Part shown: positions 1 through 64,000 of the stretch, one piece after another
Numbering within the stretch: the first letter of the stretch is position 1
How the letters are laid out: each line of letters starts with the position of its first letter
IMG/VR virus record: IMGVR_UViG_3300027746_000016
Location: 1 to 64,000 of that record
Length of the DNA stretch: 64,000 bases
Source: a virus
Reading direction: 5' to 3' (one strand)
Program-made: the position numbers and the translations under genes
The notes under the pieces: model-generated
What the model saw: only the letters and a program-made list of their open reading frames with translations
The model's database searches: none
What the model was told of the DNA's origin: nothing

Positions 1-374
1 TAGATGAAACTAGAGGATCTGGGTCTTTAAATTTCTTGGTAACCCATAGAGTTTTAGCCTGCAAACCGGCCGTATTACAACTTTTAATGAATCACGGTGC
101 TAAATTTGATGATGTATTTTTTCTTGGCCGGGCTGAGAGTAAATCAGTAATTGTTAGCAAGATTATATTAGATCACGTAAATATTAAAGCGGTAACAATA
201 TACGAAGATTCGCTATTTGAAATTATAAAATATACTGAAGAATTTACTAAGTCTGGATTAATTGATAAAGTCCGGTTTAAATTCGTAGATAAGAGTAAAA
301 TAATAACATTAGATACCAGTGCAGTAAAATCACTGACCTCAGCATATAAACTAGATAAACTTAAGTTAGAATGA
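1..374 (+). CDS. HAD-like (Swiss-army-knife RNA-repair type) protein, C-terminal part
   Basis: The reading frame is open to the left edge, so only the C-terminal ~124 residues are visible. The codons before the TTG at 36 still read as protein (ending GSLNFLVTHR), so I do not take that TTG as the start. The pattern FLVTHR, then an amphipathic stretch with FDDVFFLGR, then VTIYEDSLFEI resembles the C-terminal core of HAD-type 'Swiss army knife' RNA repair domains, which have T-G-R-like and IYED motifs. The N-terminal DxD nucleophile motif would lie outside the window, so catalysis cannot be judged. The stop overlaps the start of the next gene (ATGA), suggesting translational coupling with the P-loop kinase-like gene. 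The fold assignment is an inference from motif resemblance. Confidence 0.5.
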   Translation, partial: DETRGSGSLNFLVTHRVLACKPAVLQLLMNHGAKFDDVFFLGRAESKSVIVSKIILDHVNIKAVTIYEDSLFEIIKYTEEFTKSGLIDKVRFKFVDKSKIITLDTSAVKSLTSAYKLDKLKLE

Positions 375-979
375 TACTATTCATAGAAGGTCCCAGACAC
401 TCAGGTAAAACCTACTTAATAAACAATTTTTTATCAGTATGTAATGATCCTAGAATAGAATATTATAAATTTTATTTTGCAAATCACATAAAAATGCTGG
501 ATTTAGTTAAGCTTGATGATTCTGCAGCCCTTCACTATTTTAGTCTAGGTAATATCATGACAATTATGGAAATGAATTTAAGGCCAGAATATAGAGATAA
601 AATCTGGATATTTGATAGAGCAATTTTATCTGCCTATGCTTGGGCAATACTTAGAGGCAGACTATCAAGCGAGTCAGCCAAGCGCGAATATTCAAAATTA
701 GTTAGTTCAGAGCTATTTAGTAATTGTAAAACATTAATGGTATCAGTTACACAACAGACTGATGATATAACCCGAGTTAAAGACACTTGGGATGGAATTC
801 ACTCAACCTCCGAAGAACAAGACCTATTAATTAGGCTATTTAATTATGAATTCGGTAATTTAAATGATCAGAGTAAGCTAAATTTAAGTTCAAATATAGT
901 TAATAATTTTGATATAAATTCAACCAGTGAGTTTAATATTGAATGTTTTAAACTTTTAGGAATAGCGGCTAATAAATAA
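371..979 (+). CDS. P-loop nucleotide/polynucleotide kinase-like protein
   Basis: This 202-residue protein opens with a Walker A loop, GPRHSGKT (residues 7-14). It has a DRAILSAY motif in mid-protein that matches the DR-x-x-x-S lid/substrate motif of thymidylate-kinase-like and deoxynucleoside-kinase-like enzymes. It probably phosphorylates a nucleotide, nucleoside or nucleic acid end; the substrate cannot be read from the sequence. It overlaps the upstream HAD-like gene by four bases. With the ligase gene two genes downstream it could form an end-healing and sealing set like T4 Pnkp plus RNA ligase. A plain dNMP kinase is the main alternative. Confidence 0.6.
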   Translation: MILFIEGPRHSGKTYLINNFLSVCNDPRIEYYKFYFANHIKMLDLVKLDDSAALHYFSLGNIMTIMEMNLRPEYRDKIWIFDRAILSAYAWAILRGRLSSESAKREYSKLVSSELFSNCKTLMVSVTQQTDDITRVKDTWDGIHSTSEEQDLLIRLFNYEFGNLNDQSKLNLSSNIVNNFDINSTSEFNIECFKLLGIAANK

Positions 980-996
980 TAAAAAAGTAATATATA

Positions 997-1416
997 ATGA
1001 AAGTTATTAAAAATTTTATAAATTATATTAATGAGTCGTCTGATTCGGATAAGAAATTAATTGACAAAATATTTCGCATATTACCGGCTAGTAGAAAAAC
1101 AGTAGATTGGGATCACCGAGGCCGACTATATCTTCCATCAGTCAATGGAGAAGATTCAAAGGTTCATATTTTATCAAGAGCAGATATGTCGGACTGGGAA
1201 TCTGAGTTTATGGAAATGTATGGCGAAACTCCTAGATATAAAGTAGAATTAACTGATAAAGATCTAGACTATAATGACTTTCACCACATTAATGATGTTC
1301 AGTCAGTTAAGATTGAAATTACAAATGAAATTTTTAAAGAAAAAAAGGACCGTTTTTCAAGAGGTAAAAGCAAATTTTTAAATGATCCAGATTTTCCAAA
1401 TTCTTCAAAAGATTAA
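997..1416 (+). CDS. Putative head-cargo protein of unknown function with capsid-targeting-like N-terminus
   Basis: This 139-residue protein has no recognised domain. Its first 13 residues, MKVIKNFINYINE followed by S, match a peptide found on many proteins in this window. They also resemble the T4 internal-protein targeting peptide MKTYQEFIAE, which the prohead protease cuts after E. The rest is charged, with mixed alpha/beta character and a Lys/Arg/Ser-rich tail. It ends three bases before the large ligase fusion, so the two are probably co-expressed. Packaging in the head is an inference from the N-terminus. Confidence 0.6.
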   Translation: MKVIKNFINYINESSDSDKKLIDKIFRILPASRKTVDWDHRGRLYLPSVNGEDSKVHILSRADMSDWESEFMEMYGETPRYKVELTDKDLDYNDFHHINDVQSVKIEITNEIFKEKKDRFSRGKSKFLNDPDFPNSSKD

Positions 1417-1419
1417 ATT

Positions 1420-4400
1420 ATGGCAGGACTATCACACTTAAGAGACGTTTATGATAAGCGAGGTAAGGACTTTTTAGAAGGCTTACTAAATAAAACGGTT
1501 ATTGTAAATGAAAAAATGGATGGAGCATTTTTTGGTGCTCAAAAAAATCCTGAAACTAATAAATTTAAATACTTTAAAAGAAATGCGGAAATTACGCATA
1601 TTGACCGGGTGCTTAGTAAATACTATGAGCCTGCGATTAAACATTTTGATGGGCTTGACTCTAATACAGTTTCACAAATTCCAAACAATTACCATTTTGG
1701 TATGGAATGGTTTACCAGCCCAAAGGCTCAAACTATTGCATACGATAGACTTCCAAAAAATGGCTTGATACTTAGTTATATTCATATATTAGATGAATCG
1801 GGCCAAATATCAGAGACCGTTCAAGATAAAGAAACTCTTGATAAATGGGCCGGTATTTTAAATATTGAACCACCGCCAATTGTATTTCAGGGTAAATTAA
1901 CCGATTTTCAAAAAGAAAAAGTTCAAGAATTTATCTACACTCCGTTTTCTGAATTGGTTGATCGATTTAAAACAACATCATTTACTAAATATATTATATC
2001 GGTATTAAATCCTGAGATGGGAGCCTCTTTTCTTAGGGATACGCTAGACCAAGATATTGAAGGTTTGGTATTTAGATTTTACGATCCAAAAAATAAATCT
2101 GAGGATTCTGTATTTTTAGCTAAATTGGTAGATCCAGTATTTCAGGCAAATGCAAAACAAAAAGCACAAGACCGGGTTCAAAAAAAATCAGATGACTATA
2201 TTTGGATTATTGTAATTGACTTAATGAATTTTATTGAGAGAAATTCAGTTAGTGAGCTTAGATCAATAAAGCTATCTGGTAAGTCGTATGAAGAGCGCTA
2301 TATTTCATTGGTTAATCATATTTATTTAAATTTTATTTCTGAGTTTGGAGAAAAATACACAGATTTAGATATTCAAATTCCTGAGTTTTTACAGAGAGAA
2401 GAATTTGGTGTTAATTTTAAAATGATTAATAATAATAAGGTTACTAAAATACTTGAATCAAATCATAATTTTAAAGAAATTTACCGAATTTTCTTAAATA
2501 TCTTTAGAAAAAAGTCAGTACGCGTTAGCTCAACATTCTTTACTAAAGAGATGCGAGCCAACTTAGTTTCTCAAATTAATAAACTAAGTAATGTAATACT
2601 AGGAGATTCAGTTTTTGAAAATTATTTTCCAACCTTTGGCGAATTTGTAGGAGAAGATAAAGATCCTGGATATTTTGAAAGTTATGCAGAAATTCCTGAG
2701 GAGAAAAAAAAAGCCAAACGGGTAAACGTAATAATTTCTGACTTTCAACCAATTCACCCAGGCCATATTAAGTCTGCACAAAAGTTATTTGATACAAACG
2801 GTCTGCCGTGTCTATTTGCATGCATTCATAGTGGATCAACAAATAAGTCTAAACCATTTAAAAAAGAAACAGTTTCTAATATTTTAGCTAAATTGGTAAA
2901 TCAACACCCAAGTTTTATTACAGGTTGGGTAATAGTATCTGATAATGAAGTTGAGAATCTGTTAAGAGAAATTAAACCTGCATATGATCCAGTTATTGTA
3001 GCTGCATCTAAGAATAGAATAAAAGATATTGCTCTACAGTTAGAATTAGCAAGAAAAAGGTCACGAAATTTAAATTTTAAAAAGGATTTGAAATTAATTG
3101 AATTGCCACCAGCCGGCCTAAAAGATTCAATTATGAAACACATTAAAAATCAAGACTATCTTAATTTTAAAGTAGATGCCCCAAATGAAATTCATTCTGA
3201 GTTTTTTAATATGAATAGGGATATGAATGAGTCTGTAAATGAAGCAGTTGAGGCAAGCTTTGCAAATGAAGGTCCTCAGTCAGACGAGTCAATTGCTGAC
3301 GTTGTTAAAAAACTTACTGATCTAAAAGAAACGCGCCCTGCTCAATATCCTGAATTAATTAATTTAATTAACCGAAGAATCGATGCGTTAACTATGGATA
3401 CACGTGAGCTAATTATTAAAGAAATTATAGCCCGACAATATAATAAAGTTGATTCAGATAAATTTTATAGCACGCTACTAGATACGTCAGTGCCGGTATC
3501 TGATATTAAGTCATTTAGCGAGTATATACAAAATGGTGGAGGTTATGATTTAAAAGATGAGATTGATAAAGATAAGACTATTATATTAGAAGCTAGCAAT
3601 TTTAAAGCTAGCAATTTTGAAATGTCAGAAGATATGTTTAGAGAAATTATTAGTTATAAGCTAATAGGCGAAACAGGAAAAGGCGAATTATCTGCTATTT
3701 TATTTAAGACTGGAAAAAAGCAAAGTGTGGCAGGTGATATTAATATAAATGAGAAAAAAATTGAAGTAAAGGCATACGATGGAAAGCTTCAAAATACTTC
3801 AGTCGGTAATAATTATGCAGATGCAAGCAGTAATGTGATGGGTGTCAAATTAGAAGAACTTAAAGACCTAATTAAGGAGGCTGCTGCGACTACGGTAATT
3901 GATGCCACTGCCGGCCTGGATGAACTTACTGCGCAAGTAGATGAGGAGAAAAAAGAAATTAATCTGAGCTCGATTACATCGAAAGATTTAAATATTGGTA
4001 CTACAAAGTTAAGAGAGAGTTGGTTAACACTAAAAAACATTGCTAGTGAGAGCGGTCTTTCTGATATTAAATTTGCTGAGTGGTTTGCCGGTATATTTTA
4101 TGGAGGAATTTGGAAAACCGAAACCGGTTATAGCCCGGTTTTAGTGACTCAACTTAAAAAAGAAACTGAAGATTATTTTGGAAAAAACACCCGCACTAAG
4201 GAGGAGGCTCAAAGTTTTTTAAATAAATTAGGGTGGCACTCTTTACGATATTATCAAAAATGTGATAACTTTGATAAATTATTATATGTAAATATTAATA
4301 ATAAAGAAAATAGTATTATTATTTATGATCCGCTGAAGGCTACTGAATCTGAATTTAGTGAAAGGTTTAGAATTTTAAATGGTCCAAGCTGGACAGATGC

Positions 4401-4461
4401 CCGAAGTAATAGCAGTTTTAGATTAAGAGCTAAATCCGAACCATCCGAACCATCTATCTAA
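1420..4461 (+). CDS. Three-domain nucleic-acid ligase / HIGH-type nucleotidyltransferase / PD-(D/E)XK-like nuclease fusion
   Basis: This is a 1013-residue fusion. Residues ~1-250 form a covalent nucleotidyltransferase (RNA/DNA ligase) domain: KMDG with the AMP-accepting lysine at K32, then GMEWF, EGLVFRF and a later FLAKL as motifs III to V. Residues ~435-580 form an NMNAT/cytidylyltransferase-type Rossmann domain with FQPIHPGH (H446-P-G-H449). Residues ~740-830 carry E756, GD773I and E782-V-K784, the spacing of a PD-(D/E)XK nuclease core. The last ~180 residues are unassigned. A short tandem repeat encodes ASNFK/ASNFE near residues 728-737. The ligase and HPGH motifs are clear; the nuclease call is weaker. 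Ligase-NMNAT pairs suggest coupled NAD/RNA-end chemistry. The gene sits among putative head-cargo genes and follows a kinase-like and a HAD-like gene. Confidence 0.8.
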   Translation: MAGLSHLRDVYDKRGKDFLEGLLNKTVIVNEKMDGAFFGAQKNPETNKFKYFKRNAEITHIDRVLSKYYEPAIKHFDGLDSNTVSQIPNNYHFGMEWFTSPKAQTIAYDRLPKNGLILSYIHILDESGQISETVQDKETLDKWAGILNIEPPPIVFQGKLTDFQKEKVQEFIYTPFSELVDRFKTTSFTKYIISVLNPEMGASFLRDTLDQDIEGLVFRFYDPKNKSEDSVFLAKLVDPVFQANAKQKAQDRVQKKSDDYIWIIVIDLMNFIERNSVSELRSIKLSGKSYEERYISLVNHIYLNFISEFGEKYTDLDIQIPEFLQREEFGVNFKMINNNKVTKILESNHNFKEIYRIFLNIFRKKSVRVSSTFFTKEMRANLVSQINKLSNVILGDSVFENYFPTFGEFVGEDKDPGYFESYAEIPEEKKKAKRVNVIISDFQPIHPGHIKSAQKLFDTNGLPCLFACIHSGSTNKSKPFKKETVSNILAKLVNQHPSFITGWVIVSDNEVENLLREIKPAYDPVIVAASKNRIKDIALQLELARKRSRNLNFKKDLKLIELPPAGLKDSIMKHIKNQDYLNFKVDAPNEIHSEFFNMNRDMNESVNEAVEASFANEGPQSDESIADVVKKLTDLKETRPAQYPELINLINRRIDALTMDTRELIIKEIIARQYNKVDSDKFYSTLLDTSVPVSDIKSFSEYIQNGGGYDLKDEIDKDKTIILEASNFKASNFEMSEDMFREIISYKLIGETGKGELSAILFKTGKKQSVAGDININEKKIEVKAYDGKLQNTSVGNNYADASSNVMGVKLEELKDLIKEAAATTVIDATAGLDELTAQVDEEKKEINLSSITSKDLNIGTTKLRESWLTLKNIASESGLSDIKFAEWFAGIFYGGIWKTETGYSPVLVTQLKKETEDYFGKNTRTKEEAQSFLNKLGWHSLRYYQKCDNFDKLLYVNINNKENSIIIYDPLKATESEFSERFRILNGPSWTDARSNSSFRLRAKSEPSEPSI

Positions 4462-4480
4462 TTATTTTTGTCTTTTTCAT

Positions 4481-4490
4481 TAATAAATAA
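4481..4490 (+). promoter_or_regulatory. T4-late-like promoter element
   Basis: The sequence TAATAAATAA lies 7 bases before the ATG at 4497 and resembles the T4 late promoter box TATAAATA. If transcription starts about 5-7 bases downstream of the box, as in T4, the mRNA for the next gene would be almost leaderless. The same decamer precedes several structural genes in this window. Confidence 0.5.
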
Positions 4491-4496
4491 CATAGT

Positions 4497-4679
4497 ATGG
4501 AAAAGACTCATAAAAACGCTGAAAATTGGAGAAATGGTAAAGAGCCGTTAAGAAATGCGGTTATGCAGCATCCTGAAGGAAATGACGTATATGATTACTT
4601 GCAAAAGAATATTGAACGTAATTTCTGGGTGACCCCATTTAAATCCTGGGAAAAGCGACAAAAATTACGTAAATCATAA
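4497..4679 (+). CDS. Small protein of unknown function (60 aa)
   Basis: A short, basic, hydrophilic protein rich in Asn, Lys, Glu and Trp with no recognised domain. It follows a late-promoter-like box directly and overlaps the next gene by one base (TAATG). Tight coupling to the ferritin-like gene and the late-type promoter suggest expression late in infection, possibly as a small virion or head protein. I do not recognise its family. Confidence 0.6.
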   Translation: MEKTHKNAENWRNGKEPLRNAVMQHPEGNDVYDYLQKNIERNFWVTPFKSWEKRQKLRKS

Positions 4680-5098
4680 TGTTTGGAATGGAAGACTTAA
4701 CAGAGCCACAAGGTCAATCTGAGGTAACTATTAGCTATTTTATGCTATCTTTATTACAGATAGCTGATCAGTCAAAAATATTACATTGGCAAACAGATTA
4801 TGATACTGAACATCGTCATTTTGGACTGTTTTATGAAACCTTTATTGAGCAAATGGATACTCTAATTGAAGCTATTGCTGGTAAATACGGTAAGCATACC
4901 CTTAAATTTGGTGAAGCCGCAATTACAGTTGGAGATTATGAATTAAATCGTGACTCTTTCTTTAAACAGGTTGACTATATTTTTCGTGAAAACTTTAGTC
5001 AATTATTTGATAGAGAAACTGACTCTGAACTATATAATTTAGCGGATGAGATTTTAGATCTTAAAAATAAAGTGCAGTATTTATTGCAACTACGATAA
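4679..5098 (+). CDS. Ferritin/Dps-like four-helix protein
   Basis: This 139-residue, almost entirely helical protein has an early segment KILHWQTDYDTEHRHFGLF followed by FIEQMDTLIEAIAGKYG. This matches the Dps/ferritin-like layout in which HW and a later D/E on neighbouring helices bind iron (family pattern HWN-x-G, then D-x-x-AE). Phage homologues exist as short ferritin-like proteins of unknown role. Possible roles are DNA protection or iron handling in infected cells or in the particle. Only part of the canonical ferroxidase set is visible, so catalytic function is uncertain. It sits between a late promoter and the head-cargo genes. Confidence 0.55.
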   Translation: MFGMEDLTEPQGQSEVTISYFMLSLLQIADQSKILHWQTDYDTEHRHFGLFYETFIEQMDTLIEAIAGKYGKHTLKFGEAAITVGDYELNRDSFFKQVDYIFRENFSQLFDRETDSELYNLADEILDLKNKVQYLLQLR

Positions 5099-5099
5099 T

Positions 5100-6584
5100 A
5101 TGTTTATAAAAGTAAAACGTTTTCAGCACGTAGAGTCATTACTATTAGAGGCACAAACAATTGAGCTAAATACTAAATTTGATGCAGCAATCGCTGACTT
5201 TACCAAAAACACGGCAGCACCGGATTACACAAAATTTGATAATTTAATTGTATCCATGTTAGATTTACAAATTGAAAATCACCAAGCATTTATTAATAAG
5301 TTTGGAGAAGATAAAGCTGCTAATTTAATTACTGGCTATTTAGGATATTGTGATGCTCGGTTAAAAGCATTAACTACAAAGATTGTAACTGAATACCAGA
5401 GTGGTGTTCCAGATTTAGAAGAAATTAAAAACAATCAAGAATTGTTAGGAGTTATGAATGCTAGAATTGATAAGTTAACTACGATCTATGAAGAATTAAA
5501 GATTAGAAATCCTAGTAGTCAAATAATTGCAGGGATTACTCAAAAAATAAAAGACGTTACAAAGACTGTGGTTGACTCAATGGACTCAGTACTTTATGGA
5601 ATAAGCTTAACTGTAAAAAAAGGACAAACTGATATGGCAGCGGCCGTAACCGATGAAGAAAAGCTGAAATTTGCAAACTTAACATTTAATAAATTTAATA
5701 CATTAGTGCTATATTCAAAGAGCTTGCCTGGCAAATACCAACAAGAAATTAACAGTGCAAAGGTTGAAGCTGACAGTAACATAGAACGAGCTACGGGTAT
5801 GGATCCTAATCAACTATCACAAGCTATTAACTTGACTGGAGAAATTAAACTGAAAATTGCTAAACTCCAAATGACTAATTGGAAAACAGTTGAGGAACTT
5901 GAACTTGAGTATGAACAAATTAAGAGTCAAATTAATTCGTTAAAAGGAACAGGTGCTGAACCTAATATTGAAATTTTAACTGAGCAATTAGAGATTGATG
6001 TTAATATTATTCGTGAAAAAATAAAAGATAAATCGCTTGATCTAGATAAAACCAAAGGAATTCATTTTGATTTTAATATAAAATTAAAATTATATGAAAA
6101 AACAGTGTTACCGGTAACCGGTCAACAAATTGCGGATAATTCAAAAATTACTAAATTTAAAAACGCGCTAGTCTCATTTCTTTCATTTCTTGGAACACCA
6201 GAACCATATACTCCACGCGAGCAAGCATTGTCTAATCTAGGAAAGAAAATACATGATACCTATGCAAAGGTTTTAAATACATCGGCTAAGTTTATTGGAA
6301 AAGCACTAGGCGGTAAAGAAGGAAAATTAAAGGCTGACGGTCTCTCTAGAATTTTTATTCCTAACACCGACGTATTAGATAAAAAACCGGTAGCTGAAGA
6401 ATTAGGAGCAGGTTCAGCTCCAGGATTAAGCGTACAGGTGCCGGGCTCAATTGGTTCAATGGGGCCAATTACTCCGCCTACCCAAACAACATTTGGTTCA
6501 GGAGATAATTTTTCACCAAAAAAGAAAAAATCCAAGTCTAAAATTCTTGGATTTAGTGAATACTTAAAAGAGAATAAATTTTAA
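5100..6584 (+). CDS. Coiled-coil head protein with targeting-like N-terminus and a capsid-protein-like C-terminal segment
   Basis: This 494-residue, mostly helical protein is Lys/Glu-rich and likely coiled-coil. Its start, MFIKVKRFQHVESLLLE followed by A, resembles a capsid-targeting/protease-cleavage peptide. Residues ~435-475 repeat a pattern also present near the N-terminus of the major capsid protein: GSAPGLxxQxPGSIxSxG, then a Pro/Thr stretch, then GSGDxF. The extreme C-terminus, ILGFSEYLKENKF, is a second targeting-like peptide. Candidate roles are an accessory scaffold, an internal core protein, or a capsid-associated protein sharing an assembly interface with the capsid protein. It has no enzyme motif that I recognise. 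Confidence 0.6.
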   Translation: MFIKVKRFQHVESLLLEAQTIELNTKFDAAIADFTKNTAAPDYTKFDNLIVSMLDLQIENHQAFINKFGEDKAANLITGYLGYCDARLKALTTKIVTEYQSGVPDLEEIKNNQELLGVMNARIDKLTTIYEELKIRNPSSQIIAGITQKIKDVTKTVVDSMDSVLYGISLTVKKGQTDMAAAVTDEEKLKFANLTFNKFNTLVLYSKSLPGKYQQEINSAKVEADSNIERATGMDPNQLSQAINLTGEIKLKIAKLQMTNWKTVEELELEYEQIKSQINSLKGTGAEPNIEILTEQLEIDVNIIREKIKDKSLDLDKTKGIHFDFNIKLKLYEKTVLPVTGQQIADNSKITKFKNALVSFLSFLGTPEPYTPREQALSNLGKKIHDTYAKVLNTSAKFIGKALGGKEGKLKADGLSRIFIPNTDVLDKKPVAEELGAGSAPGLSVQVPGSIGSMGPITPPTQTTFGSGDNFSPKKKKSKSKILGFSEYLKENKF

Positions 6585-6599
6585 AAAATAATAATAATA

Positions 6600-7052
6600 A
6601 TGAAAAATTTAATAAAAACATTTGAATCATTTGATCATAATTCCAAATTAGGAAATATTGAAATTGAGCAAGAATCACATCATGAAGTTAATCACTACAT
6701 GTTTTTTGGTAATCTTGAAACAATTAAGAGATATGTTGATGCAATGTTAGAAATGGATCCTGTTACAGTTAACGAATTATTAGATAATGGTCATGATTGG
6801 GCAGCCGATCATATTGCAACATCAAAGGATGATATTGAAGAGGTTGCAAATTTCCTTATGAATAAAATGCACGAGTCACCTGATTCAGAAGATGAAATGT
6901 TTGAATATGATGAATCCTATGAATCCGATAAATACGTTGGTGAGAAATACTCATGTAATGAGTGCGGTATGACTTATGACGGCAGTATGTATGAAGACAG
7001 TGAACCGACTTCAGTATGCGAAGCTTGTGGAGGTAGAGTTACACGAATGTAA
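6600..7052 (+). CDS. Acidic phage protein with C-terminal zinc ribbon
   Basis: This 150-residue acidic protein has an N-terminus, MKNLIKTFESF, that is a variant of the recurrent targeting-like peptide. The centre is helical (HYMFFGNLETIKRYVDAMLE). The C-terminal ~35 residues form a zinc ribbon with two Cys knuckles, CNEC and CEAC, about 24 residues apart. The ribbon suggests nucleic-acid or protein binding. The leader is a plain A/T run (AATAATAATAATG), typical of translation starts in this genome. Specific function unknown. Confidence 0.6.
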   Translation: MKNLIKTFESFDHNSKLGNIEIEQESHHEVNHYMFFGNLETIKRYVDAMLEMDPVTVNELLDNGHDWAADHIATSKDDIEEVANFLMNKMHESPDSEDEMFEYDESYESDKYVGEKYSCNECGMTYDGSMYEDSEPTSVCEACGGRVTRM

Positions 7053-7058
7053 TTAGCT

Positions 7059-7613
7059 ATGATAAATCCCCGTATAATTTCTGAAAATTTAAAGTACCAT
7101 ATAGAGCGTGGAATGTCAGTGGCCGAGTCTATTTTTAGACCAGGCAGTACTGCACATATTCAGCTATTAGTTGAGGCTCGTAGTCAATTTGACGCTGGTG
7201 AAATGAATTTTACTGGAGTTGATACAATTTTATTTATTGAAACTGATCTAGGTAAAACTGATATTTTTAATGGTAAAATAGTTGCACTCGATTTTCCAAT
7301 TGAAGAATTTGAGTTATATGAGGCACAGTATCATGGAAAAGAGGTTAGGTTAGGATATCCGCAACGAGGCGGAGCAAAAAAATATCACGTTTTTGTAAAA
7401 GACCCAGCCTCTGGTAAAGTTAAAAAGATTGCCTTTGGTGATGTACACGGTGGATTAACTGCAAAAGTAAGTAATCCCAAAGCCAGAGCCTCTTTTGCTG
7501 CGCGTCATCAGTGTCATCTTAAAAAAGATAAAACAAAAGCTGGGTACTGGGCATGTAGAAGTAACAGATATGCTCATTTATGGGGAGGTAAAACCTATCC
7601 TGGATTCTGGTAA
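7059..7613 (+). CDS. Conserved-type phage protein of unknown function, head-cargo candidate
   Basis: This 184-residue protein ends in a distinctive domain containing KYHVFVKDP, FGDVHGG, NPKARASFAARHQC and AGYWACRSNRY. The Cys, His and Trp residues suggest a small metal-stabilised fold. I have the impression of similar domains in large T4-like phages, but I cannot name a function. Residues ~30-42 include HIQLLVE followed by A, compatible with the putative head-protease site (hydrophobic-x-E/A). It lies in the run of head-cargo candidates. Confidence 0.6.
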   Translation: MINPRIISENLKYHIERGMSVAESIFRPGSTAHIQLLVEARSQFDAGEMNFTGVDTILFIETDLGKTDIFNGKIVALDFPIEEFELYEAQYHGKEVRLGYPQRGGAKKYHVFVKDPASGKVKKIAFGDVHGGLTAKVSNPKARASFAARHQCHLKKDKTKAGYWACRSNRYAHLWGGKTYPGFW

Positions 7614-7630
7614 AAATAAAATAGAATAGT

Positions 7631-8422
7631 ATGAACTACCGACACACATTTGAAAGCAACAAAGATAAAAGTTTAGTAAGAGCAATTGCTGAAGACCTAC
7701 TTCCATATATACAAAAGATTAAAGATGAAACTGGAATCTATACAGTAGGTGAGTTTGAAAACTTAATGAGTGGCCGCGGCGGGGATATGGGATTAACTGA
7801 TGAAGTTATTTCAGAACTAGTAGATATGGGATTTGAATTTGATGAGGACCAGGATTCAGCAGGTTCTGAACCAGATAGTTTCGAAGGATATCCTGGAATA
7901 AAATATAGTCTAAATGAAAAAGGGACTAAATTAAGTGATAAAAAGAGTCCATACTTTAAAGGTTTAAACCCTGATCAAAAATCTAAAAAACAGGCTCAAA
8001 TGAAGCGTCAAGCTAAAATGAGTGATTCAGATTCAACTGCATATAAACCAATGGCTGGAGACCTAGATAAAAAAGGTAAGTTTAAAGGTTCAAAAGTTAA
8101 GAGCTCATATACTAAAGAGGTTAACCGTGATCTATCTGAAACTAAAGTTTTTAAATTTACAGAATGGATGCAAGTTAATGAATCAGGTCCAGCAGATACC
8201 TCATTAAAGGCAAAGGCCAAAAAATATAAAATGCCATTTGGTATATTAAAACAGGTATTTAATAGAGGCATGGCTGCCTGGAAAACAGGTCACCGACCTG
8301 GTCAAAGTCAACAGGCTTGGGCACATGCCCGAGTAAATTCGTTTGTTACAAGGTCAAGTGGAACTTGGGGCAAGGCGGATAAAGATTTAGCTCAAAAGGT
8401 AAGAGCATCCAAGAAAAAGTAA
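7631..8422 (+). CDS. Phage protein with C-terminal DUF5824-like domain and internal targeting-like peptide
   Basis: A 263-residue protein. The N-terminal ~80 residues are acidic and helical, followed by a Lys-rich linker. A peptide VFKFTEWMQVNE followed by S (~residues 175-187) matches the recurrent targeting/cleavage pattern. The C-terminal ~70 residues (KMPFGILKQV, RGMAAWKTGHRPGQ, WAHARVNSF) match a small basic domain I recall from large phages, probably DUF5824, of unknown function. If the prohead protease cuts after the internal E, the basic C-terminal domain would be released inside the head, where it could bind DNA. That last step is inference. Confidence 0.65.
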   Translation: MNYRHTFESNKDKSLVRAIAEDLLPYIQKIKDETGIYTVGEFENLMSGRGGDMGLTDEVISELVDMGFEFDEDQDSAGSEPDSFEGYPGIKYSLNEKGTKLSDKKSPYFKGLNPDQKSKKQAQMKRQAKMSDSDSTAYKPMAGDLDKKGKFKGSKVKSSYTKEVNRDLSETKVFKFTEWMQVNESGPADTSLKAKAKKYKMPFGILKQVFNRGMAAWKTGHRPGQSQQAWAHARVNSFVTRSSGTWGKADKDLAQKVRASKKK

Positions 8423-8431
8423 TCCATAATA

Positions 8432-9562
8432 GTGCAACACATATTACACTATATCGATTTTTTAAACGAGGCAGCAACCGAATCATTTTATCCAAATTAT
8501 TTTAATCTTCCATATGTTATTCCGGAAGATAGATTTAGAGATGGATTATTAAAAAATATAGATAGTCGTAAGGGAAAATCATTAACTAAACGAAACATTT
8601 CGTTAGATCGTGCTACATATCCAAATAAAGAAGCTTTCTTAGATGATGCTTCAATTTCTGCAATCGAGACCGGTGTTTATTCAACGATCAATAGAGTTAT
8701 TAAATTTATTGAAAATAATCCACTTACTGGAAAAACAATTAAAGCAAAATATTTATCTAATACTTCAATTAGTGAGTATTTAGAATCAGGCCTTGATGAA
8801 GATATTAACCTTGGTACAATTGAAACAAATTTGCCATTTTTTACCTTTGACATCCGAGTTGACTATGATATTTATAAAAATATTCCAGTTTTTACTTTTT
8901 GGGCAGATGGAGATCTTTTTTATTACTACACAATTTTTACATTGGAACCAAATGATGTTCTTGGTTCAGGAGAATTTCATACATATATTACGGCTGACGA
9001 ATTTATTAATAGCCTATTTTATGAGACTGTTTGGCGAGCAGCAATATCTGAGATATATGAAACAAATTATGAAATTTTTGAAAAACTAGGTTTTTCAGAA
9101 TCAACATATGAAATAGCAAGTAATTATAATTATCCTAGTAAAATAACAAATAATTATTTTAATAAAAAATTTGTAAGCCTATTAAAAACCTGGATATCTT
9201 CTGGCAACCTAGTATCTACAAATGGTAAACCGCCTATATTTGACGCACACACAGCAATTCCATCCTTTGCATTAATGAGTATGCCTGGAGAATTTGGAAA
9301 ACTTGTTAAAACTCAACCTGGACCGACTCAAAATAATTATACAATTCGACTACTACCAATTGATCAAAATAAATATTTAGCTCTTAAATTTATATTTAAT
9401 AATAACTATCTAATATCTATTGAATCTGCTAATTATTCTACTGGTTTTGATTGGGATTCAATTATATGGGAACCTTTATCTCAACACGAAGTAAATAAAT
9501 TATATTTTATTGACAATAACACCGGAAAAGCTATGTATATACAAAAATTTATGAAATCTTAA
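8432..9562 (+). CDS. Unknown head-cargo candidate with GTG start
   Basis: A 376-residue protein starting with GTG at 8432. The first 13 residues, MQHILHYIDFLNE followed by A, fit the targeting/cleavage peptide and support this start. The remainder is rich in Phe, Tyr, Asn and Ile with no motif I recognise; it looks like a mixed alpha/beta globular protein. It is separated from its neighbours by only a few bases on each side. Function unknown. Its N-terminus groups it with the other proteins proposed to be packaged in the capsid. Confidence 0.6.
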   Translation: MQHILHYIDFLNEAATESFYPNYFNLPYVIPEDRFRDGLLKNIDSRKGKSLTKRNISLDRATYPNKEAFLDDASISAIETGVYSTINRVIKFIENNPLTGKTIKAKYLSNTSISEYLESGLDEDINLGTIETNLPFFTFDIRVDYDIYKNIPVFTFWADGDLFYYYTIFTLEPNDVLGSGEFHTYITADEFINSLFYETVWRAAISEIYETNYEIFEKLGFSESTYEIASNYNYPSKITNNYFNKKFVSLLKTWISSGNLVSTNGKPPIFDAHTAIPSFALMSMPGEFGKLVKTQPGPTQNNYTIRLLPIDQNKYLALKFIFNNNYLISIESANYSTGFDWDSIIWEPLSQHEVNKLYFIDNNTGKAMYIQKFMKS

Positions 9563-9563
9563 T

Positions 9564-10424
9564 ATGAAATATTTAAAAACATATCAATTATTTGAAAATA
9601 TTACAAGTGAAAAATTATATCACGGTAATAGAAAAGGCGATTTTCCGCCTACTATCAAAAAATTTGGTGCTATATTTTTAACCAGTAACTTAAATTTTGC
9701 AAAATCGTTTGCAGCACAAGATCAAGATGAGAGAGAAGAGTTTCCAGATGGAGGAGTTTGGGAAGTAAACTTAAAACCTAATCTAAAAATTTGTGAACCC
9801 AGCCAAATAGAAACAATGAAGGAATTGGATTTAAAATCAATATTACAAAAAATGATAGATGATGAATATGTAGATCCAGTAAATGGTAAAAAATTCAAAT
9901 CAGATAGAGGCAAAGAATACAAAGGATTTGATTATGATACCGAAAAAGAATTTGACTTAGAAGATACCTCACAGACTGTTTATTATTATCTTAGGCAAAT
10001 AAAGTATGGCGGTTGGCTGATAATAGAGTGCCAACCTATCATTAATGCAATTAAGGATAGACAATACGATGGGTATGAGGTTACTGAATTAGGTTCTAAA
10101 AATGTAGCAATATTTGAAGAGTCATCAATTGAAAGTTTTGATAAAATAATTACAAATAAAGATTCTTTAATTAGTGAATCAAAAAAGCCAAAAGGCTCTC
10201 CAGCCTGGCATGACTCGGATGCGCCTGATGCAAACGGTAAATTTAAAACACTTGGAATAAAGGAGCTTGCCGCCTGGTTAATAAGAACCAGAAATAAAGA
10301 TATGCAAAAGATTACAGGTAGCATTAACCAACAGGTTGTGTTTAACCGTAAAAAGAATCCAGCTTATGCAAAAAAGATGGAAAAGGTTAGAGCTGAAGTA
10401 AAACGTCAACTTGGTAAAAAATAA
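9564..10424 (+). CDS. ADP-ribosyltransferase-like head-cargo candidate
   Basis: A 286-residue protein beginning MKYLKTYQLFE followed by N, a targeting-like peptide. An ART-like pattern follows: LYHGN (H20) as the NAD-binding strand, GAIFLTSNLNFAKSFA (residues 35-50) as the second element, a strand VWEVNLKP, and SKNVAIFEESSIE near residue 180 as a possible final strand. The C-terminal ~80 residues (SPAWHDSDAPDANGKFK, LAAWLIRTR, ITGSINQQVVFNR) form a separate basic phage domain of unknown function. T4 packages the ADP-ribosyltransferase Alt in its head by an N-terminal peptide, so an analogous role is plausible. The ART fold is inferred; a catalytic Glu is not certain. Confidence 0.5.
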   Translation: MKYLKTYQLFENITSEKLYHGNRKGDFPPTIKKFGAIFLTSNLNFAKSFAAQDQDEREEFPDGGVWEVNLKPNLKICEPSQIETMKELDLKSILQKMIDDEYVDPVNGKKFKSDRGKEYKGFDYDTEKEFDLEDTSQTVYYYLRQIKYGGWLIIECQPIINAIKDRQYDGYEVTELGSKNVAIFEESSIESFDKIITNKDSLISESKKPKGSPAWHDSDAPDANGKFKTLGIKELAAWLIRTRNKDMQKITGSINQQVVFNRKKNPAYAKKMEKVRAEVKRQLGKK

Positions 10425-10430
10425 TAACCT

Positions 10431-10706
10431 ATGAGTCTGCCATTTCAAGAAACCGAGCTAGACAGTACAACCTCGATTAGGGTATTCGGTGCAGACATTG
10501 ATCCGATTGAGCTTATGTGGCACAGAGACGATGAGGCCCGCACAATTGAACCTATTAATTTTACAGATTGGCTCATACAATTAGAGAATTGTTTGCCTTT
10601 TGCAATAGATCACTCTATAAATATTAATAGACATGAATGGCACCGACTAATTAAGGGATCAGGCAGTTTAACCCTAAAAATTATAAAACATAAATATGAA
10701 ACTTAA
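10431..10706 (+). CDS. Small protein of unknown function (91 aa)
   Basis: A compact protein with IELMWHRDDEARTIEPI followed by a DWLIQLENCLPF segment and a basic C-terminus. The charged WHRDDE-R motif and the W-x-x-Q-x-E-x-x-LP pattern look like a conserved small phage beta-rich domain, but I cannot name a function. It overlaps the start of the next gene by 11 bases and belongs to the same operon as the head-cargo candidates. Confidence 0.55.
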   Translation: MSLPFQETELDSTTSIRVFGADIDPIELMWHRDDEARTIEPINFTDWLIQLENCLPFAIDHSININRHEWHRLIKGSGSLTLKIIKHKYET

Positions 10707-11073
10707 TATTGGCGATAAGGTTATTTTTCGAGCCAGTGCCGAGGAGCAACAAAATGCACTATTTGAATTAATAGATGGAGCATCAGCTACGGTAACTGAA
10801 GTTGACTCGCCAATTTATGCACCGCATATTAAGTTTGTTGAGATAAAATTAGATGAACCAGTTGAACTTAACGGAGAAATGATTAAAATAGTTACTGGCT
10901 TAGACCCAGATAATATTGAAAAATTAGATGCAGTATCTGAATCTAAATTGGCCAGAAATAAAGATAAAAAGTCTTTAAAAATAAAGAAAAAATCGGACCG
11001 TAGGCTAATTTCTGAATTAAATGAACTTGCTGTCTATAAATTTAGTGATTGGGAATTAACTAAACTACTTTAA
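10696..11073 (+). CDS. Small protein with SH3/KOW-like start and targeting-like C-terminus
   Basis: A 125-residue protein. Its first half (LNIGDKVIFRA, ATVTEVDSP, FVEIKLDEPV) alternates short beta strands as in SH3/KOW-like barrels. A Lys-rich linker follows, then a C-terminal VYKFSDWELTKLL resembling the recurrent F-x-x-hydrophobic peptide. Putting the peptide at the C-terminus is unusual compared with its neighbours. Function unknown; the barrel is an inference from strand pattern. Confidence 0.5.
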   Translation: MKLNIGDKVIFRASAEEQQNALFELIDGASATVTEVDSPIYAPHIKFVEIKLDEPVELNGEMIKIVTGLDPDNIEKLDAVSESKLARNKDKKSLKIKKKSDRRLISELNELAVYKFSDWELTKLL

Positions 11074-11090
11074 AATAATATAACTAGATA

Positions 11091-11564
11091 ATGATATACG
11101 CAAATTCTTTTAGTCAATTTAACGAGGCTAATTCAACCGAACCTGAAGAGCCTATTGAATTATTTTGGTATTATGGAATAGCCGACTGTCACGGCCTTGA
11201 GTCTTTTATTAAAGAACCTAATCGTGAGGTATGGACCGAAGTTGACTTTTTAAATTCAATTGGGGTATCTGATATAAGTTCAGCCAATTTAGACGATAAA
11301 AAAGCATTTAATGGTCAATTAAATATGATGCAGATGCGGTGTAGCGCAAATATGCAGAGACACCCAGTTATATACCGAGTACTAATGGAAACAGATGATG
11401 CAGATATGGTACAAGATCAACTAGACCGTGGTGACTATATTATGGGACTTAAGATTGTAAAAGCAAATTCCAAAGAGATTCAATTAGCTAGAGGAACTGG
11501 TAGAAATCTTGAAAAACAGTGGGCAAAGATTCCAAATCCTGAGTTGGATCCTATGCACGGGTAA
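11091..11564 (+). CDS. Unknown head-cargo candidate
   Basis: A 157-residue protein starting MIYANSFSQFNE followed by A, one of the clearer matches to the targeting/cleavage pattern. The body has IELFWYYGIADCHGLESFI and a QRHPVIYRVLMETDD segment and is otherwise unrecognised. It is the last gene of the first plus-strand block. It is followed by a 62-base gap that holds a late-promoter-like box. Function unknown. Confidence 0.6.
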   Translation: MIYANSFSQFNEANSTEPEEPIELFWYYGIADCHGLESFIKEPNREVWTEVDFLNSIGVSDISSANLDDKKAFNGQLNMMQMRCSANMQRHPVIYRVLMETDDADMVQDQLDRGDYIMGLKIVKANSKEIQLARGTGRNLEKQWAKIPNPELDPMHG

Positions 11565-11594
11565 CGTGCAGTTATTTCTATATTAATTTTTCGC

Positions 11595-11604
11595 TAATAA
11601 ATAA
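11595..11604 (+). promoter_or_regulatory. T4-late-like promoter element
   Basis: TAATAAATAA lies 22 bases upstream of the ATG of the first tail/baseplate gene at 11627. It is identical to the decamer before the genes at 4497, 31129 and 32947, consistent with late transcription of structural genes. Confidence 0.6.
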
Positions 11605-11626
11605 TATTAAATAGAAATTTTAATCT

Positions 11627-13138
11627 ATGTCATTTTCAGATTTTTTAGGTAGTTTATTTGCTGGGCCTATTACTCAACCGTCAGGTATTACGGAAGACTT
11701 TGCGGTCAACACGTCAGTTGATAAAATATTTAGTGGAATTAATTATTTACAAGCACTGTCGCAGGTCAAATCAAGAGCGGAATTAAGTACTTATTTAGAT
11801 GAAGGGAAACTTGAATATGCTCCTAAAGCCGGCGGGTCTCTTCAATCTTCTACAACTGACTCTATTTTTAATAAATTTGCAATTTTTCGGTATCAAAATT
11901 TTATGGGAGGCGGCAAATATAGGCCAGAACTTCATTTTATTGGAGCAAATAATGCCAATACGACCTTAGACAAAGATGAAGCTAGTTTTGATTCTAAAGT
12001 TAATTTAGACGCGGCCGCTGCCGCAATATTAAATGAGCAAATTGGACAAAGGCCAGAAAGCGGGTTTAATAAAAAAAGAGGAGCGGCAGATGCTGATATA
12101 CGAAGAACCGCTACAACATTAATAAATCCAAATGTTAAAAATATTATTGAATGGGCAAATAAAACTTCATCAATTTCAGTAACAGGTTATCAGCCGTATG
12201 CAATGACTGATTTTATGTTTTGTAGAAATTATGGAAAAATTCCAAATAATAGGCTGGTTACACTTAGACGATATCCATTTCCAATAGATGATCAAATTAA
12301 AATTTTTCAAAAGGACGTCTATAAAAGCCCAATTCCAATAGCCCAAGCGGTAACCTGGTTTGGCGGAGATACTGGAAATACGCTAGCCGGAATTGGCGTA
12401 CAGAATTGGGGTATGTTTTTTAAAGATATAATAGTAACACCGCAAGATATTACAGGTAATGAAGTAACCATTAAAGAGCTTCAAGCGCTGGTTAGCGGTC
12501 TTGCTGGAGCAAGCGAAAATGCAAAAGCGATAGTCAAAAATCTTGGATTATTAGCAGTTTCATTAGGTGGTACTGATGCAAACCTGCAACAAGCTAGTGG
12601 AATGGAAGAAAAGTTACAAGAATTTGCTAAAAATCAACTATATACAAATGGACCATATTGGAATAGAATTTTTGGACCGGTTAATGTAATTGATCGATCA
12701 TCCCAAAGAGCTAGAGGAATGCAACCGGGTTGGAATACTACCTTTGACCTAAATTTTCATTATCAATTTAGATCATTTAATGGACTAAGTCCAAAGATTG
12801 TTGCCCTGGATCTTATTGCCAGCTTTTTAAATTTAACGTATAATGATGCCCAATTTTTAGGGCAATTGGCTAGATATTTTCCAAGACCAGGTTTAAAATT
12901 TAACCCAACTATTACTGAACAACTTGGTGCCTTAATAACCAGTGCAGGAACAACATTTGATGCTAATATAACAAGTCAAATACTTGCACTCATTAGCTCA
13001 GCAACGGCAGCAATGTCTGCGGCTACCGGTTTGGAAAAATCCGAAACTTTGCTTGCTAAAGGTCTTAAAACTGCAAAAAAAGCTGCACAAGTATTTGCAG
13101 CCGATACGCTAAAGGCGGCATTGCCTGACATATTATAG
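11627..13138 (+). CDS. Putative tail/baseplate structural protein, N-terminal part (ends at an in-frame TAG)
   Basis: A 503-residue protein. Segments such as RNYGKIPNNRLVTLRRYPFP, AGIGVQNWGMFFKDI and the GPVNVIDRSSQRARGMQ stretch look like a conserved phage tail/baseplate protein. It follows a late-promoter-like box and leads a cluster of LysM-like, hub and spike genes. It ends at TAG (13136-13138). The same frame then continues with clearly protein-like sequence into the 152-codon segment at 13199, so the true product is probably ~676 residues if the amber codon is read through. Exact place in the tail is not known. Confidence 0.65.
   Translation: MSFSDFLGSLFAGPITQPSGITEDFAVNTSVDKIFSGINYLQALSQVKSRAELSTYLDEGKLEYAPKAGGSLQSSTTDSIFNKFAIFRYQNFMGGGKYRPELHFIGANNANTTLDKDEASFDSKVNLDAAAAAILNEQIGQRPESGFNKKRGAADADIRRTATTLINPNVKNIIEWANKTSSISVTGYQPYAMTDFMFCRNYGKIPNNRLVTLRRYPFPIDDQIKIFQKDVYKSPIPIAQAVTWFGGDTGNTLAGIGVQNWGMFFKDIIVTPQDITGNEVTIKELQALVSGLAGASENAKAIVKNLGLLAVSLGGTDANLQQASGMEEKLQEFAKNQLYTNGPYWNRIFGPVNVIDRSSQRARGMQPGWNTTFDLNFHYQFRSFNGLSPKIVALDLIASFLNLTYNDAQFLGQLARYFPRPGLKFNPTITEQLGALITSAGTTFDANITSQILALISSATAAMSAATGLEKSETLLAKGLKTAKKAAQVFAADTLKAALPDIL
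13136..13138 (+). other. In-frame amber codon interrupting a tail gene
   Basis: TAG separates two segments of one reading frame. The 20 codons after it read AKSTLSDRPVGEWHLVVGNP, which looks like coding sequence. The first ATG after it (13199) has no A/T-rich leader like other starts here. TAG is a normal terminator elsewhere in the window (dUTPase, gp47-like and a fucosyltransferase-like gene), so genome-wide recoding is unlikely. Readthrough, local suppression, a nonsense mutation or a sequencing error remain possible. Confidence 0.7.
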
Positions 13139-13657
13139 GCTAAGTCAACCCTATCTGATAGACCAGTTGGTGAATGGCACCTAGTAGTAGGAAATCCAAT
13201 GAATCCTATTATGGTAATGGGGGATTTATTATGCAGTAAATGTGTAATGACATTTGATACAGAAATTGGTCCTGAAGACTTTCCAACTGGTGTAACCTTT
13301 AAAGTTACTCTACAACAGGGTAAACCTAGAGATAAGGTGTCAATTGAAAGAATGTTTAATTTAGGAGAAAGTCAATTGATGTCAACTAAATTAACTCCAA
13401 CCTCTAGTGAAAAGGATACATTTGGAGAGGACAATACTAAACTATTTACTGAATTAACAACTGGCACGCCAACATCAGTAGTGAAGGCTCTAGAAGCCAA
13501 TAAGTATTTTACAAACTATAGAAATAGAGTTAGGGGATCGTATGGTTATAGTGCAGCTACTGACGCTAAAGGCGAGCCAGTAACGGAACAATCGCAAGGT
13601 CAGGTTGATGATTCATTGTTATATATGTATTTTAGTAAATTACTAGATCGTCAATAA
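13139..13657 (+). CDS. C-terminal domain of the preceding tail protein, downstream of the amber codon
   Basis: This is the continuation of the 11627 frame: 20 codons from 13139 to the first ATG at 13199, then 152 more codons. The block PVGEWHLVVGNP, MNPIMVMGDLLCSK, IGPEDFPTGVTFKVTLQQGK, PRDKVSIERMFN reads as a single beta-rich domain that begins upstream of any start codon. Translation from the ATG alone would remove the first strand. I therefore treat it as part of the tail protein rather than an independent gene. It is followed by an 18-base gap and the LysM-like gene. Confidence 0.65.
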   Translation, partial: AKSTLSDRPVGEWHLVVGNPMNPIMVMGDLLCSKCVMTFDTEIGPEDFPTGVTFKVTLQQGKPRDKVSIERMFNLGESQLMSTKLTPTSSEKDTFGEDNTKLFTELTTGTPTSVVKALEANKYFTNYRNRVRGSYGYSAATDAKGEPVTEQSQGQVDDSLLYMYFSKLLDRQ

Positions 13658-13675
13658 AAATATTAATTTTTATAA

Positions 13676-14263
13676 ATGTTAAATTTTAGGATACTATTAA
13701 ATAAAGAGTCAATTACTAAACTAAATGGAGAAGTTGTTGTTGATTTAATTAGAAGATCAGTTTCTTTTTTAGGAATTAAATTAAATTCTGGTATGATATG
13801 TGTAGTAAATGAGGATACGGCAATGAGATCTGACCTTATTGCCAAAGCTTATTACCAAGACGCATCAATTTGTGATTTATTATTAAAATATAATGGTTAT
13901 TCCAATCCATTTGCACTAGATGTTAATGATGTAATTAGAATACCTGAAGTTTTACAATTAAGTAACTTTGTAAAACCTGGTGCACTATTAGAAATTGGAA
14001 AACCTCGTAAAAAGAAAGCAACCAATGTATTTCAACCAACTACTAAAAGGGATAAACGTAGACTTGATTTTTTAATTAAAAAGGCTGGAGCAAGGGCTGC
14101 CCCAATTCCTCCAAATATTGCAATAAATAATGGAGTTACTCTTTCAAATGGTAAAATTATATTTGGAACAGATGTTACTAATATTAAAAAAGAAGACTGC
14201 CCAGAACCAATTTCTCGAACTAAATTAAAGGAATCACTGCTTAAAAATAAAATAAAAAATTAA
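13676..14263 (+). CDS. LysM-like putative baseplate protein
   Basis: A 195-residue protein. The central segment DLIAKAYYQDASICDLLLKYNG followed by NPFALDVNDVIRIPEV fits a LysM-like fold: a helix pair that holds a neighbour, then a final strand with an IP end. Such domains occur in baseplate wedge proteins including the gp53 type, and T4 gp53 is of similar length. No close similarity to T4 gp53 is apparent. The C-terminal half is Lys-rich and unassigned. It is adjacent to the hub and spike genes, which supports a baseplate role. Confidence 0.5.
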   Translation: MLNFRILLNKESITKLNGEVVVDLIRRSVSFLGIKLNSGMICVVNEDTAMRSDLIAKAYYQDASICDLLLKYNGYSNPFALDVNDVIRIPEVLQLSNFVKPGALLEIGKPRKKKATNVFQPTTKRDKRRLDFLIKKAGARAAPIPPNIAINNGVTLSNGKIIFGTDVTNIKKEDCPEPISRTKLKESLLKNKIKN

Positions 14264-14264
14264 A

Positions 14265-15794
14265 ATGGCAATTATTTTAAAAAAGCTTGATCCAAAAATT
14301 CAGCCTAGTACAATTGAAGTTCCAGATAATGAGTCTACAAAGGCTAAAAAAGAGGCTAAAATTATGTCGCCGGCTACCGTTGGCTTCAAGCAAAATAATG
14401 GATTAATTGAACCGTTAATAAAAATAGGAAGTATTATATTATCCCCTGGCAAAATTAAGTCACTAAAAATTTGGCAAGATGAATTAGTTCCAAGAATACT
14501 AATTACAATTATTGATCTTGATTCAGAATTTAGTGCTGGAAGATTTCCTATTTCAAATATATTAATTAGTGTATTTATAAAATCACCTATTAAAAATCTT
14601 AAAGGAATGGCTTGCGATTTTATAATAACTAATGTAAACTCATTTAATATATCAGATAGGCAAATTCAATATACATTCACTGGAGATATGCATATTCCAA
14701 AATTGCATACGAATATATCAAAAGCTTTTAGCCAAGTTACATCAGTTGATGCACTATTACTAATTGCAAATGATTTACAACTTGGATTTTCAGACAATTT
14801 AACTGAAAATACCAATGATAAAATGACCTGGTTAATTCCAAATTATTCATATAAATCTGCAATTACTCATATTTGTAAAATGGCATACGGTAATGAACAA
14901 CAATTTTTTGACTGTTTTATTGATAGATATTATATGCTAAATTTTATTAATGTAGAAAAACAGTTTGAAAAAATGGATGAGGCACTAAATATTGCATATA
15001 TTAATCAAGATTTAAGTAATATTGGGGATTCAAATAGAGCAGATCCTGAAAAGGATTCAACCGAACCGGCTGAGGCGCCATTACGAATTACTAATCATCC
15101 AGCTTTTGCTAAAACTGAGCTTTATATAATAGACTATTCACTAGTTAGTAATCATGGAGAAATTTTAAAAAATAATTCACTAAAGCGAAATTTATATTGG
15201 TATGATCACGGCGGAAATATTAAGGATGACTTAACTAAACCTGAAATTGGCGAAGGAAGCAAAGACTCGGATAATTTTAAAGAACAGTTTATTGAGCCCC
15301 TAACTGGAAAACAGGATGAGGACGGAACATTTCCTCAAACAGCTAATGTTTCTGAATTTTTAGATAAAAAAACAGTAGTTGGTCAATGGGTTGGGATTGA
15401 TTATGGAAATGCCCATGCTCAGTATAAATTTTCACAATTAATAAATGATCATAATCATAAAGATATTGAAAAAAATATGTTAAAGGTTAAATTATCCGGA
15501 TTTAGTAATAATATTATTAGAGGAAGTAGATTATCAGTTGACATTTATCTTGATCGAGTGGCAGCAAGTATGGCTGATAATAGTCGAACTGGTCCTGACT
15601 CAACTGAGGCTCAAAAAAATATCACAGAAGCTGATAATAAAAATAAGGATAGAATATTACGCGATAAATTTTTATCAGATGCATACTACGTTAAAACAAT
15701 TAGTTATAGCTATATGAATGGACTATTTGAAACTGACCTATTATTAACTAAACGAAATTGGATACCTATAGCTACTAAAAAAATTGAAACCTAA
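14265..15794 (+). CDS. gp27: Baseplate hub protein, gp27 / late-control-D-like
   Basis: A 509-residue protein with SLKIWQDELVPRILITIID near the N-terminus. It then has TFTGDMHIPKLHTN, TSVDALLLIANDLQLGFSDN and the NDKMTWLIPNYSYKSAITHI stretch, the order typical of gp27/gpD hub proteins that form the ring holding the spike. The C-terminal part is beta-rich with RGSRLSVDIYLD. The stop overlaps the next start by one base (TAATG). The nearby OB-fold spike gene at 17388 supports the call. Confidence 0.7.
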   Translation: MAIILKKLDPKIQPSTIEVPDNESTKAKKEAKIMSPATVGFKQNNGLIEPLIKIGSIILSPGKIKSLKIWQDELVPRILITIIDLDSEFSAGRFPISNILISVFIKSPIKNLKGMACDFIITNVNSFNISDRQIQYTFTGDMHIPKLHTNISKAFSQVTSVDALLLIANDLQLGFSDNLTENTNDKMTWLIPNYSYKSAITHICKMAYGNEQQFFDCFIDRYYMLNFINVEKQFEKMDEALNIAYINQDLSNIGDSNRADPEKDSTEPAEAPLRITNHPAFAKTELYIIDYSLVSNHGEILKNNSLKRNLYWYDHGGNIKDDLTKPEIGEGSKDSDNFKEQFIEPLTGKQDEDGTFPQTANVSEFLDKKTVVGQWVGIDYGNAHAQYKFSQLINDHNHKDIEKNMLKVKLSGFSNNIIRGSRLSVDIYLDRVAASMADNSRTGPDSTEAQKNITEADNKNKDRILRDKFLSDAYYVKTISYSYMNGLFETDLLLTKRNWIPIATKKIET

Positions 15795-17335
15795 TGGCTT
15801 TATTATCAACACCAATAAACGGAATTAACCGAAATAATACGTTTATTAAATCAGCAACGGATGATTTACAAGATCCATTATTTTTAACATTTAGACTTGA
15901 TTTTTTTCCAGAAAGAGAGCAATATCCAGTAGGGGATGGCTTATATAATAGTAGTTTACTTAAACAGCCCGGCAGATTTAATGCAAGCGGCGATGGAGAT
16001 GATAACGGATCTACTGTTGAATATTCTACCCAAGACTGGTTAAAGCAATATTACGGCGCTGACTATCAAAGTGATAATATTAAAGTAGGCCACCCTAATC
16101 CATACCTAGCGCTATATAAATTTAGAGAAGGATTGCGAGTATTACAAGATATGCCATGGTATTTTCAGTCAATTGGTGGAATTGGAGATCTTTGGAAAAG
16201 TGCACAGGTTGGAATAACCGATGGAAGTAAGAAAATAACTGGCTTAACAATTAACTGTTTGGAATCAGTAATGCAGCCGTTGACTGATCTAGTTGAAAAT
16301 TATAGATACGCAATATACGATCAAGACCGATTAGCATATCGAGTTCCAGAAAATTTAAGATGGTTTGATTTGGTAATTGACCTAGTTGAAATTAGAGAGA
16401 TTGTTGATCGTGGTGATAATATATTTAGAAAGGACTCTGAAGGTCGTCTATTACAGGGACTAAAGGTAATTCAATTTAGGTGTAAAATGTGTGAATTTGA
16501 CTTTAGCGATTTTTTAAATCCAGTTGGGGCACTTGATTATTATGCATATAATACAGATAAACCATTTTATCCAAGTTTTAAAATTAAAGTAGGTTGGGTT
16601 AATCAAGAAGTGGTTAATTTACAGGATGCAGCTGACCTGAAAACAATTGGATTATTTTCAGCACTATCAAATATTGTAGGTAATCGAATTAATAAATTTG
16701 TGCAAGGAGCCAGTAGATTGCCAGGGCAATTAATTGGGTCAGTACTTAATCCATTAACCTCAGCACTTGAAAGTAGCGTATTTGGTAATGCATATGAAGG
16801 TCTTTCTTCAGATCTTAAAAATATACCAAGAATAATGAATAAAATACAAGGTGTTACACCAACGGCTGATGTACCTATTCCATATGATACTGCTATCCTG
16901 TCTGGAACGGCTGATGTCTATCCAGATTCAATTGAAAATTATCCGGAAGTTAAAGAAGGACCACCGAATAGATTTAATCCAAATCCGCCTCCTGAAAATA
17001 TATATGACGATAAGGTATTAGCTGGAACAGCCGATGTATATCCAAATTCAACTAGAGAGCCGGTAGTTGGACCGCCAACTGGAACTGTTTATTCTAATCA
17101 AACGGAGTCAGTAGCTGAACCAACTGGAAATGCTTATCCTAATCAAACTGAGCCAGTAGCTGGACCGCCGACTGGAGATGTTTATCCTAATCGAACTGAG
17201 CCAGTAGCTGAACCAACTGGAAATGTTTATCCCAATCAAACTGAGCCAGCAGCTGGACCACCAACTGGAGATGTTTATCCTAATCGAACTGAGCCAGTAG
17301 CTGGACCGCCGACTGGAAATGTTTATTCTACGTAA
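15794..17335 (+). CDS. Baseplate/tail protein with a C-terminal Pro-Thr-Tyr tandem-repeat tail
   Basis: A 513-residue protein. The first ~300 residues form a globular domain (LFLTFRLDFFPERE, NPYLALYKFREGL, LRWFDLVIDLVEIREIVD) of a type expected in T4-like baseplates, followed by an amphipathic linker. The last ~130 residues are degenerate repeats of about 16-17 residues built on VYPNxTEPVAGPPTG. It lies between hub and spike genes, so it is probably an assembled baseplate component. The flexible repeat tail could be exposed. Its precise role is unknown. Confidence 0.6.
   Translation: MALLSTPINGINRNNTFIKSATDDLQDPLFLTFRLDFFPEREQYPVGDGLYNSSLLKQPGRFNASGDGDDNGSTVEYSTQDWLKQYYGADYQSDNIKVGHPNPYLALYKFREGLRVLQDMPWYFQSIGGIGDLWKSAQVGITDGSKKITGLTINCLESVMQPLTDLVENYRYAIYDQDRLAYRVPENLRWFDLVIDLVEIREIVDRGDNIFRKDSEGRLLQGLKVIQFRCKMCEFDFSDFLNPVGALDYYAYNTDKPFYPSFKIKVGWVNQEVVNLQDAADLKTIGLFSALSNIVGNRINKFVQGASRLPGQLIGSVLNPLTSALESSVFGNAYEGLSSDLKNIPRIMNKIQGVTPTADVPIPYDTAILSGTADVYPDSIENYPEVKEGPPNRFNPNPPPENIYDDKVLAGTADVYPNSTREPVVGPPTGTVYSNQTESVAEPTGNAYPNQTEPVAGPPTGDVYPNRTEPVAEPTGNVYPNQTEPAAGPPTGDVYPNRTEPVAGPPTGNVYST
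17035..17335 (+). repeat. Degenerate in-frame tandem repeat (about 48-51 bp units)
   Basis: Six to seven units encode variants of GNVYPNQTEPVAGPPT. Unit length alternates because some units carry AEPTG and others AGPPTG. Units differ mostly at third positions and by Q/R, N/D and A/V swaps, so the protein motif is kept while the DNA has drifted. Two more diverged copies lie upstream around residues 370-420 (GTADVYPDS and GTADVYPNS). Confidence 0.75.
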
Positions 17336-17347
17336 ATAAAAAAGTGC

Positions 17348-17357
17348 TAAATAATAA
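17348..17357 (+). promoter_or_regulatory. Possible late-promoter-like element before the spike gene
   Basis: TAAATAATAA lies ~31 bases before the ATG at 17388. It is a weaker match to the TAATAAATAA box found before other structural genes, and it sits in a 52-base intergenic gap. I list it as possible only. Confidence 0.3.
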
Positions 17358-17387
17358 ACCCATTATTAAATTATAGTATAATATTAA

Positions 17388-18206
17388 ATGAATTACCACG
17401 AAGCCCAATCATCATCAAACACGGATCATAATTTTAATGCCTATTATGTAGGAACCGTTGAGGCAATAGACGATTCTAAATTTGAAGGGCGTTGTAAAGT
17501 TAAAGTATTTTCGCTATTTGATGATATTGATATTTCTGATTTACCATGGGCAACACCGGCCGCTAAACCTACAGTTTTCGGACAAGATGCGCGAGCTGGG
17601 TCTATTTCAATTCCAAAAATAGGGGCAGTAGTTGGTATTAAATTTAATAATGGAGATATTTATTCTCCAGAATATTCTCAAATTCAAGAATTAGGAGAGG
17701 ATATTAAGGAAGAATTACAAAAAGGTAATACTCCTGAAACATTTAGAAAAAAATATGAAGGTTCTCATTTTATCCTATTTGATGGTGATGAAGAAATTAA
17801 ATTTTGGTTTGACCGAGAAATTGGTTTACAAATGGAACTTAAAAAGTCATTTATTAGAATTGATAATGCAACTTCAAATATTTTAATAGAACACAAAGAC
17901 AATCTCTCTCAAATTGGACTAGAAGATACAATTATTAGAGTAATTGCCGATTCTGAAGTTAGAATAACTGCAGGCACTAAAATTACTGCAACTTCAAAAC
18001 TGGCTCATATAAATTCACAAACAACAATAGTTGGGGCAAGTGGAGTACAATATAGTGCAGTATTGGGAGAACCTCTTTTTGCAATACTTAAAGTAATGGC
18101 TGCAACTATTGATGCAAAAGTACCGTCTACTGCTGGGGCACTAGGCGAAGCAGTCGATGCAGCAAAAGTTCAAGTTCTGTCTAGAACAGTAACAATTGGA
18201 ACTTAA
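17388..18206 (+). CDS. Baseplate central spike, gp5-like OB fold plus beta-helix
   Basis: A 272-residue protein. The N-terminal domain (YYVGTVEAIDDSKFEGRCKV, LPWATPAAKP, SISIPKIGAVVGIKFNNGD, YSPEYSQ) is a gp5/VgrG-type OB fold. The C-terminal half alternates short strands (IIRVIADSEVRITAGTKITA, SQTTIVGASGVQ) like a beta-helical spike. No lysozyme domain is present, unlike T4 gp5. It should form the trimeric membrane-piercing needle under the gp27-like hub. Its last 4 bases overlap the convergent glycosyltransferase gene. Confidence 0.75.
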   Translation: MNYHEAQSSSNTDHNFNAYYVGTVEAIDDSKFEGRCKVKVFSLFDDIDISDLPWATPAAKPTVFGQDARAGSISIPKIGAVVGIKFNNGDIYSPEYSQIQELGEDIKEELQKGNTPETFRKKYEGSHFILFDGDEEIKFWFDREIGLQMELKKSFIRIDNATSNILIEHKDNLSQIGLEDTIIRVIADSEVRITAGTKITATSKLAHINSQTTIVGASGVQYSAVLGEPLFAILKVMAATIDAKVPSTAGALGEAVDAAKVQVLSRTVTIGT

Positions 18207-19033
18207 AAAACTATCTTAAATTCATTTTCACAAGAGATTAAGGGCGTAGATTTAGTAATTGAGTCTAGATCGCCAAGGTGAGCACCTTTAAATTGAAGCA
18301 GTCCTGTTAATTTTGCACTGTCAATACTATCTGCCATTTCAGAAAGCTTATTTCGGTCTGGAAAATATCGACTTGATGCTAAATATTTAGATAAGAGGTC
18401 AGCCCTAACCATTTCCATATGATGCATTGAAATTTGACTACGCTCAAATATTCTAGACTTAAAATACGAATCGTCTATCATTCCGCGAGTAGGGTCAATG
18501 CCTGAAAAAATAAATTGACTTGCATGGTGTCTGGATTGTGAGGTTATTCTGTAAATAAATGGAACTCTCCATCTGGCATGACCACGGTGTAAAGTTGGAG
18601 TAACATAGTTTATATAGTGAACCGCTGTTGCATCTAAATTAAAAGTTTCAATTTCAGCCTTGGCCCAGCTAAACTCAGATTCTCTATAAAACTCGTCTGC
18701 ATCCATTGAAAGGTAATGAGTTGCACCTAATTTAAAGGCAAGCTCAAGACAACCTTGGCGCTTTACTAATTCAAATGACTTTGCCTGTAAAACTTCAGCT
18801 GGCGAAATTAATGAGCTTGGCTTAAAATTTTTAAATTCAATAAGTTCATCAATTAGGCCCAGATTTCGTAGCCGGGTAAGAGTCGGAATAAGTTCTGGCG
18901 TCGCTAAGGTTCCTCCCCAAGAGGTGGTTTGATATGAGACTATTATAATATCAACCTGCAATCGGATTGACCGCAGAGAGGCTTCTAGTGTTTCAAGTCC
19001 ATCAAATACTACATATCCTGCTGCAAGTTTCAT
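18203..19033 (-). CDS. GT-A glycosyltransferase (GT2-like)
   Basis: A 276-residue protein. The N-terminus KLAAGYVVFDGLETLEASL leads to IDIIIVSYQT-like strands and a catalytic-type SMDADEFY (DxD plus E), as in GT2-like sugar transferases that bind a metal-nucleotide sugar. It closes a ten-gene minus-strand glycan cluster and overlaps the convergent spike gene by four bases. Substrate unknown. Possible targets are virion proteins, modified DNA bases or the host surface. Confidence 0.65.
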   Translation of the reverse strand: MKLAAGYVVFDGLETLEASLRSIRLQVDIIIVSYQTTSWGGTLATPELIPTLTRLRNLGLIDELIEFKNFKPSSLISPAEVLQAKSFELVKRQGCLELAFKLGATHYLSMDADEFYRESEFSWAKAEIETFNLDATAVHYINYVTPTLHRGHARWRVPFIYRITSQSRHHASQFIFSGIDPTRGMIDDSYFKSRIFERSQISMHHMEMVRADLLSKYLASSRYFPDRNKLSEMADSIDSAKLTGLLQFKGAHLGDLDSITKSTPLISCENEFKIVF

Positions 19034-19043
19034 GAGTTTAAAA

Positions 19044-19628
19044 TTAGGTACTTTTATAATATACTTGATAATTATAATATGAAATTAGTTCATCTACTAT
19101 AATTCTTTCATCTGGAAGACACTCATTCCAACATCTTAATAAAAATGTTCCATCTGCGCAAGAATCATTAATAAAGCTGCCAATCTTTATTTTTTTTACA
19201 ATTAAGGTATCAATCATTCCCTGAGCACCATCTGTAACTCCAGGAGCTGGGGCAACCGCCGCTCTAGCACTGCCGTACGGATCAACTTGAGCACCCATAA
19301 TCATTTTATAGTTAGAGCCATAGTTTTTCCATATTTCATATGTATTTGGGCAGAATAAATTATCATCATCAAGTCCATGAAAGTGACCTTGACTCATTTG
19401 ATCTATTGCAGCATTTACTTTATGGTGCAGATTAAATTGATCATCAGAAATAGGTATTGATATTAGGGTAAGATTATAATAGTCGCTTACGTTTATGTCT
19501 AACTTATATGAATCGGCTTTTACAACAATCCATTTAATATCAGGAACTTTTGGTATTGATTGATATACTTTTTCAAAATTTTCTGGACTTCTCCATAATG
19601 GGGTAAATAAATGTAATATACTTCTCAT
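19044..19628 (-). CDS. Small GT-A glycosyltransferase-like protein
   Basis: A 194-residue protein beginning SILHLFTPLWRSPENFEKVY, with FHGLDDDNLF as the DxD motif and later an acidic TFLLRCW region. The length suits a single GT-A domain. It is grouped with the other transferases and lies 10 bases from its downstream neighbour. Sugar donor and acceptor cannot be deduced. Confidence 0.6.
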   Translation of the reverse strand: MRSILHLFTPLWRSPENFEKVYQSIPKVPDIKWIVVKADSYKLDINVSDYYNLTLISIPISDDQFNLHHKVNAAIDQMSQGHFHGLDDDNLFCPNTYEIWKNYGSNYKMIMGAQVDPYGSARAAVAPAPGVTDGAQGMIDTLIVKKIKIGSFINDSCADGTFLLRCWNECLPDERIIVDELISYYNYQVYYKST

Positions 19629-19631
19629 AAG

Positions 19632-20546
19632 TTAAATTATTTTTTTATTTTTTAAAATTTGATAAAAGTTATGCGCAAAATTACTATTTAAATAGTTTTG
19701 CCTAACGTAGGAATTTCCATTTTTAGCAATTTTATTTCGAATAGAAGGTTCTCTTTTTAAAAATTCAATTATATCTAATAATTCGTAATTTGTTTTATAA
19801 AAAACACAATGTTCCCAATTTGTAAAAAATTGTTCTATGCCTGGAAAATGTTTCATTAGAACACAAGAACCTGATGCTAATGCAATTAAATTTCTGTGTG
19901 TAAAATAACCTTCAATGTCATTTCTATTATTATGAGCGATTGTTAAATACGAAGTATTATAAAGATCTGGGACCTGTGAAAAATCTATATTTCCTTTTGA
20001 ATTAGCTGAATATGGGAAAGATCCGTAAAGTTCTAACTCAGGAACATATTTGCCTATGAAATTAGCCAAAGAAATTCTTTCTTCACCACCCGGAAAATGA
20101 TCATATACGTTACCTACAAACACCACACTCCCTGTAGTCATTTCTTTTACTTCTCGAACTTGCCGATCATCAAATACTTCAAAAAGATATTCACAAGGAG
20201 TATCAAGTATTCTCGAGAAATATTCTAGCTGTTTTCCATTAAAAGGAAATAAATAGAGATCAGCAACTCCGATCATGTTCATTGCTTCAGGTAAAGGGGC
20301 GTATCTAACATCTCCTACCCATATTGTAAACATTGCCCCGGTCAAAGATTTTAAAGTATTGCAATCGTCCAATGAGATTACATTTCCATGCATAAAAACA
20401 TAATCAGGATTAAATCTTATAGATTCTTCTAGTTTTTTAAAAATTAGAGTATCAAATTCAGTTTTAAATCCATTGAGTATTGAATCAAATATCCCATTTT
20501 CAGAGTGTAGGTGATAATCTAGCGGTATATACAGGAGCTTCTTCAT
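19632..20546 (-). CDS. GT-B glycosyltransferase, CgeB/GT4-like
   Basis: A 304-residue protein with two Rossmann-like halves. The first has PDYVFMHGNVI and FTIWVGDVRYA. The second has SVVFVGNVYDHFPGGEER, VPDLYNTSYLTIAHNN, a GYFTHRNLIALASGSCVLM stretch and a final YELLDIIEFL. This order (G-N near the hinge, R-N-E/L-A-A-G near the donor site) matches CgeB-like and GT4-like enzymes. Its start overlaps the acetyltransferase gene's stop by one base, indicating an operon. Confidence 0.65.
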   Translation of the reverse strand: MKKLLYIPLDYHLHSENGIFDSILNGFKTEFDTLIFKKLEESIRFNPDYVFMHGNVISLDDCNTLKSLTGAMFTIWVGDVRYAPLPEAMNMIGVADLYLFPFNGKQLEYFSRILDTPCEYLFEVFDDRQVREVKEMTTGSVVFVGNVYDHFPGGEERISLANFIGKYVPELELYGSFPYSANSKGNIDFSQVPDLYNTSYLTIAHNNRNDIEGYFTHRNLIALASGSCVLMKHFPGIEQFFTNWEHCVFYKTNYELLDIIEFLKREPSIRNKIAKNGNSYVRQNYLNSNFAHNFYQILKNKKII

Positions 20547-21058
20547 TAAAATATTTTATGTCTATCTATAAAAATATCTATATTTTTGCTCATTAATAAC
20601 TGCGCATTTTCAATAATTTTATCCTCTTCCCAATCCCACCATTTAATTTTTAATAGATTTGAAATCTGATTATCTGTGAATCTTGGCTTGACTTTACGAG
20701 CTGGAGATCCAACATTTATTGAATATGGATCAACGTTCTTTGTTACAATTGACCGTGCCCCTATCACTGCCCCGTCCTCAATTGTTACACCGCTCATTAT
20801 TAAACAGTCTTCTCCAATCCATACGTCGTTTCCTATTATAACATCGCCCTTCCACACTGGATGACCAGTTAGATGGCTGCATTGTTGAAAATTTACGCTA
20901 AATGGATATGTTGAAATAAATTCAGTATTATGGCCAAACCCTCCATCTATTACTAAACCTGCAGCAAATGAACAATATTTACCAATAATTACTGAATTGT
21001 GTACGCCACGTCTAGTAACATTACCATACGACCTAAAACCCATTGTTAATTCTCCCAT
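20546..21058 (-). CDS. Left-handed beta-helix (hexapeptide) acetyltransferase
   Basis: A 170-residue protein with the hexapeptide pattern in VIIGKYCSFAAGLVIDGG, DVIIGNDVWIGEDCLIMSG, VTIEDGAVIGARSIVTKNV and the terminal YSINVGSPARKVKPRF. These are CatB/WecD-like xenobiotic or sugar O/N-acetyltransferase hallmarks. In a glycan cluster it most likely acetylates a sugar residue using acetyl-CoA. An N-terminal ATG at 21058 or one a few codons later would both give a full domain. Confidence 0.8.
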   Translation of the reverse strand: MGELTMGFRSYGNVTRRGVHNSVIIGKYCSFAAGLVIDGGFGHNTEFISTYPFSVNFQQCSHLTGHPVWKGDVIIGNDVWIGEDCLIMSGVTIEDGAVIGARSIVTKNVDPYSINVGSPARKVKPRFTDNQISNLLKIKWWDWEEDKIIENAQLLMSKNIDIFIDRHKIF

Positions 21059-21073
21059 GGTTTTTGTTTTTTT

Positions 21074-21646
21074 TTAGTTAAAATAAAGTAATCCAGTTCC
21101 AGTATAGTGTCCGATTTTAGTTAAATCGTATTTTTCTATGGCAATTGAATCCCAAAACTCTTGCATAGGTCCAGCTAAGTGAATATCATCAAATAATACA
21201 AGACCAGTATATTTAATTTTAATTAACTCGTTAATAAATTCTCTTTCAAATGAACCATCGTGGTAAGTATCTACTAAAATTAATGGTGAATTTAATATAA
21301 TTGATGGACTATTTAAAATATTGTCAATACAATATTTAATATTAGCAATATCAATTTTTAATATCTCAGGTTGCTGGTTAACATCAAACGATATAATTGA
21401 ATTAGTTGGATTATAAGACAGTGCAATAGATGAGCTACCTTGATATGTTCCAATATCTAATAATGTTTTATTATTAAATAGAGTACTAATAAATGCAAGT
21501 AACCTATAATGTTCTGTGCCTGACTCCATATAAAACCAATCTTTTGGAGTATTAATGGTAGCAGTTGAGGCTTGATACCTAGTTAAATCAATTGAATTTA
21601 ACTGAGTATTTGTTACATTAAGTATTTGTGATAAAATAGTTTTCAT
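21074..21646 (-). CDS. Class I SAM-dependent methyltransferase
   Basis: A 190-residue protein. TLLDIGTYQGSSSIAL is the SAM-binding motif I, SIISFDVNQQ is motif II, and LVLFDDIHL a later acidic strand, as in the Methyltransf_24-like family used in sugar and polysaccharide methylation. It lies within the glycan cluster between a transferase and the acetyltransferase, so a sugar O-methylation role is likely. The acceptor is unknown. Confidence 0.7.
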   Translation of the reverse strand: MKTILSQILNVTNTQLNSIDLTRYQASTATINTPKDWFYMESGTEHYRLLAFISTLFNNKTLLDIGTYQGSSSIALSYNPTNSIISFDVNQQPEILKIDIANIKYCIDNILNSPSIILNSPLILVDTYHDGSFEREFINELIKIKYTGLVLFDDIHLAGPMQEFWDSIAIEKYDLTKIGHYTGTGLLYFN

Positions 21647-21649
21647 AAT

Positions 21650-22381
21650 TTAACTTATTATTTTTTTATTAAAATTTGGATGAGTTTTTAAAACATCAGG
21701 TAGAGTATTTTTATCAAAAGCAACGGCTTCTCCCCATACTGTGCAGGTTGGATGTATATCTTTATCTCCAGGTTGCCACGCATAATAGGTATTAGCTAAC
21801 CAGCCTGGTTTTATTTCGTTTTTATGACCGTGAATTTCAAATTTATAGTCCATTATTTTTTTATCTTGAGCATATCCAAAATGATAAATTGTTCCATTAA
21901 TAGATTCTTCAATTTGATTATTTTTATTTATGTTAAATAGTCTAGCTGGTTGAAACCCATCATAACATGCCCAATTAAATGATTTCCAAAAATTAACAAA
22001 ACCATTAACATTTCGCCTCCATGCAGAACCTTCATATGTTTCTTTTATGCATTTTTCTAGTGAAATTGGTTCCCAAATTTCATCTGCATCAACTGCGAGC
22101 ATAACATTATAACCGTGTGCATATTTCCAGGCAAGACTGCGGTGTTGGCCTTCATTCCATGCACCATCGGCATTAACCCAGTGTACTTTATTTGAGGCAG
22201 CGTGGGCAATATCTCTAATTTCAGATTCTGATTCCGGACAAGGAGTTGCGGTTCCATGACCATAGCTTGGGTGTGTTGTGTATAAAATTACAATTTTATC
22301 TACTTGATCAGAAATTGACCGGATTGAGGCATCTAAGTATTCTGCACCATAGTGAACTGGGTAATATGCAAGGGTTTTCAT
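21650..22381 (-). CDS. GT-A glycosyltransferase (GT2-like)
   Basis: A 243-residue protein. TLAYYPVHYGAEYLDASI and SDQVDKIVILYTTHPSYG form the nucleotide-sugar-binding half, and MLAVDADEIWEPIS holds the DxD. Later WRRNVNGFVNFWKSF and DYKFEIHGHKNEIKPGW may shape the acceptor site. It shares its first base with the stop of the next upstream gene. Layout is similar to the 18203 gene, suggesting related enzymes that arose by duplication or joint acquisition. Confidence 0.65.
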   Translation of the reverse strand: MKTLAYYPVHYGAEYLDASIRSISDQVDKIVILYTTHPSYGHGTATPCPESESEIRDIAHAASNKVHWVNADGAWNEGQHRSLAWKYAHGYNVMLAVDADEIWEPISLEKCIKETYEGSAWRRNVNGFVNFWKSFNWACYDGFQPARLFNINKNNQIEESINGTIYHFGYAQDKKIMDYKFEIHGHKNEIKPGWLANTYYAWQPGDKDIHPTCTVWGEAVAFDKNTLPDVLKTHPNFNKKIIS

Positions 22382-23025
22382 TATTTATTGTTGATTATTT
22401 TAAAGGCCTCTTCGACTAGATGTTTGGCATGAAATCCAAATGTATTGGTTGGGCCGTGCATATTGTCCATTGGTATTTCTATTGAAAATTTAGTAGCAAG
22501 TTCAACTGGGGCAATAACCAAACCTGCTTTTGCAATTTCATTTTTATAGACTGATGCAATAAGAACATCTTCATTTGCTATACACTTTAGTGTTTTGGTA
22601 AATTCCAATAATTTTTTACTACGTAAAGAAAATCCTCCATTTCCAACCTGTTCGCCAACCTTTGGCCAACCAATATAGAGCGGCCATGGTGAACCAATAT
22701 AGTCATATTTAAAAAAATCATCTGACCATAACTCTGGGTTAAGGATAAAGCCATCATCTTGAAATATTAAACAAAAGTCAGTATCTACATAACTGTGTAA
22801 TTTATTAATACAAAAGGCCGAATATTCTTCAAGTGTCATATGGCTTGCCTGGATAAAGTCAACACCTTCTACCTTTGGATCCTCTAAACTTATCATTTTT
22901 ATTTTACCGAATGTTACACAAGATAACATATACTTTAAAATAGTTTGATAATTGGATTGCCGAGCTTCGTCAACTGGGCGGCCGTCTATACAAATTGCGG
23001 TTACATTAGATAAGTCTAATTTCAT
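22381..23025 (-). CDS. DUF5672-like glycosyltransferase
   Basis: A 214-residue protein. FCLIFQDDGFILNPELW, YDYIGSPWPLYIG and VGNGGFSLRSKKLLEF match the DUF5672 pattern of glycosyltransferase-like proteins (QDDGF as the metal-binding acidic motif, GNGGFSLR as a signature loop). It lies head-to-tail with the GT2-like gene at 21650. Substrate unknown. Confidence 0.75.
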   Translation of the reverse strand: MKLDLSNVTAICIDGRPVDEARQSNYQTILKYMLSCVTFGKIKMISLEDPKVEGVDFIQASHMTLEEYSAFCINKLHSYVDTDFCLIFQDDGFILNPELWSDDFFKYDYIGSPWPLYIGWPKVGEQVGNGGFSLRSKKLLEFTKTLKCIANEDVLIASVYKNEIAKAGLVIAPVELATKFSIEIPMDNMHGPTNTFGFHAKHLVEEAFKIINNK

Positions 23026-23037
23026 AATTTATTTATT

Positions 23038-23700
23038 TTATTCTGTTACTGAAACATATAGATATGGCTCAGGTATTCTTGGGCTGGTGTCACTATACAT
23101 TCGGATATTAGTTAAGTGTAGGTGTCTACTTTTTATTGTTTTTGCCGGATTAATTAGCGTGTATCCAACTTTATTTAATTCATAGGCAAATCGATTATCA
23201 CAGCCTGGAATTCCAAATTCAAAATCATAATAGCCACGTTTTATATAGTTTAAAAATACCCAAGTATCTTGACTATCCCAGTGTTCATATAATTCAAAAG
23301 TAGGGTCTGACTCGGATTCCGGTTCTATATGATTCCATCTGGATAAAGTAATTGCATTTTTTCGAGTAAGTCGAGTATTTATGTCTAAAATATCATCATC
23401 TTGAAAGTAAATATCACTATTGCATATAAGTAGTATTGTTTTAATTCTACTATATAATTTTTTTTTATAATAGTTTGCAACTGATATTGCATTTTGATAA
23501 GTGGGTCTACCCTTTGTATTTTTTATAATAATTTTTGGATTTTCTAAAAGTATTTTATCCGTTATTTTAGTATCAGTTAATAATATTACCTTATCAATAT
23601 TTTGATTTTTTAAATTTTGCTCTAAACAGAATTCAAGTTCAGCATTTCTGGTTTGACTTGCCAATCTAAAATATGGAGTAATTAATATACAGTTAGTCAT
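23038..23700 (-). CDS. Glycosyltransferase-like protein
   Basis: A 220-residue protein. NCILITPYFRLASQTRNAE at the start, a LLICNSDIYFQDDDILDIN segment with S-D-I and DDD acidic groups, and GIPGCDNRFAYELNKVGY near the end suggest a compact GT-A-like fold. The C-terminal HLHLTNIR is conserved-looking. Family assignment is uncertain, but the position inside the glycan operon supports it. Confidence 0.5.
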   Translation of the reverse strand: MTNCILITPYFRLASQTRNAELEFCLEQNLKNQNIDKVILLTDTKITDKILLENPKIIIKNTKGRPTYQNAISVANYYKKKLYSRIKTILLICNSDIYFQDDDILDINTRLTRKNAITLSRWNHIEPESESDPTFELYEHWDSQDTWVFLNYIKRGYYDFEFGIPGCDNRFAYELNKVGYTLINPAKTIKSRHLHLTNIRMYSDTSPRIPEPYLYVSVTE

Positions 23701-23702
23701 AT

Positions 23703-24545
23703 CTACTTTGACTTAATTGTTTTATATAGTATATCGTCGGCTGACTCTAGGGCCTTAACTCTTTCTAAATTTTCAATAATATATGGCATCATTGATTCAT
23801 AAAGTTCTGGAGTTAATGAGTTGACTCCTTTAAAATCTTCCCAAAAAATTATTCCATTTGGATTAAAATCTTCACTAACCTTTTTGGTACCCCAATAAAT
23901 TGGAATAGTTCCAGTTGCAAAACAGTCAGTTATTTTTTCAGTGTAATACTTATCGTATACTGCATTTTCAAAAGTAACTGAAAAGCGATAGTCTTTTAGG
24001 GCAGGTAATTTAGACCTCCACCAGTCTCCACTTGGGCCAATACCTTGACCGATTCTTTGAGAACCGTGTGCTCCACCAAATAGATCAATTTTATCTTTTA
24101 ACTGGTCAGCAATTTCTAACCTAAATTGATGGCCTTTTGTTCTTGACTTTGGCGAACAAATCATTGAACAAGATTTTGTTTTTTGATAAATCATCATTTC
24201 ATCAAATTTTGTCCATGGTAAATTTGAACCAGGCGGAGCATATATAAAAAAAGGATTGCTTAATAAAGTTTCATCGCATGTAAAAATTCCACTAAAATAT
24301 TTTCGGTAATGTTCAATATTTGATTTTATTTTTCGGTATTGATCATCACAGATATCTCTAGATTCGCATAACCAGCCAAATTTAGTTGGAGTAGCTCTAT
24401 CTAATAAGCCTTGATCAATTGCTCCATCTATATAAATTTTAATAGTTGAAGGTCCAGAAGTCCACTTAAATAATTTAGGTGGTAAATTTGAACACGAAGA
24501 GTAGTCCGGCGGAAATGGCAAGCCTATTCCAGTTATTTGTTCCAT
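23703..24545 (-). CDS. Alpha-1,3-fucosyltransferase-like enzyme (GT10)
   Basis: A 280-residue protein. The donor-site signature YRFSVTFENAVYDKYYTEKI followed by FATGTIPIYWG fits GT10 fucosyltransferases (F-x-FEN-x-x-x-x-DY-x-TEK, then G-x-x-P-x-x-x-G). Upstream RLEIADQLKDKIDLFGGAHG is the usual preceding strand and helix. It likely adds fucose or a similar deoxysugar to a glycan. It overlaps the end of the next upstream gene by 13 bases and ends at a TAG with a TGA one codon later. Confidence 0.8.
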   Translation of the reverse strand: MEQITGIGLPFPPDYSSCSNLPPKLFKWTSGPSTIKIYIDGAIDQGLLDRATPTKFGWLCESRDICDDQYRKIKSNIEHYRKYFSGIFTCDETLLSNPFFIYAPPGSNLPWTKFDEMMIYQKTKSCSMICSPKSRTKGHQFRLEIADQLKDKIDLFGGAHGSQRIGQGIGPSGDWWRSKLPALKDYRFSVTFENAVYDKYYTEKITDCFATGTIPIYWGTKKVSEDFNPNGIIFWEDFKGVNSLTPELYESMMPYIIENLERVKALESADDILYKTIKSK

Positions 24546-26242
24546 ATTTTATCCCAGTTTTTTTCCCAATTATAATCTTCAGTTATCTCAATATCAGTAG
24601 AATTAAGCTCTTTAGTTAAAAAATCATAAAAGAATATTTCATTACCTGATTCAATGATTAACTTTTTTAAATATTTTGATTTAGAGGTTTTTAATGATTC
24701 ATCAAAACAAAATCTAATTCTACTAGTATTTGAAAAATTTAATAGGCAGGTATATGCATTAGCAAAAACTGAGTCCTCTGTGCCGCTAAACTTGATATTA
24801 AAAGTTTTAGTACCGGCACTGATATTCCAACGCTGATTATCGGTTAGTGAATTTACTTTTCTAAAAACTTCACCTTTTTCTGGCATATTACTATTTCCAT
24901 TATCAATATATCTACCATGGACAAAATCCATCCAATTATCAGATAATAATTTAACTGAAAATTCACTTTCTAATTTAGGAATAACATAGTGCTTAATTGC
25001 ATCATGGTCTAATTCAACAATGCCTTTTGCTAGTGCACAGCTACTATGAATTACCCATTCTCTAATTACCTTAAATGCTCCAACTGTATAGTTAAAAAAT
25101 ATCGGTGAAGCCTTTATTCCAGTCATATCTCCGCTATGGGTTGCCATTGCCAAGTCTTCACCTATATTATTAAATTCAGCAAATGGCTCCTTAAATGTAG
25201 TATCACAATCCATCCAAATTAATGGCTTTTTATATTCAATTAACTTTTCTAAAATAAATTGAGGTTTCATTAAACAGTTTGAAGAATAGTCTCCAATTGG
25301 CTCCTTTTTTACAATATCATGCTTTACTGAAAATTGACTACACTGTCTTTTTAATTTTTCTGCAAAATTTAGATAATAGTTTCGGTTATTTGAATCTGAA
25401 TGAAAACTAATGATTAATGGGGTCATTTTTGCTAAGTTTGTTAACTTGCGTGATGATTTAATTAATGTAATTTCTTTAGCAATTGATGGATCAGGGATTG
25501 ATTGAATTGAATTAACAATAGACTTAGCGATTGATCCAGTTTTTTTAATAATTTTAGTTAATGAAGTGGATTTATTTTTATTAATATGCAGGTCTCGTAT
25601 TTGAAATAGCTCTTTGAAATAAGGTTTGCCAACTGAATCAAAAAGGTCAATTGCAATAAGTTTGTCAATATTAGGAGAGGCAGCAGTAACCGGTTCCCTA
25701 AATATAAAATAGTGACTAATTGACTTGTCTGAAAAGGAAGGTGAATTTGCAATAAAATATGAAAACATTCCAATAATTGACTGTACTCCAAAATCGGCAA
25801 TTGAAAATGCAGCAGCTGCGGCATTCGCAACAGTACTATTTAAATTAACAGTAAATAGGCTAGATGAAATTGTTCCTGTATGGTTTTTATAAAAGGTATT
25901 TGCCGTATTGCTAATTGGAACTCGATTAACAATAAAAATATTTGGGTCAATTACAGTTAATTTATCAGCACCAGTATAAGAAAAGGCTGAAATAATTGAT
26001 GGATTAACTATAAATTTACCAGTTGATCTCTTTTTTGCAAGTTTAGAGTTATAATCTGGATATAATTTAACAATATTAACTGATTGAGATAGGGCGGTTA
26101 ATATTTTAGATGGAATTTCTGTTTCTGAACAAATTACTAAATGGTCAGGTTCTTCATCTAAATTATAAATAAGTGATTCTATATTTTTAACAAAAATATC
26201 AACAACATTTTCTGAATAATAGGTAAAAATTGCAAATTTCAA
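24533..26242 (-). CDS. Large glycosyltransferase-like protein, probably two domains
   Basis: A 569-residue protein that starts the glycan cluster. The N-terminal ~200 residues read like a degenerate GT-A domain (MKFAIFTYYSENVVDIFVKN, ADKLTVIDPNIFI). After a low-complexity Ser/Lys/Ile linker, a second domain has KPLIWMDCDTTFKEPF with the DxD-type motif and a DNWMDFVHGRYID region. The N-terminal half may be catalytically inactive. It is divergently arranged with the DnaJ-like gene; the 82-base gap probably holds both promoters. Confidence 0.55.
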   Translation of the reverse strand: MKFAIFTYYSENVVDIFVKNIESLIYNLDEEPDHLVICSETEIPSKILTALSQSVNIVKLYPDYNSKLAKKRSTGKFIVNPSIISAFSYTGADKLTVIDPNIFIVNRVPISNTANTFYKNHTGTISSSLFTVNLNSTVANAAAAAFSIADFGVQSIIGMFSYFIANSPSFSDKSISHYFIFREPVTAASPNIDKLIAIDLFDSVGKPYFKELFQIRDLHINKNKSTSLTKIIKKTGSIAKSIVNSIQSIPDPSIAKEITLIKSSRKLTNLAKMTPLIISFHSDSNNRNYYLNFAEKLKRQCSQFSVKHDIVKKEPIGDYSSNCLMKPQFILEKLIEYKKPLIWMDCDTTFKEPFAEFNNIGEDLAMATHSGDMTGIKASPIFFNYTVGAFKVIREWVIHSSCALAKGIVELDHDAIKHYVIPKLESEFSVKLLSDNWMDFVHGRYIDNGNSNMPEKGEVFRKVNSLTDNQRWNISAGTKTFNIKFSGTEDSVFANAYTCLLNFSNTSRIRFCFDESLKTSKSKYLKKLIIESGNEIFFYDFLTKELNSTDIEITEDYNWEKNWDKIWNK

Positions 26243-26324
26243 ATCTAATATTATTTTTTCAATTAAATAAACTTAATTTATATACTTAGTAATATACTTT
26301 AAAAATAATATTAGATTTACGGTT

Positions 26325-27206
26325 TTGAAAAATTATTATGATATATTAGAAGTATCTAAATCAGCTGATCAGGATACAATTAAGCAAGCGTATCGAACTC
26401 TATCAAAAAAGTTTCATCCAGATAAAAATCCAGATGGAGAGGCTAAATTTAAGGAGGTCTCTGAAGCATATGATACGCTAGGCGATGTTACAAAAAGAGC
26501 AACTTATGATAATCCACTACGACAAAGCTATTCAAATTTTTCAGGTTTTAGTACAACCTTTACTGATTTCTCGTTTGCTCATACTAATTTAGCAAATCTT
26601 AATATACAAATAGATCGTAATTTTAAAATTGCTGAATTAATGGCTGGTGTTGAGTTTACGGTTAATTATAAAATTTCAAAATCTAATTCCGCAGGCTCAA
26701 CATTTGAAGATAAGTCAATTAGAATAAAATTAAATTTATCAACCCAAGCCTATCCATTTACTCAGGTTGGTGCAGATACTGCAATTATTCTTAAGGTTAG
26801 AGGTGGAGGTTCTAGTCAAGTAACAAATAGTTCTGATTTTTTCGGAAGACCGATCCAGTCTCATGTTAATGGAGACCTAACCGTTAGAGTATTAATAGAT
26901 CTACAAGGCCTATCAATAGATGAGAGTGACCTGGTACAACCGGTTGAAATTAGTTTATATGAATCACTATTTAATGATGAACTTGTATTGGAAAATCCAT
27001 TAGGTAAAAAATACAGAATAAAATCATTTAATTCAAATAATTTATCAGATTTAAAGGTTAGAATACCCGGCCATGGATTATTTGCACCAAGCGGAGCTAC
27101 TGGGTCATACGTATTTGATATTAAAATAAAAAAAATAGACCTTTCTAAACTTAGCGAATCAGCTTTAGCCAATTTTAAAGAATTACTTAGTGAGTTTGAT
27201 AAATAA
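26325..27206 (+). CDS. DnaJ-like co-chaperone (J domain plus C-terminal substrate domain)
   Basis: A 293-residue protein starting at TTG (26325); any later start would remove the J domain. The J domain is complete ([42 protein letters not shown]) with the HPD that stimulates DnaK. There is no Cys-rich zinc region, so it is CbpA-like (type II). The C-terminal half has the DnaJ beta-sandwich pattern ([29 protein letters not shown]). With the GroEL and GroES genes at the right side it gives the phage a broad chaperone set. A phage DnaK is not in the window. It sits just before the head genes. Confidence 0.8.
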
Positions 27207-27241
27207 TGTTAGTATAGTTTATCTTTTTTAAGATAGTGCTA

Positions 27242-27250
27242 TATAAATAA
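27242..27250 (+). promoter_or_regulatory. T4-late-like promoter element (TATAAATAA)
   Basis: TATAAATAA lies 18 bases before the TTG start of the prohead protease gene and is an exact match to the T4 late promoter consensus TATAAATA. It would drive the protease-scaffold and capsid genes late in infection. Confidence 0.65.
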
Positions 27251-27268
27251 TTAAAAAGTCTCACTAAA

Positions 27269-29254
27269 TTGGCTAATACTACTATAACAAATTTAAATGC
27301 AAAAAGCTTAGGTAAAGATCAAGTTTTTATTATTGAGAAAAGCAATCAGGCATTATCAGCAACAAATACAAATGGAACAATTGTACTTGAGGGTATATGT
27401 GCAGTTTTTGGACAAAAAAATGAAAACAATCGTATTTACGAAAAACAGGAGTATTTACCTCACTTAAATTATCTAAATGAAAAAATAAGTAAAGGTCAAC
27501 TGTTTGGAGAATTAGATCATCCTCAAAGTTTTGATGTTTCTCTTAAAAATGTATCGCATGTAGTTGAAGGACTAACATATGATGAGCCTAGCAATAGTAT
27601 AAAAATTCGGCTTAAAGTATTAGATACACCGTGTGGACGTATTGCAAAAACACTAGTTGAGTCAGGGTGTACAATTTCAAGTTCATCAAGAGCAGCTGGT
27701 CAAGTTGGCGATGGTGGAAAGGTTAAGTTGCAAAAAATATTTACATATGACCTAGTTGCTGAACCAGGTTTTTCACAAGCTTCACTAAGTCAAGTATCTG
27801 AAAGTTTAAAGGGTAATTATTCATCACTATTTGAATCATTAGATACTTTAAAAATGACTTCTATCACAAATAATTTAAAAGATATATCAGAAAGCTTTAG
27901 TTTTGAAGATTCTGTTAAAATATACCAAATAAATAACTCTGATATTATAAAAACACAACAAAATAACAAAAAGCACATGGCTACTGACTTTGTAACAAAA
28001 AATGAAATGAATCAATATTCTCAATTGGTTAAGAATAAATTTCAAAAACTTCAAGAGAATATTTCAAAGAATAATACTAAATTAAGTTCATTAAATGAAA
28101 ATTCTGAAGATCCTCAAGTAACTGGTAAGTTAGTTGAATACGTTAATTATTTAGCAGGCGAAATGGAGAAAATGGTTGGATATACTAACTATTTATCAAC
28201 TATGTTAAATAAAGGAATTGACTATACTGAACATGTTGCTGAAAAGGTTAATAATGTAATTGACTATAGCGACTATTTAGCTGAAAAAGTAGAAAAGAAT
28301 ATTGGATATTCTGACTATTTAGGCGAAAAAGTTAATCAGTCTATTAATTATGGTGAGTATATTGCAGAGAATGTTGAAAAGACAATTGCCTATACTAACT
28401 ATCTTGCTGAGAACGTAGATAAAGGAATTCAATACGCTGAATATGTAGGTGAAAGTGCAGAAAAAGGAATTAAATATTCTAACTACCTTGCAGAAAACTT
28501 AGATGCAGCAATTAACTACTCTAACTATTTAGGAGAAAATTTACAGAAAGGAATAATGTATTCTGAATATATTGCTGAAACTATGAATGAAAAAATCACA
28601 TCTAATGTTGATGTTAAAGCTCGTAGATTATTATCAGACGTTAAAAAATTAAATGAAGGAGCAAATTATCAAGTTGATGAAACTTCTGGAGTTGATGATT
28701 TAACCAGTGCAGTTGATGGAATATTAACTCATATTAAATCTAATTCAGCAAATACAGTTTTAGAGAATAAGTATCCATTTCTTAAATTGTTAAGCGAATC
28801 TAATAAACAAAAATTCTATGGTTTAGATCAACCAACTAAAGCTTCAATTGTTGAAACTATGAGAGGTGCTATCTTCTTTACTGAAGGAGAAGTTATTAAT
28901 ATCATGGAAGCAGTATTAAATAAGCAAACTGAAAATACTCCAAGCTATATTAAATTTATGCCTGAAAAATATAAATCTATAGTTGAAAGTATGAATGAGG
29001 CTGAATTAAATTGGATTTCGGCACAGGCTTCAAGTCTAGTAGTAAATACTCAATATCAAGCAAAAGCATTCTGGGATTCTCGCGATCTTCGCCCGATTAC
29101 AGAAAGAATTGCTCAAGAATCAATTAATACATCAAACAATATTAACGAAAGCCACGGTAAAGAAGGTTTTGTTTCGTTAAAACAAGTAAATCAAAGCCTA
29201 AGAGGTTACTCAGATAACTACTTAGCTGCTCTACAAAGAAGAGCACAAAATTAA
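27269..29254 (+). CDS. gp21: Prohead protease (gp21-like) fused to a 14-residue-repeat scaffold
   Basis: A 661-residue protein starting at TTG. Residues ~35-200 form the prohead protease: IVLEGICAVFGQKNENNRIY, GELDHPQ with the catalytic-type His, and TISSSSRAAG with the nucleophile-type Ser, as in T4 gp21. The rest is a helical, acidic scaffold-like region with about eleven 14-residue repeats of the form YxxYLAExVxKxIx, then an Asn/Ser-rich tail. An in-frame ATG at 27977 (M237) has an A-rich leader and could start a separate scaffold. In T4 protease and scaffold are separate genes (21 and 22). Confidence 0.8.
   Translation: MANTTITNLNAKSLGKDQVFIIEKSNQALSATNTNGTIVLEGICAVFGQKNENNRIYEKQEYLPHLNYLNEKISKGQLFGELDHPQSFDVSLKNVSHVVEGLTYDEPSNSIKIRLKVLDTPCGRIAKTLVESGCTISSSSRAAGQVGDGGKVKLQKIFTYDLVAEPGFSQASLSQVSESLKGNYSSLFESLDTLKMTSITNNLKDISESFSFEDSVKIYQINNSDIIKTQQNNKKHMATDFVTKNEMNQYSQLVKNKFQKLQENISKNNTKLSSLNENSEDPQVTGKLVEYVNYLAGEMEKMVGYTNYLSTMLNKGIDYTEHVAEKVNNVIDYSDYLAEKVEKNIGYSDYLGEKVNQSINYGEYIAENVEKTIAYTNYLAENVDKGIQYAEYVGESAEKGIKYSNYLAENLDAAINYSNYLGENLQKGIMYSEYIAETMNEKITSNVDVKARRLLSDVKKLNEGANYQVDETSGVDDLTSAVDGILTHIKSNSANTVLENKYPFLKLLSESNKQKFYGLDQPTKASIVETMRGAIFFTEGEVINIMEAVLNKQTENTPSYIKFMPEKYKSIVESMNEAELNWISAQASSLVVNTQYQAKAFWDSRDLRPITERIAQESINTSNNINESHGKEGFVSLKQVNQSLRGYSDNYLAALQRRAQN
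28130..28600 (+). repeat. In-frame tandem repeat, about eleven units of 42 bp
   Basis: Units encode YSDYLAEKVEKNIG-type 14-residue blocks with a Y at positions 1 and 4 and an alternating acidic/basic face. A period of 14 equals two heptads, suited to a continuous coiled coil. DNA copies are diverged (codon choice differs between units), so this is an old protein repeat rather than a recent slippage array. Confidence 0.75.
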
Positions 29255-29274
29255 AAAAAAAATAATTTATAAAA

Positions 29275-31005
29275 ATGGCAACAAAAATTTTCAAAAGATT
29301 GAACGATGCTTCAATCAAAGAAACTTGGACCCCAGTATTAGAAGGTTATGGTGCAAACGTTTCAGCTCGCCCTTGGTTAGTTGACTACGCTCACAACCAT
29401 GCAATCTTCGAAAATGCAGGTTCATTAAACGAAGGTTTAAACACAACAGGCTCAGCTCCAGGTTTGTTTTTACAACAACCAGGTTCTATCTCTTCAATCG
29501 GTGCAATTAGTTCTCCAACAAGTTCTATGACTCCTTTTACTGCAGGTACTAAAAATGGTTACGGTGCTTCTGTATCTGGTTCTGGTGATAAATTCCCAAG
29601 CCTTTTACCAGTAGCAATTCAAGTAGCTGCTAAAACAGTTGGTTTCGACCTAGTTGGTGTAGTTCCGATGGATTCTCCAGTAGGTTTCTTACCTTATTTG
29701 GATTATGTATACCAAGGTGGTAATACTGATACTCAGTACGAACCATTCTTAGTTAAACTATCAAGTGCTCTTAATACAGCAATTGTAGCTGGACAATATA
29801 TTCAAGCCTTAACTGGTGCTGCTAACGGTGTTGGTGCATTTAAATTTCAATTTGTTGGAAAATCTCGTATAGACGGTTTACCAATACTTAAAGTAATAAC
29901 TGGAGCAACTGATTCAGTTAATACAACTACTGTAGCTACTGCGGTAACTGCATTAGATGACGCAGCTCATACTGGTACACGTACTTCACCTGACACAGGT
30001 AATGCCGCTGCAGGTACTGCAGCTGAACCATGGTTAGGTTTCGGTGGAACTGCAGGTATGACTGTTAGTTTAGTATCTGCATTAGAAAATCATATTACTG
30101 GTTTTACTTCAGTAAGCGATGATGACTATGCTGCTACTTCATTCCAAGGTCCTTTCTTAAACTCAAGTGAAAATCTTGAAATGGAAGGTATGACTCGTGC
30201 AACTGCTGAAAGTTCTAAATTCCGTCAAATGGGTCTTCGTATGTTTACGAAATTCATTGAGGCAAAAGGAGATCAAGTTGCTATTTCTGCAACAGTTGAG
30301 CAAATCCAAGATCTTAACCGAGTTTGGAATTTCGACGTAATGTCAATGTTAGAAAACGTTGCTGTTAACGAATTAGCTCAATCTATTAACAAAAAATTAA
30401 CTGATAGAGTTTTATCTTTAGGTCAAACTCATGCTACTGCAGTTAATGCAGTTGAAGGTTCTGGAATTACCACTTTAAACTTAACAGTTGGAACTGGTTT
30501 TGAGAATATCTCAACTTTACAACGTCGTGTTGTTACTAAAATCCTTGAAATGGCTAACTTGATTTATCATAGAGGTCGTTTCGGTGCAGGTACATACATC
30601 GTAACAAATGGCCGTGTTGCTTCTGCTTTAGCAGATGTTGCTGGTTATACTTTCGCTCCGTTCAATAACGATTTACCTTCTGGTGCTGGTCAATTATACC
30701 CTGCTGGAAAAGTTCACGGTTTAACTGTGTATGTAGATCCAAACTTGAAATTTAGCGATAACCGTATCCATATCGGCCGTAAAGGTGCAGATGAGGAGCC
30801 AGGTGTTAAATTCTTACCGTATATCATGGCAGAGAGTCTTCAAACAATTGCAGAGGGAACTTTCTCTCCAAAAATTGGTATGAAATCTCGTTATGCAATC
30901 ACAGAAGCTGGATGGCATCCAGAAACTCAGTATATCACTATGAACGTAACAGGTCTTGGTGTATTAACTGGTTCAGTTGCTCCATCTACTGGTTACGCTG
31001 CATAA
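29275..31005 (+). CDS. gp23: Major capsid protein, gp23-like
   Basis: A 576-residue protein. It has ETWTPVLEGYG near the start (T4 gp23 has a similar W-x-P-x-LEG), then a predicted protease site LNE|G at residues 51-54. After that come LLPVAIQVAAKTVGFDLVGV and VPMDSPVGFLPYLDYVY, aligning with gp23's mature N-terminal region. The C-terminal AITEAGWHPETQYITMNVTG is typical of the fold. Codon use differs from neighbours, with many C-ending and GGT/CGT codons, as expected for the most abundant protein. Leader AATAATTTATAAAAATG shows no Shine-Dalgarno sequence. A terminator hairpin follows. Confidence 0.9.
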   Translation: MATKIFKRLNDASIKETWTPVLEGYGANVSARPWLVDYAHNHAIFENAGSLNEGLNTTGSAPGLFLQQPGSISSIGAISSPTSSMTPFTAGTKNGYGASVSGSGDKFPSLLPVAIQVAAKTVGFDLVGVVPMDSPVGFLPYLDYVYQGGNTDTQYEPFLVKLSSALNTAIVAGQYIQALTGAANGVGAFKFQFVGKSRIDGLPILKVITGATDSVNTTTVATAVTALDDAAHTGTRTSPDTGNAAAGTAAEPWLGFGGTAGMTVSLVSALENHITGFTSVSDDDYAATSFQGPFLNSSENLEMEGMTRATAESSKFRQMGLRMFTKFIEAKGDQVAISATVEQIQDLNRVWNFDVMSMLENVAVNELAQSINKKLTDRVLSLGQTHATAVNAVEGSGITTLNLTVGTGFENISTLQRRVVTKILEMANLIYHRGRFGAGTYIVTNGRVASALADVAGYTFAPFNNDLPSGAGQLYPAGKVHGLTVYVDPNLKFSDNRIHIGRKGADEEPGVKFLPYIMAESLQTIAEGTFSPKIGMKSRYAITEAGWHPETQYITMNVTGLGVLTGSVAPSTGYAA

Positions 31006-31033
31006 TCTTAATTGATTAACTAATAACTAAAGT

Positions 31034-31066
31034 AAGAGGCTTTCCAAAAGAGAGCCTCTTCTTTTT
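31034..31066 (+). terminator. Rho-independent-type terminator after the capsid gene
   Basis: An 8-bp stem AAGAGGCT (31034-31041) pairs with AGCCTCTT (31053-31060) around an 11-base loop and is followed by CTTTTTG. It lies 28 bases after the capsid gene stop and just before the late-promoter box at 31081, so it separates two transcription units. Confidence 0.85.
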
Positions 31067-31080
31067 GTGAAAAGACTCGC

Positions 31081-31090
31081 TAATAAATAA
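31081..31090 (+). promoter_or_regulatory. T4-late-like promoter element
   Basis: TAATAAATAA follows the capsid-gene terminator and precedes the ATG at 31129 by 38 bases. It is followed by CTTTAG, as in the 46352 and 46414 sites (CTTTAA), suggesting conserved downstream bases. Confidence 0.65.
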
Positions 31091-31128
31091 CTTTAGTAAA
31101 TAATAAACTTAAAAATAATAAATTACAT

Positions 31129-31488
31129 ATGAAATCAGTACTAAGCTATGAGCAATACCTGTTTGAGAAAAAATCGCATAGCGATCTTGCAACCGGTACG
31201 CCTACAAAAGGTAAATCTGTTACTAAACAGGTAAATAACAATTTAACTGCAGGTACACCAAAAGGAAAATCTGTTAAAAAATCAGTTAATTCAAGTACGT
31301 CAAGTTTACCAAAGGGTAGAGGATCTGTTCCTGGTAAATCAGTTAAGACCGGTACTTCAAGTTTACCAAAAGGTAAAGGCTCTGTTCCCGGTAAAAACGT
31401 TGACTCTAAATTTGCTAAGATAACAGTTAAAGGAAATTCAGTTAATAGGAAAGTTGATTCAGCAATGGCAAAGTTGCCAAGAAAATAA
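31129..31488 (+). CDS. Very basic low-complexity internal-head-protein candidate
   Basis: A 119-residue protein starting MKSVLSYEQYLFE followed by K, a targeting-like peptide. The remainder is Lys/Ser/Gly/Pro-rich with repeats of SLPKGKGSVPGKSVK and GTPKGKSV, and almost no hydrophobic core. A strongly basic, disordered protein next to the capsid gene with a predicted protease site fits an internal protein that neutralises packaged DNA, like T4 internal proteins. Function is inferred from composition and context. Confidence 0.6.
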   Translation: MKSVLSYEQYLFEKKSHSDLATGTPTKGKSVTKQVNNNLTAGTPKGKSVKKSVNSSTSSLPKGRGSVPGKSVKTGTSSLPKGKGSVPGKNVDSKFAKITVKGNSVNRKVDSAMAKLPRK

Positions 31489-31498
31489 TTAATATTAT

Positions 31499-31990
31499 AT
31501 GAAATTTAGTGACGGTATGGAGTTTGATTTATCAGGCCCAATGCGAATTGAAGAACGTAGTGATGGGTTATATGTAGTTGGCAATAATATGTTAATTCCA
31601 GTTAAGACAGTGGAAGATGGGTTATCAATAATAAAAAAAGAAGACCCAAATTATGAAATTGATGAAGATTATACTGATTCTATGCATAGTTATGCTGAAC
31701 CTACATTTGAATCATATAGTTATCGTATAATAGCTGAAGGTAATTCAATAAAAGACCTGGTTGGAAAAGACGAGGAAGACGAATTAGACCTAGATGATGC
31801 CCGAGCAATTGGTCGTAAAATTTCTAAAATGAAAGGTGATGACCGTAAAAAATACGTAGGTATTGTTAATTTTATGGGAGCATCTTGTAGAATTTATAAT
31901 GAAATTTGGGCAAACTATAAACCAGTTGATCCATCTACTAAAAAATCAAATCGCGGAAAAGAATTCCAAGGCGATAAAAACATCGGTTAA
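31499..31990 (+). CDS. Unknown protein in the head-gene block
   Basis: A 163-residue protein. It opens with a short beta-rich part (FDLSGPMRIEERSDGLYVVG), continues with an acidic segment containing SYRIIAE followed by G (a possible head-protease site), and ends basic (KKYVGIVNFMGASCRIYNEI, then a Lys/Ser/Arg tail). It sits between the basic internal-protein candidate and the protein before the tail tube. I cannot name a family. Confidence 0.55.
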   Translation: MKFSDGMEFDLSGPMRIEERSDGLYVVGNNMLIPVKTVEDGLSIIKKEDPNYEIDEDYTDSMHSYAEPTFESYSYRIIAEGNSIKDLVGKDEEDELDLDDARAIGRKISKMKGDDRKKYVGIVNFMGASCRIYNEIWANYKPVDPSTKKSNRGKEFQGDKNIG

Positions 31991-31999
31991 CCGTATAAA

Positions 32000-32896
32000 A
32001 TGATTGGAGAAGGAATAATTGTTGAGTCAATTGCCAGCTTTAAAATTACATGGAAAAATCCAGGTAATGGAATGCAGGCAGTATGGGATCAAGAAAATCA
32101 GGTTATTGAACTTCATGGAAGCGATGTTTATCCAGACTTAGAGTTTGTTAGTGCAATGGGTCTCTCTACCTATTTTACATATTCAACCGCTGATAAAATT
32201 ATAGGCAAATTAAAAGAATTAAATACCGTTATTGATACTGAATTAACCGAATTATATAAGTCAAAGGATCAAGTAACTGAAGAAAATACGATAAATAATA
32301 AACCACTTAATACCGATAATATCCCTGAAATTAAGCCTGAGGAGATTGATACAAAGGATGAAGTTACTAATACTGAAGAACCTAAAGATGCGCCTAAGGA
32401 ACCTGAGTCACCCAGCAAAGGATTTTCATATACGGTAACGGTACACGGAGATAAATTAAGATTTATTGATGCAAGTTCAGAAACCTACAGTTTAGTAGTT
32501 AAGCATAAATTATCTAATAATATGGGAGTTAAAAAAGAAACTGGCGAAACTTTAGACAATAGTTCAAGAATTTGGGCAACGGTACAGTTAAGTGGTTTAT
32601 TTAGTGAAACTCATAGATTTAATTTTGAAAAATTTAATATATCAACTGACTCAATTTCTGAAAATTTATTGGTACAGATAATTCCATCGATTCAGTTAAC
32701 GTTTAAGGCTGGAGAAAATATGGCAACACCAGAGGCTGAAAAAGAAACATATGTTAGTAAAATTGCACTCACTAAGAATCAAGCTAAATTAAAAGACTTA
32801 CAAAAAGAACTTGATTTTTATAAAAAGCACGTAAAAGACAAAGGCCTTGATGCCCCTAGTGACGCAGAGGTTGAATCATATAAAAAACTTAATTAA
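32000..32896 (+). CDS. Unknown acidic-linker protein in the head/tail block
   Basis: A 298-residue protein with an N-terminal ~90-residue domain (ASFKITWKNPGNGMQAVWDQ), a Glu/Pro/Thr-rich linker (~95-150), a beta-rich domain (GFSYTVTVHGDKLRFIDASS, SRIWATVQLSGLFSE) and a helical, Lys-rich end. Structural or assembly roles fit the location before the tail-tube gene. No motif allows a specific assignment. Confidence 0.55.
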   Translation: MIGEGIIVESIASFKITWKNPGNGMQAVWDQENQVIELHGSDVYPDLEFVSAMGLSTYFTYSTADKIIGKLKELNTVIDTELTELYKSKDQVTEENTINNKPLNTDNIPEIKPEEIDTKDEVTNTEEPKDAPKEPESPSKGFSYTVTVHGDKLRFIDASSETYSLVVKHKLSNNMGVKKETGETLDNSSRIWATVQLSGLFSETHRFNFEKFNISTDSISENLLVQIIPSIQLTFKAGENMATPEAEKETYVSKIALTKNQAKLKDLQKELDFYKKHVKDKGLDAPSDAEVESYKKLN

Positions 32897-32917
32897 TTAA
32901 TAATTAGCAAAGTTCGT

Positions 32918-32927
32918 TAATAAATAA
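32918..32927 (+). promoter_or_regulatory. T4-late-like promoter element before the tail tube gene
   Basis: TAATAAATAA (with an extra T before, TTAATAAATAAC) lies 19 bases before the tube gene ATG at 32947 and is followed by an A-rich leader. Same decamer as upstream of other structural genes. Confidence 0.65.
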
Positions 32928-32946
32928 CTATAAAAAATAAGACAAG

Positions 32947-33558
32947 ATGGCAGGTCTACCTCATTTTAAAAATTCAACCGCTGGCCCCGCAAGGTATGAG
33001 CCAGTTTACCTTAATCAATTTGAGGTAATTATAACTCCGCCGCCAGCAATTAAGGCTAAAGCAGGATGGGCATCTAATTTAACATTAGAACATGTTAAAA
33101 AAGTTGGACCTCTTCCTGAACTTGCAGGTAACGCCGGTGGTGCAATTATTACGCAAAAATATAAATTTGCAGAAAGAGCATATGCAGCAGCTAAACCAGC
33201 TTCAACTCTTCATAAATTTGTAATTGACTTTGAACTAAACTTAAATAATACAAATGATAATTATATCTATAATGCATTTAGGGCATGGGCAGATTTAATC
33301 TATAATCCAATGACAGGTCAACAAGGTTTAAAAGTAGACTATGCAGGAACATCAGCTGATGCTGCTTCTGTACAGGTTACAATGTTTAACCGAACTGGTG
33401 CAATATTTAGAGAATTTGTATTTGCTCCAGTATTTTTAGATACAACTAAATTTAATGAACTAACTCTAGACTATTCAGCAGAGGCTACTACTGGTATTGC
33501 ATCATTAGCTGTACCGTTTGTTGCAGACAGGTATGTTGAAACCCGAGTAGGTCAATAA
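32947..33558 (+). CDS. gp19: Tail tube protein, gp19-like
   Basis: A 203-residue protein with PVYLNQFEVIITPPPAIKA near the start, the usual N-terminal strand of the gp19 family. It continues with TLHKFVIDFELNLNNTNDNY, FRAWADLIYNPMTGQQG and a C-terminal EFVFAPVFLDTTKFNELTLD. The length and pattern fit contractile-tail tube subunits that stack inside the sheath. The sheath gene lies separately at 46449. Confidence 0.8.
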   Translation: MAGLPHFKNSTAGPARYEPVYLNQFEVIITPPPAIKAKAGWASNLTLEHVKKVGPLPELAGNAGGAIITQKYKFAERAYAAAKPASTLHKFVIDFELNLNNTNDNYIYNAFRAWADLIYNPMTGQQGLKVDYAGTSADAASVQVTMFNRTGAIFREFVFAPVFLDTTKFNELTLDYSAEATTGIASLAVPFVADRYVETRVGQ

Positions 33559-33576
33559 AAAACATTTATATAAAAA

Positions 33577-34263
33577 ATGGAAATGTTTAATGTAAAGCGC
33601 CGAGATAATCCATCCATGGATAATTGGTCAGATATAAAGAAACCTGCCTTTGGAGGACCCAAAGAAAAGGCTGATTTTGATAAAGCAAAGAAAACTAAAT
33701 TAAAAGAATACCAACGAATTGTTGAGCGTAATCCTGATGCTGAAGGCGGACGTTTTAATCCAAATTATGACTCTGCCTGGAAAGGATTTACGAGTGATAT
33801 TATATATAGAACAGCAAAGAAAAAATCATATGAACCCATGTATTCAACACCAACAATTGCAGTAATAAACGCAATAGAAGAAGGAAATATTATTAGATTC
33901 GAAGAATTTATTAATGAAAACTATGAATTTGATCCAAATGATCCGAATCCAGTTGAAGATCCAGACGACCTAACAAAAAAAGACCTAGAAGACCAAGAAG
34001 GAATTATGGAAGAAGAAGATGAAGTTGATACATTTGATGAATTTGAAGAAGAAGAAGAATCAGTAGACTTAGGCTATGAAGTAGATGAAGAGCAATTAGA
34101 TAAATTATTAGAAGAGTTCGGAGATGAACTTCAAACAATGATTACTAATATTTGTGAAACTATGGAAATGGAAAAATCTGAAGTTTGTGACTTATTATGT
34201 GCAGCAATTGAAAAGAAATGTACTGAAGAAGAAGATGGAGAAAATTTTAATGGCGAAGAATAA
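33577..34263 (+). CDS. Strongly acidic protein downstream of the tail tube
   Basis: A 228-residue protein. The basic N-terminal half (RRDNPSMDNWSDIKKPAFGG) is followed by an internal targeting-like peptide, IIRFEEFINE followed by N, and then a long Asp/Glu-rich segment (residues ~125-175). The C-terminal part is helical with several Cys. Acidic prohead-core proteins of T4-like phages have similar composition. A core or scaffold role is possible but not shown. A terminator follows. Confidence 0.55.
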   Translation: MEMFNVKRRDNPSMDNWSDIKKPAFGGPKEKADFDKAKKTKLKEYQRIVERNPDAEGGRFNPNYDSAWKGFTSDIIYRTAKKKSYEPMYSTPTIAVINAIEEGNIIRFEEFINENYEFDPNDPNPVEDPDDLTKKDLEDQEGIMEEEDEVDTFDEFEEEEESVDLGYEVDEEQLDKLLEEFGDELQTMITNICETMEMEKSEVCDLLCAAIEKKCTEEEDGENFNGEE

Positions 34264-34289
34264 TTTTAACTAAAAAATAGTTTTATATT

Positions 34290-34322
34290 AAAGCAGAGAT
34301 ATTATATTTCTGCTTTTTTTAT
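34290..34322. terminator. Terminator between convergent transcription units
   Basis: AAGCAGA (34291-34297) pairs with TCTGCTT (34309-34315) around an 11-base A/T loop. A T-run follows on the plus strand, and an A-rich stretch upstream gives a T-run on the minus strand. It lies between the plus-strand acidic gene and the minus-strand replication operon and could work in both directions. Confidence 0.8.
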
Positions 34323-34328
34323 TTAAAA

Positions 34329-34730
34329 TCATTGCCTTTTTTTAATAGTTTTAAGGTTTGGAATATTCTCTAAATCTCCGTCTAAATCAATTAAACTTGG
34401 ATCAAATACAACTTCTGGGTATGCCCCTATTAAAAAATCTAGAGTATTTAATATTGTATTTGGAGAAATATTTGAGTTAATATAAATTATCCTATTATAT
34501 TTACGGTTTCTAACATTTACGGCTTTGTCTATTAATTTCTTAATTTCATAATTTATTAAAAAAGATTGAATTTTATTTGGAACAACAATATCCTGCTCAA
34601 ACTTTTCACGTATTATTTTAGTTACATTAAGAAGATAATCTGATTTTCCTTTTTTGTTTAGTGCATGTACAAACTGTTTTAAATCCCTTACGAAAACTAT
34701 TTCCAGTGATCTATCTGTGTTATCGATCAT
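34329..34730 (-). CDS. Unknown protein at the end of the replication operon
   Basis: A 133-residue, Ile/Asn/Lys-rich protein with LEIVFVRDLKQFVHALNKKG and YNRIIYINSNISPNTILNTL segments. No domain recognised. It overlaps the dCMP deaminase gene's end by 11 bases and is the last gene before the terminator. Function unknown. Confidence 0.55.
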   Translation of the reverse strand: MIDNTDRSLEIVFVRDLKQFVHALNKKGKSDYLLNVTKIIREKFEQDIVVPNKIQSFLINYEIKKLIDKAVNVRNRKYNRIIYINSNISPNTILNTLDFLIGAYPEVVFDPSLIDLDGDLENIPNLKTIKKRQ

Positions 34731-35193
34731 TTATGTCGATTTTTTTAACTTCAACTCCTGCTCTCCGCAAAAAGTCTAATCCGTTGGTATCACGGTATTC
34801 TTCTAAATATACAACTCTGGTAATTCCAGCCTGCATAATTAATTTACTACAGTCAGTACACGGAGAGTATGTTACATAGAGAGTAGAGCCATTACAACTT
34901 TGGGTTGATTTAGCAACTTTTAAAATTGCATTGGCCTCGGCATGTAAAACATACCATTTTGTTTTATATTCTTTAAATGATCCATCTTCATTATTAATAG
35001 CCTCTTCACATTCATTTTCAAAACCAGCAGGCGTACCATTATATCCATCTGAAATAATTGAATTATCTTTAACAATTAAGGCTCCAACTTTTTTACGGTT
35101 AGCATGTGATAATTGTGACCATGACTCTGCCATAGCGATATAAGTTTGGTCAAACCTGTGCTGTCTACTTGAGTACTTACGAGCAAGTATCAT
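34720..35193 (-). CDS. dCMP deaminase
   Basis: A 157-residue zinc deaminase. H84-A-E86 (catalytic Glu and first zinc ligand) and P111-C112-x-x-C115 complete the site. RKKVGALIVKDNSIISDGYNG is the usual nucleotide-binding strand of phage and eukaryotic dCMP deaminases. It makes dUMP from dCMP. It overlaps the thymidylate-synthase-fold gene by 4 bases, so the two are likely co-translated. Confidence 0.85.
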   Translation of the reverse strand: MILARKYSSRQHRFDQTYIAMAESWSQLSHANRKKVGALIVKDNSIISDGYNGTPAGFENECEEAINNEDGSFKEYKTKWYVLHAEANAILKVAKSTQSCNGSTLYVTYSPCTDCSKLIMQAGITRVVYLEEYRDTNGLDFLRRAGVEVKKIDINDR

Positions 35194-36077
35194 TTTTTAA
35201 TTTTTGAAATATTTTTATAAATCCATTTAATTAAACTATTACCGTCTTGAAAAATCAGGTATTGTTTATCTTCACTACTTATTGACTCAAATAGGGTTAT
35301 TAAATTTGAACTTGGGGTTCCATCTATCTCTATTAAATTAGTAATAGGTAACGGTAATGATTCTGGTTTAAATTCAAAACCTAACATTTTAGAAGAAATA
35401 TCATAGTGCTTATCATAGATATGATATGAATTAGAGACATGAGTATATGAACCAAGTTTTAATTTTGGATAAAATTCCTTTAAGTGAATATACATCTGTA
35501 ATTGTAATGAACAGAAAAAGGCAACATCAGTTGGAGTACCCCAAATTGCATCATTACTTCTCATAAATACTGACATATAAAATTTATTATTTCTTATATG
35601 ACAATTTGCATACATTGTACATACAAAATCTTTATTATCAGAATACTGATGAATTGGCATGTTAAAGTGCATTACTGCCTGCCTAGTATTTGGGTCTTTT
35701 ATTAAACTTTGAATTGCCCATTGATATTGTGAATAATTATCAGAATTTTTAAGTGTAAAAATTAAATTACCATAGGCTGAGTTAACTGTTCCATCTGGAT
35801 TTTGGATAGATTCCCAAAACTTGGCCCATTGTGAAATAAATTTAACATCATTACGACCTAAATAATACCATAACAATTCAGCCGCAATATAGCCAGTTTG
35901 AGATCCGCGTGTGTCATTTGTATATAAACAACTGGTTGGATCCTCAATAACTAGTGCAACATCTAATAATTCTTTACTAGTAGTTCCACGAGCACCATTT
36001 TCTTCACCATTAACCAATAGGTAAGAAATTGAGTCTTTATAACAAGCGGCAAATGATTGACCATTAAATACTAACAT
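35190..36077 (-). CDS. Thymidylate-synthase-fold enzyme, probably dCMP hydroxymethylase-type
   Basis: A 295-residue protein. Catalytic C153 lies exactly 20 residues before R173 of RSND (C146 to R166 in E. coli ThyA), and SYHIYDKH supplies the later His/Tyr. At the position of ThyA Asn177 (R+11), which selects uracil, this protein has D184 (GTPTDVAFF). Asp there is the known hallmark of T4 gp42-type dCMP hydroxymethylases. The product may therefore be 5-hydroxymethyl-dCMP rather than dTMP, but this is inferred from one residue. It overlaps dCMP deaminase by 4 bases. Confidence 0.75.
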   Translation of the reverse strand: MLVFNGQSFAACYKDSISYLLVNGEENGARGTTSKELLDVALVIEDPTSCLYTNDTRGSQTGYIAAELLWYYLGRNDVKFISQWAKFWESIQNPDGTVNSAYGNLIFTLKNSDNYSQYQWAIQSLIKDPNTRQAVMHFNMPIHQYSDNKDFVCTMYANCHIRNNKFYMSVFMRSNDAIWGTPTDVAFFCSLQLQMYIHLKEFYPKLKLGSYTHVSNSYHIYDKHYDISSKMLGFEFKPESLPLPITNLIEIDGTPSSNLITLFESISSEDKQYLIFQDGNSLIKWIYKNISKIKK

Positions 36078-36109
36078 ATTTAAATTATACTAAAAAAACA
36101 GATAATGGT

Positions 36110-37774
36110 TTAGTCTGATTTGATATCAGAGAAATGATCAGAATTTTCAATTAATAACTTAATATCAAAAAACTCTTCAGGTAAAGGATCATGTGAAATT
36201 ACAAAAATAGTCATATTATATTTTTTAGAAAAGGTTTTTAATAGGTCTACGACTCTATAGATTGAATCTACGTCTAATGATGAAAATACTTCATCTAAAA
36301 ATAATAAATTAACTTTATGGTGTTTTAATTTTAATAATTCTAAAATACACAATAGAACAATTAGATTCATTTTCTTCTGTTCGCCAGCAGATAATGAATC
36401 TGGTGATATTTGAATTCCTAAATGAGTAATAATTGGATTAAATTCCAAATCAAATTCAAATGCAAACTTAAATTCTAATAATTTAGAGGTTTTTAAAATT
36501 TTACGGTTTAACATTGGAATTATTTGACTCATTAATAGTCGCTTCATTCCATTATCTGATAGGATATCTTCCATTTCTTGAGAAATGGCCAATTTAGCCG
36601 AATAACCAGCCTTATCAGTTGTTAAATTAGTAATTTCTGACTCAATTGTTGAAATTACTCCATTAATATATTCGGTACCAGTCCTTTTAGAGTCAATTTG
36701 GTTTAACTCAGATAACTCACGGTTAAGTGGGGATAATAGTCCATCAATTTTATAGAATGAGTCCCTAGATTCAACTTGTTCTGCCTTTTTTGTATTTAAG
36801 TCAGAATTAATTAAGTTAATATTTTCAACCAGCCCAGGTAATAAGTCGGATTGAGTTTTCTTTTTATTTAATAACTTGTCTTTTATTGTAATATGTGTTT
36901 CATCAGTTAAGTCAGAAAGACAGTGTGGACACTTATTTTTAGAATATAGATCTAATTTTTTCTGAATCTCAGTAATTGTATATTGAGTTGAGGCTTTTAA
37001 ATCACGAGCAACAGTAATACTCTTTTCAATAATTCCAACTTGTGAATTTAAGCTGGTATAAACAAGTCGCTTTTCTTCTTTTTGATTAGATAATTTAGTA
37101 ATTTCAGCAGTAAGTTCAGAAATTCTAACTGCTTTAGCTGAATTTAAATCTAATTTTAAATTATCAAGTTGAGAAATTGAATTTTGTAAAATTGAATTAT
37201 TATTTAATAAAGTAGAATCAATTGAGTGGATTGAAGTTCTTAAGTCTTTAACCTCTTCTTTAACTACTTTAGACATATCATTAACTATATCTAATCCAAA
37301 TATTTTATCAATGATTTGACGTTTATCGTGCGGACTTAATTTAACAAAGCTTTTAAAATCATTAACTGATAGGCTAATTGTATTTGAAAATACGTTAAAT
37401 GGAATCTTAGTTAATTCTTCTTCAATAAATTCATCAACTCTACGTTTATCAGGTAAATTATGTTCTGAATTATTAATTAATAACTTTGAAAAATTAGGCT
37501 CTAAGCCTCTTTCTATTTCAATTTTATCACCGTTGGCGGCAATAAATTCAATATGAGTATAGGCATTTTTATTTATGCGGTTTGGAATCTCTTTGGTTTT
37601 ACGAATAGATGATTTACCATATAAGGCAACAGTTAATGCATCAGAAATTGATGATTTACCACTTCCATTTTTACCTTGAACTAAAATAAGTTGAGGATCT
37701 TCTGAAAATTTAAAAGTTTGTAATTTGTTTCCGTATGAACAAATATTTTTAAAAGAGAATTGAGTTATCTTCAT
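36110..37774 (-). CDS. gp46: Recombination nuclease ATPase subunit, gp46 / Rad50-like
   Basis: A 554-residue SMC-like ATPase. Walker A is GKNGSGKS (residues 34-41), a zinc-hook CPHC lies near residue 283 between two coiled coils, the signature motif is SLSAGEQKKMN, and Walker B is NLLFLDEVFSSLD. With the gp47-like nuclease it processes DNA ends for recombination-dependent replication. Only the SET-like gene separates the two partner genes, a difference from the T4 order. Confidence 0.9.
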   Translation of the reverse strand: MKITQFSFKNICSYGNKLQTFKFSEDPQLILVQGKNGSGKSSISDALTVALYGKSSIRKTKEIPNRINKNAYTHIEFIAANGDKIEIERGLEPNFSKLLINNSEHNLPDKRRVDEFIEEELTKIPFNVFSNTISLSVNDFKSFVKLSPHDKRQIIDKIFGLDIVNDMSKVVKEEVKDLRTSIHSIDSTLLNNNSILQNSISQLDNLKLDLNSAKAVRISELTAEITKLSNQKEEKRLVYTSLNSQVGIIEKSITVARDLKASTQYTITEIQKKLDLYSKNKCPHCLSDLTDETHITIKDKLLNKKKTQSDLLPGLVENINLINSDLNTKKAEQVESRDSFYKIDGLLSPLNRELSELNQIDSKRTGTEYINGVISTIESEITNLTTDKAGYSAKLAISQEMEDILSDNGMKRLLMSQIIPMLNRKILKTSKLLEFKFAFEFDLEFNPIITHLGIQISPDSLSAGEQKKMNLIVLLCILELLKLKHHKVNLLFLDEVFSSLDVDSIYRVVDLLKTFSKKYNMTIFVISHDPLPEEFFDIKLLIENSDHFSDIKSD

Positions 37775-37777
37775 TTG

Positions 37778-38266
37778 TTAAACAAAATAGGTTAAAGTTT
37801 GGCCTTCTACTACATCTAGTACTGATTTAAATATGCAAAGTTTATTAGGTGTATCAAATTCTCTAATCATATTTGGATAATCACTAATTCCATATATAAG
37901 TCCATAACCTAATGGAATATTATGTGATTTTAAATTACTTAATGAATTTACATTGATTTTTGATTTTAATATTTCTATGTAGTCCGCATTTGATAATTCA
38001 CCTGAATCTAGTCTTTTTATTAACTCCATTTCACCAAGTTGGGTAAATACTTTCATTTCATTATCTATAACCTCTTGATTAAGTATTAATTTTTTACCAA
38101 ATTCTGGATTTGATTTAGTTAATATTATTGAATCTTTATTTGTTATGGTAAATACTGGACATACTTCAATTATTGTATTTTGAGGTATGTATTGAGTAGC
38201 AACTGCTTTAACTGAGGTACTGGTTTTTATAATTCTAACATAACTACTAATAAATGGGCTAAGCAT
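37778..38266 (-). CDS. SET-domain-like protein between gp46 and gp47
   Basis: A 162-residue protein. KAVATQYIPQNTIIEVCPVF matches the SET N-terminal strand pattern (GVFA-x-x-x-I-x-x-G-x-x-IE-x-x-P). GYGLIYGISDYPNMI aligns with the G-x-x-x-x-NHS-x-x-PN loop, and the C-terminal VLDVVEGQTLTYFV with the GEEL-x-x-x-Y end. The usual N-H of the NHS motif appears changed to G-I-S, so methyltransferase activity is uncertain. Phage SET-like proteins are known as short single domains. It overlaps the gp47-like gene by 8 bases. Confidence 0.5.
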   Translation of the reverse strand: MLSPFISSYVRIIKTSTSVKAVATQYIPQNTIIEVCPVFTITNKDSIILTKSNPEFGKKLILNQEVIDNEMKVFTQLGEMELIKRLDSGELSNADYIEILKSKINVNSLSNLKSHNIPLGYGLIYGISDYPNMIREFDTPNKLCIFKSVLDVVEGQTLTYFV

Positions 38267-39374
38267 AGGTATTTTGGCTTTTTACAAATTGATGAATTTC
38301 TATAAATTTTTTAGCTAAATTCATTTTAATATCTTGAGAATATTCTTTTGATTTTAAATACATTTTAAAAATATCAGAAATATTAAATCCATCTTCTGGA
38401 TTAAAGTCAGACTGCATTTCAGCATCAGCTTCAGTTTGATCAGTGTATGTAAAAAATTCTATTTTACGGTGAGGTATATTAGAAATTTCTTCTAGAAATC
38501 GGGTAACTGATAATTTATTTGCAAAATTAATATTAATCATTATATCTATAAAATTATTACTAAATTTTTTATAGATTTCAGAAATTGGTAACTCTAATAT
38601 ATTCATTATATCAAATTTAACAAAGGTTGGAGACTGTGTATTTTCAATAAATGTTTCAACTAAAACTGGCGAATCTACCTCTAATTGATAGAATCCTTTA
38701 ACATTACCAATATCTCCTCTATCCATTTGGTATGGAGTTCCAGTATATAAAATGTTATCACGCTCTTGTCTATGATGTATATGACCTCCATATACCCTTT
38801 TATAGGTATTTAGTGCATCAATTTCAATACCGTGCTCAACATGAGTCCATTTATTAAATTTTAAACCTTTAATATCAGCATGACATATTATATATTGACA
38901 TAAGTTTCTATAATCATTAACCTTATTTGATAAAACTGACATGTCTTCTATCCATGGTAACATTAAGAAATTATGAGAATGGTTAATTGTTAATATCTCT
39001 GGGCTCTCAAATACATGAATATTATCGGCTAAATAACTTAATGATTTTAGTGAATGAATTTCATTTTTATCTTTATAATAAACATCATGATTACCTATAA
39101 TGATATAAATTCCTCTTTTAAATTTTTTAGATAGTTTTTTAAAAATATCAAAGGCCTCATTTTGTATTCTGACATTAATAGATTCTCTAGAATGAAAAAT
39201 ATCTCCTTCTAAGATAAGTATATCCCGGTTTTCATCAAAATCTTCGTCTACTTTTGTTAGTAAAAAATCTAATAAAAAGTCTCGTTGAATATTCATCCAT
39301 TCAACTGAATTATTTCGAATTCCTAAATGAAGATCTCCAACCAGTGTTATTTTTCTAATATTGGTTAAATTCAT
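38259..39374 (-). CDS. gp47: Recombination nuclease subunit, gp47 / Mre11-like
   Basis: A 371-residue metallophosphoesterase. GDLHLG (residues 13-18), LEGDIFHSRE, IIGNHDVYY, IICHADIKG and YGGHIHHRQ are the five classic Mre11/SbcD motifs holding two metal ions. It pairs with the gp46-like ATPase for DNA end resection. It ends at a TAG, with two further TAG codons shortly after in frame, so termination there is secure. Confidence 0.9.
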   Translation of the reverse strand: MNLTNIRKITLVGDLHLGIRNNSVEWMNIQRDFLLDFLLTKVDEDFDENRDILILEGDIFHSRESINVRIQNEAFDIFKKLSKKFKRGIYIIIGNHDVYYKDKNEIHSLKSLSYLADNIHVFESPEILTINHSHNFLMLPWIEDMSVLSNKVNDYRNLCQYIICHADIKGLKFNKWTHVEHGIEIDALNTYKRVYGGHIHHRQERDNILYTGTPYQMDRGDIGNVKGFYQLEVDSPVLVETFIENTQSPTFVKFDIMNILELPISEIYKKFSNNFIDIMININFANKLSVTRFLEEISNIPHRKIEFFTYTDQTEADAEMQSDFNPEDGFNISDIFKMYLKSKEYSQDIKMNLAKKFIEIHQFVKSQNTYA

Positions 39375-39376
39375 TA

Positions 39377-40033
39377 TTAAAACATTTTTAAGTTTTTAGA
39401 TGATTTATCTAGAAATGAATATTTTTTATTTAATTCAATTAATAGGATTTCTTTATTATCATAAATCAACATATCAAATAGCTTTTTATATTCCATGCAG
39501 GTTAATGCAGATATTGTATCTAATACATGAATTGAACTTACAAATACACTAGCAGATTCGCCTACACTAACACCATTTAATATTATTTTAAATAAATCAT
39601 TAATTTCAGATTTTATAAATTTCTTCTTAGCCGGTTCAGGTCCCAATATTAAATTAACTTCATCTGATGTAGAAATAAATTTGTTTATATCAACTTGAGT
39701 TATTTTAAAATCAATACCATCAATATATTTTTCTTTATCATATAGATGATAGTCTGGAGAACTTGAATCTAATTTAATTTCATTATACGAATGAATTTCG
39801 TCTTCATCTTCAACCAGAGTAGAACCTGCATTATATGAATTATTAAATATTTTATCTGTTTTTTTAAGTTTAGCATAGTCAGCTTTACGTCTATCTAATT
39901 CAACTTGGTCTTCTGACTCTAAATCATCTTCAACTTGGTCAGATTCATCAGAATCTAATAACTCTAGAGTAGAATCATCCTGGTCTTCAAATCCTAAATC
40001 TTCAAATAGGTCATCATTTTTCTTTTTTGCCAT
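39377..40033 (-). CDS. Acidic protein of unknown function beside the replicative helicase
   Basis: A 218-residue protein. The first ~60 residues are very acidic (FEDLGFEDQDDSTLELLDSD), followed by a helical C-terminal domain (INDLFKIILNGVSVGESASV, ALTCMEYKKLFDMLIY). Its place next to the gp41-like helicase suggests a helicase-associated or recombination accessory role, but no domain is recognised. Confidence 0.55.
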   Translation of the reverse strand: MAKKKNDDLFEDLGFEDQDDSTLELLDSDESDQVEDDLESEDQVELDRRKADYAKLKKTDKIFNNSYNAGSTLVEDEDEIHSYNEIKLDSSSPDYHLYDKEKYIDGIDFKITQVDINKFISTSDEVNLILGPEPAKKKFIKSEINDLFKIILNGVSVGESASVFVSSIHVLDTISALTCMEYKKLFDMLIYDNKEILLIELNKKYSFLDKSSKNLKMF

Positions 40034-40049
40034 TATTTTAGTATTTTTT

Positions 40050-41567
40050 TTAATTAATTAAACTTAATATATCATCATGTGAAGTATTAAACGGTCGGGC
40101 TAGAGCCTCTGCCATTGGAATTAAATTAGGCGGCAGGGTTGTTTGAGTTGTCTGTGCACTATGATATTGATTTCTCATTTGATTTTCTAAGGATTGAGTA
40201 TCATCATCATCTGAATAAAATTCTGAGGCTGGATCCGTCTCTTCAATTAATTTAGCAAATTCATAACTCATACGATACATTTTAAAACTTTCGTTATATC
40301 CACCATCTCTATTTGCAATCAATTTAATCTTCATACGTTTTTCCATAGGGCCTCTCATTAAGCCAAATAGCGAATCTACTGTGTGTACTAAACCAAATGA
40401 CTCGGCAATATCTGACATACTTAAGTCTTGATCATCTACTGCATCTCTTTTAATTTGAGTTGCGGTAATAATACACCATTCGTTTCTAATTGCAATTGCT
40501 CTTAACTCTTCAGATATAACTTTAATTTTTTCATATGTACTGCCCTGCTCTCGCATAGGTCTCATTAAGTTAATATAGTCAACTACAATAATTGTAAATT
40601 TCTTTCCAGTATTTTGTTGAACTTTTAAAAAATAATTCTCTATATCAATTGCAGTAGCCGTACCGGTAGGAAATTCTTTAACTTGTAACTCGCCAAGAGT
40701 TGAAACCGTTTCTTTTAATGATTTCATCTTATGAGTAACTTCATTTACCTGACTTGGGTCTAACATTGCATCATATTCTTTAAATGGAATACTTAAAACC
40801 ATTGAGCCTAATCTTTTCATGTATTTACGATCAGATAATTCAAGAGTAGCAATTCCTACTTGACAACCTGCAACAAAGGCTCGGCCTGCAATATTAGAAA
40901 GAACCATTGATTTTCCAACCTTTGGTCGGCCTTGAAAAACAACAAGCGTTTTTGGGTTCCAACCGCCACCTAATGTTTTATCAAAAAACTTAAAGCCGGT
41001 AGGATTTCCTATTTTTGATAACTGTACGTGATCTACTGGATTAAAAAAATCTAAGCCCGATTCGGCATTAGTAAATGAAACATTTAATTTATCATTAAAT
41101 TTAGAACGAACTTCATTTGTAATAAGTTCTACATTCTCAGGATTAATATCAGTTGTTTTTAAATAGGATAAGACATCAATAACTGATTCATTTAAATTTT
41201 TATAAAAAATAAAGGCCTTTGTATATTTAAATAAAAAGTCATAATTATAACTGGTTAAGTCAACCGCAAACACCTTATTAAATTTATCTTCCGGCAAATC
41301 TAAATTTGCTAGATTTGCAAGTTCCCTAAGTTCGTTCTTAGTTGGGACTTTTTTGTATTCTAAAAAAAATTTCTTGGATTCTCTATATAACCTTTGTAGG
41401 GTATCATCATTAAAATAATTAGCCTTTATCATTGGTATGATTTCTCTTTTATCTAGAGAATCATAATTTTTAGGTTTAATTACAGTATCATTATCATCTT
41501 CAGTTAAGACAAAATTGAAAATTATTCTTTCAAGTAATTCAATATTCTCTTTAAAATCAATCATCAT
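40050..41567 (-). CDS. gp41: Replicative DNA helicase, gp41 / DnaB-like
   Basis: A 505-residue protein. Walker A GRPKVGKS lies near residue 213, TLELSD is the strand H1a-type motif, IIVVDYINLM is Walker B, and ITATQIKRDA is the following DnaB motif with the conserved Gln. The N-terminal ~180 residues form the helical domain. It unwinds DNA 5'-3' at the fork. Order uvsX - small gene - helicase mirrors T4 uvsX-40-41. Confidence 0.9.
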   Translation of the reverse strand: MMIDFKENIELLERIIFNFVLTEDDNDTVIKPKNYDSLDKREIIPMIKANYFNDDTLQRLYRESKKFFLEYKKVPTKNELRELANLANLDLPEDKFNKVFAVDLTSYNYDFLFKYTKAFIFYKNLNESVIDVLSYLKTTDINPENVELITNEVRSKFNDKLNVSFTNAESGLDFFNPVDHVQLSKIGNPTGFKFFDKTLGGGWNPKTLVVFQGRPKVGKSMVLSNIAGRAFVAGCQVGIATLELSDRKYMKRLGSMVLSIPFKEYDAMLDPSQVNEVTHKMKSLKETVSTLGELQVKEFPTGTATAIDIENYFLKVQQNTGKKFTIIVVDYINLMRPMREQGSTYEKIKVISEELRAIAIRNEWCIITATQIKRDAVDDQDLSMSDIAESFGLVHTVDSLFGLMRGPMEKRMKIKLIANRDGGYNESFKMYRMSYEFAKLIEETDPASEFYSDDDDTQSLENQMRNQYHSAQTTQTTLPPNLIPMAEALARPFNTSHDDILSLIN

Positions 41568-41580
41568 AGGTTAAGTCGTA

Positions 41581-41928
41581 TTATGCTATTAAATAGTACT
41601 TTAAAAATTCAGATTCTGGCATAAATATAAATTCTCCTTTTTTAATTAATAATCCAGTATCTAATAGGTCTTTAATTAAAATTTTTAATTTTGCTTTAAA
41701 CGACTCATTTTTCATATGATCGCCAAATACATATTTTAAAGTTTTAGTTGAAAACTTAATATCATTTGAGTCCCAGTCTTTCTCTTTTAATTCAGTTACT
41801 CTAACAATATGAGCCGCAACATCAAACATAAAATCTTGAGCGGATGGATAATTAGGCATTGCTGAATGAACGCTTAATTTATATTTTATAGGTAATTCAT
41901 CTTTTATCTTAAATATCATCTGAGTCAT
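41581..41928 (-). CDS. Small winged-helix-like protein between uvsX and the helicase
   Basis: A 115-residue protein with helices and a final beta hairpin (DLLDTGLLIKKGEFIFMPES) in the style of a winged helix. It overlaps the uvsX end by 20 bases and sits where T4 has gene 40. No direct similarity to gp40 was seen. Possibly DNA-binding; function unknown. Confidence 0.5.
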   Translation of the reverse strand: MTQMIFKIKDELPIKYKLSVHSAMPNYPSAQDFMFDVAAHIVRVTELKEKDWDSNDIKFSTKTLKYVFGDHMKNESFKAKLKILIKDLLDTGLLIKKGEFIFMPESEFLKYYLIA

Positions 41929-43099
41929 CAGTTAAGTCTTCTAATTCCGCAGTTTCTAATGTATCAATTCCATCTTGTGTTTCAGGAAATTTAAAAGTTG
42001 GTTTAATAACTTTTTCGTCTAATTCAGTTAATACTTCATGTGTAAATAGTCTAGCTGAGAAAAATTCTTTAACTGGAACTGCATCACCATTATGACGAAT
42101 AATATAAGTTTTACCTAATTTCTTTGGTAAAAAATAAAAAGTTTCACCAGCAACTTCAAATTTTGAACACAGTTCAGATTCGTCAGACTTAAGTTTAGAA
42201 AATTCTTTTTCAGTAAGTTTATTACCTCTACCAACTCCGCATGATTCCCAATTAACATACTGTTCAAGGCCAACATATTGATTCATGCCTTTATGAAAAG
42301 AAATATGAAATTCAATATCAATTGGTCTGGATAATCTATTCTTTTTTGTTTTAGAACGAACAATAATTCCAGTTGTAGTTTTAGCCTCATCGCGAAGAGT
42401 TCCTTTACTTAACATCAAGATAATTGATGCAGAGAATTCTGGACCTCCACCACCAGACATACCCTTTGGTGTATATTGATCCATTGAGGCATATGTATGA
42501 TTTGTAAAAATAAAAGGAACTTTATAATTTGAAAGATCCAATGTTAATGATTTAAATAGTGATCTCATTTCTTTTGCACGAAGTCCCATATCTGCAGCAT
42601 TTTTACCTGCCTCCATATCGCGTTGACTCTTATCAGTATCTAACATGCCTACTGAGTCTACAAATAGTGCAAGCTTAAGTCCTGGATTCTCCTTGAGCGT
42701 TTCAATTAGATCATGCACATAGAATTTAACTTCACTAATAAGCCCCATACGTAAATATTTTAATTTAGTTAGGTCTACTCCAAATTTAACATAGTCGCCT
42801 GAGTCAATTGCACCTTCAGTATCAATGTAAATTACCATATAGTCTTTTTTCTGCAATTCACGAACTGCATTTAGACATAAAAATGTTTTACCTGAACCCG
42901 AGTCTCCAGCAATTCCAATACTACGAGTATTAGGATATCCGCCAAATAGTGAGCCTGACATTTGTGCACTTAATAAATAATTTCCAGTTGGAATGTATTC
43001 TTCAATATCAGAAAAACCTCTGATTTCGATTTTAGATTTTACCTTTTTCTCGAGCAAGTCGTTAAACTTTGCGAAAGCATCCATTGTTGATTTTGCCAT
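41909..43099 (-). CDS. uvsX: UvsX/RecA-family recombinase
   Basis: A 396-residue protein. Walker A GDSGSGKT is at residues 65-72, VIYIDTEGAID contains the catalytic Glu region, ALFVDSVGML is Walker B, and PFIFTNHTYASMDQYTPKGM covers the L1/L2 DNA-binding loops. The C-terminus is acidic, as in T4 UvsX. It drives strand invasion for recombination-dependent replication. The TTGAAACTAGAAT element just upstream is shared with gp32. Confidence 0.9.
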   Translation of the reverse strand: MAKSTMDAFAKFNDLLEKKVKSKIEIRGFSDIEEYIPTGNYLLSAQMSGSLFGGYPNTRSIGIAGDSGSGKTFLCLNAVRELQKKDYMVIYIDTEGAIDSGDYVKFGVDLTKLKYLRMGLISEVKFYVHDLIETLKENPGLKLALFVDSVGMLDTDKSQRDMEAGKNAADMGLRAKEMRSLFKSLTLDLSNYKVPFIFTNHTYASMDQYTPKGMSGGGGPEFSASIILMLSKGTLRDEAKTTTGIIVRSKTKKNRLSRPIDIEFHISFHKGMNQYVGLEQYVNWESCGVGRGNKLTEKEFSKLKSDESELCSKFEVAGETFYFLPKKLGKTYIIRHNGDAVPVKEFFSARLFTHEVLTELDEKVIKPTFKFPETQDGIDTLETAELEDLTDDSDDI

Positions 43100-43141
43100 A
43101 GTGTTTTAGAGTTTAATTCAATATCTTGTACAATAAGATAT

Positions 43142-43155
43142 ATTCTAGTTTCAAT
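43142..43155 (-). promoter_or_regulatory. Putative early/middle promoter element upstream of uvsX
   Basis: On the minus strand this reads ATTGAAACTAGAAT, followed ~10 bases later by an A/T-rich TATTGTACAA-type segment. ATTGAAACCAGAAT occurs upstream of gp32 at 53419-53432. Two near-identical copies before two co-functioning replication genes suggest a shared promoter or activator site. Confidence 0.45.
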
Positions 43156-43738
43156 TAAAATAAGAAACTAATAAAAAAGCACCAGATAGAATAGTTGAGT
43201 CAGAAAAGTCTCCATTTACAACTTGATGAAAGCCAAGTTTTACAATTTCAGAAGAGTCTTTATTAAATGGAGATTTAGCTAAAGTTCTAGTAAAATTAAA
43301 TTGACTATCAGGTTTGCTAATATTAGTTAAGTCAATTGCATAACACTTAAATTTAGAAGAAATTGGTGTACTTGTTGAAATATTACCCAGATAAAAAATA
43401 TCGTCTTCAGTAATTCCAAGCTCTTCAATATTTAAACCAGCTTCTTCTAATAATGAGCGGTATATTGTATCAATTGGAGTTTGATCTTTAGATGGATCAA
43501 CTGAATCTATAAGTAAAGTTGTATCAGTTTGACCAGTTGCATGATTTTCAAATTTTAATCCATAAATAGATTTTATTGTATCATCTGCTGTTTTTTCAAA
43601 TGGTAAAATTACAATATAATTGGTTTTACATGAAAGTACATTAGTCTTATCGGTATCTCTAGTAAGAGAGATTATTTCAATTTCACCATTTATATTTGGT
43701 AAATTCGATTTAGATATTTTAACTAATGGCTGTTGCAT
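43151..43738 (-). CDS. Nudix-like protein
   Basis: A 195-residue protein. TIYRSLLEEAGLNIEELGI matches the core of the Nudix box (R-E/x-L-x-EE-x-G), and TNYIVILPFEK plus KFKCYAIDLTN could be its framing strands. The preceding G-x5-E of the box is not clear, so hydrolase activity is doubtful. It overlaps the next upstream gene by 20 bases and precedes uvsX. Function is inferred only. Confidence 0.45.
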   Translation of the reverse strand: MQQPLVKISKSNLPNINGEIEIISLTRDTDKTNVLSCKTNYIVILPFEKTADDTIKSIYGLKFENHATGQTDTTLLIDSVDPSKDQTPIDTIYRSLLEEAGLNIEELGITEDDIFYLGNISTSTPISSKFKCYAIDLTNISKPDSQFNFTRTLAKSPFNKDSSEIVKLGFHQVVNGDFSDSTILSGAFLLVSYFN

Positions 43739-44399
43739 TTATTTTCTTCTTTTTATCTTGACCAAATGACTTTACTAAAGAGTCTTTGATTGAATTTGTT
43801 GTTACACTATTATTTATATACATAGATAACCGGTTTAAAAATTGTTCTTTATCCTGAGAATTTGTATACATCATCTTGAGTAGATTCTTGCTGGGTAATT
43901 TAATTGAAACGGTTAATGCTAATTCGGTATCTTCAAGTGCAAACATTCCAAATAAATCGCCGGCATCAACTAGAGTAGTTGGAATATGTGCTGGAATAGT
44001 CGTTGGAACGGGTGGTTTCTCTTTAGCTGCATTAATTAAGTCATTTTTAAATTCTTCTGGAATTCCTGGAGCAATGTCATTAGAGTCACTTAGACTTGGA
44101 ATATAATTAATTGATTGTATTTCAGCCATACTTAGTGCAGGCTGATCGTCCATTAACATCATTAAGTCACTACTTAATCGGTCAGTATCAATTCGACTAC
44201 CGTCTGATAATTGGGCAATATATTTGCCGCGATTGCCTGGTTCAATCTCTACTACACTTACAATTTTACCCATTTTTGAACGGTCTTGAGTTTTAATCCA
44301 TTGAAGTTTATTTCCTTGGAAAGTATTTTTAATTGCCATCAATTCTTCTATATCCATACCAGTTATTATTTTTTTAAGTTTTTTTAGTAGATTTTTCAC
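43719..44399 (-). CDS. Unknown protein overlapping the DNA polymerase 3' end
   Basis: A 226-residue protein. The start is Lys-rich and helical (NLLKKLKKIITGMDIEELMA), the middle has a small beta domain with KYIAQLSDGSRIDTDRLSSD, and the end is helical and basic. It overlaps the polymerase gene's end by 26 bases. It has no polymerase motif B or C, so it is not the missing half of the polymerase. Function unknown. Confidence 0.55.
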   Translation of the reverse strand: MKNLLKKLKKIITGMDIEELMAIKNTFQGNKLQWIKTQDRSKMGKIVSVVEIEPGNRGKYIAQLSDGSRIDTDRLSSDLMMLMDDQPALSMAEIQSINYIPSLSDSNDIAPGIPEEFKNDLINAAKEKPPVPTTIPAHIPTTLVDAGDLFGMFALEDTELALTVSIKLPSKNLLKMMYTNSQDKEQFLNRLSMYINNSVTTNSIKDSLVKSFGQDKKKKINATAIS

Positions 44400-45765
44400 T
44401 GTCTAATTGCTCTTCTAATTTTTTCATTTCATTTTTTGTATCAACTCTACCATTATACAGTTTGGTTAAAATAGTTCGAGCAGCTGAGTCAAATTTATTT
44501 GTAAATATCGTACAATTCTTTGTTAAAATAGTTTCAGGATTTATTACAGTATCCGATTTAGATTTACCAACATATGAGTCTGGCGAAATATTAAACTGTA
44601 TTTGAATGTTTGGATACATTGATGCAAAGTCAAAACATGAAACATACTTATAGAATCCTGGTTCTGGTTTTGCAACATAGGCACCATCATAAGTTGCTTC
44701 ATTTTCAACATCGCGTTTATCATTTGCCATATAGCGGCCACGTGCTAAAAATTCACGACACATTAAGGTTTCAGTAATGAATACTGCACTAAATACTTTT
44801 GATACGTCAACTTTTGCAAATTTAGATATTGCAAAAGCTACATCAAGTAATCCTAATTTATCTTCAATTAATTTAACTAGGATTGTATCAATTATATTGT
44901 ATTTTACGAAATTTTCAATATCTTGTTGAGCTTCCATCATTGTTGCATAGGCACTATGTAATTTAGTAGTTCCCAATACAAGATTTGCAATATAGTCTAA
45001 TTTATAATTCTCAACCACTTTATATGGTTTAGTGTTCATAAATACTTCCATGTAATCTAATAAGCCTAAATGGATTGGCATTTTATTTTTACCTATTAAT
45101 TTAGCACATGGCATTTTTTCCATAGGATCAATACCTAACCGCTTACACCGGTTAATTAAATAAAGCCAGTCAAAGCCAATAACATTCCAACCAGTTAAAA
45201 ATGGAATTTTAGGAAGAGCTTTATGAAAAAACATATTTAACATATCTTCTTCTTTTTCAAAATAGACATATTTAATTGAAAAGATTTGACTGTGGGCTTT
45301 AAAATAGTCATTTACTTCATCTTGCATGGTAGAAACAGTTTTATTTGATAAGTCTTTCATGGTTGAAAGTACAAAACAAACGTTATCTTCATTTACAAAT
45401 GTAATTAAATTAACTGGCATTAGAGCCTTTGCTGGATCAGGAAAATCTTGAGATGTTAATTGAATCTCAATATCTAAATAATATTTTTTAGGGCTAAGAT
45501 CTGAATATACTTTAACTAATTCATCTGGTGTTAATCTGGTTTGGGTTAATTCTTCTAGTCTAAATCGATTAAGCCACTTATTTTGGGCTTTTTTTAAATA
45601 TCGGTTATCCCAATTACGAAATTCAGTTGGGTTAGGCGTAAGCATCCAATTAAATAAGTCAGCTGACTGAATTGGCTTTTTGATAAAAGCAATATTACCA
45701 GTTTCATCATAATATGAAATCATTAAGGTTGAGTCATCACTATTAAATTCAGTACTAATTATCAT
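44374..45765 (-). CDS. gp43: Family-B DNA polymerase, N-terminal half (exonuclease to palm motif A only)
   Basis: A 463-residue protein. The proofreading exonuclease is intact by motif: D98-I-E100 (Exo I), GWNVIGFDW with D199 (Exo II), and Y289-x3-D293 (Exo III). Palm motif A, CFDFASMYPNIQ with D379, is present. The protein then stops after a charged helix where T4 gp43 (898 residues) enters the fingers. Motifs B (K-x3-NSxYG) and C (DTDS) are absent here and elsewhere in the window, so a separate C-terminal subunit is expected. No intein-like end is visible. Confidence 0.85.
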   Translation of the reverse strand: MIISTEFNSDDSTLMISYYDETGNIAFIKKPIQSADLFNWMLTPNPTEFRNWDNRYLKKAQNKWLNRFRLEELTQTRLTPDELVKVYSDLSPKKYYLDIEIQLTSQDFPDPAKALMPVNLITFVNEDNVCFVLSTMKDLSNKTVSTMQDEVNDYFKAHSQIFSIKYVYFEKEEDMLNMFFHKALPKIPFLTGWNVIGFDWLYLINRCKRLGIDPMEKMPCAKLIGKNKMPIHLGLLDYMEVFMNTKPYKVVENYKLDYIANLVLGTTKLHSAYATMMEAQQDIENFVKYNIIDTILVKLIEDKLGLLDVAFAISKFAKVDVSKVFSAVFITETLMCREFLARGRYMANDKRDVENEATYDGAYVAKPEPGFYKYVSCFDFASMYPNIQIQFNISPDSYVGKSKSDTVINPETILTKNCTIFTNKFDSAARTILTKLYNGRVDTKNEMKKLEEQLDSEKSTKKT

Positions 45766-45807
45766 TTATTAAAAATTAAGTGAATATTATATAGTTAATA
45801 TACTAAA

Positions 45808-46260
45808 CTATGAACCGGTTGAGCCAAATCCACCAGCTCCACGAGCAGTTGTCTCTGAATAAACTTCAGATTCAGTTAAGCACTCAAGTATAGTAGGTTT
45901 TATAATTGGAGTTAATATAAACTGTACAAGTTTATCACCAGGGTTAATAGTAGCTGGAATCCAAGGTGATGTATTATATACATGTAGATGAATTTCACCT
46001 TGATAATCACAATCTACTACACATGCTCCAACTTGAAGTCGCTTTTTTGTAGCAACTCCACTTTTATTATAGGCAATAAGTGCTGTGTCTATTGGAATAT
46101 TAACTCTTATCCCACTTGGAATAAGTATTGATTCCCCAGGTGCTAAAACAATTTGAGTTTCACTGTTTGGTACAAAAAAATCTAGCCCAGCTGAGCCAAC
46201 TGATCCATACTCTGGAGTTTTTACGTCTTTTGTTTTAATAAATTTAATAATAGATTGCAT
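45808..46260 (-). CDS. dut: dUTPase
   Basis: A 150-residue trimeric-type dUTPase. All five motifs are visible: SAGLDFF, KSGVATK, GVVDCDYQGEIHL (as GACVVDCDYQGEI), GDKLVQFIL, and the C-terminal RGAGGFGSTGS. It removes dUTP and supplies dUMP. It ends at TAG exactly at the normal family C-terminus, which shows that TAG works as a stop codon in this genome. It starts the minus-strand replication operon. Confidence 0.92.
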   Translation of the reverse strand: MQSIIKFIKTKDVKTPEYGSVGSAGLDFFVPNSETQIVLAPGESILIPSGIRVNIPIDTALIAYNKSGVATKKRLQVGACVVDCDYQGEIHLHVYNTSPWIPATINPGDKLVQFILTPIIKPTILECLTESEVYSETTARGAGGFGSTGS

Positions 46261-46351
46261 ACACGTATATATGATTTTGTTAAAATATAGTATTATATTG
46301 ACTCTTTTATCATAAAAGTGAAAAAGGTTTAACTTTTATTGAGTAAATCTT

Positions 46352-46361
46352 TTATAAATAA
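46352..46361 (+). promoter_or_regulatory. T4-late-like promoter element (distal) before the sheath gene
   Basis: TTATAAATAA followed by CTTTAA lies 88 bases before the sheath ATG. It is the first of two such boxes in this 188-base intergenic region, which otherwise holds no gene. Confidence 0.55.
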
Positions 46362-46413
46362 CTTTAATAGCAAAGTCCAAACATTAAAATCTTTAAAATT
46401 GGGAGTTGACTGA

Positions 46414-46424
46414 TAAATAAATAA
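46414..46424 (+). promoter_or_regulatory. T4-late-like promoter element (proximal) before the sheath gene
   Basis: TAAATAAATAA followed by CTTTAA lies 25 bases before the sheath ATG at 46449. Tandem boxes fit the high expression expected for the sheath. Confidence 0.6.
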
Positions 46425-46448
46425 CTTTAAAAATAATAATAGATCGAA

Positions 46449-49400
46449 ATGGCACAAAAATTAAATTTGAATAATTATAAAGCTAGTGGTGTTTACACAG
46501 TTGAGATTGATGAAAGCTCAAATCTTAGCTTACCGTTATCTACTGGTAAATTAGTAATAGGTTCAAGTAAAAAAGGACCAATTAACTCAGTTGTATTGGT
46601 TAATGATACTCGTACATTAACTGCAGTATATGGAGAAATTGATAATAAATTAGAAAAAAACGGTAGTTTCTTTCATAGAACAATTGATGTTGCTTTAAGA
46701 CAAGGACCAGTATATGCATTAAATGTATTACCAGTTAGTGCAACAGATAAAGCCTTTTTTAGAACATTTAATACTGAATCTGCTTCAAATAACTCAACTT
46801 TTAGTGAAAGTACAAATGACAGCGCAATGTCAAATTTTTATAATAGTCAAAAATTATGGTTTGCAGACACAGATGCAGTTAATAAGTATAAAAATATTGA
46901 ATTAGGTGATGATTATATTGCTAGTCCAACTACATATGGTACAGCTGATCGCGATGCAAATAAAATTTTAACAATGGTAAATCTTTCAAAGAAAGATATT
47001 ACAACATGGATTAGAATCGCAGATACTACCGGTTATGATATATCAGTTAAAGATTATTATAAATTATTAGGAGATACTGCTGAAGTTCCAGAATTTTTAA
47101 GCCCTGATGATATTATTGCTGACTTTTTTGTTGAAGTAATTGTGGTTGAAGGAGACTGGACTGATAATTTAAAATTAGCAAATGACCCAGTTTATAGTCA
47201 ATATTTTACAACAACTGGTATAATTGATGCTAAAATTGGAGATTTTGTTTCAATTAAAGAGGTTACACTGGTTGCAAAAGTTCAAGGAAGTATAATTCCT
47301 GAATTTAAAGACCTAACTGGCACAACCGTTTCTATTGATGCACTATTTAATCGTAGATTTGCTCAAAGTGGAATATATTTAGCAATTGACTATAAGAAAA
47401 TTGATTTAATGGATTTAACTAATGGTAGTTTTTCAAGTGGTTCAAGTACTGAGCCAATTTCAGAACAACGCCTTGACTTAATTGGATCTGGAGTTGATGA
47501 ATTAAATTCAGGTACAACTGATTTAAATGTAATTACTGAAACTAATTTATACACAGTAGATGATGATACTAATGTTCATCAAGCTGTAAATTTAATTGAT
47601 GTCTTAAGTTATAAAAAACCAGTATCTTCAGAGTTTTATTTTGAATTAGATAGTATTACAGCAACGGCAGCAACTACCTATGCACAAGGTGACGTTTATA
47701 TTTTTGTAACTGATACAGATACAATTGTTGCAACCGAAGGAAGTAAGTTATATAGTGCATGGGCAAATGGTTTTGTTAAAAACGGAGACTATTTAAAATA
47801 TAGTTCAACTATTCTATATTTAGCAACTACTGGAGAAATTAAAACTAAAAATTCAGTTAAGTATGTTGTATTTGAAACATACAGTGATGTAACTAGAACA
47901 GTTCAAGTTAATGCACAAAAAACAACAGTAAATGGAGTTAATTTCTTATGGATTCAACAAGCAGCAGATGAAGATTTTTTAATGGACTTTGACTTAACTG
48001 ACTCTGACTATTTTGTTTCATATTCGTATTTAGCTCCAAATAAATTAATTTTTACAGTTGATCCTACCCTTTATGGTAACACAGCAAAGGGCGAATCAAT
48101 TATAACAAATGCAGCACAAGGAATTGTATATGATGCAACTAAAAGATTACTAGTTGATTCATATATGAAAGTTGGTCAATATATCAAAGCTAAAATTAAA
48201 ACTGATGCAAATGGAGATCCTCTTTCTAGAAATAGAATGTTACAGATTAAATCAGTATACGCACAAAAGGTATTAAATATAACTGGCGGACCCTCAAGTG
48301 TACCAGGTTTAATAAGTTTAAAGTATACAATTACCTTATCTTCACCAAGTGATCCAAATATATTAGGTATTAATTTTGAAAGTGATACAACAATTAGAGC
48401 ATATAAAGGAATAAAGAAATATATTACAAGTTTAGCCGGTGCAAAAATACCAGCAATGAATTTATCTGAAGTTGATCTTTATCCAAATGGAACAGCTGCT
48501 CGTCAAAATGATATTTTAGATTTCTTATTTGACAGTAGTAATTTAGCAACTACTCTTGCTGATAATGAGACTGTTGATTTTCGTTATATTATTGACTCGT
48601 TTGAAGGTCAAATCCAGTCTGGTTCAAAACAGCAATTGGCACAGTTAGCTGCAAATCATGGAAAAGCCCTGGCAATTTGTAATGCACCTTCATTTGCACA
48701 ATACGAACGATCAGTAGATCCTAGCTTTATTGATTTTACAACTAGATTAGTTTCAACCGAAGCAATTTCAACCGGTGGAGACCTAACATCAAATCCTTCA
48801 TTTACATTTGGATTTGCAACTGGAGATAAAGGAGGTATTGCGGTTTCGACCTATTCTGCCTATTTTATGCCAAATGTAGTTATTTTTGAAAATGGTAAGA
48901 ATAAATCTATTCCACCAGCAATGTATGTTGCAAATACCTTTATGAGAAAATATTCAAGCGGTAATACATTCTCAATTGTAGCAGGTAAAAATGGTATTTT
49001 AGCTGAACCAGAAATTAGTGGATTAGAATATGACTTAACTAATGATGATCGTGCCTATTTAGAGCCAGCCGGATTTAACTTAATTGTTAGACGTAGAGGT
49101 TTTGGAATAATGATATTCTCTAATAATACAGGTTTTCAAAGAGTAAGAAGTGCCCTAAATAATATACACGTTAGAGAAGCCTTAGTTACAATTGAAAGAG
49201 ATGTTGAGAGAATTTTACTTAATTTCTTATTTGAATTTAATGATGCAACTACCAGAATGAGAGTTAAAACCTTAGTTAAAAACTACCTATCTGCCGTTCA
49301 AGAAGCTCGAGGTATTGCAACTGCTGAAGTTATATTTGATGATTCAAATAATGGAGTTGAAGTGCTTGAAAATAATGCTGGAATAATTGATATTATTGTA

Positions 49401-49502
49401 GATTTCCCAAGAGGAATACACAAATTTATCAACCGTATTACAATCACAAGAGCTGGAGGCCAATTAGCTTCAAGTTCTTCAGGATTTACACCTTCATTCT
49501 AA
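46449..49502 (+). CDS. gp18: Contractile tail sheath protein, gp18-like
   Basis: A 1017-residue protein, longer than T4 gp18 (659). The N-terminus has GVYTVEIDESSNLSLPLSTG and VIGSSKKGPINSVVLVNDTR, as in sheath domain I. The C-terminal core has RRGFGIMIFSNNTGFQRV, NIHVREALVTIERDVERILL and a FPRGIHKFINRITITRAGG end, the conserved assembly domain of contractile sheaths. The extra length is in beta-rich middle segments (residues ~200-650), probably surface insertions. A terminator follows. It is the only plus-strand gene in this part of the genome. Confidence 0.85.
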   Translation: MAQKLNLNNYKASGVYTVEIDESSNLSLPLSTGKLVIGSSKKGPINSVVLVNDTRTLTAVYGEIDNKLEKNGSFFHRTIDVALRQGPVYALNVLPVSATDKAFFRTFNTESASNNSTFSESTNDSAMSNFYNSQKLWFADTDAVNKYKNIELGDDYIASPTTYGTADRDANKILTMVNLSKKDITTWIRIADTTGYDISVKDYYKLLGDTAEVPEFLSPDDIIADFFVEVIVVEGDWTDNLKLANDPVYSQYFTTTGIIDAKIGDFVSIKEVTLVAKVQGSIIPEFKDLTGTTVSIDALFNRRFAQSGIYLAIDYKKIDLMDLTNGSFSSGSSTEPISEQRLDLIGSGVDELNSGTTDLNVITETNLYTVDDDTNVHQAVNLIDVLSYKKPVSSEFYFELDSITATAATTYAQGDVYIFVTDTDTIVATEGSKLYSAWANGFVKNGDYLKYSSTILYLATTGEIKTKNSVKYVVFETYSDVTRTVQVNAQKTTVNGVNFLWIQQAADEDFLMDFDLTDSDYFVSYSYLAPNKLIFTVDPTLYGNTAKGESIITNAAQGIVYDATKRLLVDSYMKVGQYIKAKIKTDANGDPLSRNRMLQIKSVYAQKVLNITGGPSSVPGLISLKYTITLSSPSDPNILGINFESDTTIRAYKGIKKYITSLAGAKIPAMNLSEVDLYPNGTAARQNDILDFLFDSSNLATTLADNETVDFRYIIDSFEGQIQSGSKQQLAQLAANHGKALAICNAPSFAQYERSVDPSFIDFTTRLVSTEAISTGGDLTSNPSFTFGFATGDKGGIAVSTYSAYFMPNVVIFENGKNKSIPPAMYVANTFMRKYSSGNTFSIVAGKNGILAEPEISGLEYDLTNDDRAYLEPAGFNLIVRRRGFGIMIFSNNTGFQRVRSALNNIHVREALVTIERDVERILLNFLFEFNDATTRMRVKTLVKNYLSAVQEARGIATAEVIFDDSNNGVEVLENNAGIIDIIVDFPRGIHKFINRITITRAGGQLASSSSGFTPSF

Positions 49503-49521
49503 TTAAAAAAGTTTAATACAA

Positions 49522-49557
49522 ATAAAAAAGGACCTCAATTTGAAGTCCTTTTTTTAT
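49522..49557. terminator. Terminator after the sheath gene
   Basis: AAAAAAGGAC pairs with GTCCTTTTTT around CTCAATTTGAA, with T-rich sequence after the stem on the plus strand and an A-rich run on the other side. It lies between convergent genes (sheath on plus, small membrane protein on minus) and could act on both strands. Confidence 0.8.
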
Positions 49558-49645
49558 TTAGGTCAAGCCAGTTAAGCCGTATCCACCAATCGGTTTAGAG
49601 GTCCGATAACCTTATTTAAAATAATAACCAAGCCGGCAGGTTAAT

Positions 49646-49933
49646 TTAATCTTTAATTAATTGTTTTTTTGCTTCGCACTTATCAATACGTGAATCAACG
49701 TAAGAGTGAAGCTGATCTATTCTTTGACCTGTTTGCTTATGCAAGTCATCGACTAAACGATGTGTATCTTGGAAGTTTTTATCCAATCTATTTTCTGCAT
49801 GGTGCATGTGATCTTCTATACTTTGTATTTGGTTTTGCTGTTTTAATACCTTCACAATACCCATAACAATAACTGTTAATATAATAACAGCTACTACAGA
49901 GAGTACTCCAAAAGTAAATGATAGTGTTTCCAT
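49646..49933 (-). CDS. Small membrane-anchored coiled-coil protein
   Basis: A 95-residue protein. Residues ~8-30 (FGVLSVVAVIILTVIVMGIV) form one transmembrane helix. The rest is a hydrophilic, heptad-like helix rich in His, Asp, Gln and Lys. One N-terminal membrane helix plus a coiled coil is compatible with an i-spanin, a membrane anchor or a superinfection-related protein, but there is no specific motif. No holin or endolysin was recognised in the window. Confidence 0.5.
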   Translation of the reverse strand: METLSFTFGVLSVVAVIILTVIVMGIVKVLKQQNQIQSIEDHMHHAENRLDKNFQDTHRLVDDLHKQTGQRIDQLHSYVDSRIDKCEAKKQLIKD

Positions 49934-49973
49934 ATGTTTATTTTGTTTTTTTAGTTGCCGGCAAGGCTACTAT

Positions 49974-50564
49974 TTAATCTTTTAAATTGGTAAAGATCTC
50001 TTCCAATACTCTAATTGTATCAGTTGAGTCATTATGAAAAACCGAGGTTCCACCGGCTGCTGCCCAATCCTCTAATTTTTTATGATTATCATCAATTAAT
50101 ATATCATTAGCTGACTTTGCAAATAGATATTTGTCTTTTGCAATAATAAGATGAGTTGTATCAGTTAACCCGTCAGGTTTTAATACGGGCTTTTCATTAA
50201 TATTTAAATTACGTTTTACCCATTCAGTTTTACCAGAGACTGAGTGTTCTCCACGACTTGGAGAAGTTAAAATAGTTGGATTATATCGGCTAAGATAGTC
50301 CCATAATTCGCGGCCGTCTTTTGTCCATGGCAGTTTTTCCCAAAATGCAGAGCCACGGTCATCAATTAGTTTCCAAATTGAGTTTTTTCCGTGTTTCTTA
50401 TCGTATTCATTAGGTGTTAAATGATCTGGATTTGACTTAAGTCGCTTGAAACCTCGTTTAAAGTCTACTAAAACTCCATCAAGGTCGCAAAATACACGTT
50501 TATCGTCTATTTTTTCCTCGGTTATGAACTGTTTAAATTTTTTAAGCATGGTCGCTGATTTCAA
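49974..50564 (-). CDS. HAD-family 5'(3')-nucleotidase-like phosphatase with targeting-like N-terminus
   Basis: A 196-residue protein. FCDLDGVLVDF is HAD motif I (DxDGV), ILTSPS the motif II strand, a Lys in the following segment motif III, and DILIDDNHKKLEDW motif IV with DD, as in NT5C-type nucleotidases. The start is MKSATMLKKFKQFITEEK, in which MLKKFKQFITE closely resembles T4 MKTYQEFIAE. Initiation could be at the first or the second Met. It overlaps the GroES gene end by 23 bases. It may be a head cargo enzyme or may act on nucleotides in the cell. Confidence 0.75.
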   Translation of the reverse strand: MKSATMLKKFKQFITEEKIDDKRVFCDLDGVLVDFKRGFKRLKSNPDHLTPNEYDKKHGKNSIWKLIDDRGSAFWEKLPWTKDGRELWDYLSRYNPTILTSPSRGEHSVSGKTEWVKRNLNINEKPVLKPDGLTDTTHLIIAKDKYLFAKSANDILIDDNHKKLEDWAAAGGTSVFHNDSTDTIRVLEEIFTNLKD

Positions 50565-50874
50565 ATGTTGTGTCTATATCTTTATTTAACACCGCAACTA
50601 GATCATTTGCCATAACTACATGAAAATCTTCACCAGCCCATTTAACATTTAGGCCAGAGTATCTTTGGTATAGGACATAATCACCTTCTTTTATTGGACA
50701 CTCAGAATTTTTTGAAACCATATGGCCTACTGCAATAACAGTACCTGTATTTGGACGCTTTCGAGCCTCAACTGGTAAAATAATACCAGTCTCTGTCTTT
50801 TTTTCAACTGAATCTGGCTTAATTAGAATTCTTTCAAACAATGGCTTAAAGCCGGTTTTTGCATCTGTACTCAT
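50542..50874 (-). CDS. groS: GroES-like co-chaperonin
   Basis: A 110-residue protein. FKPLFERILIKPDSVEKKTE, the GIILPVEA mobile loop, TGTVIAVGHM, KEGDYVLYQRYSG and HVVMANDLVAVL match bacterial GroES along its whole length, more than the diverged T4 gp31. It should cap a chaperonin and help fold the capsid protein. A phage GroEL gene lies ~12 kb away. It overlaps RNase H by one base and the HAD gene by 23. Confidence 0.88.
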   Translation of the reverse strand: MSTDAKTGFKPLFERILIKPDSVEKKTETGIILPVEARKRPNTGTVIAVGHMVSKNSECPIKEGDYVLYQRYSGLNVKWAGEDFHVVMANDLVAVLNKDIDTTFEISDHA

Positions 50875-51983
50875 TAGTTTTTATAATTTTTTTTAAATTT
50901 AAAATAGTTAAATCGCTTTCTATCATTTAACTTAACTGAATTTGCGATAGCCTCAGTTATCTCGGTTGGAAACATTGCGGTATGTAATCTGATAATAGAA
51001 CGATTACGTAATAGGTTATTCTGGATCGCTAGAGTTTCGCTAGGCTCATCTATTTTTAAGACTTCACATGTAATATTATTAAGTTTAGGCATAAATGCTG
51101 AGTCACCCGAATCAATTAGACTCTTAATTGTAGTCCAGTCAAATGATTCCTTAACGAGTTCAATTACTCTAGCTGTTTTGGCTGGAGTTAATTTTGGATG
51201 AACTCTTGGAATATTATCAGATTTATCACCAGATAAAACTTTTGTTAAAATATCAAGAGCTGGATCAATTATAAAGTGTTTATAGTCTTTTTTAGTAAGA
51301 TTCTCTAATACATTTACCACAGTTGAATTATCTAATGAATCTATTTCAAAATTAAATAGGTCTACATCAGTATTTACAGAATCATTGATATCTGCAGTGG
51401 TATAGATTTTCTTAAATTTAGTCATCATTTTTGGCATTATCATAATTACTTTACGAGATCCACCTTCTAATAATTGAGTTAAGTCAGTATCAACTGACCA
51501 AATACAGATATCTTCATTTAAATTTTCGCAAATGTATGCAATTAAGTCATCGCCTTCAGCTCCAGTAACCCGATTTGATAAGATTCCATATTCCTCGGTT
51601 AGAGTAGGTAAAACTTCAGTTTGAAAGTAGTCAAAAAATAGATAAATTTTGTCATCATATTTGCGGTTACCTTTATATGAAAAGTCGCCAGCTCCATGAT
51701 CTTCAAACTGCTCTTTTATAAATTTCTTTCTCCAACTCTTTGAGTCAAATACAAAAAATACCGAAGAGATATTTTCTTTAAAAGGAGCAAAGATACTACC
51801 TAAATAATTTAATGAAAACGATTTAAATGCATCTTTGCTAGCCTGTTTTAACATAAATTTATCAGTTGACCATAAATCTGAAACATAATATTTTTCGCCA
51901 ATGCTTTTATTTGTAGATAGAATATTTTTTACAATACTTACTGCCACATTCAAAAATGCATTACCGTCTATTACTATGTTCAT
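50874..51983 (-). CDS. rnh: RNase H / flap 5'-3' nuclease, T4 rnh-like
   Basis: A 369-residue FEN-type nuclease. MNIVIDGNAFLNVA is the first acidic motif, VFFVFDSKSWRKKFI the second, TGAEGDDLIAYI and WSVDTDLTQLL the central metal sites, and VLSGDKSDNIPRV the helix-hairpin-helix-type motif. It removes RNA primers and flaps. Gene order gp32 - small gene - rnh mirrors T4 32-59-33-dsbA-rnh with the middle reduced to one gene. Confidence 0.85.
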   Translation of the reverse strand: MNIVIDGNAFLNVAVSIVKNILSTNKSIGEKYYVSDLWSTDKFMLKQASKDAFKSFSLNYLGSIFAPFKENISSVFFVFDSKSWRKKFIKEQFEDHGAGDFSYKGNRKYDDKIYLFFDYFQTEVLPTLTEEYGILSNRVTGAEGDDLIAYICENLNEDICIWSVDTDLTQLLEGGSRKVIMIMPKMMTKFKKIYTTADINDSVNTDVDLFNFEIDSLDNSTVVNVLENLTKKDYKHFIIDPALDILTKVLSGDKSDNIPRVHPKLTPAKTARVIELVKESFDWTTIKSLIDSGDSAFMPKLNNITCEVLKIDEPSETLAIQNNLLRNRSIIRLHTAMFPTEITEAIANSVKLNDRKRFNYFKFKKNYKN

Positions 51984-51986
51984 AAT

Positions 51987-52307
51987 TTAGTTTTTATCAA
52001 TTGAATTAACTTCTGGTTTTACACTTAATTTAGTAATTGATTTAGCAATTAATTCAGCTTCCTCAATTGTATATGCGCCTTTTCCTTGAGCATGAGTGGC
52101 GGCTGCAATTAAAACAATTACAGCATGTTCAAGAGTTAAATTGTTTAAAAACTTATTGTAATCTTCTAGACTTTCATAGCTAATGCTAGATAGCAAAGTA
52201 GCTAATGGCTTCTTAGGATTAGTTTCAGAATTTTCAGTTTCAGTCTTGATTTCTTCAACTTCAGGTTTAGCTGGAGCAGCGGTTGTCATGTATGTAGAGT
52301 CTTTCAT
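51987..52307 (-). CDS. Small protein between gp32 and rnh, sharing a gp32 tail segment
   Basis: A 106-residue protein. Its N-terminus contains TAAPAKPEVEEI, nearly identical to TAAPAKPEVDEL at the end of the gp32-like protein, with a 31-base identical DNA stretch. The C-terminal ~60 residues are helical (TLEHAVIVLIAAATHAQGKG). T4 has genes 59, 33 and dsbA at this position, and T4 gp33 (late-transcription coactivator) is of similar size. Position and size alone make it a candidate; there is no sequence proof. Confidence 0.5.
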   Translation of the reverse strand: MKDSTYMTTAAPAKPEVEEIKTETENSETNPKKPLATLLSSISYESLEDYNKFLNNLTLEHAVIVLIAAATHAQGKGAYTIEEAELIAKSITKLSVKPEVNSIDKN

Positions 52308-52321
52308 TTTAATATAATTTT

Positions 52322-53365
52322 TTAAAGATCATTAAATATTGAATCTAATTCATCAACTTCAGGTTTAGCTGGAGCAGCGGTTGGTTTAGATGCAGTAGAG
52401 CCTAACATATCAGAGTCAATATCAATTGAGATAGAGGTACCCTTTGTTTGAGGAGCGGCTGGCGTAAATTCTAATGATTCTCCAGCTGGAGCAACAGTTC
52501 TTGAAATTGATTTTGTATTTGTAAAATGCTTCTTCATACGTTCATCCTTTAATCCACCTACTAAATTATCAATAATTTGTTTATATGGAACAATTGCTTT
52601 GATATATTCTGCAACTTTTTCATATTCATAATCAGTCCAATCTTTATAGAAATATTGAGTTAAGTCAGGAGAATTTTCTTTAAAGTATTTAGAGACAAAT
52701 TGCATTACCTTTGGATCATTAGAGGTTGGAATTTCCTTGCCTTGAGTTGTAATAATTAATGGGCTAACTTCGCTCATAAATTTACTTGAACTAAAATCTC
52801 TCCATGCTTTGGTTTTACGTTTAATAACTAGCACAAAATCTTTTCCAGCAGTTAATGAAAATGGATTAACTTTTTGAATAGTCATTAACTCAGATTCTGG
52901 ATTAATTTCCTGTTGAATTAAATTATCAATAGTATATCCATATGAATATATTTTAATTTTACCTTCCATGTTTGGATATTGTGGATCCTTTTTAATGTAA
53001 ATACATGAATAGAAATTATAGTATCGGTTATAATACTTTTTAATTTCTTCTACAATTGAAGGCTCGTCTGTTGCTAATTTCTTTAATTCCATATCAAGAG
53101 ACCATAAGATTGATGGACTTCCATTGGTAGAAGGACAATCAACGAGTAGGCGCTCATTGGTTAAAGGGTTAATTAATTTAGCAGCATACTTTTTGTATTT
53201 GCTCTTTGATGGATCTCCAACCCAAGGAATAAATCGAATAATCGATTTGTAAATTCCATTTTGTCCTTGATCTGGACCTGGATTGTAAATGTTGTCATCG
53301 GTTTTGCGTTGACTTGCGGCCTTGCCGGTAAAGTCGTCTGTGTTTAGATTGAATAGATCTTCCAT
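52322..53365 (-). CDS. gp32: Single-stranded DNA-binding protein, gp32-like
   Basis: A 347-residue protein. The N-terminal half has IYKSIIRFIPWVGDPSKSKY, KKYYNRYYNFYSCIYI, YPNMEGKIKIYSYGY and FSLTAGKDFVLVIKRK, matching the OB-fold core of gp32. The zinc-binding Cys set of T4 gp32 is missing. The acidic C-terminal tail (ELDSIFNDL) would contact replication partners. A terminator and a TTGAAACCAGAAT element lie directly upstream, suggesting its own promoter as in T4. Confidence 0.85.
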   Translation of the reverse strand: MEDLFNLNTDDFTGKAASQRKTDDNIYNPGPDQGQNGIYKSIIRFIPWVGDPSKSKYKKYAAKLINPLTNERLLVDCPSTNGSPSILWSLDMELKKLATDEPSIVEEIKKYYNRYYNFYSCIYIKKDPQYPNMEGKIKIYSYGYTIDNLIQQEINPESELMTIQKVNPFSLTAGKDFVLVIKRKTKAWRDFSSSKFMSEVSPLIITTQGKEIPTSNDPKVMQFVSKYFKENSPDLTQYFYKDWTDYEYEKVAEYIKAIVPYKQIIDNLVGGLKDERMKKHFTNTKSISRTVAPAGESLEFTPAAPQTKGTSISIDIDSDMLGSTASKPTAAPAKPEVDELDSIFNDL

Positions 53366-53418
53366 TTTTCTTTTTATTGATTTTTATATTACTTATATAA
53401 ATTATACTATATAATTTA

Positions 53419-53432
53419 ATTCTGGTTTCAAT
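53419..53432 (-). promoter_or_regulatory. Putative early/middle promoter element upstream of gp32
   Basis: Reads ATTGAAACCAGAAT on the minus strand, followed by an A/T-rich segment with TATAGTATAATTTA. Twin of the element upstream of uvsX. It lies just downstream of the terminator at 53437-53462, so gp32 probably starts its own transcript here. Confidence 0.45.
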
Positions 53433-53462
53433 AAAAAAGGGCATAGTGATTAGCTTGCCCTT
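53431..53462 (-). terminator. Terminator upstream of gp32
   Basis: On the minus strand AAGGGCA pairs with TGCCCTT (arms at 53456-53462 and 53437-53443), followed by a T-run. It ends the transcript of the Hc1-like gene and separates it from gp32. Confidence 0.8.
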
Positions 53463-53484
53463 AATTTAATAATAAGTAATTAGA

Positions 53485-53676
53485 TTATGCTTTAGGAGCA
53501 GTAGTCTTTGTTGCTTGAATGTGGGTACGACCTTCTTGACATGAAGCTTTAATTTCTTGTAAAAGGGCACGAGAACGAGTTCCAGCTGTTTTATTACCTT
53601 TTTCGTAAAATTTAGTAGTTTCAGTTTCTAATTGACTGATTGAGTTTTTAAGGGTTTCTAACCATGTTGGTGTCAT
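53485..53676 (-). CDS. Hc1-like histone H1 homologue
   Basis: A 63-residue, Lys/Thr-rich, helical protein. The motif FYEKGNKTAGTRSRALLQEI matches the core of the histone-H1-like Hc1 family common in Bacteroidota (EKGNKAAGTRARK). It likely binds DNA through its basic residues and could act on host or phage DNA packing. It has its own terminator, and TATA-like sequence upstream. The family link is a strong resemblance over a short stretch. Confidence 0.7.
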   Translation of the reverse strand: MTPTWLETLKNSISQLETETTKFYEKGNKTAGTRSRALLQEIKASCQEGRTHIQATKTTAPKA

Positions 53677-53740
53677 ATTAATATAGTATTTTTAGAGTAT
53701 TATATTAAGAAATATCACCCGGTTTTAAGTATATTAAAAA

Positions 53741-53770
53741 ACATCACTAATTTTAACCTTTAGCTAGTGA
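53741..53770 (-). terminator. Terminator after the proline-rich gene
   Basis: ATCACTA (53741-53747) pairs with TAGTGAT (53764-53770), and on the minus strand a GTTTTTTAAT run follows. It lies immediately after the stop of the gene at 53771. Confidence 0.7.
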
Positions 53771-54322
53771 TTACTTTGATCTTAAAAATACTACTTCTAA
53801 ATTGTCACTAGTTGGATTTTTAAAATTGTCATCTGAATCAAATGTAACATCAACTGTACCTTTATCTACTCCAAGTAAACCATCGGTTACTTCTTCTTTA
53901 AACTCCGAGTAAATATTTGCAGGAAAGTCTCTTCTTCCAGCAAGGGCAGCCATTACTAAATCTTTATCTGATTCCATTTTATGAACCTCTAACCACTTAG
54001 TAAGAGCCTCTGGCTCTATTTCATATTGAGTAAATCTCTTAACACCACCTTGGCCATCGTGTGCACCGAACCATTTTTTATTCTCTGCATCCTGAATAAA
54101 AATAATTTTTGGAGAAGTAGTAGCCGCTGGAGTAACCGGCGGAGCATTCGGATCAGGCGGAAGGCCGGCTCCCATATCTGGAGGAGGTGGCATTGCCATA
54201 TCTGGAGCAGGAGGCGGTGGCGGCGGCGGTGGCGGTGGTATTGCAGCATCTGGCGCAGGAGGTGCTGCAGGCTCATCCTCTAATAATAAATTCTTAAATT
54301 CTTTAAATTCTAATATTCTCAT
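53771..54322 (-). CDS. Proline-rich head-cargo candidate
   Basis: A 183-residue protein starting MRILEFKEFKNLLLE followed by D, a targeting-like peptide. Residues ~19-75 are almost all Pro, Ala and Asp with a ten-Pro run. A C-terminal ~100-residue domain (PKIIFIQDAENKKWFGAHDG, VKRFTQYEIEPEALTKWLEV) looks globular. The polyproline arm would hold the domain away from the N-terminus, as in a displayed or tethered cargo. Function unknown. Confidence 0.55.
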   Translation of the reverse strand: MRILEFKEFKNLLLEDEPAAPPAPDAAIPPPPPPPPPPAPDMAMPPPPDMGAGLPPDPNAPPVTPAATTSPKIIFIQDAENKKWFGAHDGQGGVKRFTQYEIEPEALTKWLEVHKMESDKDLVMAALAGRRDFPANIYSEFKEEVTDGLLGVDKGTVDVTFDSDDNFKNPTSDNLEVVFLRSK

Positions 54323-54357
54323 AGGTATTAATTATATTTTTACTAGTTTATTTATAC

Positions 54358-54384
54358 AAAAAAAGCGGGAAATTAATTTCCCGC
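54358..54384 (-). terminator. Strong terminator after the small Cys-rich gene
   Basis: A perfect 20-base palindrome with arms GCGGGAAATT and AATTTCCCGC (54365-54384) is followed on the minus strand by a run of seven T. It lies 17 bases after the stop of the gene at 54402 and ends the ribonucleotide reductase transcript. Confidence 0.9.
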
Positions 54385-54401
54385 CTAAATTAGGTTATAG
54401 A

Positions 54402-54611
54402 TTAGTGAAGCCTTAAAGTTGAACCGGCTTGATGGATTGGATCATATGGGCAGTGTTTACAACCATTTCCGCAACATGAACCTCGCTTTGTATGATATTG
54501 TTTGGTCATTATTAGATTACCGTTTTTGTAATAATAGTCGGCATTTTTATAACTACTAATATATTCAACATATAACTGATAAATCCAGTCATATTTAGCT
54601 GGAATTATCAT
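54402..54611 (-). CDS. Small Cys-rich protein, DUF5522-like
   Basis: A 69-residue protein. TKQYHTKRGSCCGNGCKHCP is the signature of a short metal-binding family (H-x-x-RG-x-CC-x-x-GC-x-HCPY) that I associate with Bacteroidota. The preceding segment NADYYYKNGNLIMTKQYH fits its usual lead-in. The four or five Cys and two His could bind zinc or an Fe-S cluster. It overlaps the reductase stop by 4 bases, so it may serve that enzyme, but its function is unknown. Confidence 0.65.
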   Translation of the reverse strand: MIIPAKYDWIYQLYVEYISSYKNADYYYKNGNLIMTKQYHTKRGSCCGNGCKHCPYDPIHQAGSTLRLH

Positions 54612-56464
54612 TGTATTTCACAAGCTCCTCCAGCACAGGCTAATTCGCCAGATAGGTCAGTATTATCAACCATTTCAATAACTTTAGATAAGTCAATTCC
54701 AGTTAATGATTTTAACATTTCTTCGTATTTTTCTTCAGAGCAGTCCTCAAATGGAGCTTGAATATAGGTTCCACCGTTATATGGTAAAACCGATAAGCCA
54801 TTATAGAATGATTTATTATCCCACATCCATTCACCAACAGTTTCCCATTCGTCTGGTTTAATTGAAACTGTTGCAGAAATATTATGAGTATTTTGACCGG
54901 TACGATGACCAGTTTTTACCCAATTTGAATAAAAAGATTTTACTCTTTCTAGTAATTCAATTGCAGATTCATTTCTAAATATTGAACCGGCTGGTGCTTT
55001 TTGTGGAACTGAAATTACAGCAGTATCATGCGGACGGAAGTACTCATCTTCAAGTAGTTCAGGATGATAAATTGCAAGATAAGAATAAATTGCCTCATTT
55101 TTTCCAACTCTAATTCTACGAATATAGTGATCATTATGCCATGCATGAATTCCAGAAGAAGTTCCCAATACCAATGATGAAGTTCCTGATGGTTTAATTG
55201 TAGTACATCTGGCTGATGCATTTATCTTAATTTGTTTTGCAACAATTACATTGGTTTCTTTTACTAGGTCAGCAGCCTGTTTAAGATCAAATTTTTGGGC
55301 TGATCCTGAGCCTATACCAGTCATACCAACACCAATTAAAGCATCCTTTTCAGTAGTACGTTGCCATATTGGACGTAAATAATGAAAATTAGTATAGCCA
55401 GCTTGCAGAGTTCCAATAAATGAAGCAGCTTTAACTCTTTCATTTAAATCTTCTTGTGTAGTAATATCAGAGACATTAACTTCACATAAGTTACAAAATT
55501 GAAATGGACGTAGAGCAATTTCACAGCATGGATTAGTACCCCAATCTTTATCGTTTGACAAATAAATTCCAGGTTCTCCAGTTCCACTTGCTTCAATTTT
55601 TTTCCATAAGTCCATAAAGAAGCTCTTAGTTATCTTATTTCTTAATAAGACCGCTGAGTTATTTGCTCGGCCCCTTTGTGGATTAAGTTCCCACCATGAT
55701 CCACTCTTTGAAGAAATCATATTTTCATCATCTGCACTAAATAAAGAAATTAATGCAGCTCGACGAATACCTCCAGCCAATACCGCATCGGCAATATGAC
55801 AAACAATATCGTGTACTTCAATACAAGATAATTTATCATTATCAACCTTAGAGTCAAGAATTCCCTGTATTTTAATTAAACACTCTTTTAAGGGTTGAGG
55901 GCCTGGTGCTTTACCACCTGACGTAACTAATAGTGCACCTTTTTGGCGAATATCAGAAAAGTCAAAATTAATAGTAGAACCACCTTCAAAATAAGACTTC
56001 ATTAATAATTTAACCGCATCTGCCCAGCCTTCAATTGAGTCTCCAATTAAATATCTACGAGATTTAGTAGTATTAGGTTTTCTAATTTCTGGAAGTTCGT
56101 CAACATGGTGTTTCTGTACTGAATAGCCTACACCAGTTCCGCCTAATAATAAAAACATAATTTCGCCAAATGCACGCCAATCATCGATCGGTAAATATGC
56201 ACAATTGTAGATACGATTTGGAGAAATTTCAATTGGTTTACCACCAAACTGTAAACTACGCATTGATGGTAGAATTTTTTTATCATACACAAATTTATAA
56301 GTCTCATTAATCTCAGCAGTTAACTGTGGATATTTCTTTATGTGCATTTCTTTATTTCGAGTTACAAGTTCTTCCCATGTTTCTCTTCTCTGTACATCAT
56401 TACGAAACCTGGCGTATTTCATATAAACCGTTACGTCTGATAAAATTTCACTTGCTAAATTCAT
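54608..56464 (-). CDS. Class II (adenosylcobalamin-dependent) ribonucleotide reductase, monomeric RTPR-like
   Basis: A 618-residue protein. Substrate-loop and barrel motifs include SMRSLQFGGKPIEISPNRIY, the GGTGVGYSVQKHHV stretch, GGIRRAALISLFS and the NPCCEIALRPFQFCNL region, typical of B12-dependent ribonucleoside-triphosphate reductases. PSGTSSLVLGTSSGIHAWH is the late phosphate-binding loop. The C-terminus ends ACAGGACEIQ, a redox Cys pair. T4 uses class I NrdA/NrdB instead. This enzyme needs host or environmental cobalamin and makes dNTPs directly from NTPs. Confidence 0.85.
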   Translation of the reverse strand: MNLASEILSDVTVYMKYARFRNDVQRRETWEELVTRNKEMHIKKYPQLTAEINETYKFVYDKKILPSMRSLQFGGKPIEISPNRIYNCAYLPIDDWRAFGEIMFLLLGGTGVGYSVQKHHVDELPEIRKPNTTKSRRYLIGDSIEGWADAVKLLMKSYFEGGSTINFDFSDIRQKGALLVTSGGKAPGPQPLKECLIKIQGILDSKVDNDKLSCIEVHDIVCHIADAVLAGGIRRAALISLFSADDENMISSKSGSWWELNPQRGRANNSAVLLRNKITKSFFMDLWKKIEASGTGEPGIYLSNDKDWGTNPCCEIALRPFQFCNLCEVNVSDITTQEDLNERVKAASFIGTLQAGYTNFHYLRPIWQRTTEKDALIGVGMTGIGSGSAQKFDLKQAADLVKETNVIVAKQIKINASARCTTIKPSGTSSLVLGTSSGIHAWHNDHYIRRIRVGKNEAIYSYLAIYHPELLEDEYFRPHDTAVISVPQKAPAGSIFRNESAIELLERVKSFYSNWVKTGHRTGQNTHNISATVSIKPDEWETVGEWMWDNKSFYNGLSVLPYNGGTYIQAPFEDCSEEKYEEMLKSLTGIDLSKVIEMVDNTDLSGELACAGGACEIQ

Positions 56465-56731
56465 TTTCTTTTTTATTTTTTTAATGTTTCTAATTAAATA
56501 TACTAAATTACCTGGCCTGTAGAGATAACTTTTTAATTATGACCTACTGGTAAGTTCATTACTTAATTTAATTAATGTTTTGTTAATTTACTTGATGCAT
56601 TTTGAGTACTTAGCCGAATTTTATAATTAGTTTGTTTGTTAATAATTTGACTAATTTTATAAAAATTCAACTTCTTAATTAAACTTGACTCTTGCATCTA
56701 GGTTATTTATTATACCAATAACTGCTAAATA
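56465..56731. other. 267-base AT-rich intergenic region
   Basis: No plausible gene. On the minus strand TAATAAATAA (56703-56712) is a late-promoter-like box and TTTAGTATATTTAATT near 56500-56515 is TATA-like and closer to the reductase start. It probably holds the promoters of the ribonucleotide reductase transcript. No clear hairpin was seen. Confidence 0.4.
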
Positions 56732-57916
56732 TTACGCGTTTATAAAATCTAATTTTAAAGTTTTACGAATAGTATCAACTTTAAGAATTTTAACTTCTCC
56801 ATCGTTAGGTATTCGGAATTTACCCTTAAGGTGATTTACATCATTTTTGAAAATTTCATTAGTTTCAGGAATCGTGATTTCAATGAAAAAATTATCTTTA
56901 TTTAGGACAAAATTTAAGGTACGTCCTTCTATTTCAGTTTTTATTTTTTGCCAAGTAATTTTTTCTTGATCAACTTTAGCTAAATCATTTGTTAAAATAA
57001 TTCTAGGTTCACCTTTTTTAACAATAATGTCCTTAATATAGAAATCTAATACATCACCTGATTTAAAAGTACTTGTGTCTTCAATATAATTAGCAAATTC
57101 AGATTTATGAAGTAATCCTGTATAATAATTTTGAAATTCAATAAATATTCCAAATTCATATGGTTTATTTGTTAAAATTCCAGTATATTTTTTACCAAAT
57201 TCTAAATCATATACTTTTTGAGGAAGTGTATGTTTGATATATTTCTTGTATGAAATAATATATAAATCATTAACGGAATCATAATTTTCTATCATTACTG
57301 GAATTTCAGTATTTAAGTAGTCATTAAAATCACGAATTACATTGGCAGCAGCATGAGATCCTGGTAAGAAACATTTAACGGTTCCTTTGTATAGCGCTAA
57401 ATATCCACCTTTTACCAAGCTAATAACTTTAACATAAAACCATTTATCAGTTTTTAAGAAGTCGTTTAGCGTATCTCTATATGAAATTGCAGCACACTGT
57501 TTTTCAGATGCATAAAATTCTCCACTGTCAACTTTTGTAATAATGGCTTTAAATTCTCTAGGATAGTCTCCATTAACTAATAACGAAGGCTCTTCTGAAA
57601 AGTCTCTAAATGGAATAAATATTGAAGACTTTGAGTGTTTTTCATAAGTAACAATTAGCTTATTATCAAAATCAATACTCTTTGCAATCACTGTACATAA
57701 TTGGCCTTCACTAAAGTCTTTTATACTGATCATTGAATGAGAGCTATGACTTGAATACATTTCGTATAGGTCTTGAGCATAGTTTTCTTTACAATAAATT
57801 TTCATACCAGCCGCTGAGTCTGACTCAGTTAATTTTATTGAGGTATTAAATTTTGAATTTGTTTGACCGTATACTAGATCAAAATCTGGAGAATTTGGAA
57901 TATGGGTAGTTTGCAT
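56732..57916 (-). CDS. Protein with S1-type RNA-binding domains
   Basis: A 394-residue protein. EGQLCTVIAKSIDFDNKLIV and AIITKVDSGEFYAS resemble degenerate S1/OB repeats. FYVKVISLVKGGYLALYKGT followed by CFLPGSHA matches an S1 domain closely (V-x-x-GG-x-x-x-x-x-G-x-x-x-FLPGS). FGKKYTGILTNKPYEFGIFI followed by GLLHKSEF is another. It should bind single-stranded RNA and may bias translation towards phage mRNAs lacking Shine-Dalgarno sites. Ribosome binding is inferred from the family. Confidence 0.75.
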   Translation of the reverse strand: MQTTHIPNSPDFDLVYGQTNSKFNTSIKLTESDSAAGMKIYCKENYAQDLYEMYSSHSSHSMISIKDFSEGQLCTVIAKSIDFDNKLIVTYEKHSKSSIFIPFRDFSEEPSLLVNGDYPREFKAIITKVDSGEFYASEKQCAAISYRDTLNDFLKTDKWFYVKVISLVKGGYLALYKGTVKCFLPGSHAAANVIRDFNDYLNTEIPVMIENYDSVNDLYIISYKKYIKHTLPQKVYDLEFGKKYTGILTNKPYEFGIFIEFQNYYTGLLHKSEFANYIEDTSTFKSGDVLDFYIKDIIVKKGEPRIILTNDLAKVDQEKITWQKIKTEIEGRTLNFVLNKDNFFIEITIPETNEIFKNDVNHLKGKFRIPNDGEVKILKVDTIRKTLKLDFINA

Positions 57917-57980
57917 AGATTATTTGTATATAAAATTATACAGAAAATTAACTATTGGTTTTAATTAAACCATATATAAA

Positions 57981-60900
57981 TTAAAGAATATGAGGATACG
58001 AAGCCAGATTAATAGGTGGAATTCCTGGAAATATACCTGGAGACTTTGAACTGAATATTAAAGATCCAGTAGAGTTCATTGAAAATTTCCAAGCCAATTC
58101 ATCAAGAAAAATAGTAAATAATGGATTTTTATGAGTAAGTCTTTCCCATGGAGGAAGATCATCACTATTAAGGATTGGGTGAAATAGTCTAGCGGTCGCA
58201 ACTGAAGTAAATGTAATAGGCGGAGCCAGTGCACATAGACTAAGCGATGCAATCCAGGCAACTGGAGATAATGTCGGCTCTATCTCTTCCAGTGCAAGTA
58301 GAGCACCAAGTTTAATAATATTAGTTAAAAGTGGATTTGCAATCATTAGTTTAAGACCTGGTGGAATTTCAGAGTCAATTTTCATTATTGCAAGTTTTAT
58401 TAAGTTAATTTGAAGAATAGCAGCCTCTACTATATTATATGAAAATGTTTTTAATGCCTTTGCAATTGCAGCAATTGCGTCAACGATTGTTGCAATTGGA
58501 ATAAGAATATCTTCAAATACCAAAGTAATAAGTTCCCTAACTACTTCAATTAGGTCAGCCGCGGTTAATAGGTATAAGTATTGAGAAATATCTATTGGAA
58601 ATAATGGTAATTTAGGTAAACTAAACTTCTTACCAGTTTTTGAAATTACAGTTATAACGACAGTTTTAAGTATTGGATTTCCATTTGTATCTACTGCAAT
58701 CGTAGAATTTGAACCAGCTTCTCCAACTATTTCAAGAGAAACCGTTAAATCTTTTCCGCAGGCAGTAGTAAGAACCTTAGTTATTAATTTTTTATCTACA
58801 CTAGTGGTTGCAGTAATGGTTTGGGTTGAATTTGAACCTCCGCCTACCGTAAATGTATTAGCGGTTAAAGTAAGGGAACCTGATTCATTAGCATGTAATA
58901 ATAATTTTAAAATTGCTTCAATTAGAGCAGCCAATCCTAGTCCAATTAAAGCTTTTATTAATGGGTCTAATGGAATAACAATTGGAACAAGCGGAGGATG
59001 TAATGGATTTACTGATTTTAAAACAGACAATGATGTTACCATTGGTATTACTGATTGTGTAATATATTGTATAAAACCGGCAATATTAGGTAAAGGAATT
59101 GGCGGAATCATTAATATTAACTGCTCAATTATAATTGGAATAAGTGTACTAGCTAAATCATTTGGAATTTGAGAAAGTCCCAATAATTCCATAATACTTT
59201 CAGCCGTTAATGAATTTATTAATGCATTAAAAAGTTCGTAAATAAGAGCAAGAGCAATTGCTAAGTCTGGAGAAACACCTGGAAATAATTCAACCGGTTT
59301 AACTTCACAGCACTTTTTATTTAGGTCAAATATATTTATTGCAGGTATACTAAGTAGAGCAACCGCCGTTGCTGATAATATTTTTTTAATTGTTTCTTGT
59401 CTAGCGGCTTTAGCTCTAAGTATTTCAGCCTTTTCAGCTTCACTGACGTCCTCATCAGTATCATGGCCGACATTTTCTCCCTTTATATAGTCTAATATAC
59501 TTTTAAAAAAATCCTTTAATAAATCTTTAAAGTCTTTAATGCCTTGCTCAGTATTAAGATTAAATGATGGATATTTTTTTAATAACTCTTTTACTTTTTT
59601 TGTTTCTAAAATTATTGCAATTAATGTAATAATTTGTTCTTGTAGGGTTGATACCAGCGGTATAGCTGAACCCAATGCAATTAATTCAATAATATCTTCA
59701 ACACACTTAAGTACCTCAGGAAGACCTGGATTATGTTTAGATGCATCTTTTGGAAATTGTAAAATTCCAAATTTCATTTTTTTATCGTAAAAGCTGGTAA
59801 AATCCTCAATAGTTGCATCAATTTGTTCTGGAATAGTTAGTGGATTTGCATCACGAGCAGCCTTTCTATCTTTTCTCTTTTTTGCTAGGTCCGTTTCGTT
59901 AGAGGCATCATCTTCTTGCTCTGCCCTATTTTTCCTAACTTTATCTTTAAGCGCAGAAATTGCATTAATTGGTATATCACCAATTTTATTAAGTTGTTTA
60001 TTAATATTACTTTGAATCTTAACAATATCGTTAGTAAATTCGCCTCCGCCAGCTCCAAGTAGCATGGCTAACATCATTTCGGCTTCACTTAATTTATCTA
60101 AAAATGGAATTTTACCAGCGGCGATATCCTCAGCAATTTTGGCTAATCTAGCAGCCTTTTCAGCAGCGGCAACAACACTTAAAGGAGACATTAATGCGCC
60201 CTTTATTGGCTGACCTTTATATGGATTCTTTATATTTATTCCCAATGGGTTTTTGGAGTCTGGACCATTATCTAATTCATATCCAAGAACAAGTGGTTTA
60301 TTAGTGGCTGGGTCACTGTACAACCAGGTTGGATTGGTTGATACTGCTAAATATTTACGTCCATCTGGTCCAAAATACAAAACATATAAAGACGGTAAAG
60401 GAATTGGAAATGGAATTATTCTAATTTCATCATTGTTTATATCAAGTGTTACTGGATTTCCATTTATTACGGCAGTTATTGCATCTACTACTACTTTTTT
60501 GCAAGTAATTGGTAATCCTAGTATTATTACAATTGTACCTAATGGCGTAGGTATTGAAATTAATGGTTTATAGAATTGAGGTAATGGTAGTGTAAGTATA
60601 CCTACTCCAGGAATAGGTACAAATGTATTAATTGGATAATATCTAAATCCCGAATTTGCTGGAGGAGGTCCAGTTGTGTCTGGAAATGGAAGTATTGATA
60701 CTTTATTTAAACTTCTTGTAAATTCTTTCCAATAACATTGTGATGTAAAATCTGGAAGGCCTGAGTCATTTCCATCAACTGTTCTAATAATAAATGGATC
60801 CTTTCCTAATTTAAGTCTAGCAGCTACTTCACAATCGTCAGCCGGTTTTTCAATAGAAGCGGCTGCCTCTTTAAAACATGGAATTTCTAAAATTTTAGCA

Positions 60901-62945
60901 GTTAAAATGGTTGGGTCTAGAGAATTTTCCTTGATTATTAGCTGTAAATTTTCTAATTCAGTTGTGCAGTCGGTTAGTCTATTAGTAATTAATAAATTTG
61001 ATTGTAGATAGGCTTGATACACAGTAGACAGTGTAGGATCTGGATTATATGTAAATGTATTTTGTAAATTCTGTAAGTTATTATTTACAGAATAGGTAAC
61101 TGGCTTTGAAAATTTTATATACGAGTTAACTATTTTATTAAATAAAGTAGCAACTTCTCTGCGTGCAACAAGTTTAATATCATTAACTATATCATTAATT
61201 ACTGAAGGATATATTTCAGTACGCTCTGTATTAATTTTATCTGTAATATTTTTACCTAAGTCTTCATAAAATTTAGAATAGGTTTCTATATTTGAAATAT
61301 AATATGTTCTTTTATTTGATTCACTGTCATCATCAAGAGTATTATCAATTTTTTCAGTAATAATAGCAGCATCAGGTGTATCTTTTAAACTTGGATCAAT
61401 CAGAAAACGACTAAGACTAAGGCCTCTTTCCGCAAGGGTAAAGAAGTTATTAATTGGATTTGATAATTTATTATAGAGTCCACTATATGGATATGGGAAA
61501 TATCCATTATATAATAAACCAGGTATCTTAGAATAGTCAGCTCGACTTCTTCTACGTGGAAGATTATTGTAGTCGAAAAATGAGTCAAGATCTTCAGGCT
61601 CAGTTATCTCGGAGTCCTCTTCATCTTTACCAAATTTAGTAATTGTATAAACATCATCAAATATATTAGTAGTTAAATACGGGCTGTTTTTAATAGGAAT
61701 AATAGTGTCTGGAGTTATATCTATTACTGGATTGGTTAACTTACCTTCTGAGTCTTTCACATTTATATAGCCAACTGATCCATCTTCTAACTCAACTGGC
61801 AGTTTAATTCTTACAAAGTTACCATCAATAATTCTAGGAACTAATTTTAAATTAAGTATTGTAATATCACTAGGATTACTTGGAATAATTTGAGTTTTTA
61901 AGCCCACTGAAATTTGGCCAGATAGTTTTGAAAATAATTCAGAAATGTCATATGCAAGAGTCGATACGTTAGCAGCTTCGGTATTAAGCAAATCAATCCC
62001 GTTTAAAATTTGAGACTGGGCTACCAGTGCTTCATTTTGAAAATTTAGTTTTTCTTTATGTGCATGTGCTAAGTTTTTAAGTAGTGTAATCCATGTATTT
62101 AGCTCAGGCAATTCATCTCTAATATAGTTTACGTATTCAAAAGATTGAGTAAATATACGAGCTGCGTTAGTTATATTTAAATTTAATACAGTAGAATCAG
62201 CATTGGCATTTATATTATCTATGGTATCAAATAAGTTAAGAGTTGGTGAGTTTGCGTTTACTGGATCTAATTTACTAATTGCTAAATTAATATTAGCTTC
62301 AGTATTATTTTTAATAATTCGATAGGTATTAATAGCAGTAGCGTAAACAATAGTTGAGGGATATAAATTAGAAAACTGGGCAATTTTAGTAATAATAGCG
62401 GAAATAAAACCGTCTTGGTATCCTTTTGCCGCGTCGGTTGCTTGCTCCGCAACAGAATACAGTAAATAGGTATCTTTGCTACTTGGAATTTTTCCGGCAA
62501 TTGTGAGAGTAATTTGGTCAATTTCGGTTGACAGCCTATCAACTTCGTCTTCCCAATACCTATATTGAGAGGCAAGAGGTTCCGTTATATCAACTATTGA
62601 ATTAAAAAAATCAACCCTTTCTTGACTGTATATTTTAATAATATCAAGGTTATCAATAAGCTCTTCAACTTTAATCTTAACGATTGAGGCTTTTATACTG
62701 GTTGGAACTTTTGCAGTTTCAATTGCAATTATCTCTTTGATTTTTTCAGTAGCTTCTGGAATACAGCCAGTTTTAGAAAGTGTATCTTCAATTGTAACGG
62801 TTGGGTTAGTAATTAAAATATCAGGATCAGCAACCGTTTTGATACAGGCTTTTGCCTTGGCTAAATCAGCCTCAGTAAATATAATATTTGGGATAGCCTC
62901 ACATTTAACCTGATTAATTATGTCCTTAAATGTTAATTCTGACAT
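57981..62945 (-). CDS. Very large presumed virion protein (1654 aa)
   Basis: A 1654-residue protein with a helical, acidic N-terminal third, a Pro-rich middle with VGILTLPLPQFYKPLIS-like hydrophobic strands, an Ala/Lys-rich helical section (EKAARLAKIAEDIAAGKIPF), hydrophobic helices near residues ~1190-1350 and a beta-rich Thr/Ser segment. Size and mixed composition fit a baseplate, tape-measure or fibre-type structural protein, but no T4 counterpart is apparent. It is on the minus strand, away from the plus-strand tail genes, and is followed by the S1-domain gene. Confidence 0.55.
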   Translation of the reverse strand: MSELTFKDIINQVKCEAIPNIIFTEADLAKAKACIKTVADPDILITNPTVTIEDTLSKTGCIPEATEKIKEIIAIETAKVPTSIKASIVKIKVEELIDNLDIIKIYSQERVDFFNSIVDITEPLASQYRYWEDEVDRLSTEIDQITLTIAGKIPSSKDTYLLYSVAEQATDAAKGYQDGFISAIITKIAQFSNLYPSTIVYATAINTYRIIKNNTEANINLAISKLDPVNANSPTLNLFDTIDNINANADSTVLNLNITNAARIFTQSFEYVNYIRDELPELNTWITLLKNLAHAHKEKLNFQNEALVAQSQILNGIDLLNTEAANVSTLAYDISELFSKLSGQISVGLKTQIIPSNPSDITILNLKLVPRIIDGNFVRIKLPVELEDGSVGYINVKDSEGKLTNPVIDITPDTIIPIKNSPYLTTNIFDDVYTITKFGKDEEDSEITEPEDLDSFFDYNNLPRRRSRADYSKIPGLLYNGYFPYPYSGLYNKLSNPINNFFTLAERGLSLSRFLIDPSLKDTPDAAIITEKIDNTLDDDSESNKRTYYISNIETYSKFYEDLGKNITDKINTERTEIYPSVINDIVNDIKLVARREVATLFNKIVNSYIKFSKPVTYSVNNNLQNLQNTFTYNPDPTLSTVYQAYLQSNLLITNRLTDCTTELENLQLIIKENSLDPTILTAKILEIPCFKEAAASIEKPADDCEVAARLKLGKDPFIIRTVDGNDSGLPDFTSQCYWKEFTRSLNKVSILPFPDTTGPPPANSGFRYYPINTFVPIPGVGILTLPLPQFYKPLISIPTPLGTIVIILGLPITCKKVVVDAITAVINGNPVTLDINNDEIRIIPFPIPLPSLYVLYFGPDGRKYLAVSTNPTWLYSDPATNKPLVLGYELDNGPDSKNPLGINIKNPYKGQPIKGALMSPLSVVAAAEKAARLAKIAEDIAAGKIPFLDKLSEAEMMLAMLLGAGGGEFTNDIVKIQSNINKQLNKIGDIPINAISALKDKVRKNRAEQEDDASNETDLAKKRKDRKAARDANPLTIPEQIDATIEDFTSFYDKKMKFGILQFPKDASKHNPGLPEVLKCVEDIIELIALGSAIPLVSTLQEQIITLIAIILETKKVKELLKKYPSFNLNTEQGIKDFKDLLKDFFKSILDYIKGENVGHDTDEDVSEAEKAEILRAKAARQETIKKILSATAVALLSIPAINIFDLNKKCCEVKPVELFPGVSPDLAIALALIYELFNALINSLTAESIMELLGLSQIPNDLASTLIPIIIEQLILMIPPIPLPNIAGFIQYITQSVIPMVTSLSVLKSVNPLHPPLVPIVIPLDPLIKALIGLGLAALIEAILKLLLHANESGSLTLTANTFTVGGGSNSTQTITATTSVDKKLITKVLTTACGKDLTVSLEIVGEAGSNSTIAVDTNGNPILKTVVITVISKTGKKFSLPKLPLFPIDISQYLYLLTAADLIEVVRELITLVFEDILIPIATIVDAIAAIAKALKTFSYNIVEAAILQINLIKLAIMKIDSEIPPGLKLMIANPLLTNIIKLGALLALEEIEPTLSPVAWIASLSLCALAPPITFTSVATARLFHPILNSDDLPPWERLTHKNPLFTIFLDELAWKFSMNSTGSLIFSSKSPGIFPGIPPINLASYPHIL

Positions 62946-62984
62946 TAACTATGAATAGTTATTTTATTTTATCTATAGTCATTT

Positions 62985-63025
62985 ATTAAAAAGTAAATGC
63001 CTGAACAGATTACTCCGGTCAGGCA
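62985..63025 (-). terminator. Probable terminator after GroEL
   Basis: TGCCTGA (62998-63004) pairs with TCAGGCA (63019-63025) around a 14-base loop. On the minus strand the stem is followed by TTTACTTTTTAAT, a moderate T-run. It lies 33 bases after the GroEL stop. Confidence 0.6.
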
Positions 63026-63057
63026 AGACTCGTCGATGGCTATGGACTATTATATAA

Positions 63058-64000
63058 TTAGTGGTTTACTTTGGGTTTTTCCACCATTAGACAATCTGTT
63101 GTTAATAAAAGCGCTGCAATTGAAACTGCATTTTCCAGTGCAGTTTTAGTTACTTTAACTGGATCAATAATTCCAGCCTCTATCATATCTACGTATTCTT
63201 CAGTTTTAACATTGAAACCAGGTTTACCGGCTAAGATATTATTCCAAACAACATCTGCACTGAGTCCAGCGTTTTCTAAAATAATACGAAATGGTTGTTG
63301 ACAGGCTTTTTTAAGTAAGTCTACTCCTAATTGTTGATCACGAGTTGGCATAACTAAATTTATTGAGGATGCAGTGAGAGCGAGAGTTATTCCACCGCCT
63401 GGGATAATACCCTCTGCGACAGCGGCTCTTGTTGCTCCCAATGCATCGTCAATTCTGTCAGATTTTTCACGAGCTTCAATTTCAGAAGTTGCTCCAATTT
63501 TTATAATTGCAACACCACCTTCAAATTTAGAAAGTCTCTCCTTTAAAATCATTTTTTGAGAGTCTCCAGCATTTTCAATTTGTTCTTTTAATGAACCAGT
63601 TAAGGCTTCAATTTGGTCAGATTTTCCGTGTCCTCCAATTATCATGGTGGTGTCATTTGTTATTACAATATGATCACAGCTACCTACATAGTTAGCCGCA
63701 ATTGAATCTTTTAAGGTTTCACCGTCTAATTCAGAAACAGTTGTGCCACCAGTTAGGGTAGCAATATCGTCTAGTCTCAGTCGCCTCTGTTCTCCAAAGC
63801 CAGGAGCTCGGATTGCAGCAACTCGTAGGGTACCTTTTAATTTATTAACAAGTAGAGTATTTAAGGCTTCACCTTCTACGCCGTCACTGATAATTAATAA
63901 TGGACGAGCCTGTTTATTTGAGAACTCTAAATATTGTAACATGTCAGTTAAGTTACTTATTTTACCATCATATAATAAAATTAATGGTTTTTCAAACTCA
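63058..64000 (-). CDS. groL: GroEL chaperonin, C-terminal part (runs off the right edge)
   Basis: The frame is open to the window end, so ~314 C-terminal residues are visible. The sequence before the Met at 63942 reads EKPLILLYDGKISNLTD, normal GroEL apical-domain sequence, so that Met is not the start. RPLLIISDGVEGEALNTLLV, VAAIRAPGFGEQRR, EGIIPGGGITLAL, GFNVKTEEYVDMIEAGIIDP and VTKTALENAVSIAALLLTT are classic. The C-terminal Gly-Met tail is absent. With the GroES gene it forms a complete phage chaperonin pair. Confidence 0.9.
   Translation of the reverse strand, partial: EFEKPLILLYDGKISNLTDMLQYLEFSNKQARPLLIISDGVEGEALNTLLVNKLKGTLRVAAIRAPGFGEQRRLRLDDIATLTGGTTVSELDGETLKDSIAANYVGSCDHIVITNDTTMIIGGHGKSDQIEALTGSLKEQIENAGDSQKMILKERLSKFEGGVAIIKIGATSEIEAREKSDRIDDALGATRAAVAEGIIPGGGITLALTASSINLVMPTRDQQLGVDLLKKACQQPFRIILENAGLSADVVWNNILAGKPGFNVKTEEYVDMIEAGIIDPVKVTKTALENAVSIAALLLTTDCLMVEKPKVNH

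Follow-up and report, generated by a model that had tools for sequence, protein, structure and literature searches.

Early-acting genes are usually not recognisable from sequence among the hundreds of uncharacterised genes of a giant phage. The window analysed here, the first 64,000 nucleotides of a 95-kb virus record, begins with a group of genes whose products share a short peptide rich in phenylalanine and tyrosine and ending in glutamate. A first-pass annotation likened this peptide to the capsid-targeting sequence of phage T4. The locus raises two questions: whether the peptide is real, and whether it labels proteins for the phage head. The peptide is real, and it is a property of the whole phage group, not of one gene block. 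Judged from sequence comparison, the peptides are very probably propeptides of the T4 capsid-targeting type, in a system that appears greatly expanded.

An N-terminal tag enriched across a phage group

The strict tag was defined as the fixed pattern [FYW]xx[FYW][ILMV]xE and scored within the first ~24 residues of proteins. Counts were compared with those in shuffles in which the composition of every N-terminus was preserved. Open reading frames and start sites in the compared genomes are our own calls. The strict tag is present on 4 of the 82 proteins of the 95-kb record (997, 8432, 31129, and 49974, named by start coordinate), with a shuffle mean of 0.27, and none of 2000 shuffles reaches 4. 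Two ~253-kb relatives carry it on 15 of 285 and 20 of 317 proteins (shuffle means 0.7 and 0.9), and a further relative on 5 of 132 (0.4); these counts are not independent, since the four closest genomes are mutually related. In the 735-kb huge phage LR756501, 60 of 969 proteins are tagged where 4.4 are expected, and ~116 with variants included where 18 are expected. The case for the tag is modest from the 95-kb record alone and strong once the complete relatives are included.

The tag is placed at protein N-termini: its density there exceeds the internal density 10.8-fold and 11.8-fold in the phage group, whereas the ratio is 0.9 in four cultured Bacteroidetes-phage controls (PAU, MaF61, PTm1, and pT24). 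An unsupervised search of N-termini ranked F..F..E first in the relatives G001 and G006. The enrichment over shuffled controls that the first-pass annotation had asked for is thus present. The consensus is F[TS][QED]F[IVL]NE, with a conserved boundary of [ILV]NE followed by [SAN]. A second class of tag (L-F-E) is enriched in the 735-kb relative. P-SSM2 has only two convincing tags and MaF61 none. A seven-fold occurrence of the motif in a 1691-residue protein of LR756501 was set aside as incidental; that protein is long and membrane-rich.

Tagged proteins and the bodies behind the tag

The open reading frames named in the first-pass annotation are all present (Table 1). Five of their products had been described as tagged: 997 and 8432 match the strict pattern, 5100 and 11091 carry variants, and 9564 belongs to the second class. 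Weaker tags had also been proposed for 6600, 7059, 7631, and 10696. None of these stands above chance alone, and those of 7059 and 10696 are weak.

Table 1 Tagged, candidate, and head genes of the window (a slash marks the boundary after the E)
Position	Strand	Feature	Tag or match
997..1416	+	tagged protein	MKVIKNFINYINE/S at 997-1035; strict match FINYINE/S
1420..4461	+	RNA ligase with cytidylyltransferase-like domain	lies within the block; N-terminus untagged
5100..6584	+	variant-tagged protein	N-terminal MFIKVKRFQHVESLLLE/A at 5100-5150
6600..7052	+	weak candidate	MKNLIKTFESF; F..F pair kept in relatives, without canonical [LI]xE
7631..8422	+	weak candidate	internal FTEWMQVNE/S (8156-8182) immediately ahead of DUF5824 domain
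8432..9562	+	tagged protein, GTG start	MQHILHYIDFLNE/A at 8432-8470; strict match YIDFLNE/A
9564..10424	+	two-module protein	class II tag MKYLKTYQLFE/N (9564-9596), N-terminal domain, joint LISE/S (10167-10178), basic C-terminal domain (10179-10421)
11091..11564	+	variant-tagged protein	MIYANSFSQFNE/A at 11091-11126; core FSQFNE/A
27269..29254	+	head maturation protease fused to scaffold-like region	PHROG 207, 6.8e-34
29275..31005	+	major capsid protein	predicted prodomain cleavage SLNE/G; E codon 29431-29433
31129..31488	+	tagged protein, not listed in the first-pass annotation	MKSVLSYEQYLFE/K; strict match YEQYLFE/K
49974..50549	-	tagged 5'-3' deoxyribonucleotidase, not listed in the first-pass annotation	MLKKFKQFITE/E at 50517-50549; PHROG 2643, 5.8e-25
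53771..54322	-	protein with two-part tag	MRILEFKEFKNLLLE/D; kept in relatives

The bodies behind the tag are unrelated, as had been claimed. After removal of the tag, they all belong to separate families (4 of 4 in the 95-kb record, and 15 of 15, 20 of 20, and 5 of 5 in relatives, G001, G006, and G007 included). The 60 tagged bodies of LR756501 form 42 families, and its tagged set includes two expanded families. Lysozyme, CHAP, PPK2, radical-SAM, methyltransferase, and nucleotidase domains are among those found behind the tag. In the window's genome, no tag is present on the DNA polymerase, helicase, recombinase, SSB, RNR, or sheath. PADLOC returned no matches for ten window proteins. Tagged genes are dispersed over the genomes of the relatives; therefore, the clustering in one special block, to which the first-pass annotation had drawn attention, is not characteristic of the system.

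Comparison of orthologues separates the fate of the tag from that of the body. In all four genomes compared, a tagged gene occupies the slot between the orthologues of 371 and 1420, and the bodies of these syntenic genes have no detectable similarity to that of 997. The orthologue of 8432 in L149 keeps the pattern in different letters (NFNQYLTE/S). The tag of 11091 reads FKSFNE/S in two relatives, and that of 5100 takes the forms MFIKVKRFQHVESLLLE/A and ...KRFKHIEDLLTE/A across orthologues; judged by this conservation, both are real variants. Protein 5100 also holds a copy of the post-cleavage N-arm of the major capsid protein (6408-6500) and a C-terminal FSEYLKE (6552-6572), which in three relatives has kept the aromatic pair and lost the E (FSDFINQ, FSDFLKQ, and FDAFVSK). 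The tag of 31129, whose gene immediately follows the major capsid gene, is kept in G001 and G006. Homologues of the 49974 nucleotidase in Atu_ph07 and Citrobacter phage CfP1 begin directly at the enzyme domain, with no tag.

The tag core of 9564 is YQLFE/N. Its basic domain comes after [IV][ST]E/ in each of five contexts: in L145 it stands alone behind a tag of its own (FLITE/SKKPKGSP), in G000 it is fused (SLISE/SKKPKGSP), and in L146, G001, and G006 the joint reads VSE/KK. In the fusions, the modules meet exactly at the [IV]xE/ joint. Very probably, the tag is a portable module that has been gained, lost, and exchanged between many unrelated bodies, and that has drifted into lineage-specific versions. 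The ART-like label given to the N-terminal domain of 9564 is unconfirmed, as searches of Pfam, NCBIfam, PHROG, and PDB sequences gave no ADP-ribosyltransferase match, and the AlphaFold2 model (pLDDT 45 from 3 sequences) is unusable for fold comparison. The model of 8432 (pLDDT 52 from 4 sequences) is likewise too poor. The protein at 1420 had been read as a fusion of ligase and nuclease; domain searches detected an RNA ligase with a cytidylyltransferase-like domain and no nuclease domain.

Head protease, capsid protein, and scaffold repeats

The protease to which the first-pass annotation attributed the cutting of the tags is borne out by its profile match (Table 1), and a gp21-family head protease (PHROG 207) is present in all genomes compared. 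The scaffold-like region fused to the protease of the window contains 11 repeats of 14 residues, YS[END]Y[LI]AE... (28139-28600). Repeats of the form Y[ST][END]Y[LIV]AE are present in 11-13 copies in G000, G001, G007, and the 735-kb phage. The sites predicted from sequence in the capsid proteins of four relatives are LNE/G, LNE/A, LNE/S, and VNE/A. This [LV]NE/[GAS] site is like the [ILV]NE/[SAN] of the tags, which we count in favour of T4-type targeting. A Pfam search for the portal gave no match.

The aromatic pair of the tag (F/Y-x-x-F/Y/W), ~5-8 residues from the start, would most likely bind the protein core of the growing prohead, where the scaffold repeat of the protease fusion is a possible binding partner. 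In a more specific form of this explanation, not an alternative to it, the aromatic pair copies the 14-residue repeat and replaces one repeat in the core. We consider such mimicry a tentative possibility. The many F/Y-x-x-F tags occur in genomes with the full array, and the remaining genomes in the comparison have few or none, but the two sets also differ by ancestry. A BLOSUM-smoothed repeat matrix selects 45 N-termini in array genomes against 11.9 expected, and 28 against 16.4 in non-array genomes, a modest enrichment. However, the plain repeat matrix fails to single out the tags (p=0.03 for 997 and p=0.02 for 8432), the likeness between tag consensus and repeat is one of residue class and not of letters, and T4 has tags without a repeat array.

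Comparison with T4 and other systems

Mutagenesis of T4 IPIII assigned Y4 and F7 to head targeting, and I8 and E10 to processing (PMC9026906). The four constrained positions of the tag pattern are these same positions 4, 7, 8, and 10. An N-terminal peptide of 10-19 residues, in T4 a propeptide cut by gp21, is shared with T4 IPI-IPIII and Alt. The targeting aromatics and the [LI]xE processing site have equal spacing in both systems, which also have in common a single leader on unrelated bodies, a gp21-family protease, and a capsid protein site of like class (FGSFLTE/A in T4). T-even relatives encode at least 10 proteins with capsid-targeting sequences (PMC12373910). The phages studied here depart from T4 in several ways. 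Their tagged proteins per genome outnumber those of T4 by a factor of several to tens, and the predicted cargo includes enzymes. They have an L-F-E class of tag and two-part tags that are separable, the tag alphabet differs from lineage to lineage, and the protease is fused to a scaffold region that bears repeats. The tested tag strings were not found in the literature searched outside subscription journals, and term searches of a 2026 jumbo-phage review returned no mention of a capsid-targeting sequence.

The comparative evidence and the match to the T4 residues support the first-pass reading of a T4-like targeting peptide paired with a gp21-family protease; from them we infer that the tagged proteins bind the core, are cleaved, are packaged, and are injected. 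It is unlikely that the peptide is instead a protease-processed leader with another role, such as keeping an enzyme inactive or addressing a protein to a membrane or assembly site, with mature proteins that are not packaged in the head. The tagged enzymes (PPK2, radical SAM, methyltransferase, and nucleotidase), which have no evident function in a virion, and the dispersal of tagged genes over the genome, not grouped with the head genes, would fit such a leader. Against it stand the match of the pattern to the T4 residues shown to target proteins into the head, the like cleavage site of the major capsid protein, and the action of gp21-family proteases inside proheads (PMC9026906). PAU also argues against it: its own tag, MK[TS][LI]xxL[YF]E, is present on 22 proteins against 2.0 expected, including gp142 and gp154, which are annotated as internal capsid proteins. 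N-terminal sequencing showed that 65 N-terminal residues are removed from the PAU capsid protein (PMC5646251), a processing point within one residue of ALME64/N. The notion that the motif arises from N-terminal composition, translation-start preference, or paralogous families, to which the often K-, I-, and F-rich N-termini and the expanded families of the 735-kb phage lend a little colour, is hardly credible and is refuted by composition-keeping shuffles that give 0.3-4.4 where 4-60 are seen, by the unrelated bodies in G001, G006, and G007, and by the control phages, which have no excess.

Within T4-type targeting, we lean towards the view that the largest phages of the T4 superfamily possess a general system for delivering proteins: about one tenth of their proteins, enzymes included, carry an exchangeable head tag and are injected ready-made, and each lineage evolves its tag and cut site on its own. 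These phages may inject dozens of ready-made proteins together with their DNA, and such delivery at infection would be much like that of the herpesvirus tegument. Should the tag prove to be a packaging label, the proteins that uncultured huge phages inject could be read directly from their genomes, and enzymes previously unsuspected in virions could be named. The tag offers a test of cargo recruitment by T4-type scaffolds, and its lineage-specific versions could serve as addresses by which foreign proteins are loaded into large capsids. The nucleotidase and methyltransferase among the tagged proteins would also be sensible as ordinary intracellular enzymes.

In phages phiKZ and SPN3US, the head contains many packaged inner-body and ejection proteins, which a distant homologue of gp21 cleaves after E (PMC5694885). 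Both phages resemble those studied here in being giant and in having many proteins with E-cut propeptides, which here are predicted from genes. However, most of their propeptides exceed 100 residues and no common short leader has been described, whereas the propeptides here have 10-17 residues and a common pattern. Chimalliviruses also address many phage proteins selectively, by import into the phage nucleus, but this import relies on surface features and not on a terminal signal (PMC13282480); in the phages studied here, the head and protease are of the T4 type, and the tag contains a protease site.

Enrichment and distribution of the N-terminal tag

The short N-terminal peptide (tag; / marks the predicted cut after E) is read here, from sequence, as a T4-type capsid-targeting leader that is greatly expanded in a giant-phage group, with packaging into the head and cleavage both predicted. 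This kind of mechanism is already known from T4. In the papers searched, we found no counterpart to its scale here, to enzymes as cargo, to tag alphabets that differ by lineage, to a protease fused to a repeat array, or to the capsid-arm copies described below. The virus record totals 94,965 bases, of which the window covers 64 kb; open reading frames and start sites are our own calls, made without a trained gene finder. We assign the virus to the T4 superfamily because its tail protein has relatives in Lak, PTm1, MaF61, PAU and MA9V phages, and its head protease in 462-735 kb huge-phage records, Lak phages and cyanophages. The same relatives indicate that the host group is probably Bacteroidetes.

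A single fixed pattern, [FYW]xx[FYW][ILMV]xE, sought in the ~24 N-terminal residues, matches T4 YQEFIAE and the proteins at 997 and 8432 alike, and was then run on genomes other than those that suggested it. The proposed enrichment holds against shuffled controls: 4 of the 82 proteins of the own record (G000) are tagged, against a shuffle mean of 0.27, and none of 2000 shuffles reaches 4. The enrichment is far stronger in the relatives G001 (252 kb; 15/285 against 0.73, maximum 4), G006 (253 kb; 20/317 against 0.92, maximum 5) and G007 (131 kb; 5/132 against 0.41), and in the complete 735-kb huge phage LR756501 (60/969 against 4.4 expected, maximum 11 in 200 shuffles; 116 against 18.1 with two added variants). 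G000, G001, G006 and G007 are mutually related and represent about one lineage, while LR756501, PAU and T4 are separate witnesses. Motif starts per position are 10.8 times denser N-terminally than internally in these four genomes and 11.8 times in the first 280 kb of LR756501, compared to 0.9 times in the pooled cultured controls PAU, MaF61, PTm1 and pT24. In an unsupervised search, the top N-terminal three-position class pattern is F..F..E in G001 and G006, and a..F.N in LR756501. The bodies behind the peptide are indeed unrelated, as no pairwise match remains within G000, G001, G006 or G007 after tag removal; the 60 tagged bodies of LR756501 fall into 42 families.

The first-pass annotation gave all ORF positions correctly, and the peptide stands on five of its listed proteins. 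It is weak on two others and, by pattern and variants, unsupported on 7059 and 10696. The gene block 997-11564 loses its special status, because tagged genes are dispersed across the genomes of relatives. The second tag class, with an aliphatic residue two before E and an aromatic one directly before it, has 22 instances in LR756501, where 1.6 are expected.

Tagged and candidate proteins of the window
ORF	Tag	Assignment	Basis	In first-pass list
997		clear	fixed pattern	yes
8432	YIDFLNE/A	clear	fixed pattern	yes
31129		clear	fixed pattern	no
49974		clear	fixed pattern	no
11091	FSQFNE/A (orthologues FKSFNE/S)	variant	kept in orthologues	yes
5100	KRFQHVESLLLE/A and KRFKHIEDLLTE/A	variant	kept in orthologues	yes
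53771	EFKEFKNLLLE/D	variant	kept in orthologues	
9564	YQLFE/N	second class		yes
6600		weak candidate		yes
7631		weak candidate		yes

The F..F tag is absent from PAU, which has its own, MK[TS][LI]xxL[YF]E[SAN], on 22 proteins with unrelated bodies (2.0 expected); pT24 carries [IV]xxY[LI]xE (14 against 1.7). Both patterns were discovered and counted in the same genomes, which makes these figures optimistic. The tagged PAU genes cluster near those of the portal, protease and capsid (e.g. 106051-113735), and the depositors annotated tagged gp142 and gp154 as internal capsid proteins and gp152 as scaffolding. Since PAU and pT24 have their own tags, the letters are lineage-specific, with an [aliphatic]-x-E ending common to the lineages.

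The tag as a putative cleavable module

Domain joints, a tag swap, and tag presence or absence on homologues support a functional boundary at the E. At its C-terminus, 9564 has a basic domain that the close relative L145 encodes as a separate protein, tagged in its own right (MNYLLSYTDFLITE/SKKPKGSPDWHD). In 9564 itself, an unrelated domain is followed by ...DSLISE/SKKPKGSPAWHD, leading into the basic domain; the unrelated domain stands alone in L142 and stops before the joint. The basic domain is preceded by VSE/KK in L146, G001 and G006. Despite differing upstream sequence, [IV][ST]E lies directly before it in 5/5 contexts, which include the mutual orthologues of G001 and G006. In the L149 orthologue of 8432, NFNQYLTE/S replaces the tag, and roughly half of the body residues are identical. 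Between the orthologues of 371 and 1420, 4/4 genomes have a tagged gene; no similarity was detected between the 997 body and the other three proteins at this position, of which those of G001 and G007 have a related C-terminus in common. The 5'-3' deoxyribonucleotidase at 49974 is tagged here and in three relatives, and its homologues in Atu_ph07 and Citrobacter phage CfP1 begin directly at the enzyme domain, without a tag.

Tagged proteins include, by Pfam, phage lysozyme, CHAP domain and nucleotidyltransferase in G006, and PPK2, radical SAM, methyltransferase and UPF0227 domain in LR756501. The own genome's SbcC, SbcD, DnaB, UvsX, DNA polymerase, SSB, exonuclease, RNR and tail sheath carry no tag. 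In the tagged lysozyme of G006 (171610-172434), an annexin-like repeat (GTDEESLVSAIRQI) is visible by eye ahead of the lysozyme part, and the 204439 protein has a similar repeat.

Relation to the head protease, scaffold and capsid

A gp21-family protease is encoded in every genome compared. In four relatives, the prodomain of the major capsid protein is predicted to be cut at LNE/G, LNE/A, LNE/S or VNE/A, which resembles the tags' usual [ILV]NE/[SNA]; the T4 capsid site is FGSFLTE/A. In T4 IPIII, residues 4 and 7 (Y, F) serve targeting, and 8 and 10 (I, E) processing (PMC9026906); these four functional positions are the four of the tag pattern. The Ip proteins of T4 are packaged and injected and act as inhibitors of type IV restriction enzymes; the leader is the only part that they have in common (PMC12373910). 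The same pattern test on T4 recovers the leaders of gp61.1 and of two internal proteins (65416, 65834), presumably IPII and IPIII from their length.

The protease gene at 27269 extends into a scaffold-like part with 11 repeats of 14 residues, Y[ST][END]Y[LIV]AE... (28139-28600). G001, G007 and LR756501 have the array too, and LR756500 has a degenerate form of it. The repeat matches the tag pattern by residue class. We hypothesize that the tag imitates the scaffold repeat, and go no further because a plain matrix built from the repeats failed to single out tags and a smoothed one had modest success.

Protein 5100 contains (6408-6500) a copy of the capsid sequence directly after the capsid cleavage site, with an E-value of 2.9e-6 in its own genome (all such values are from single-proteome searches) and 2.4e-5 to 4.3e-4 for its family in relatives. 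Capsid-arm copies also occur in T4 gp61.1 (5.8e-7), an 84-residue tagged protein of LR756501 (730457-730711; 1.4e-9) and a protein adjoining the PTm1 protease (216794-217627; 2.1e-9). Such copies lie on non-capsid, usually tagged proteins of four or five separate phage lineages. We speculate that cargo or core may be anchored to the shell by tagged proteins that include such a capsid N-arm copy.

Other observations on neighboring genes

Homologues of neighboring window proteins are fused in relatives, 11091 with 7059 in L146 (4998-5966) and 10696 with 11091 in G007 (44855-45568), which suggests shuffling of small head modules. The block also encodes an untagged DUF5856 protein (4679-5098), weakly similar to starvation-inducible (Dps-like) proteins. 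The ORFs 11627-13138 and 13199-13657 correspond to a single protein in G001 (671 aa), G006 and L140 (686 aa), which could reflect a frameshift, a genuine gene split or a misassembly. Between the baseplate and head genes, about ten minus-strand genes (18203-26242) resemble, by eye, sugar-modifying enzymes.
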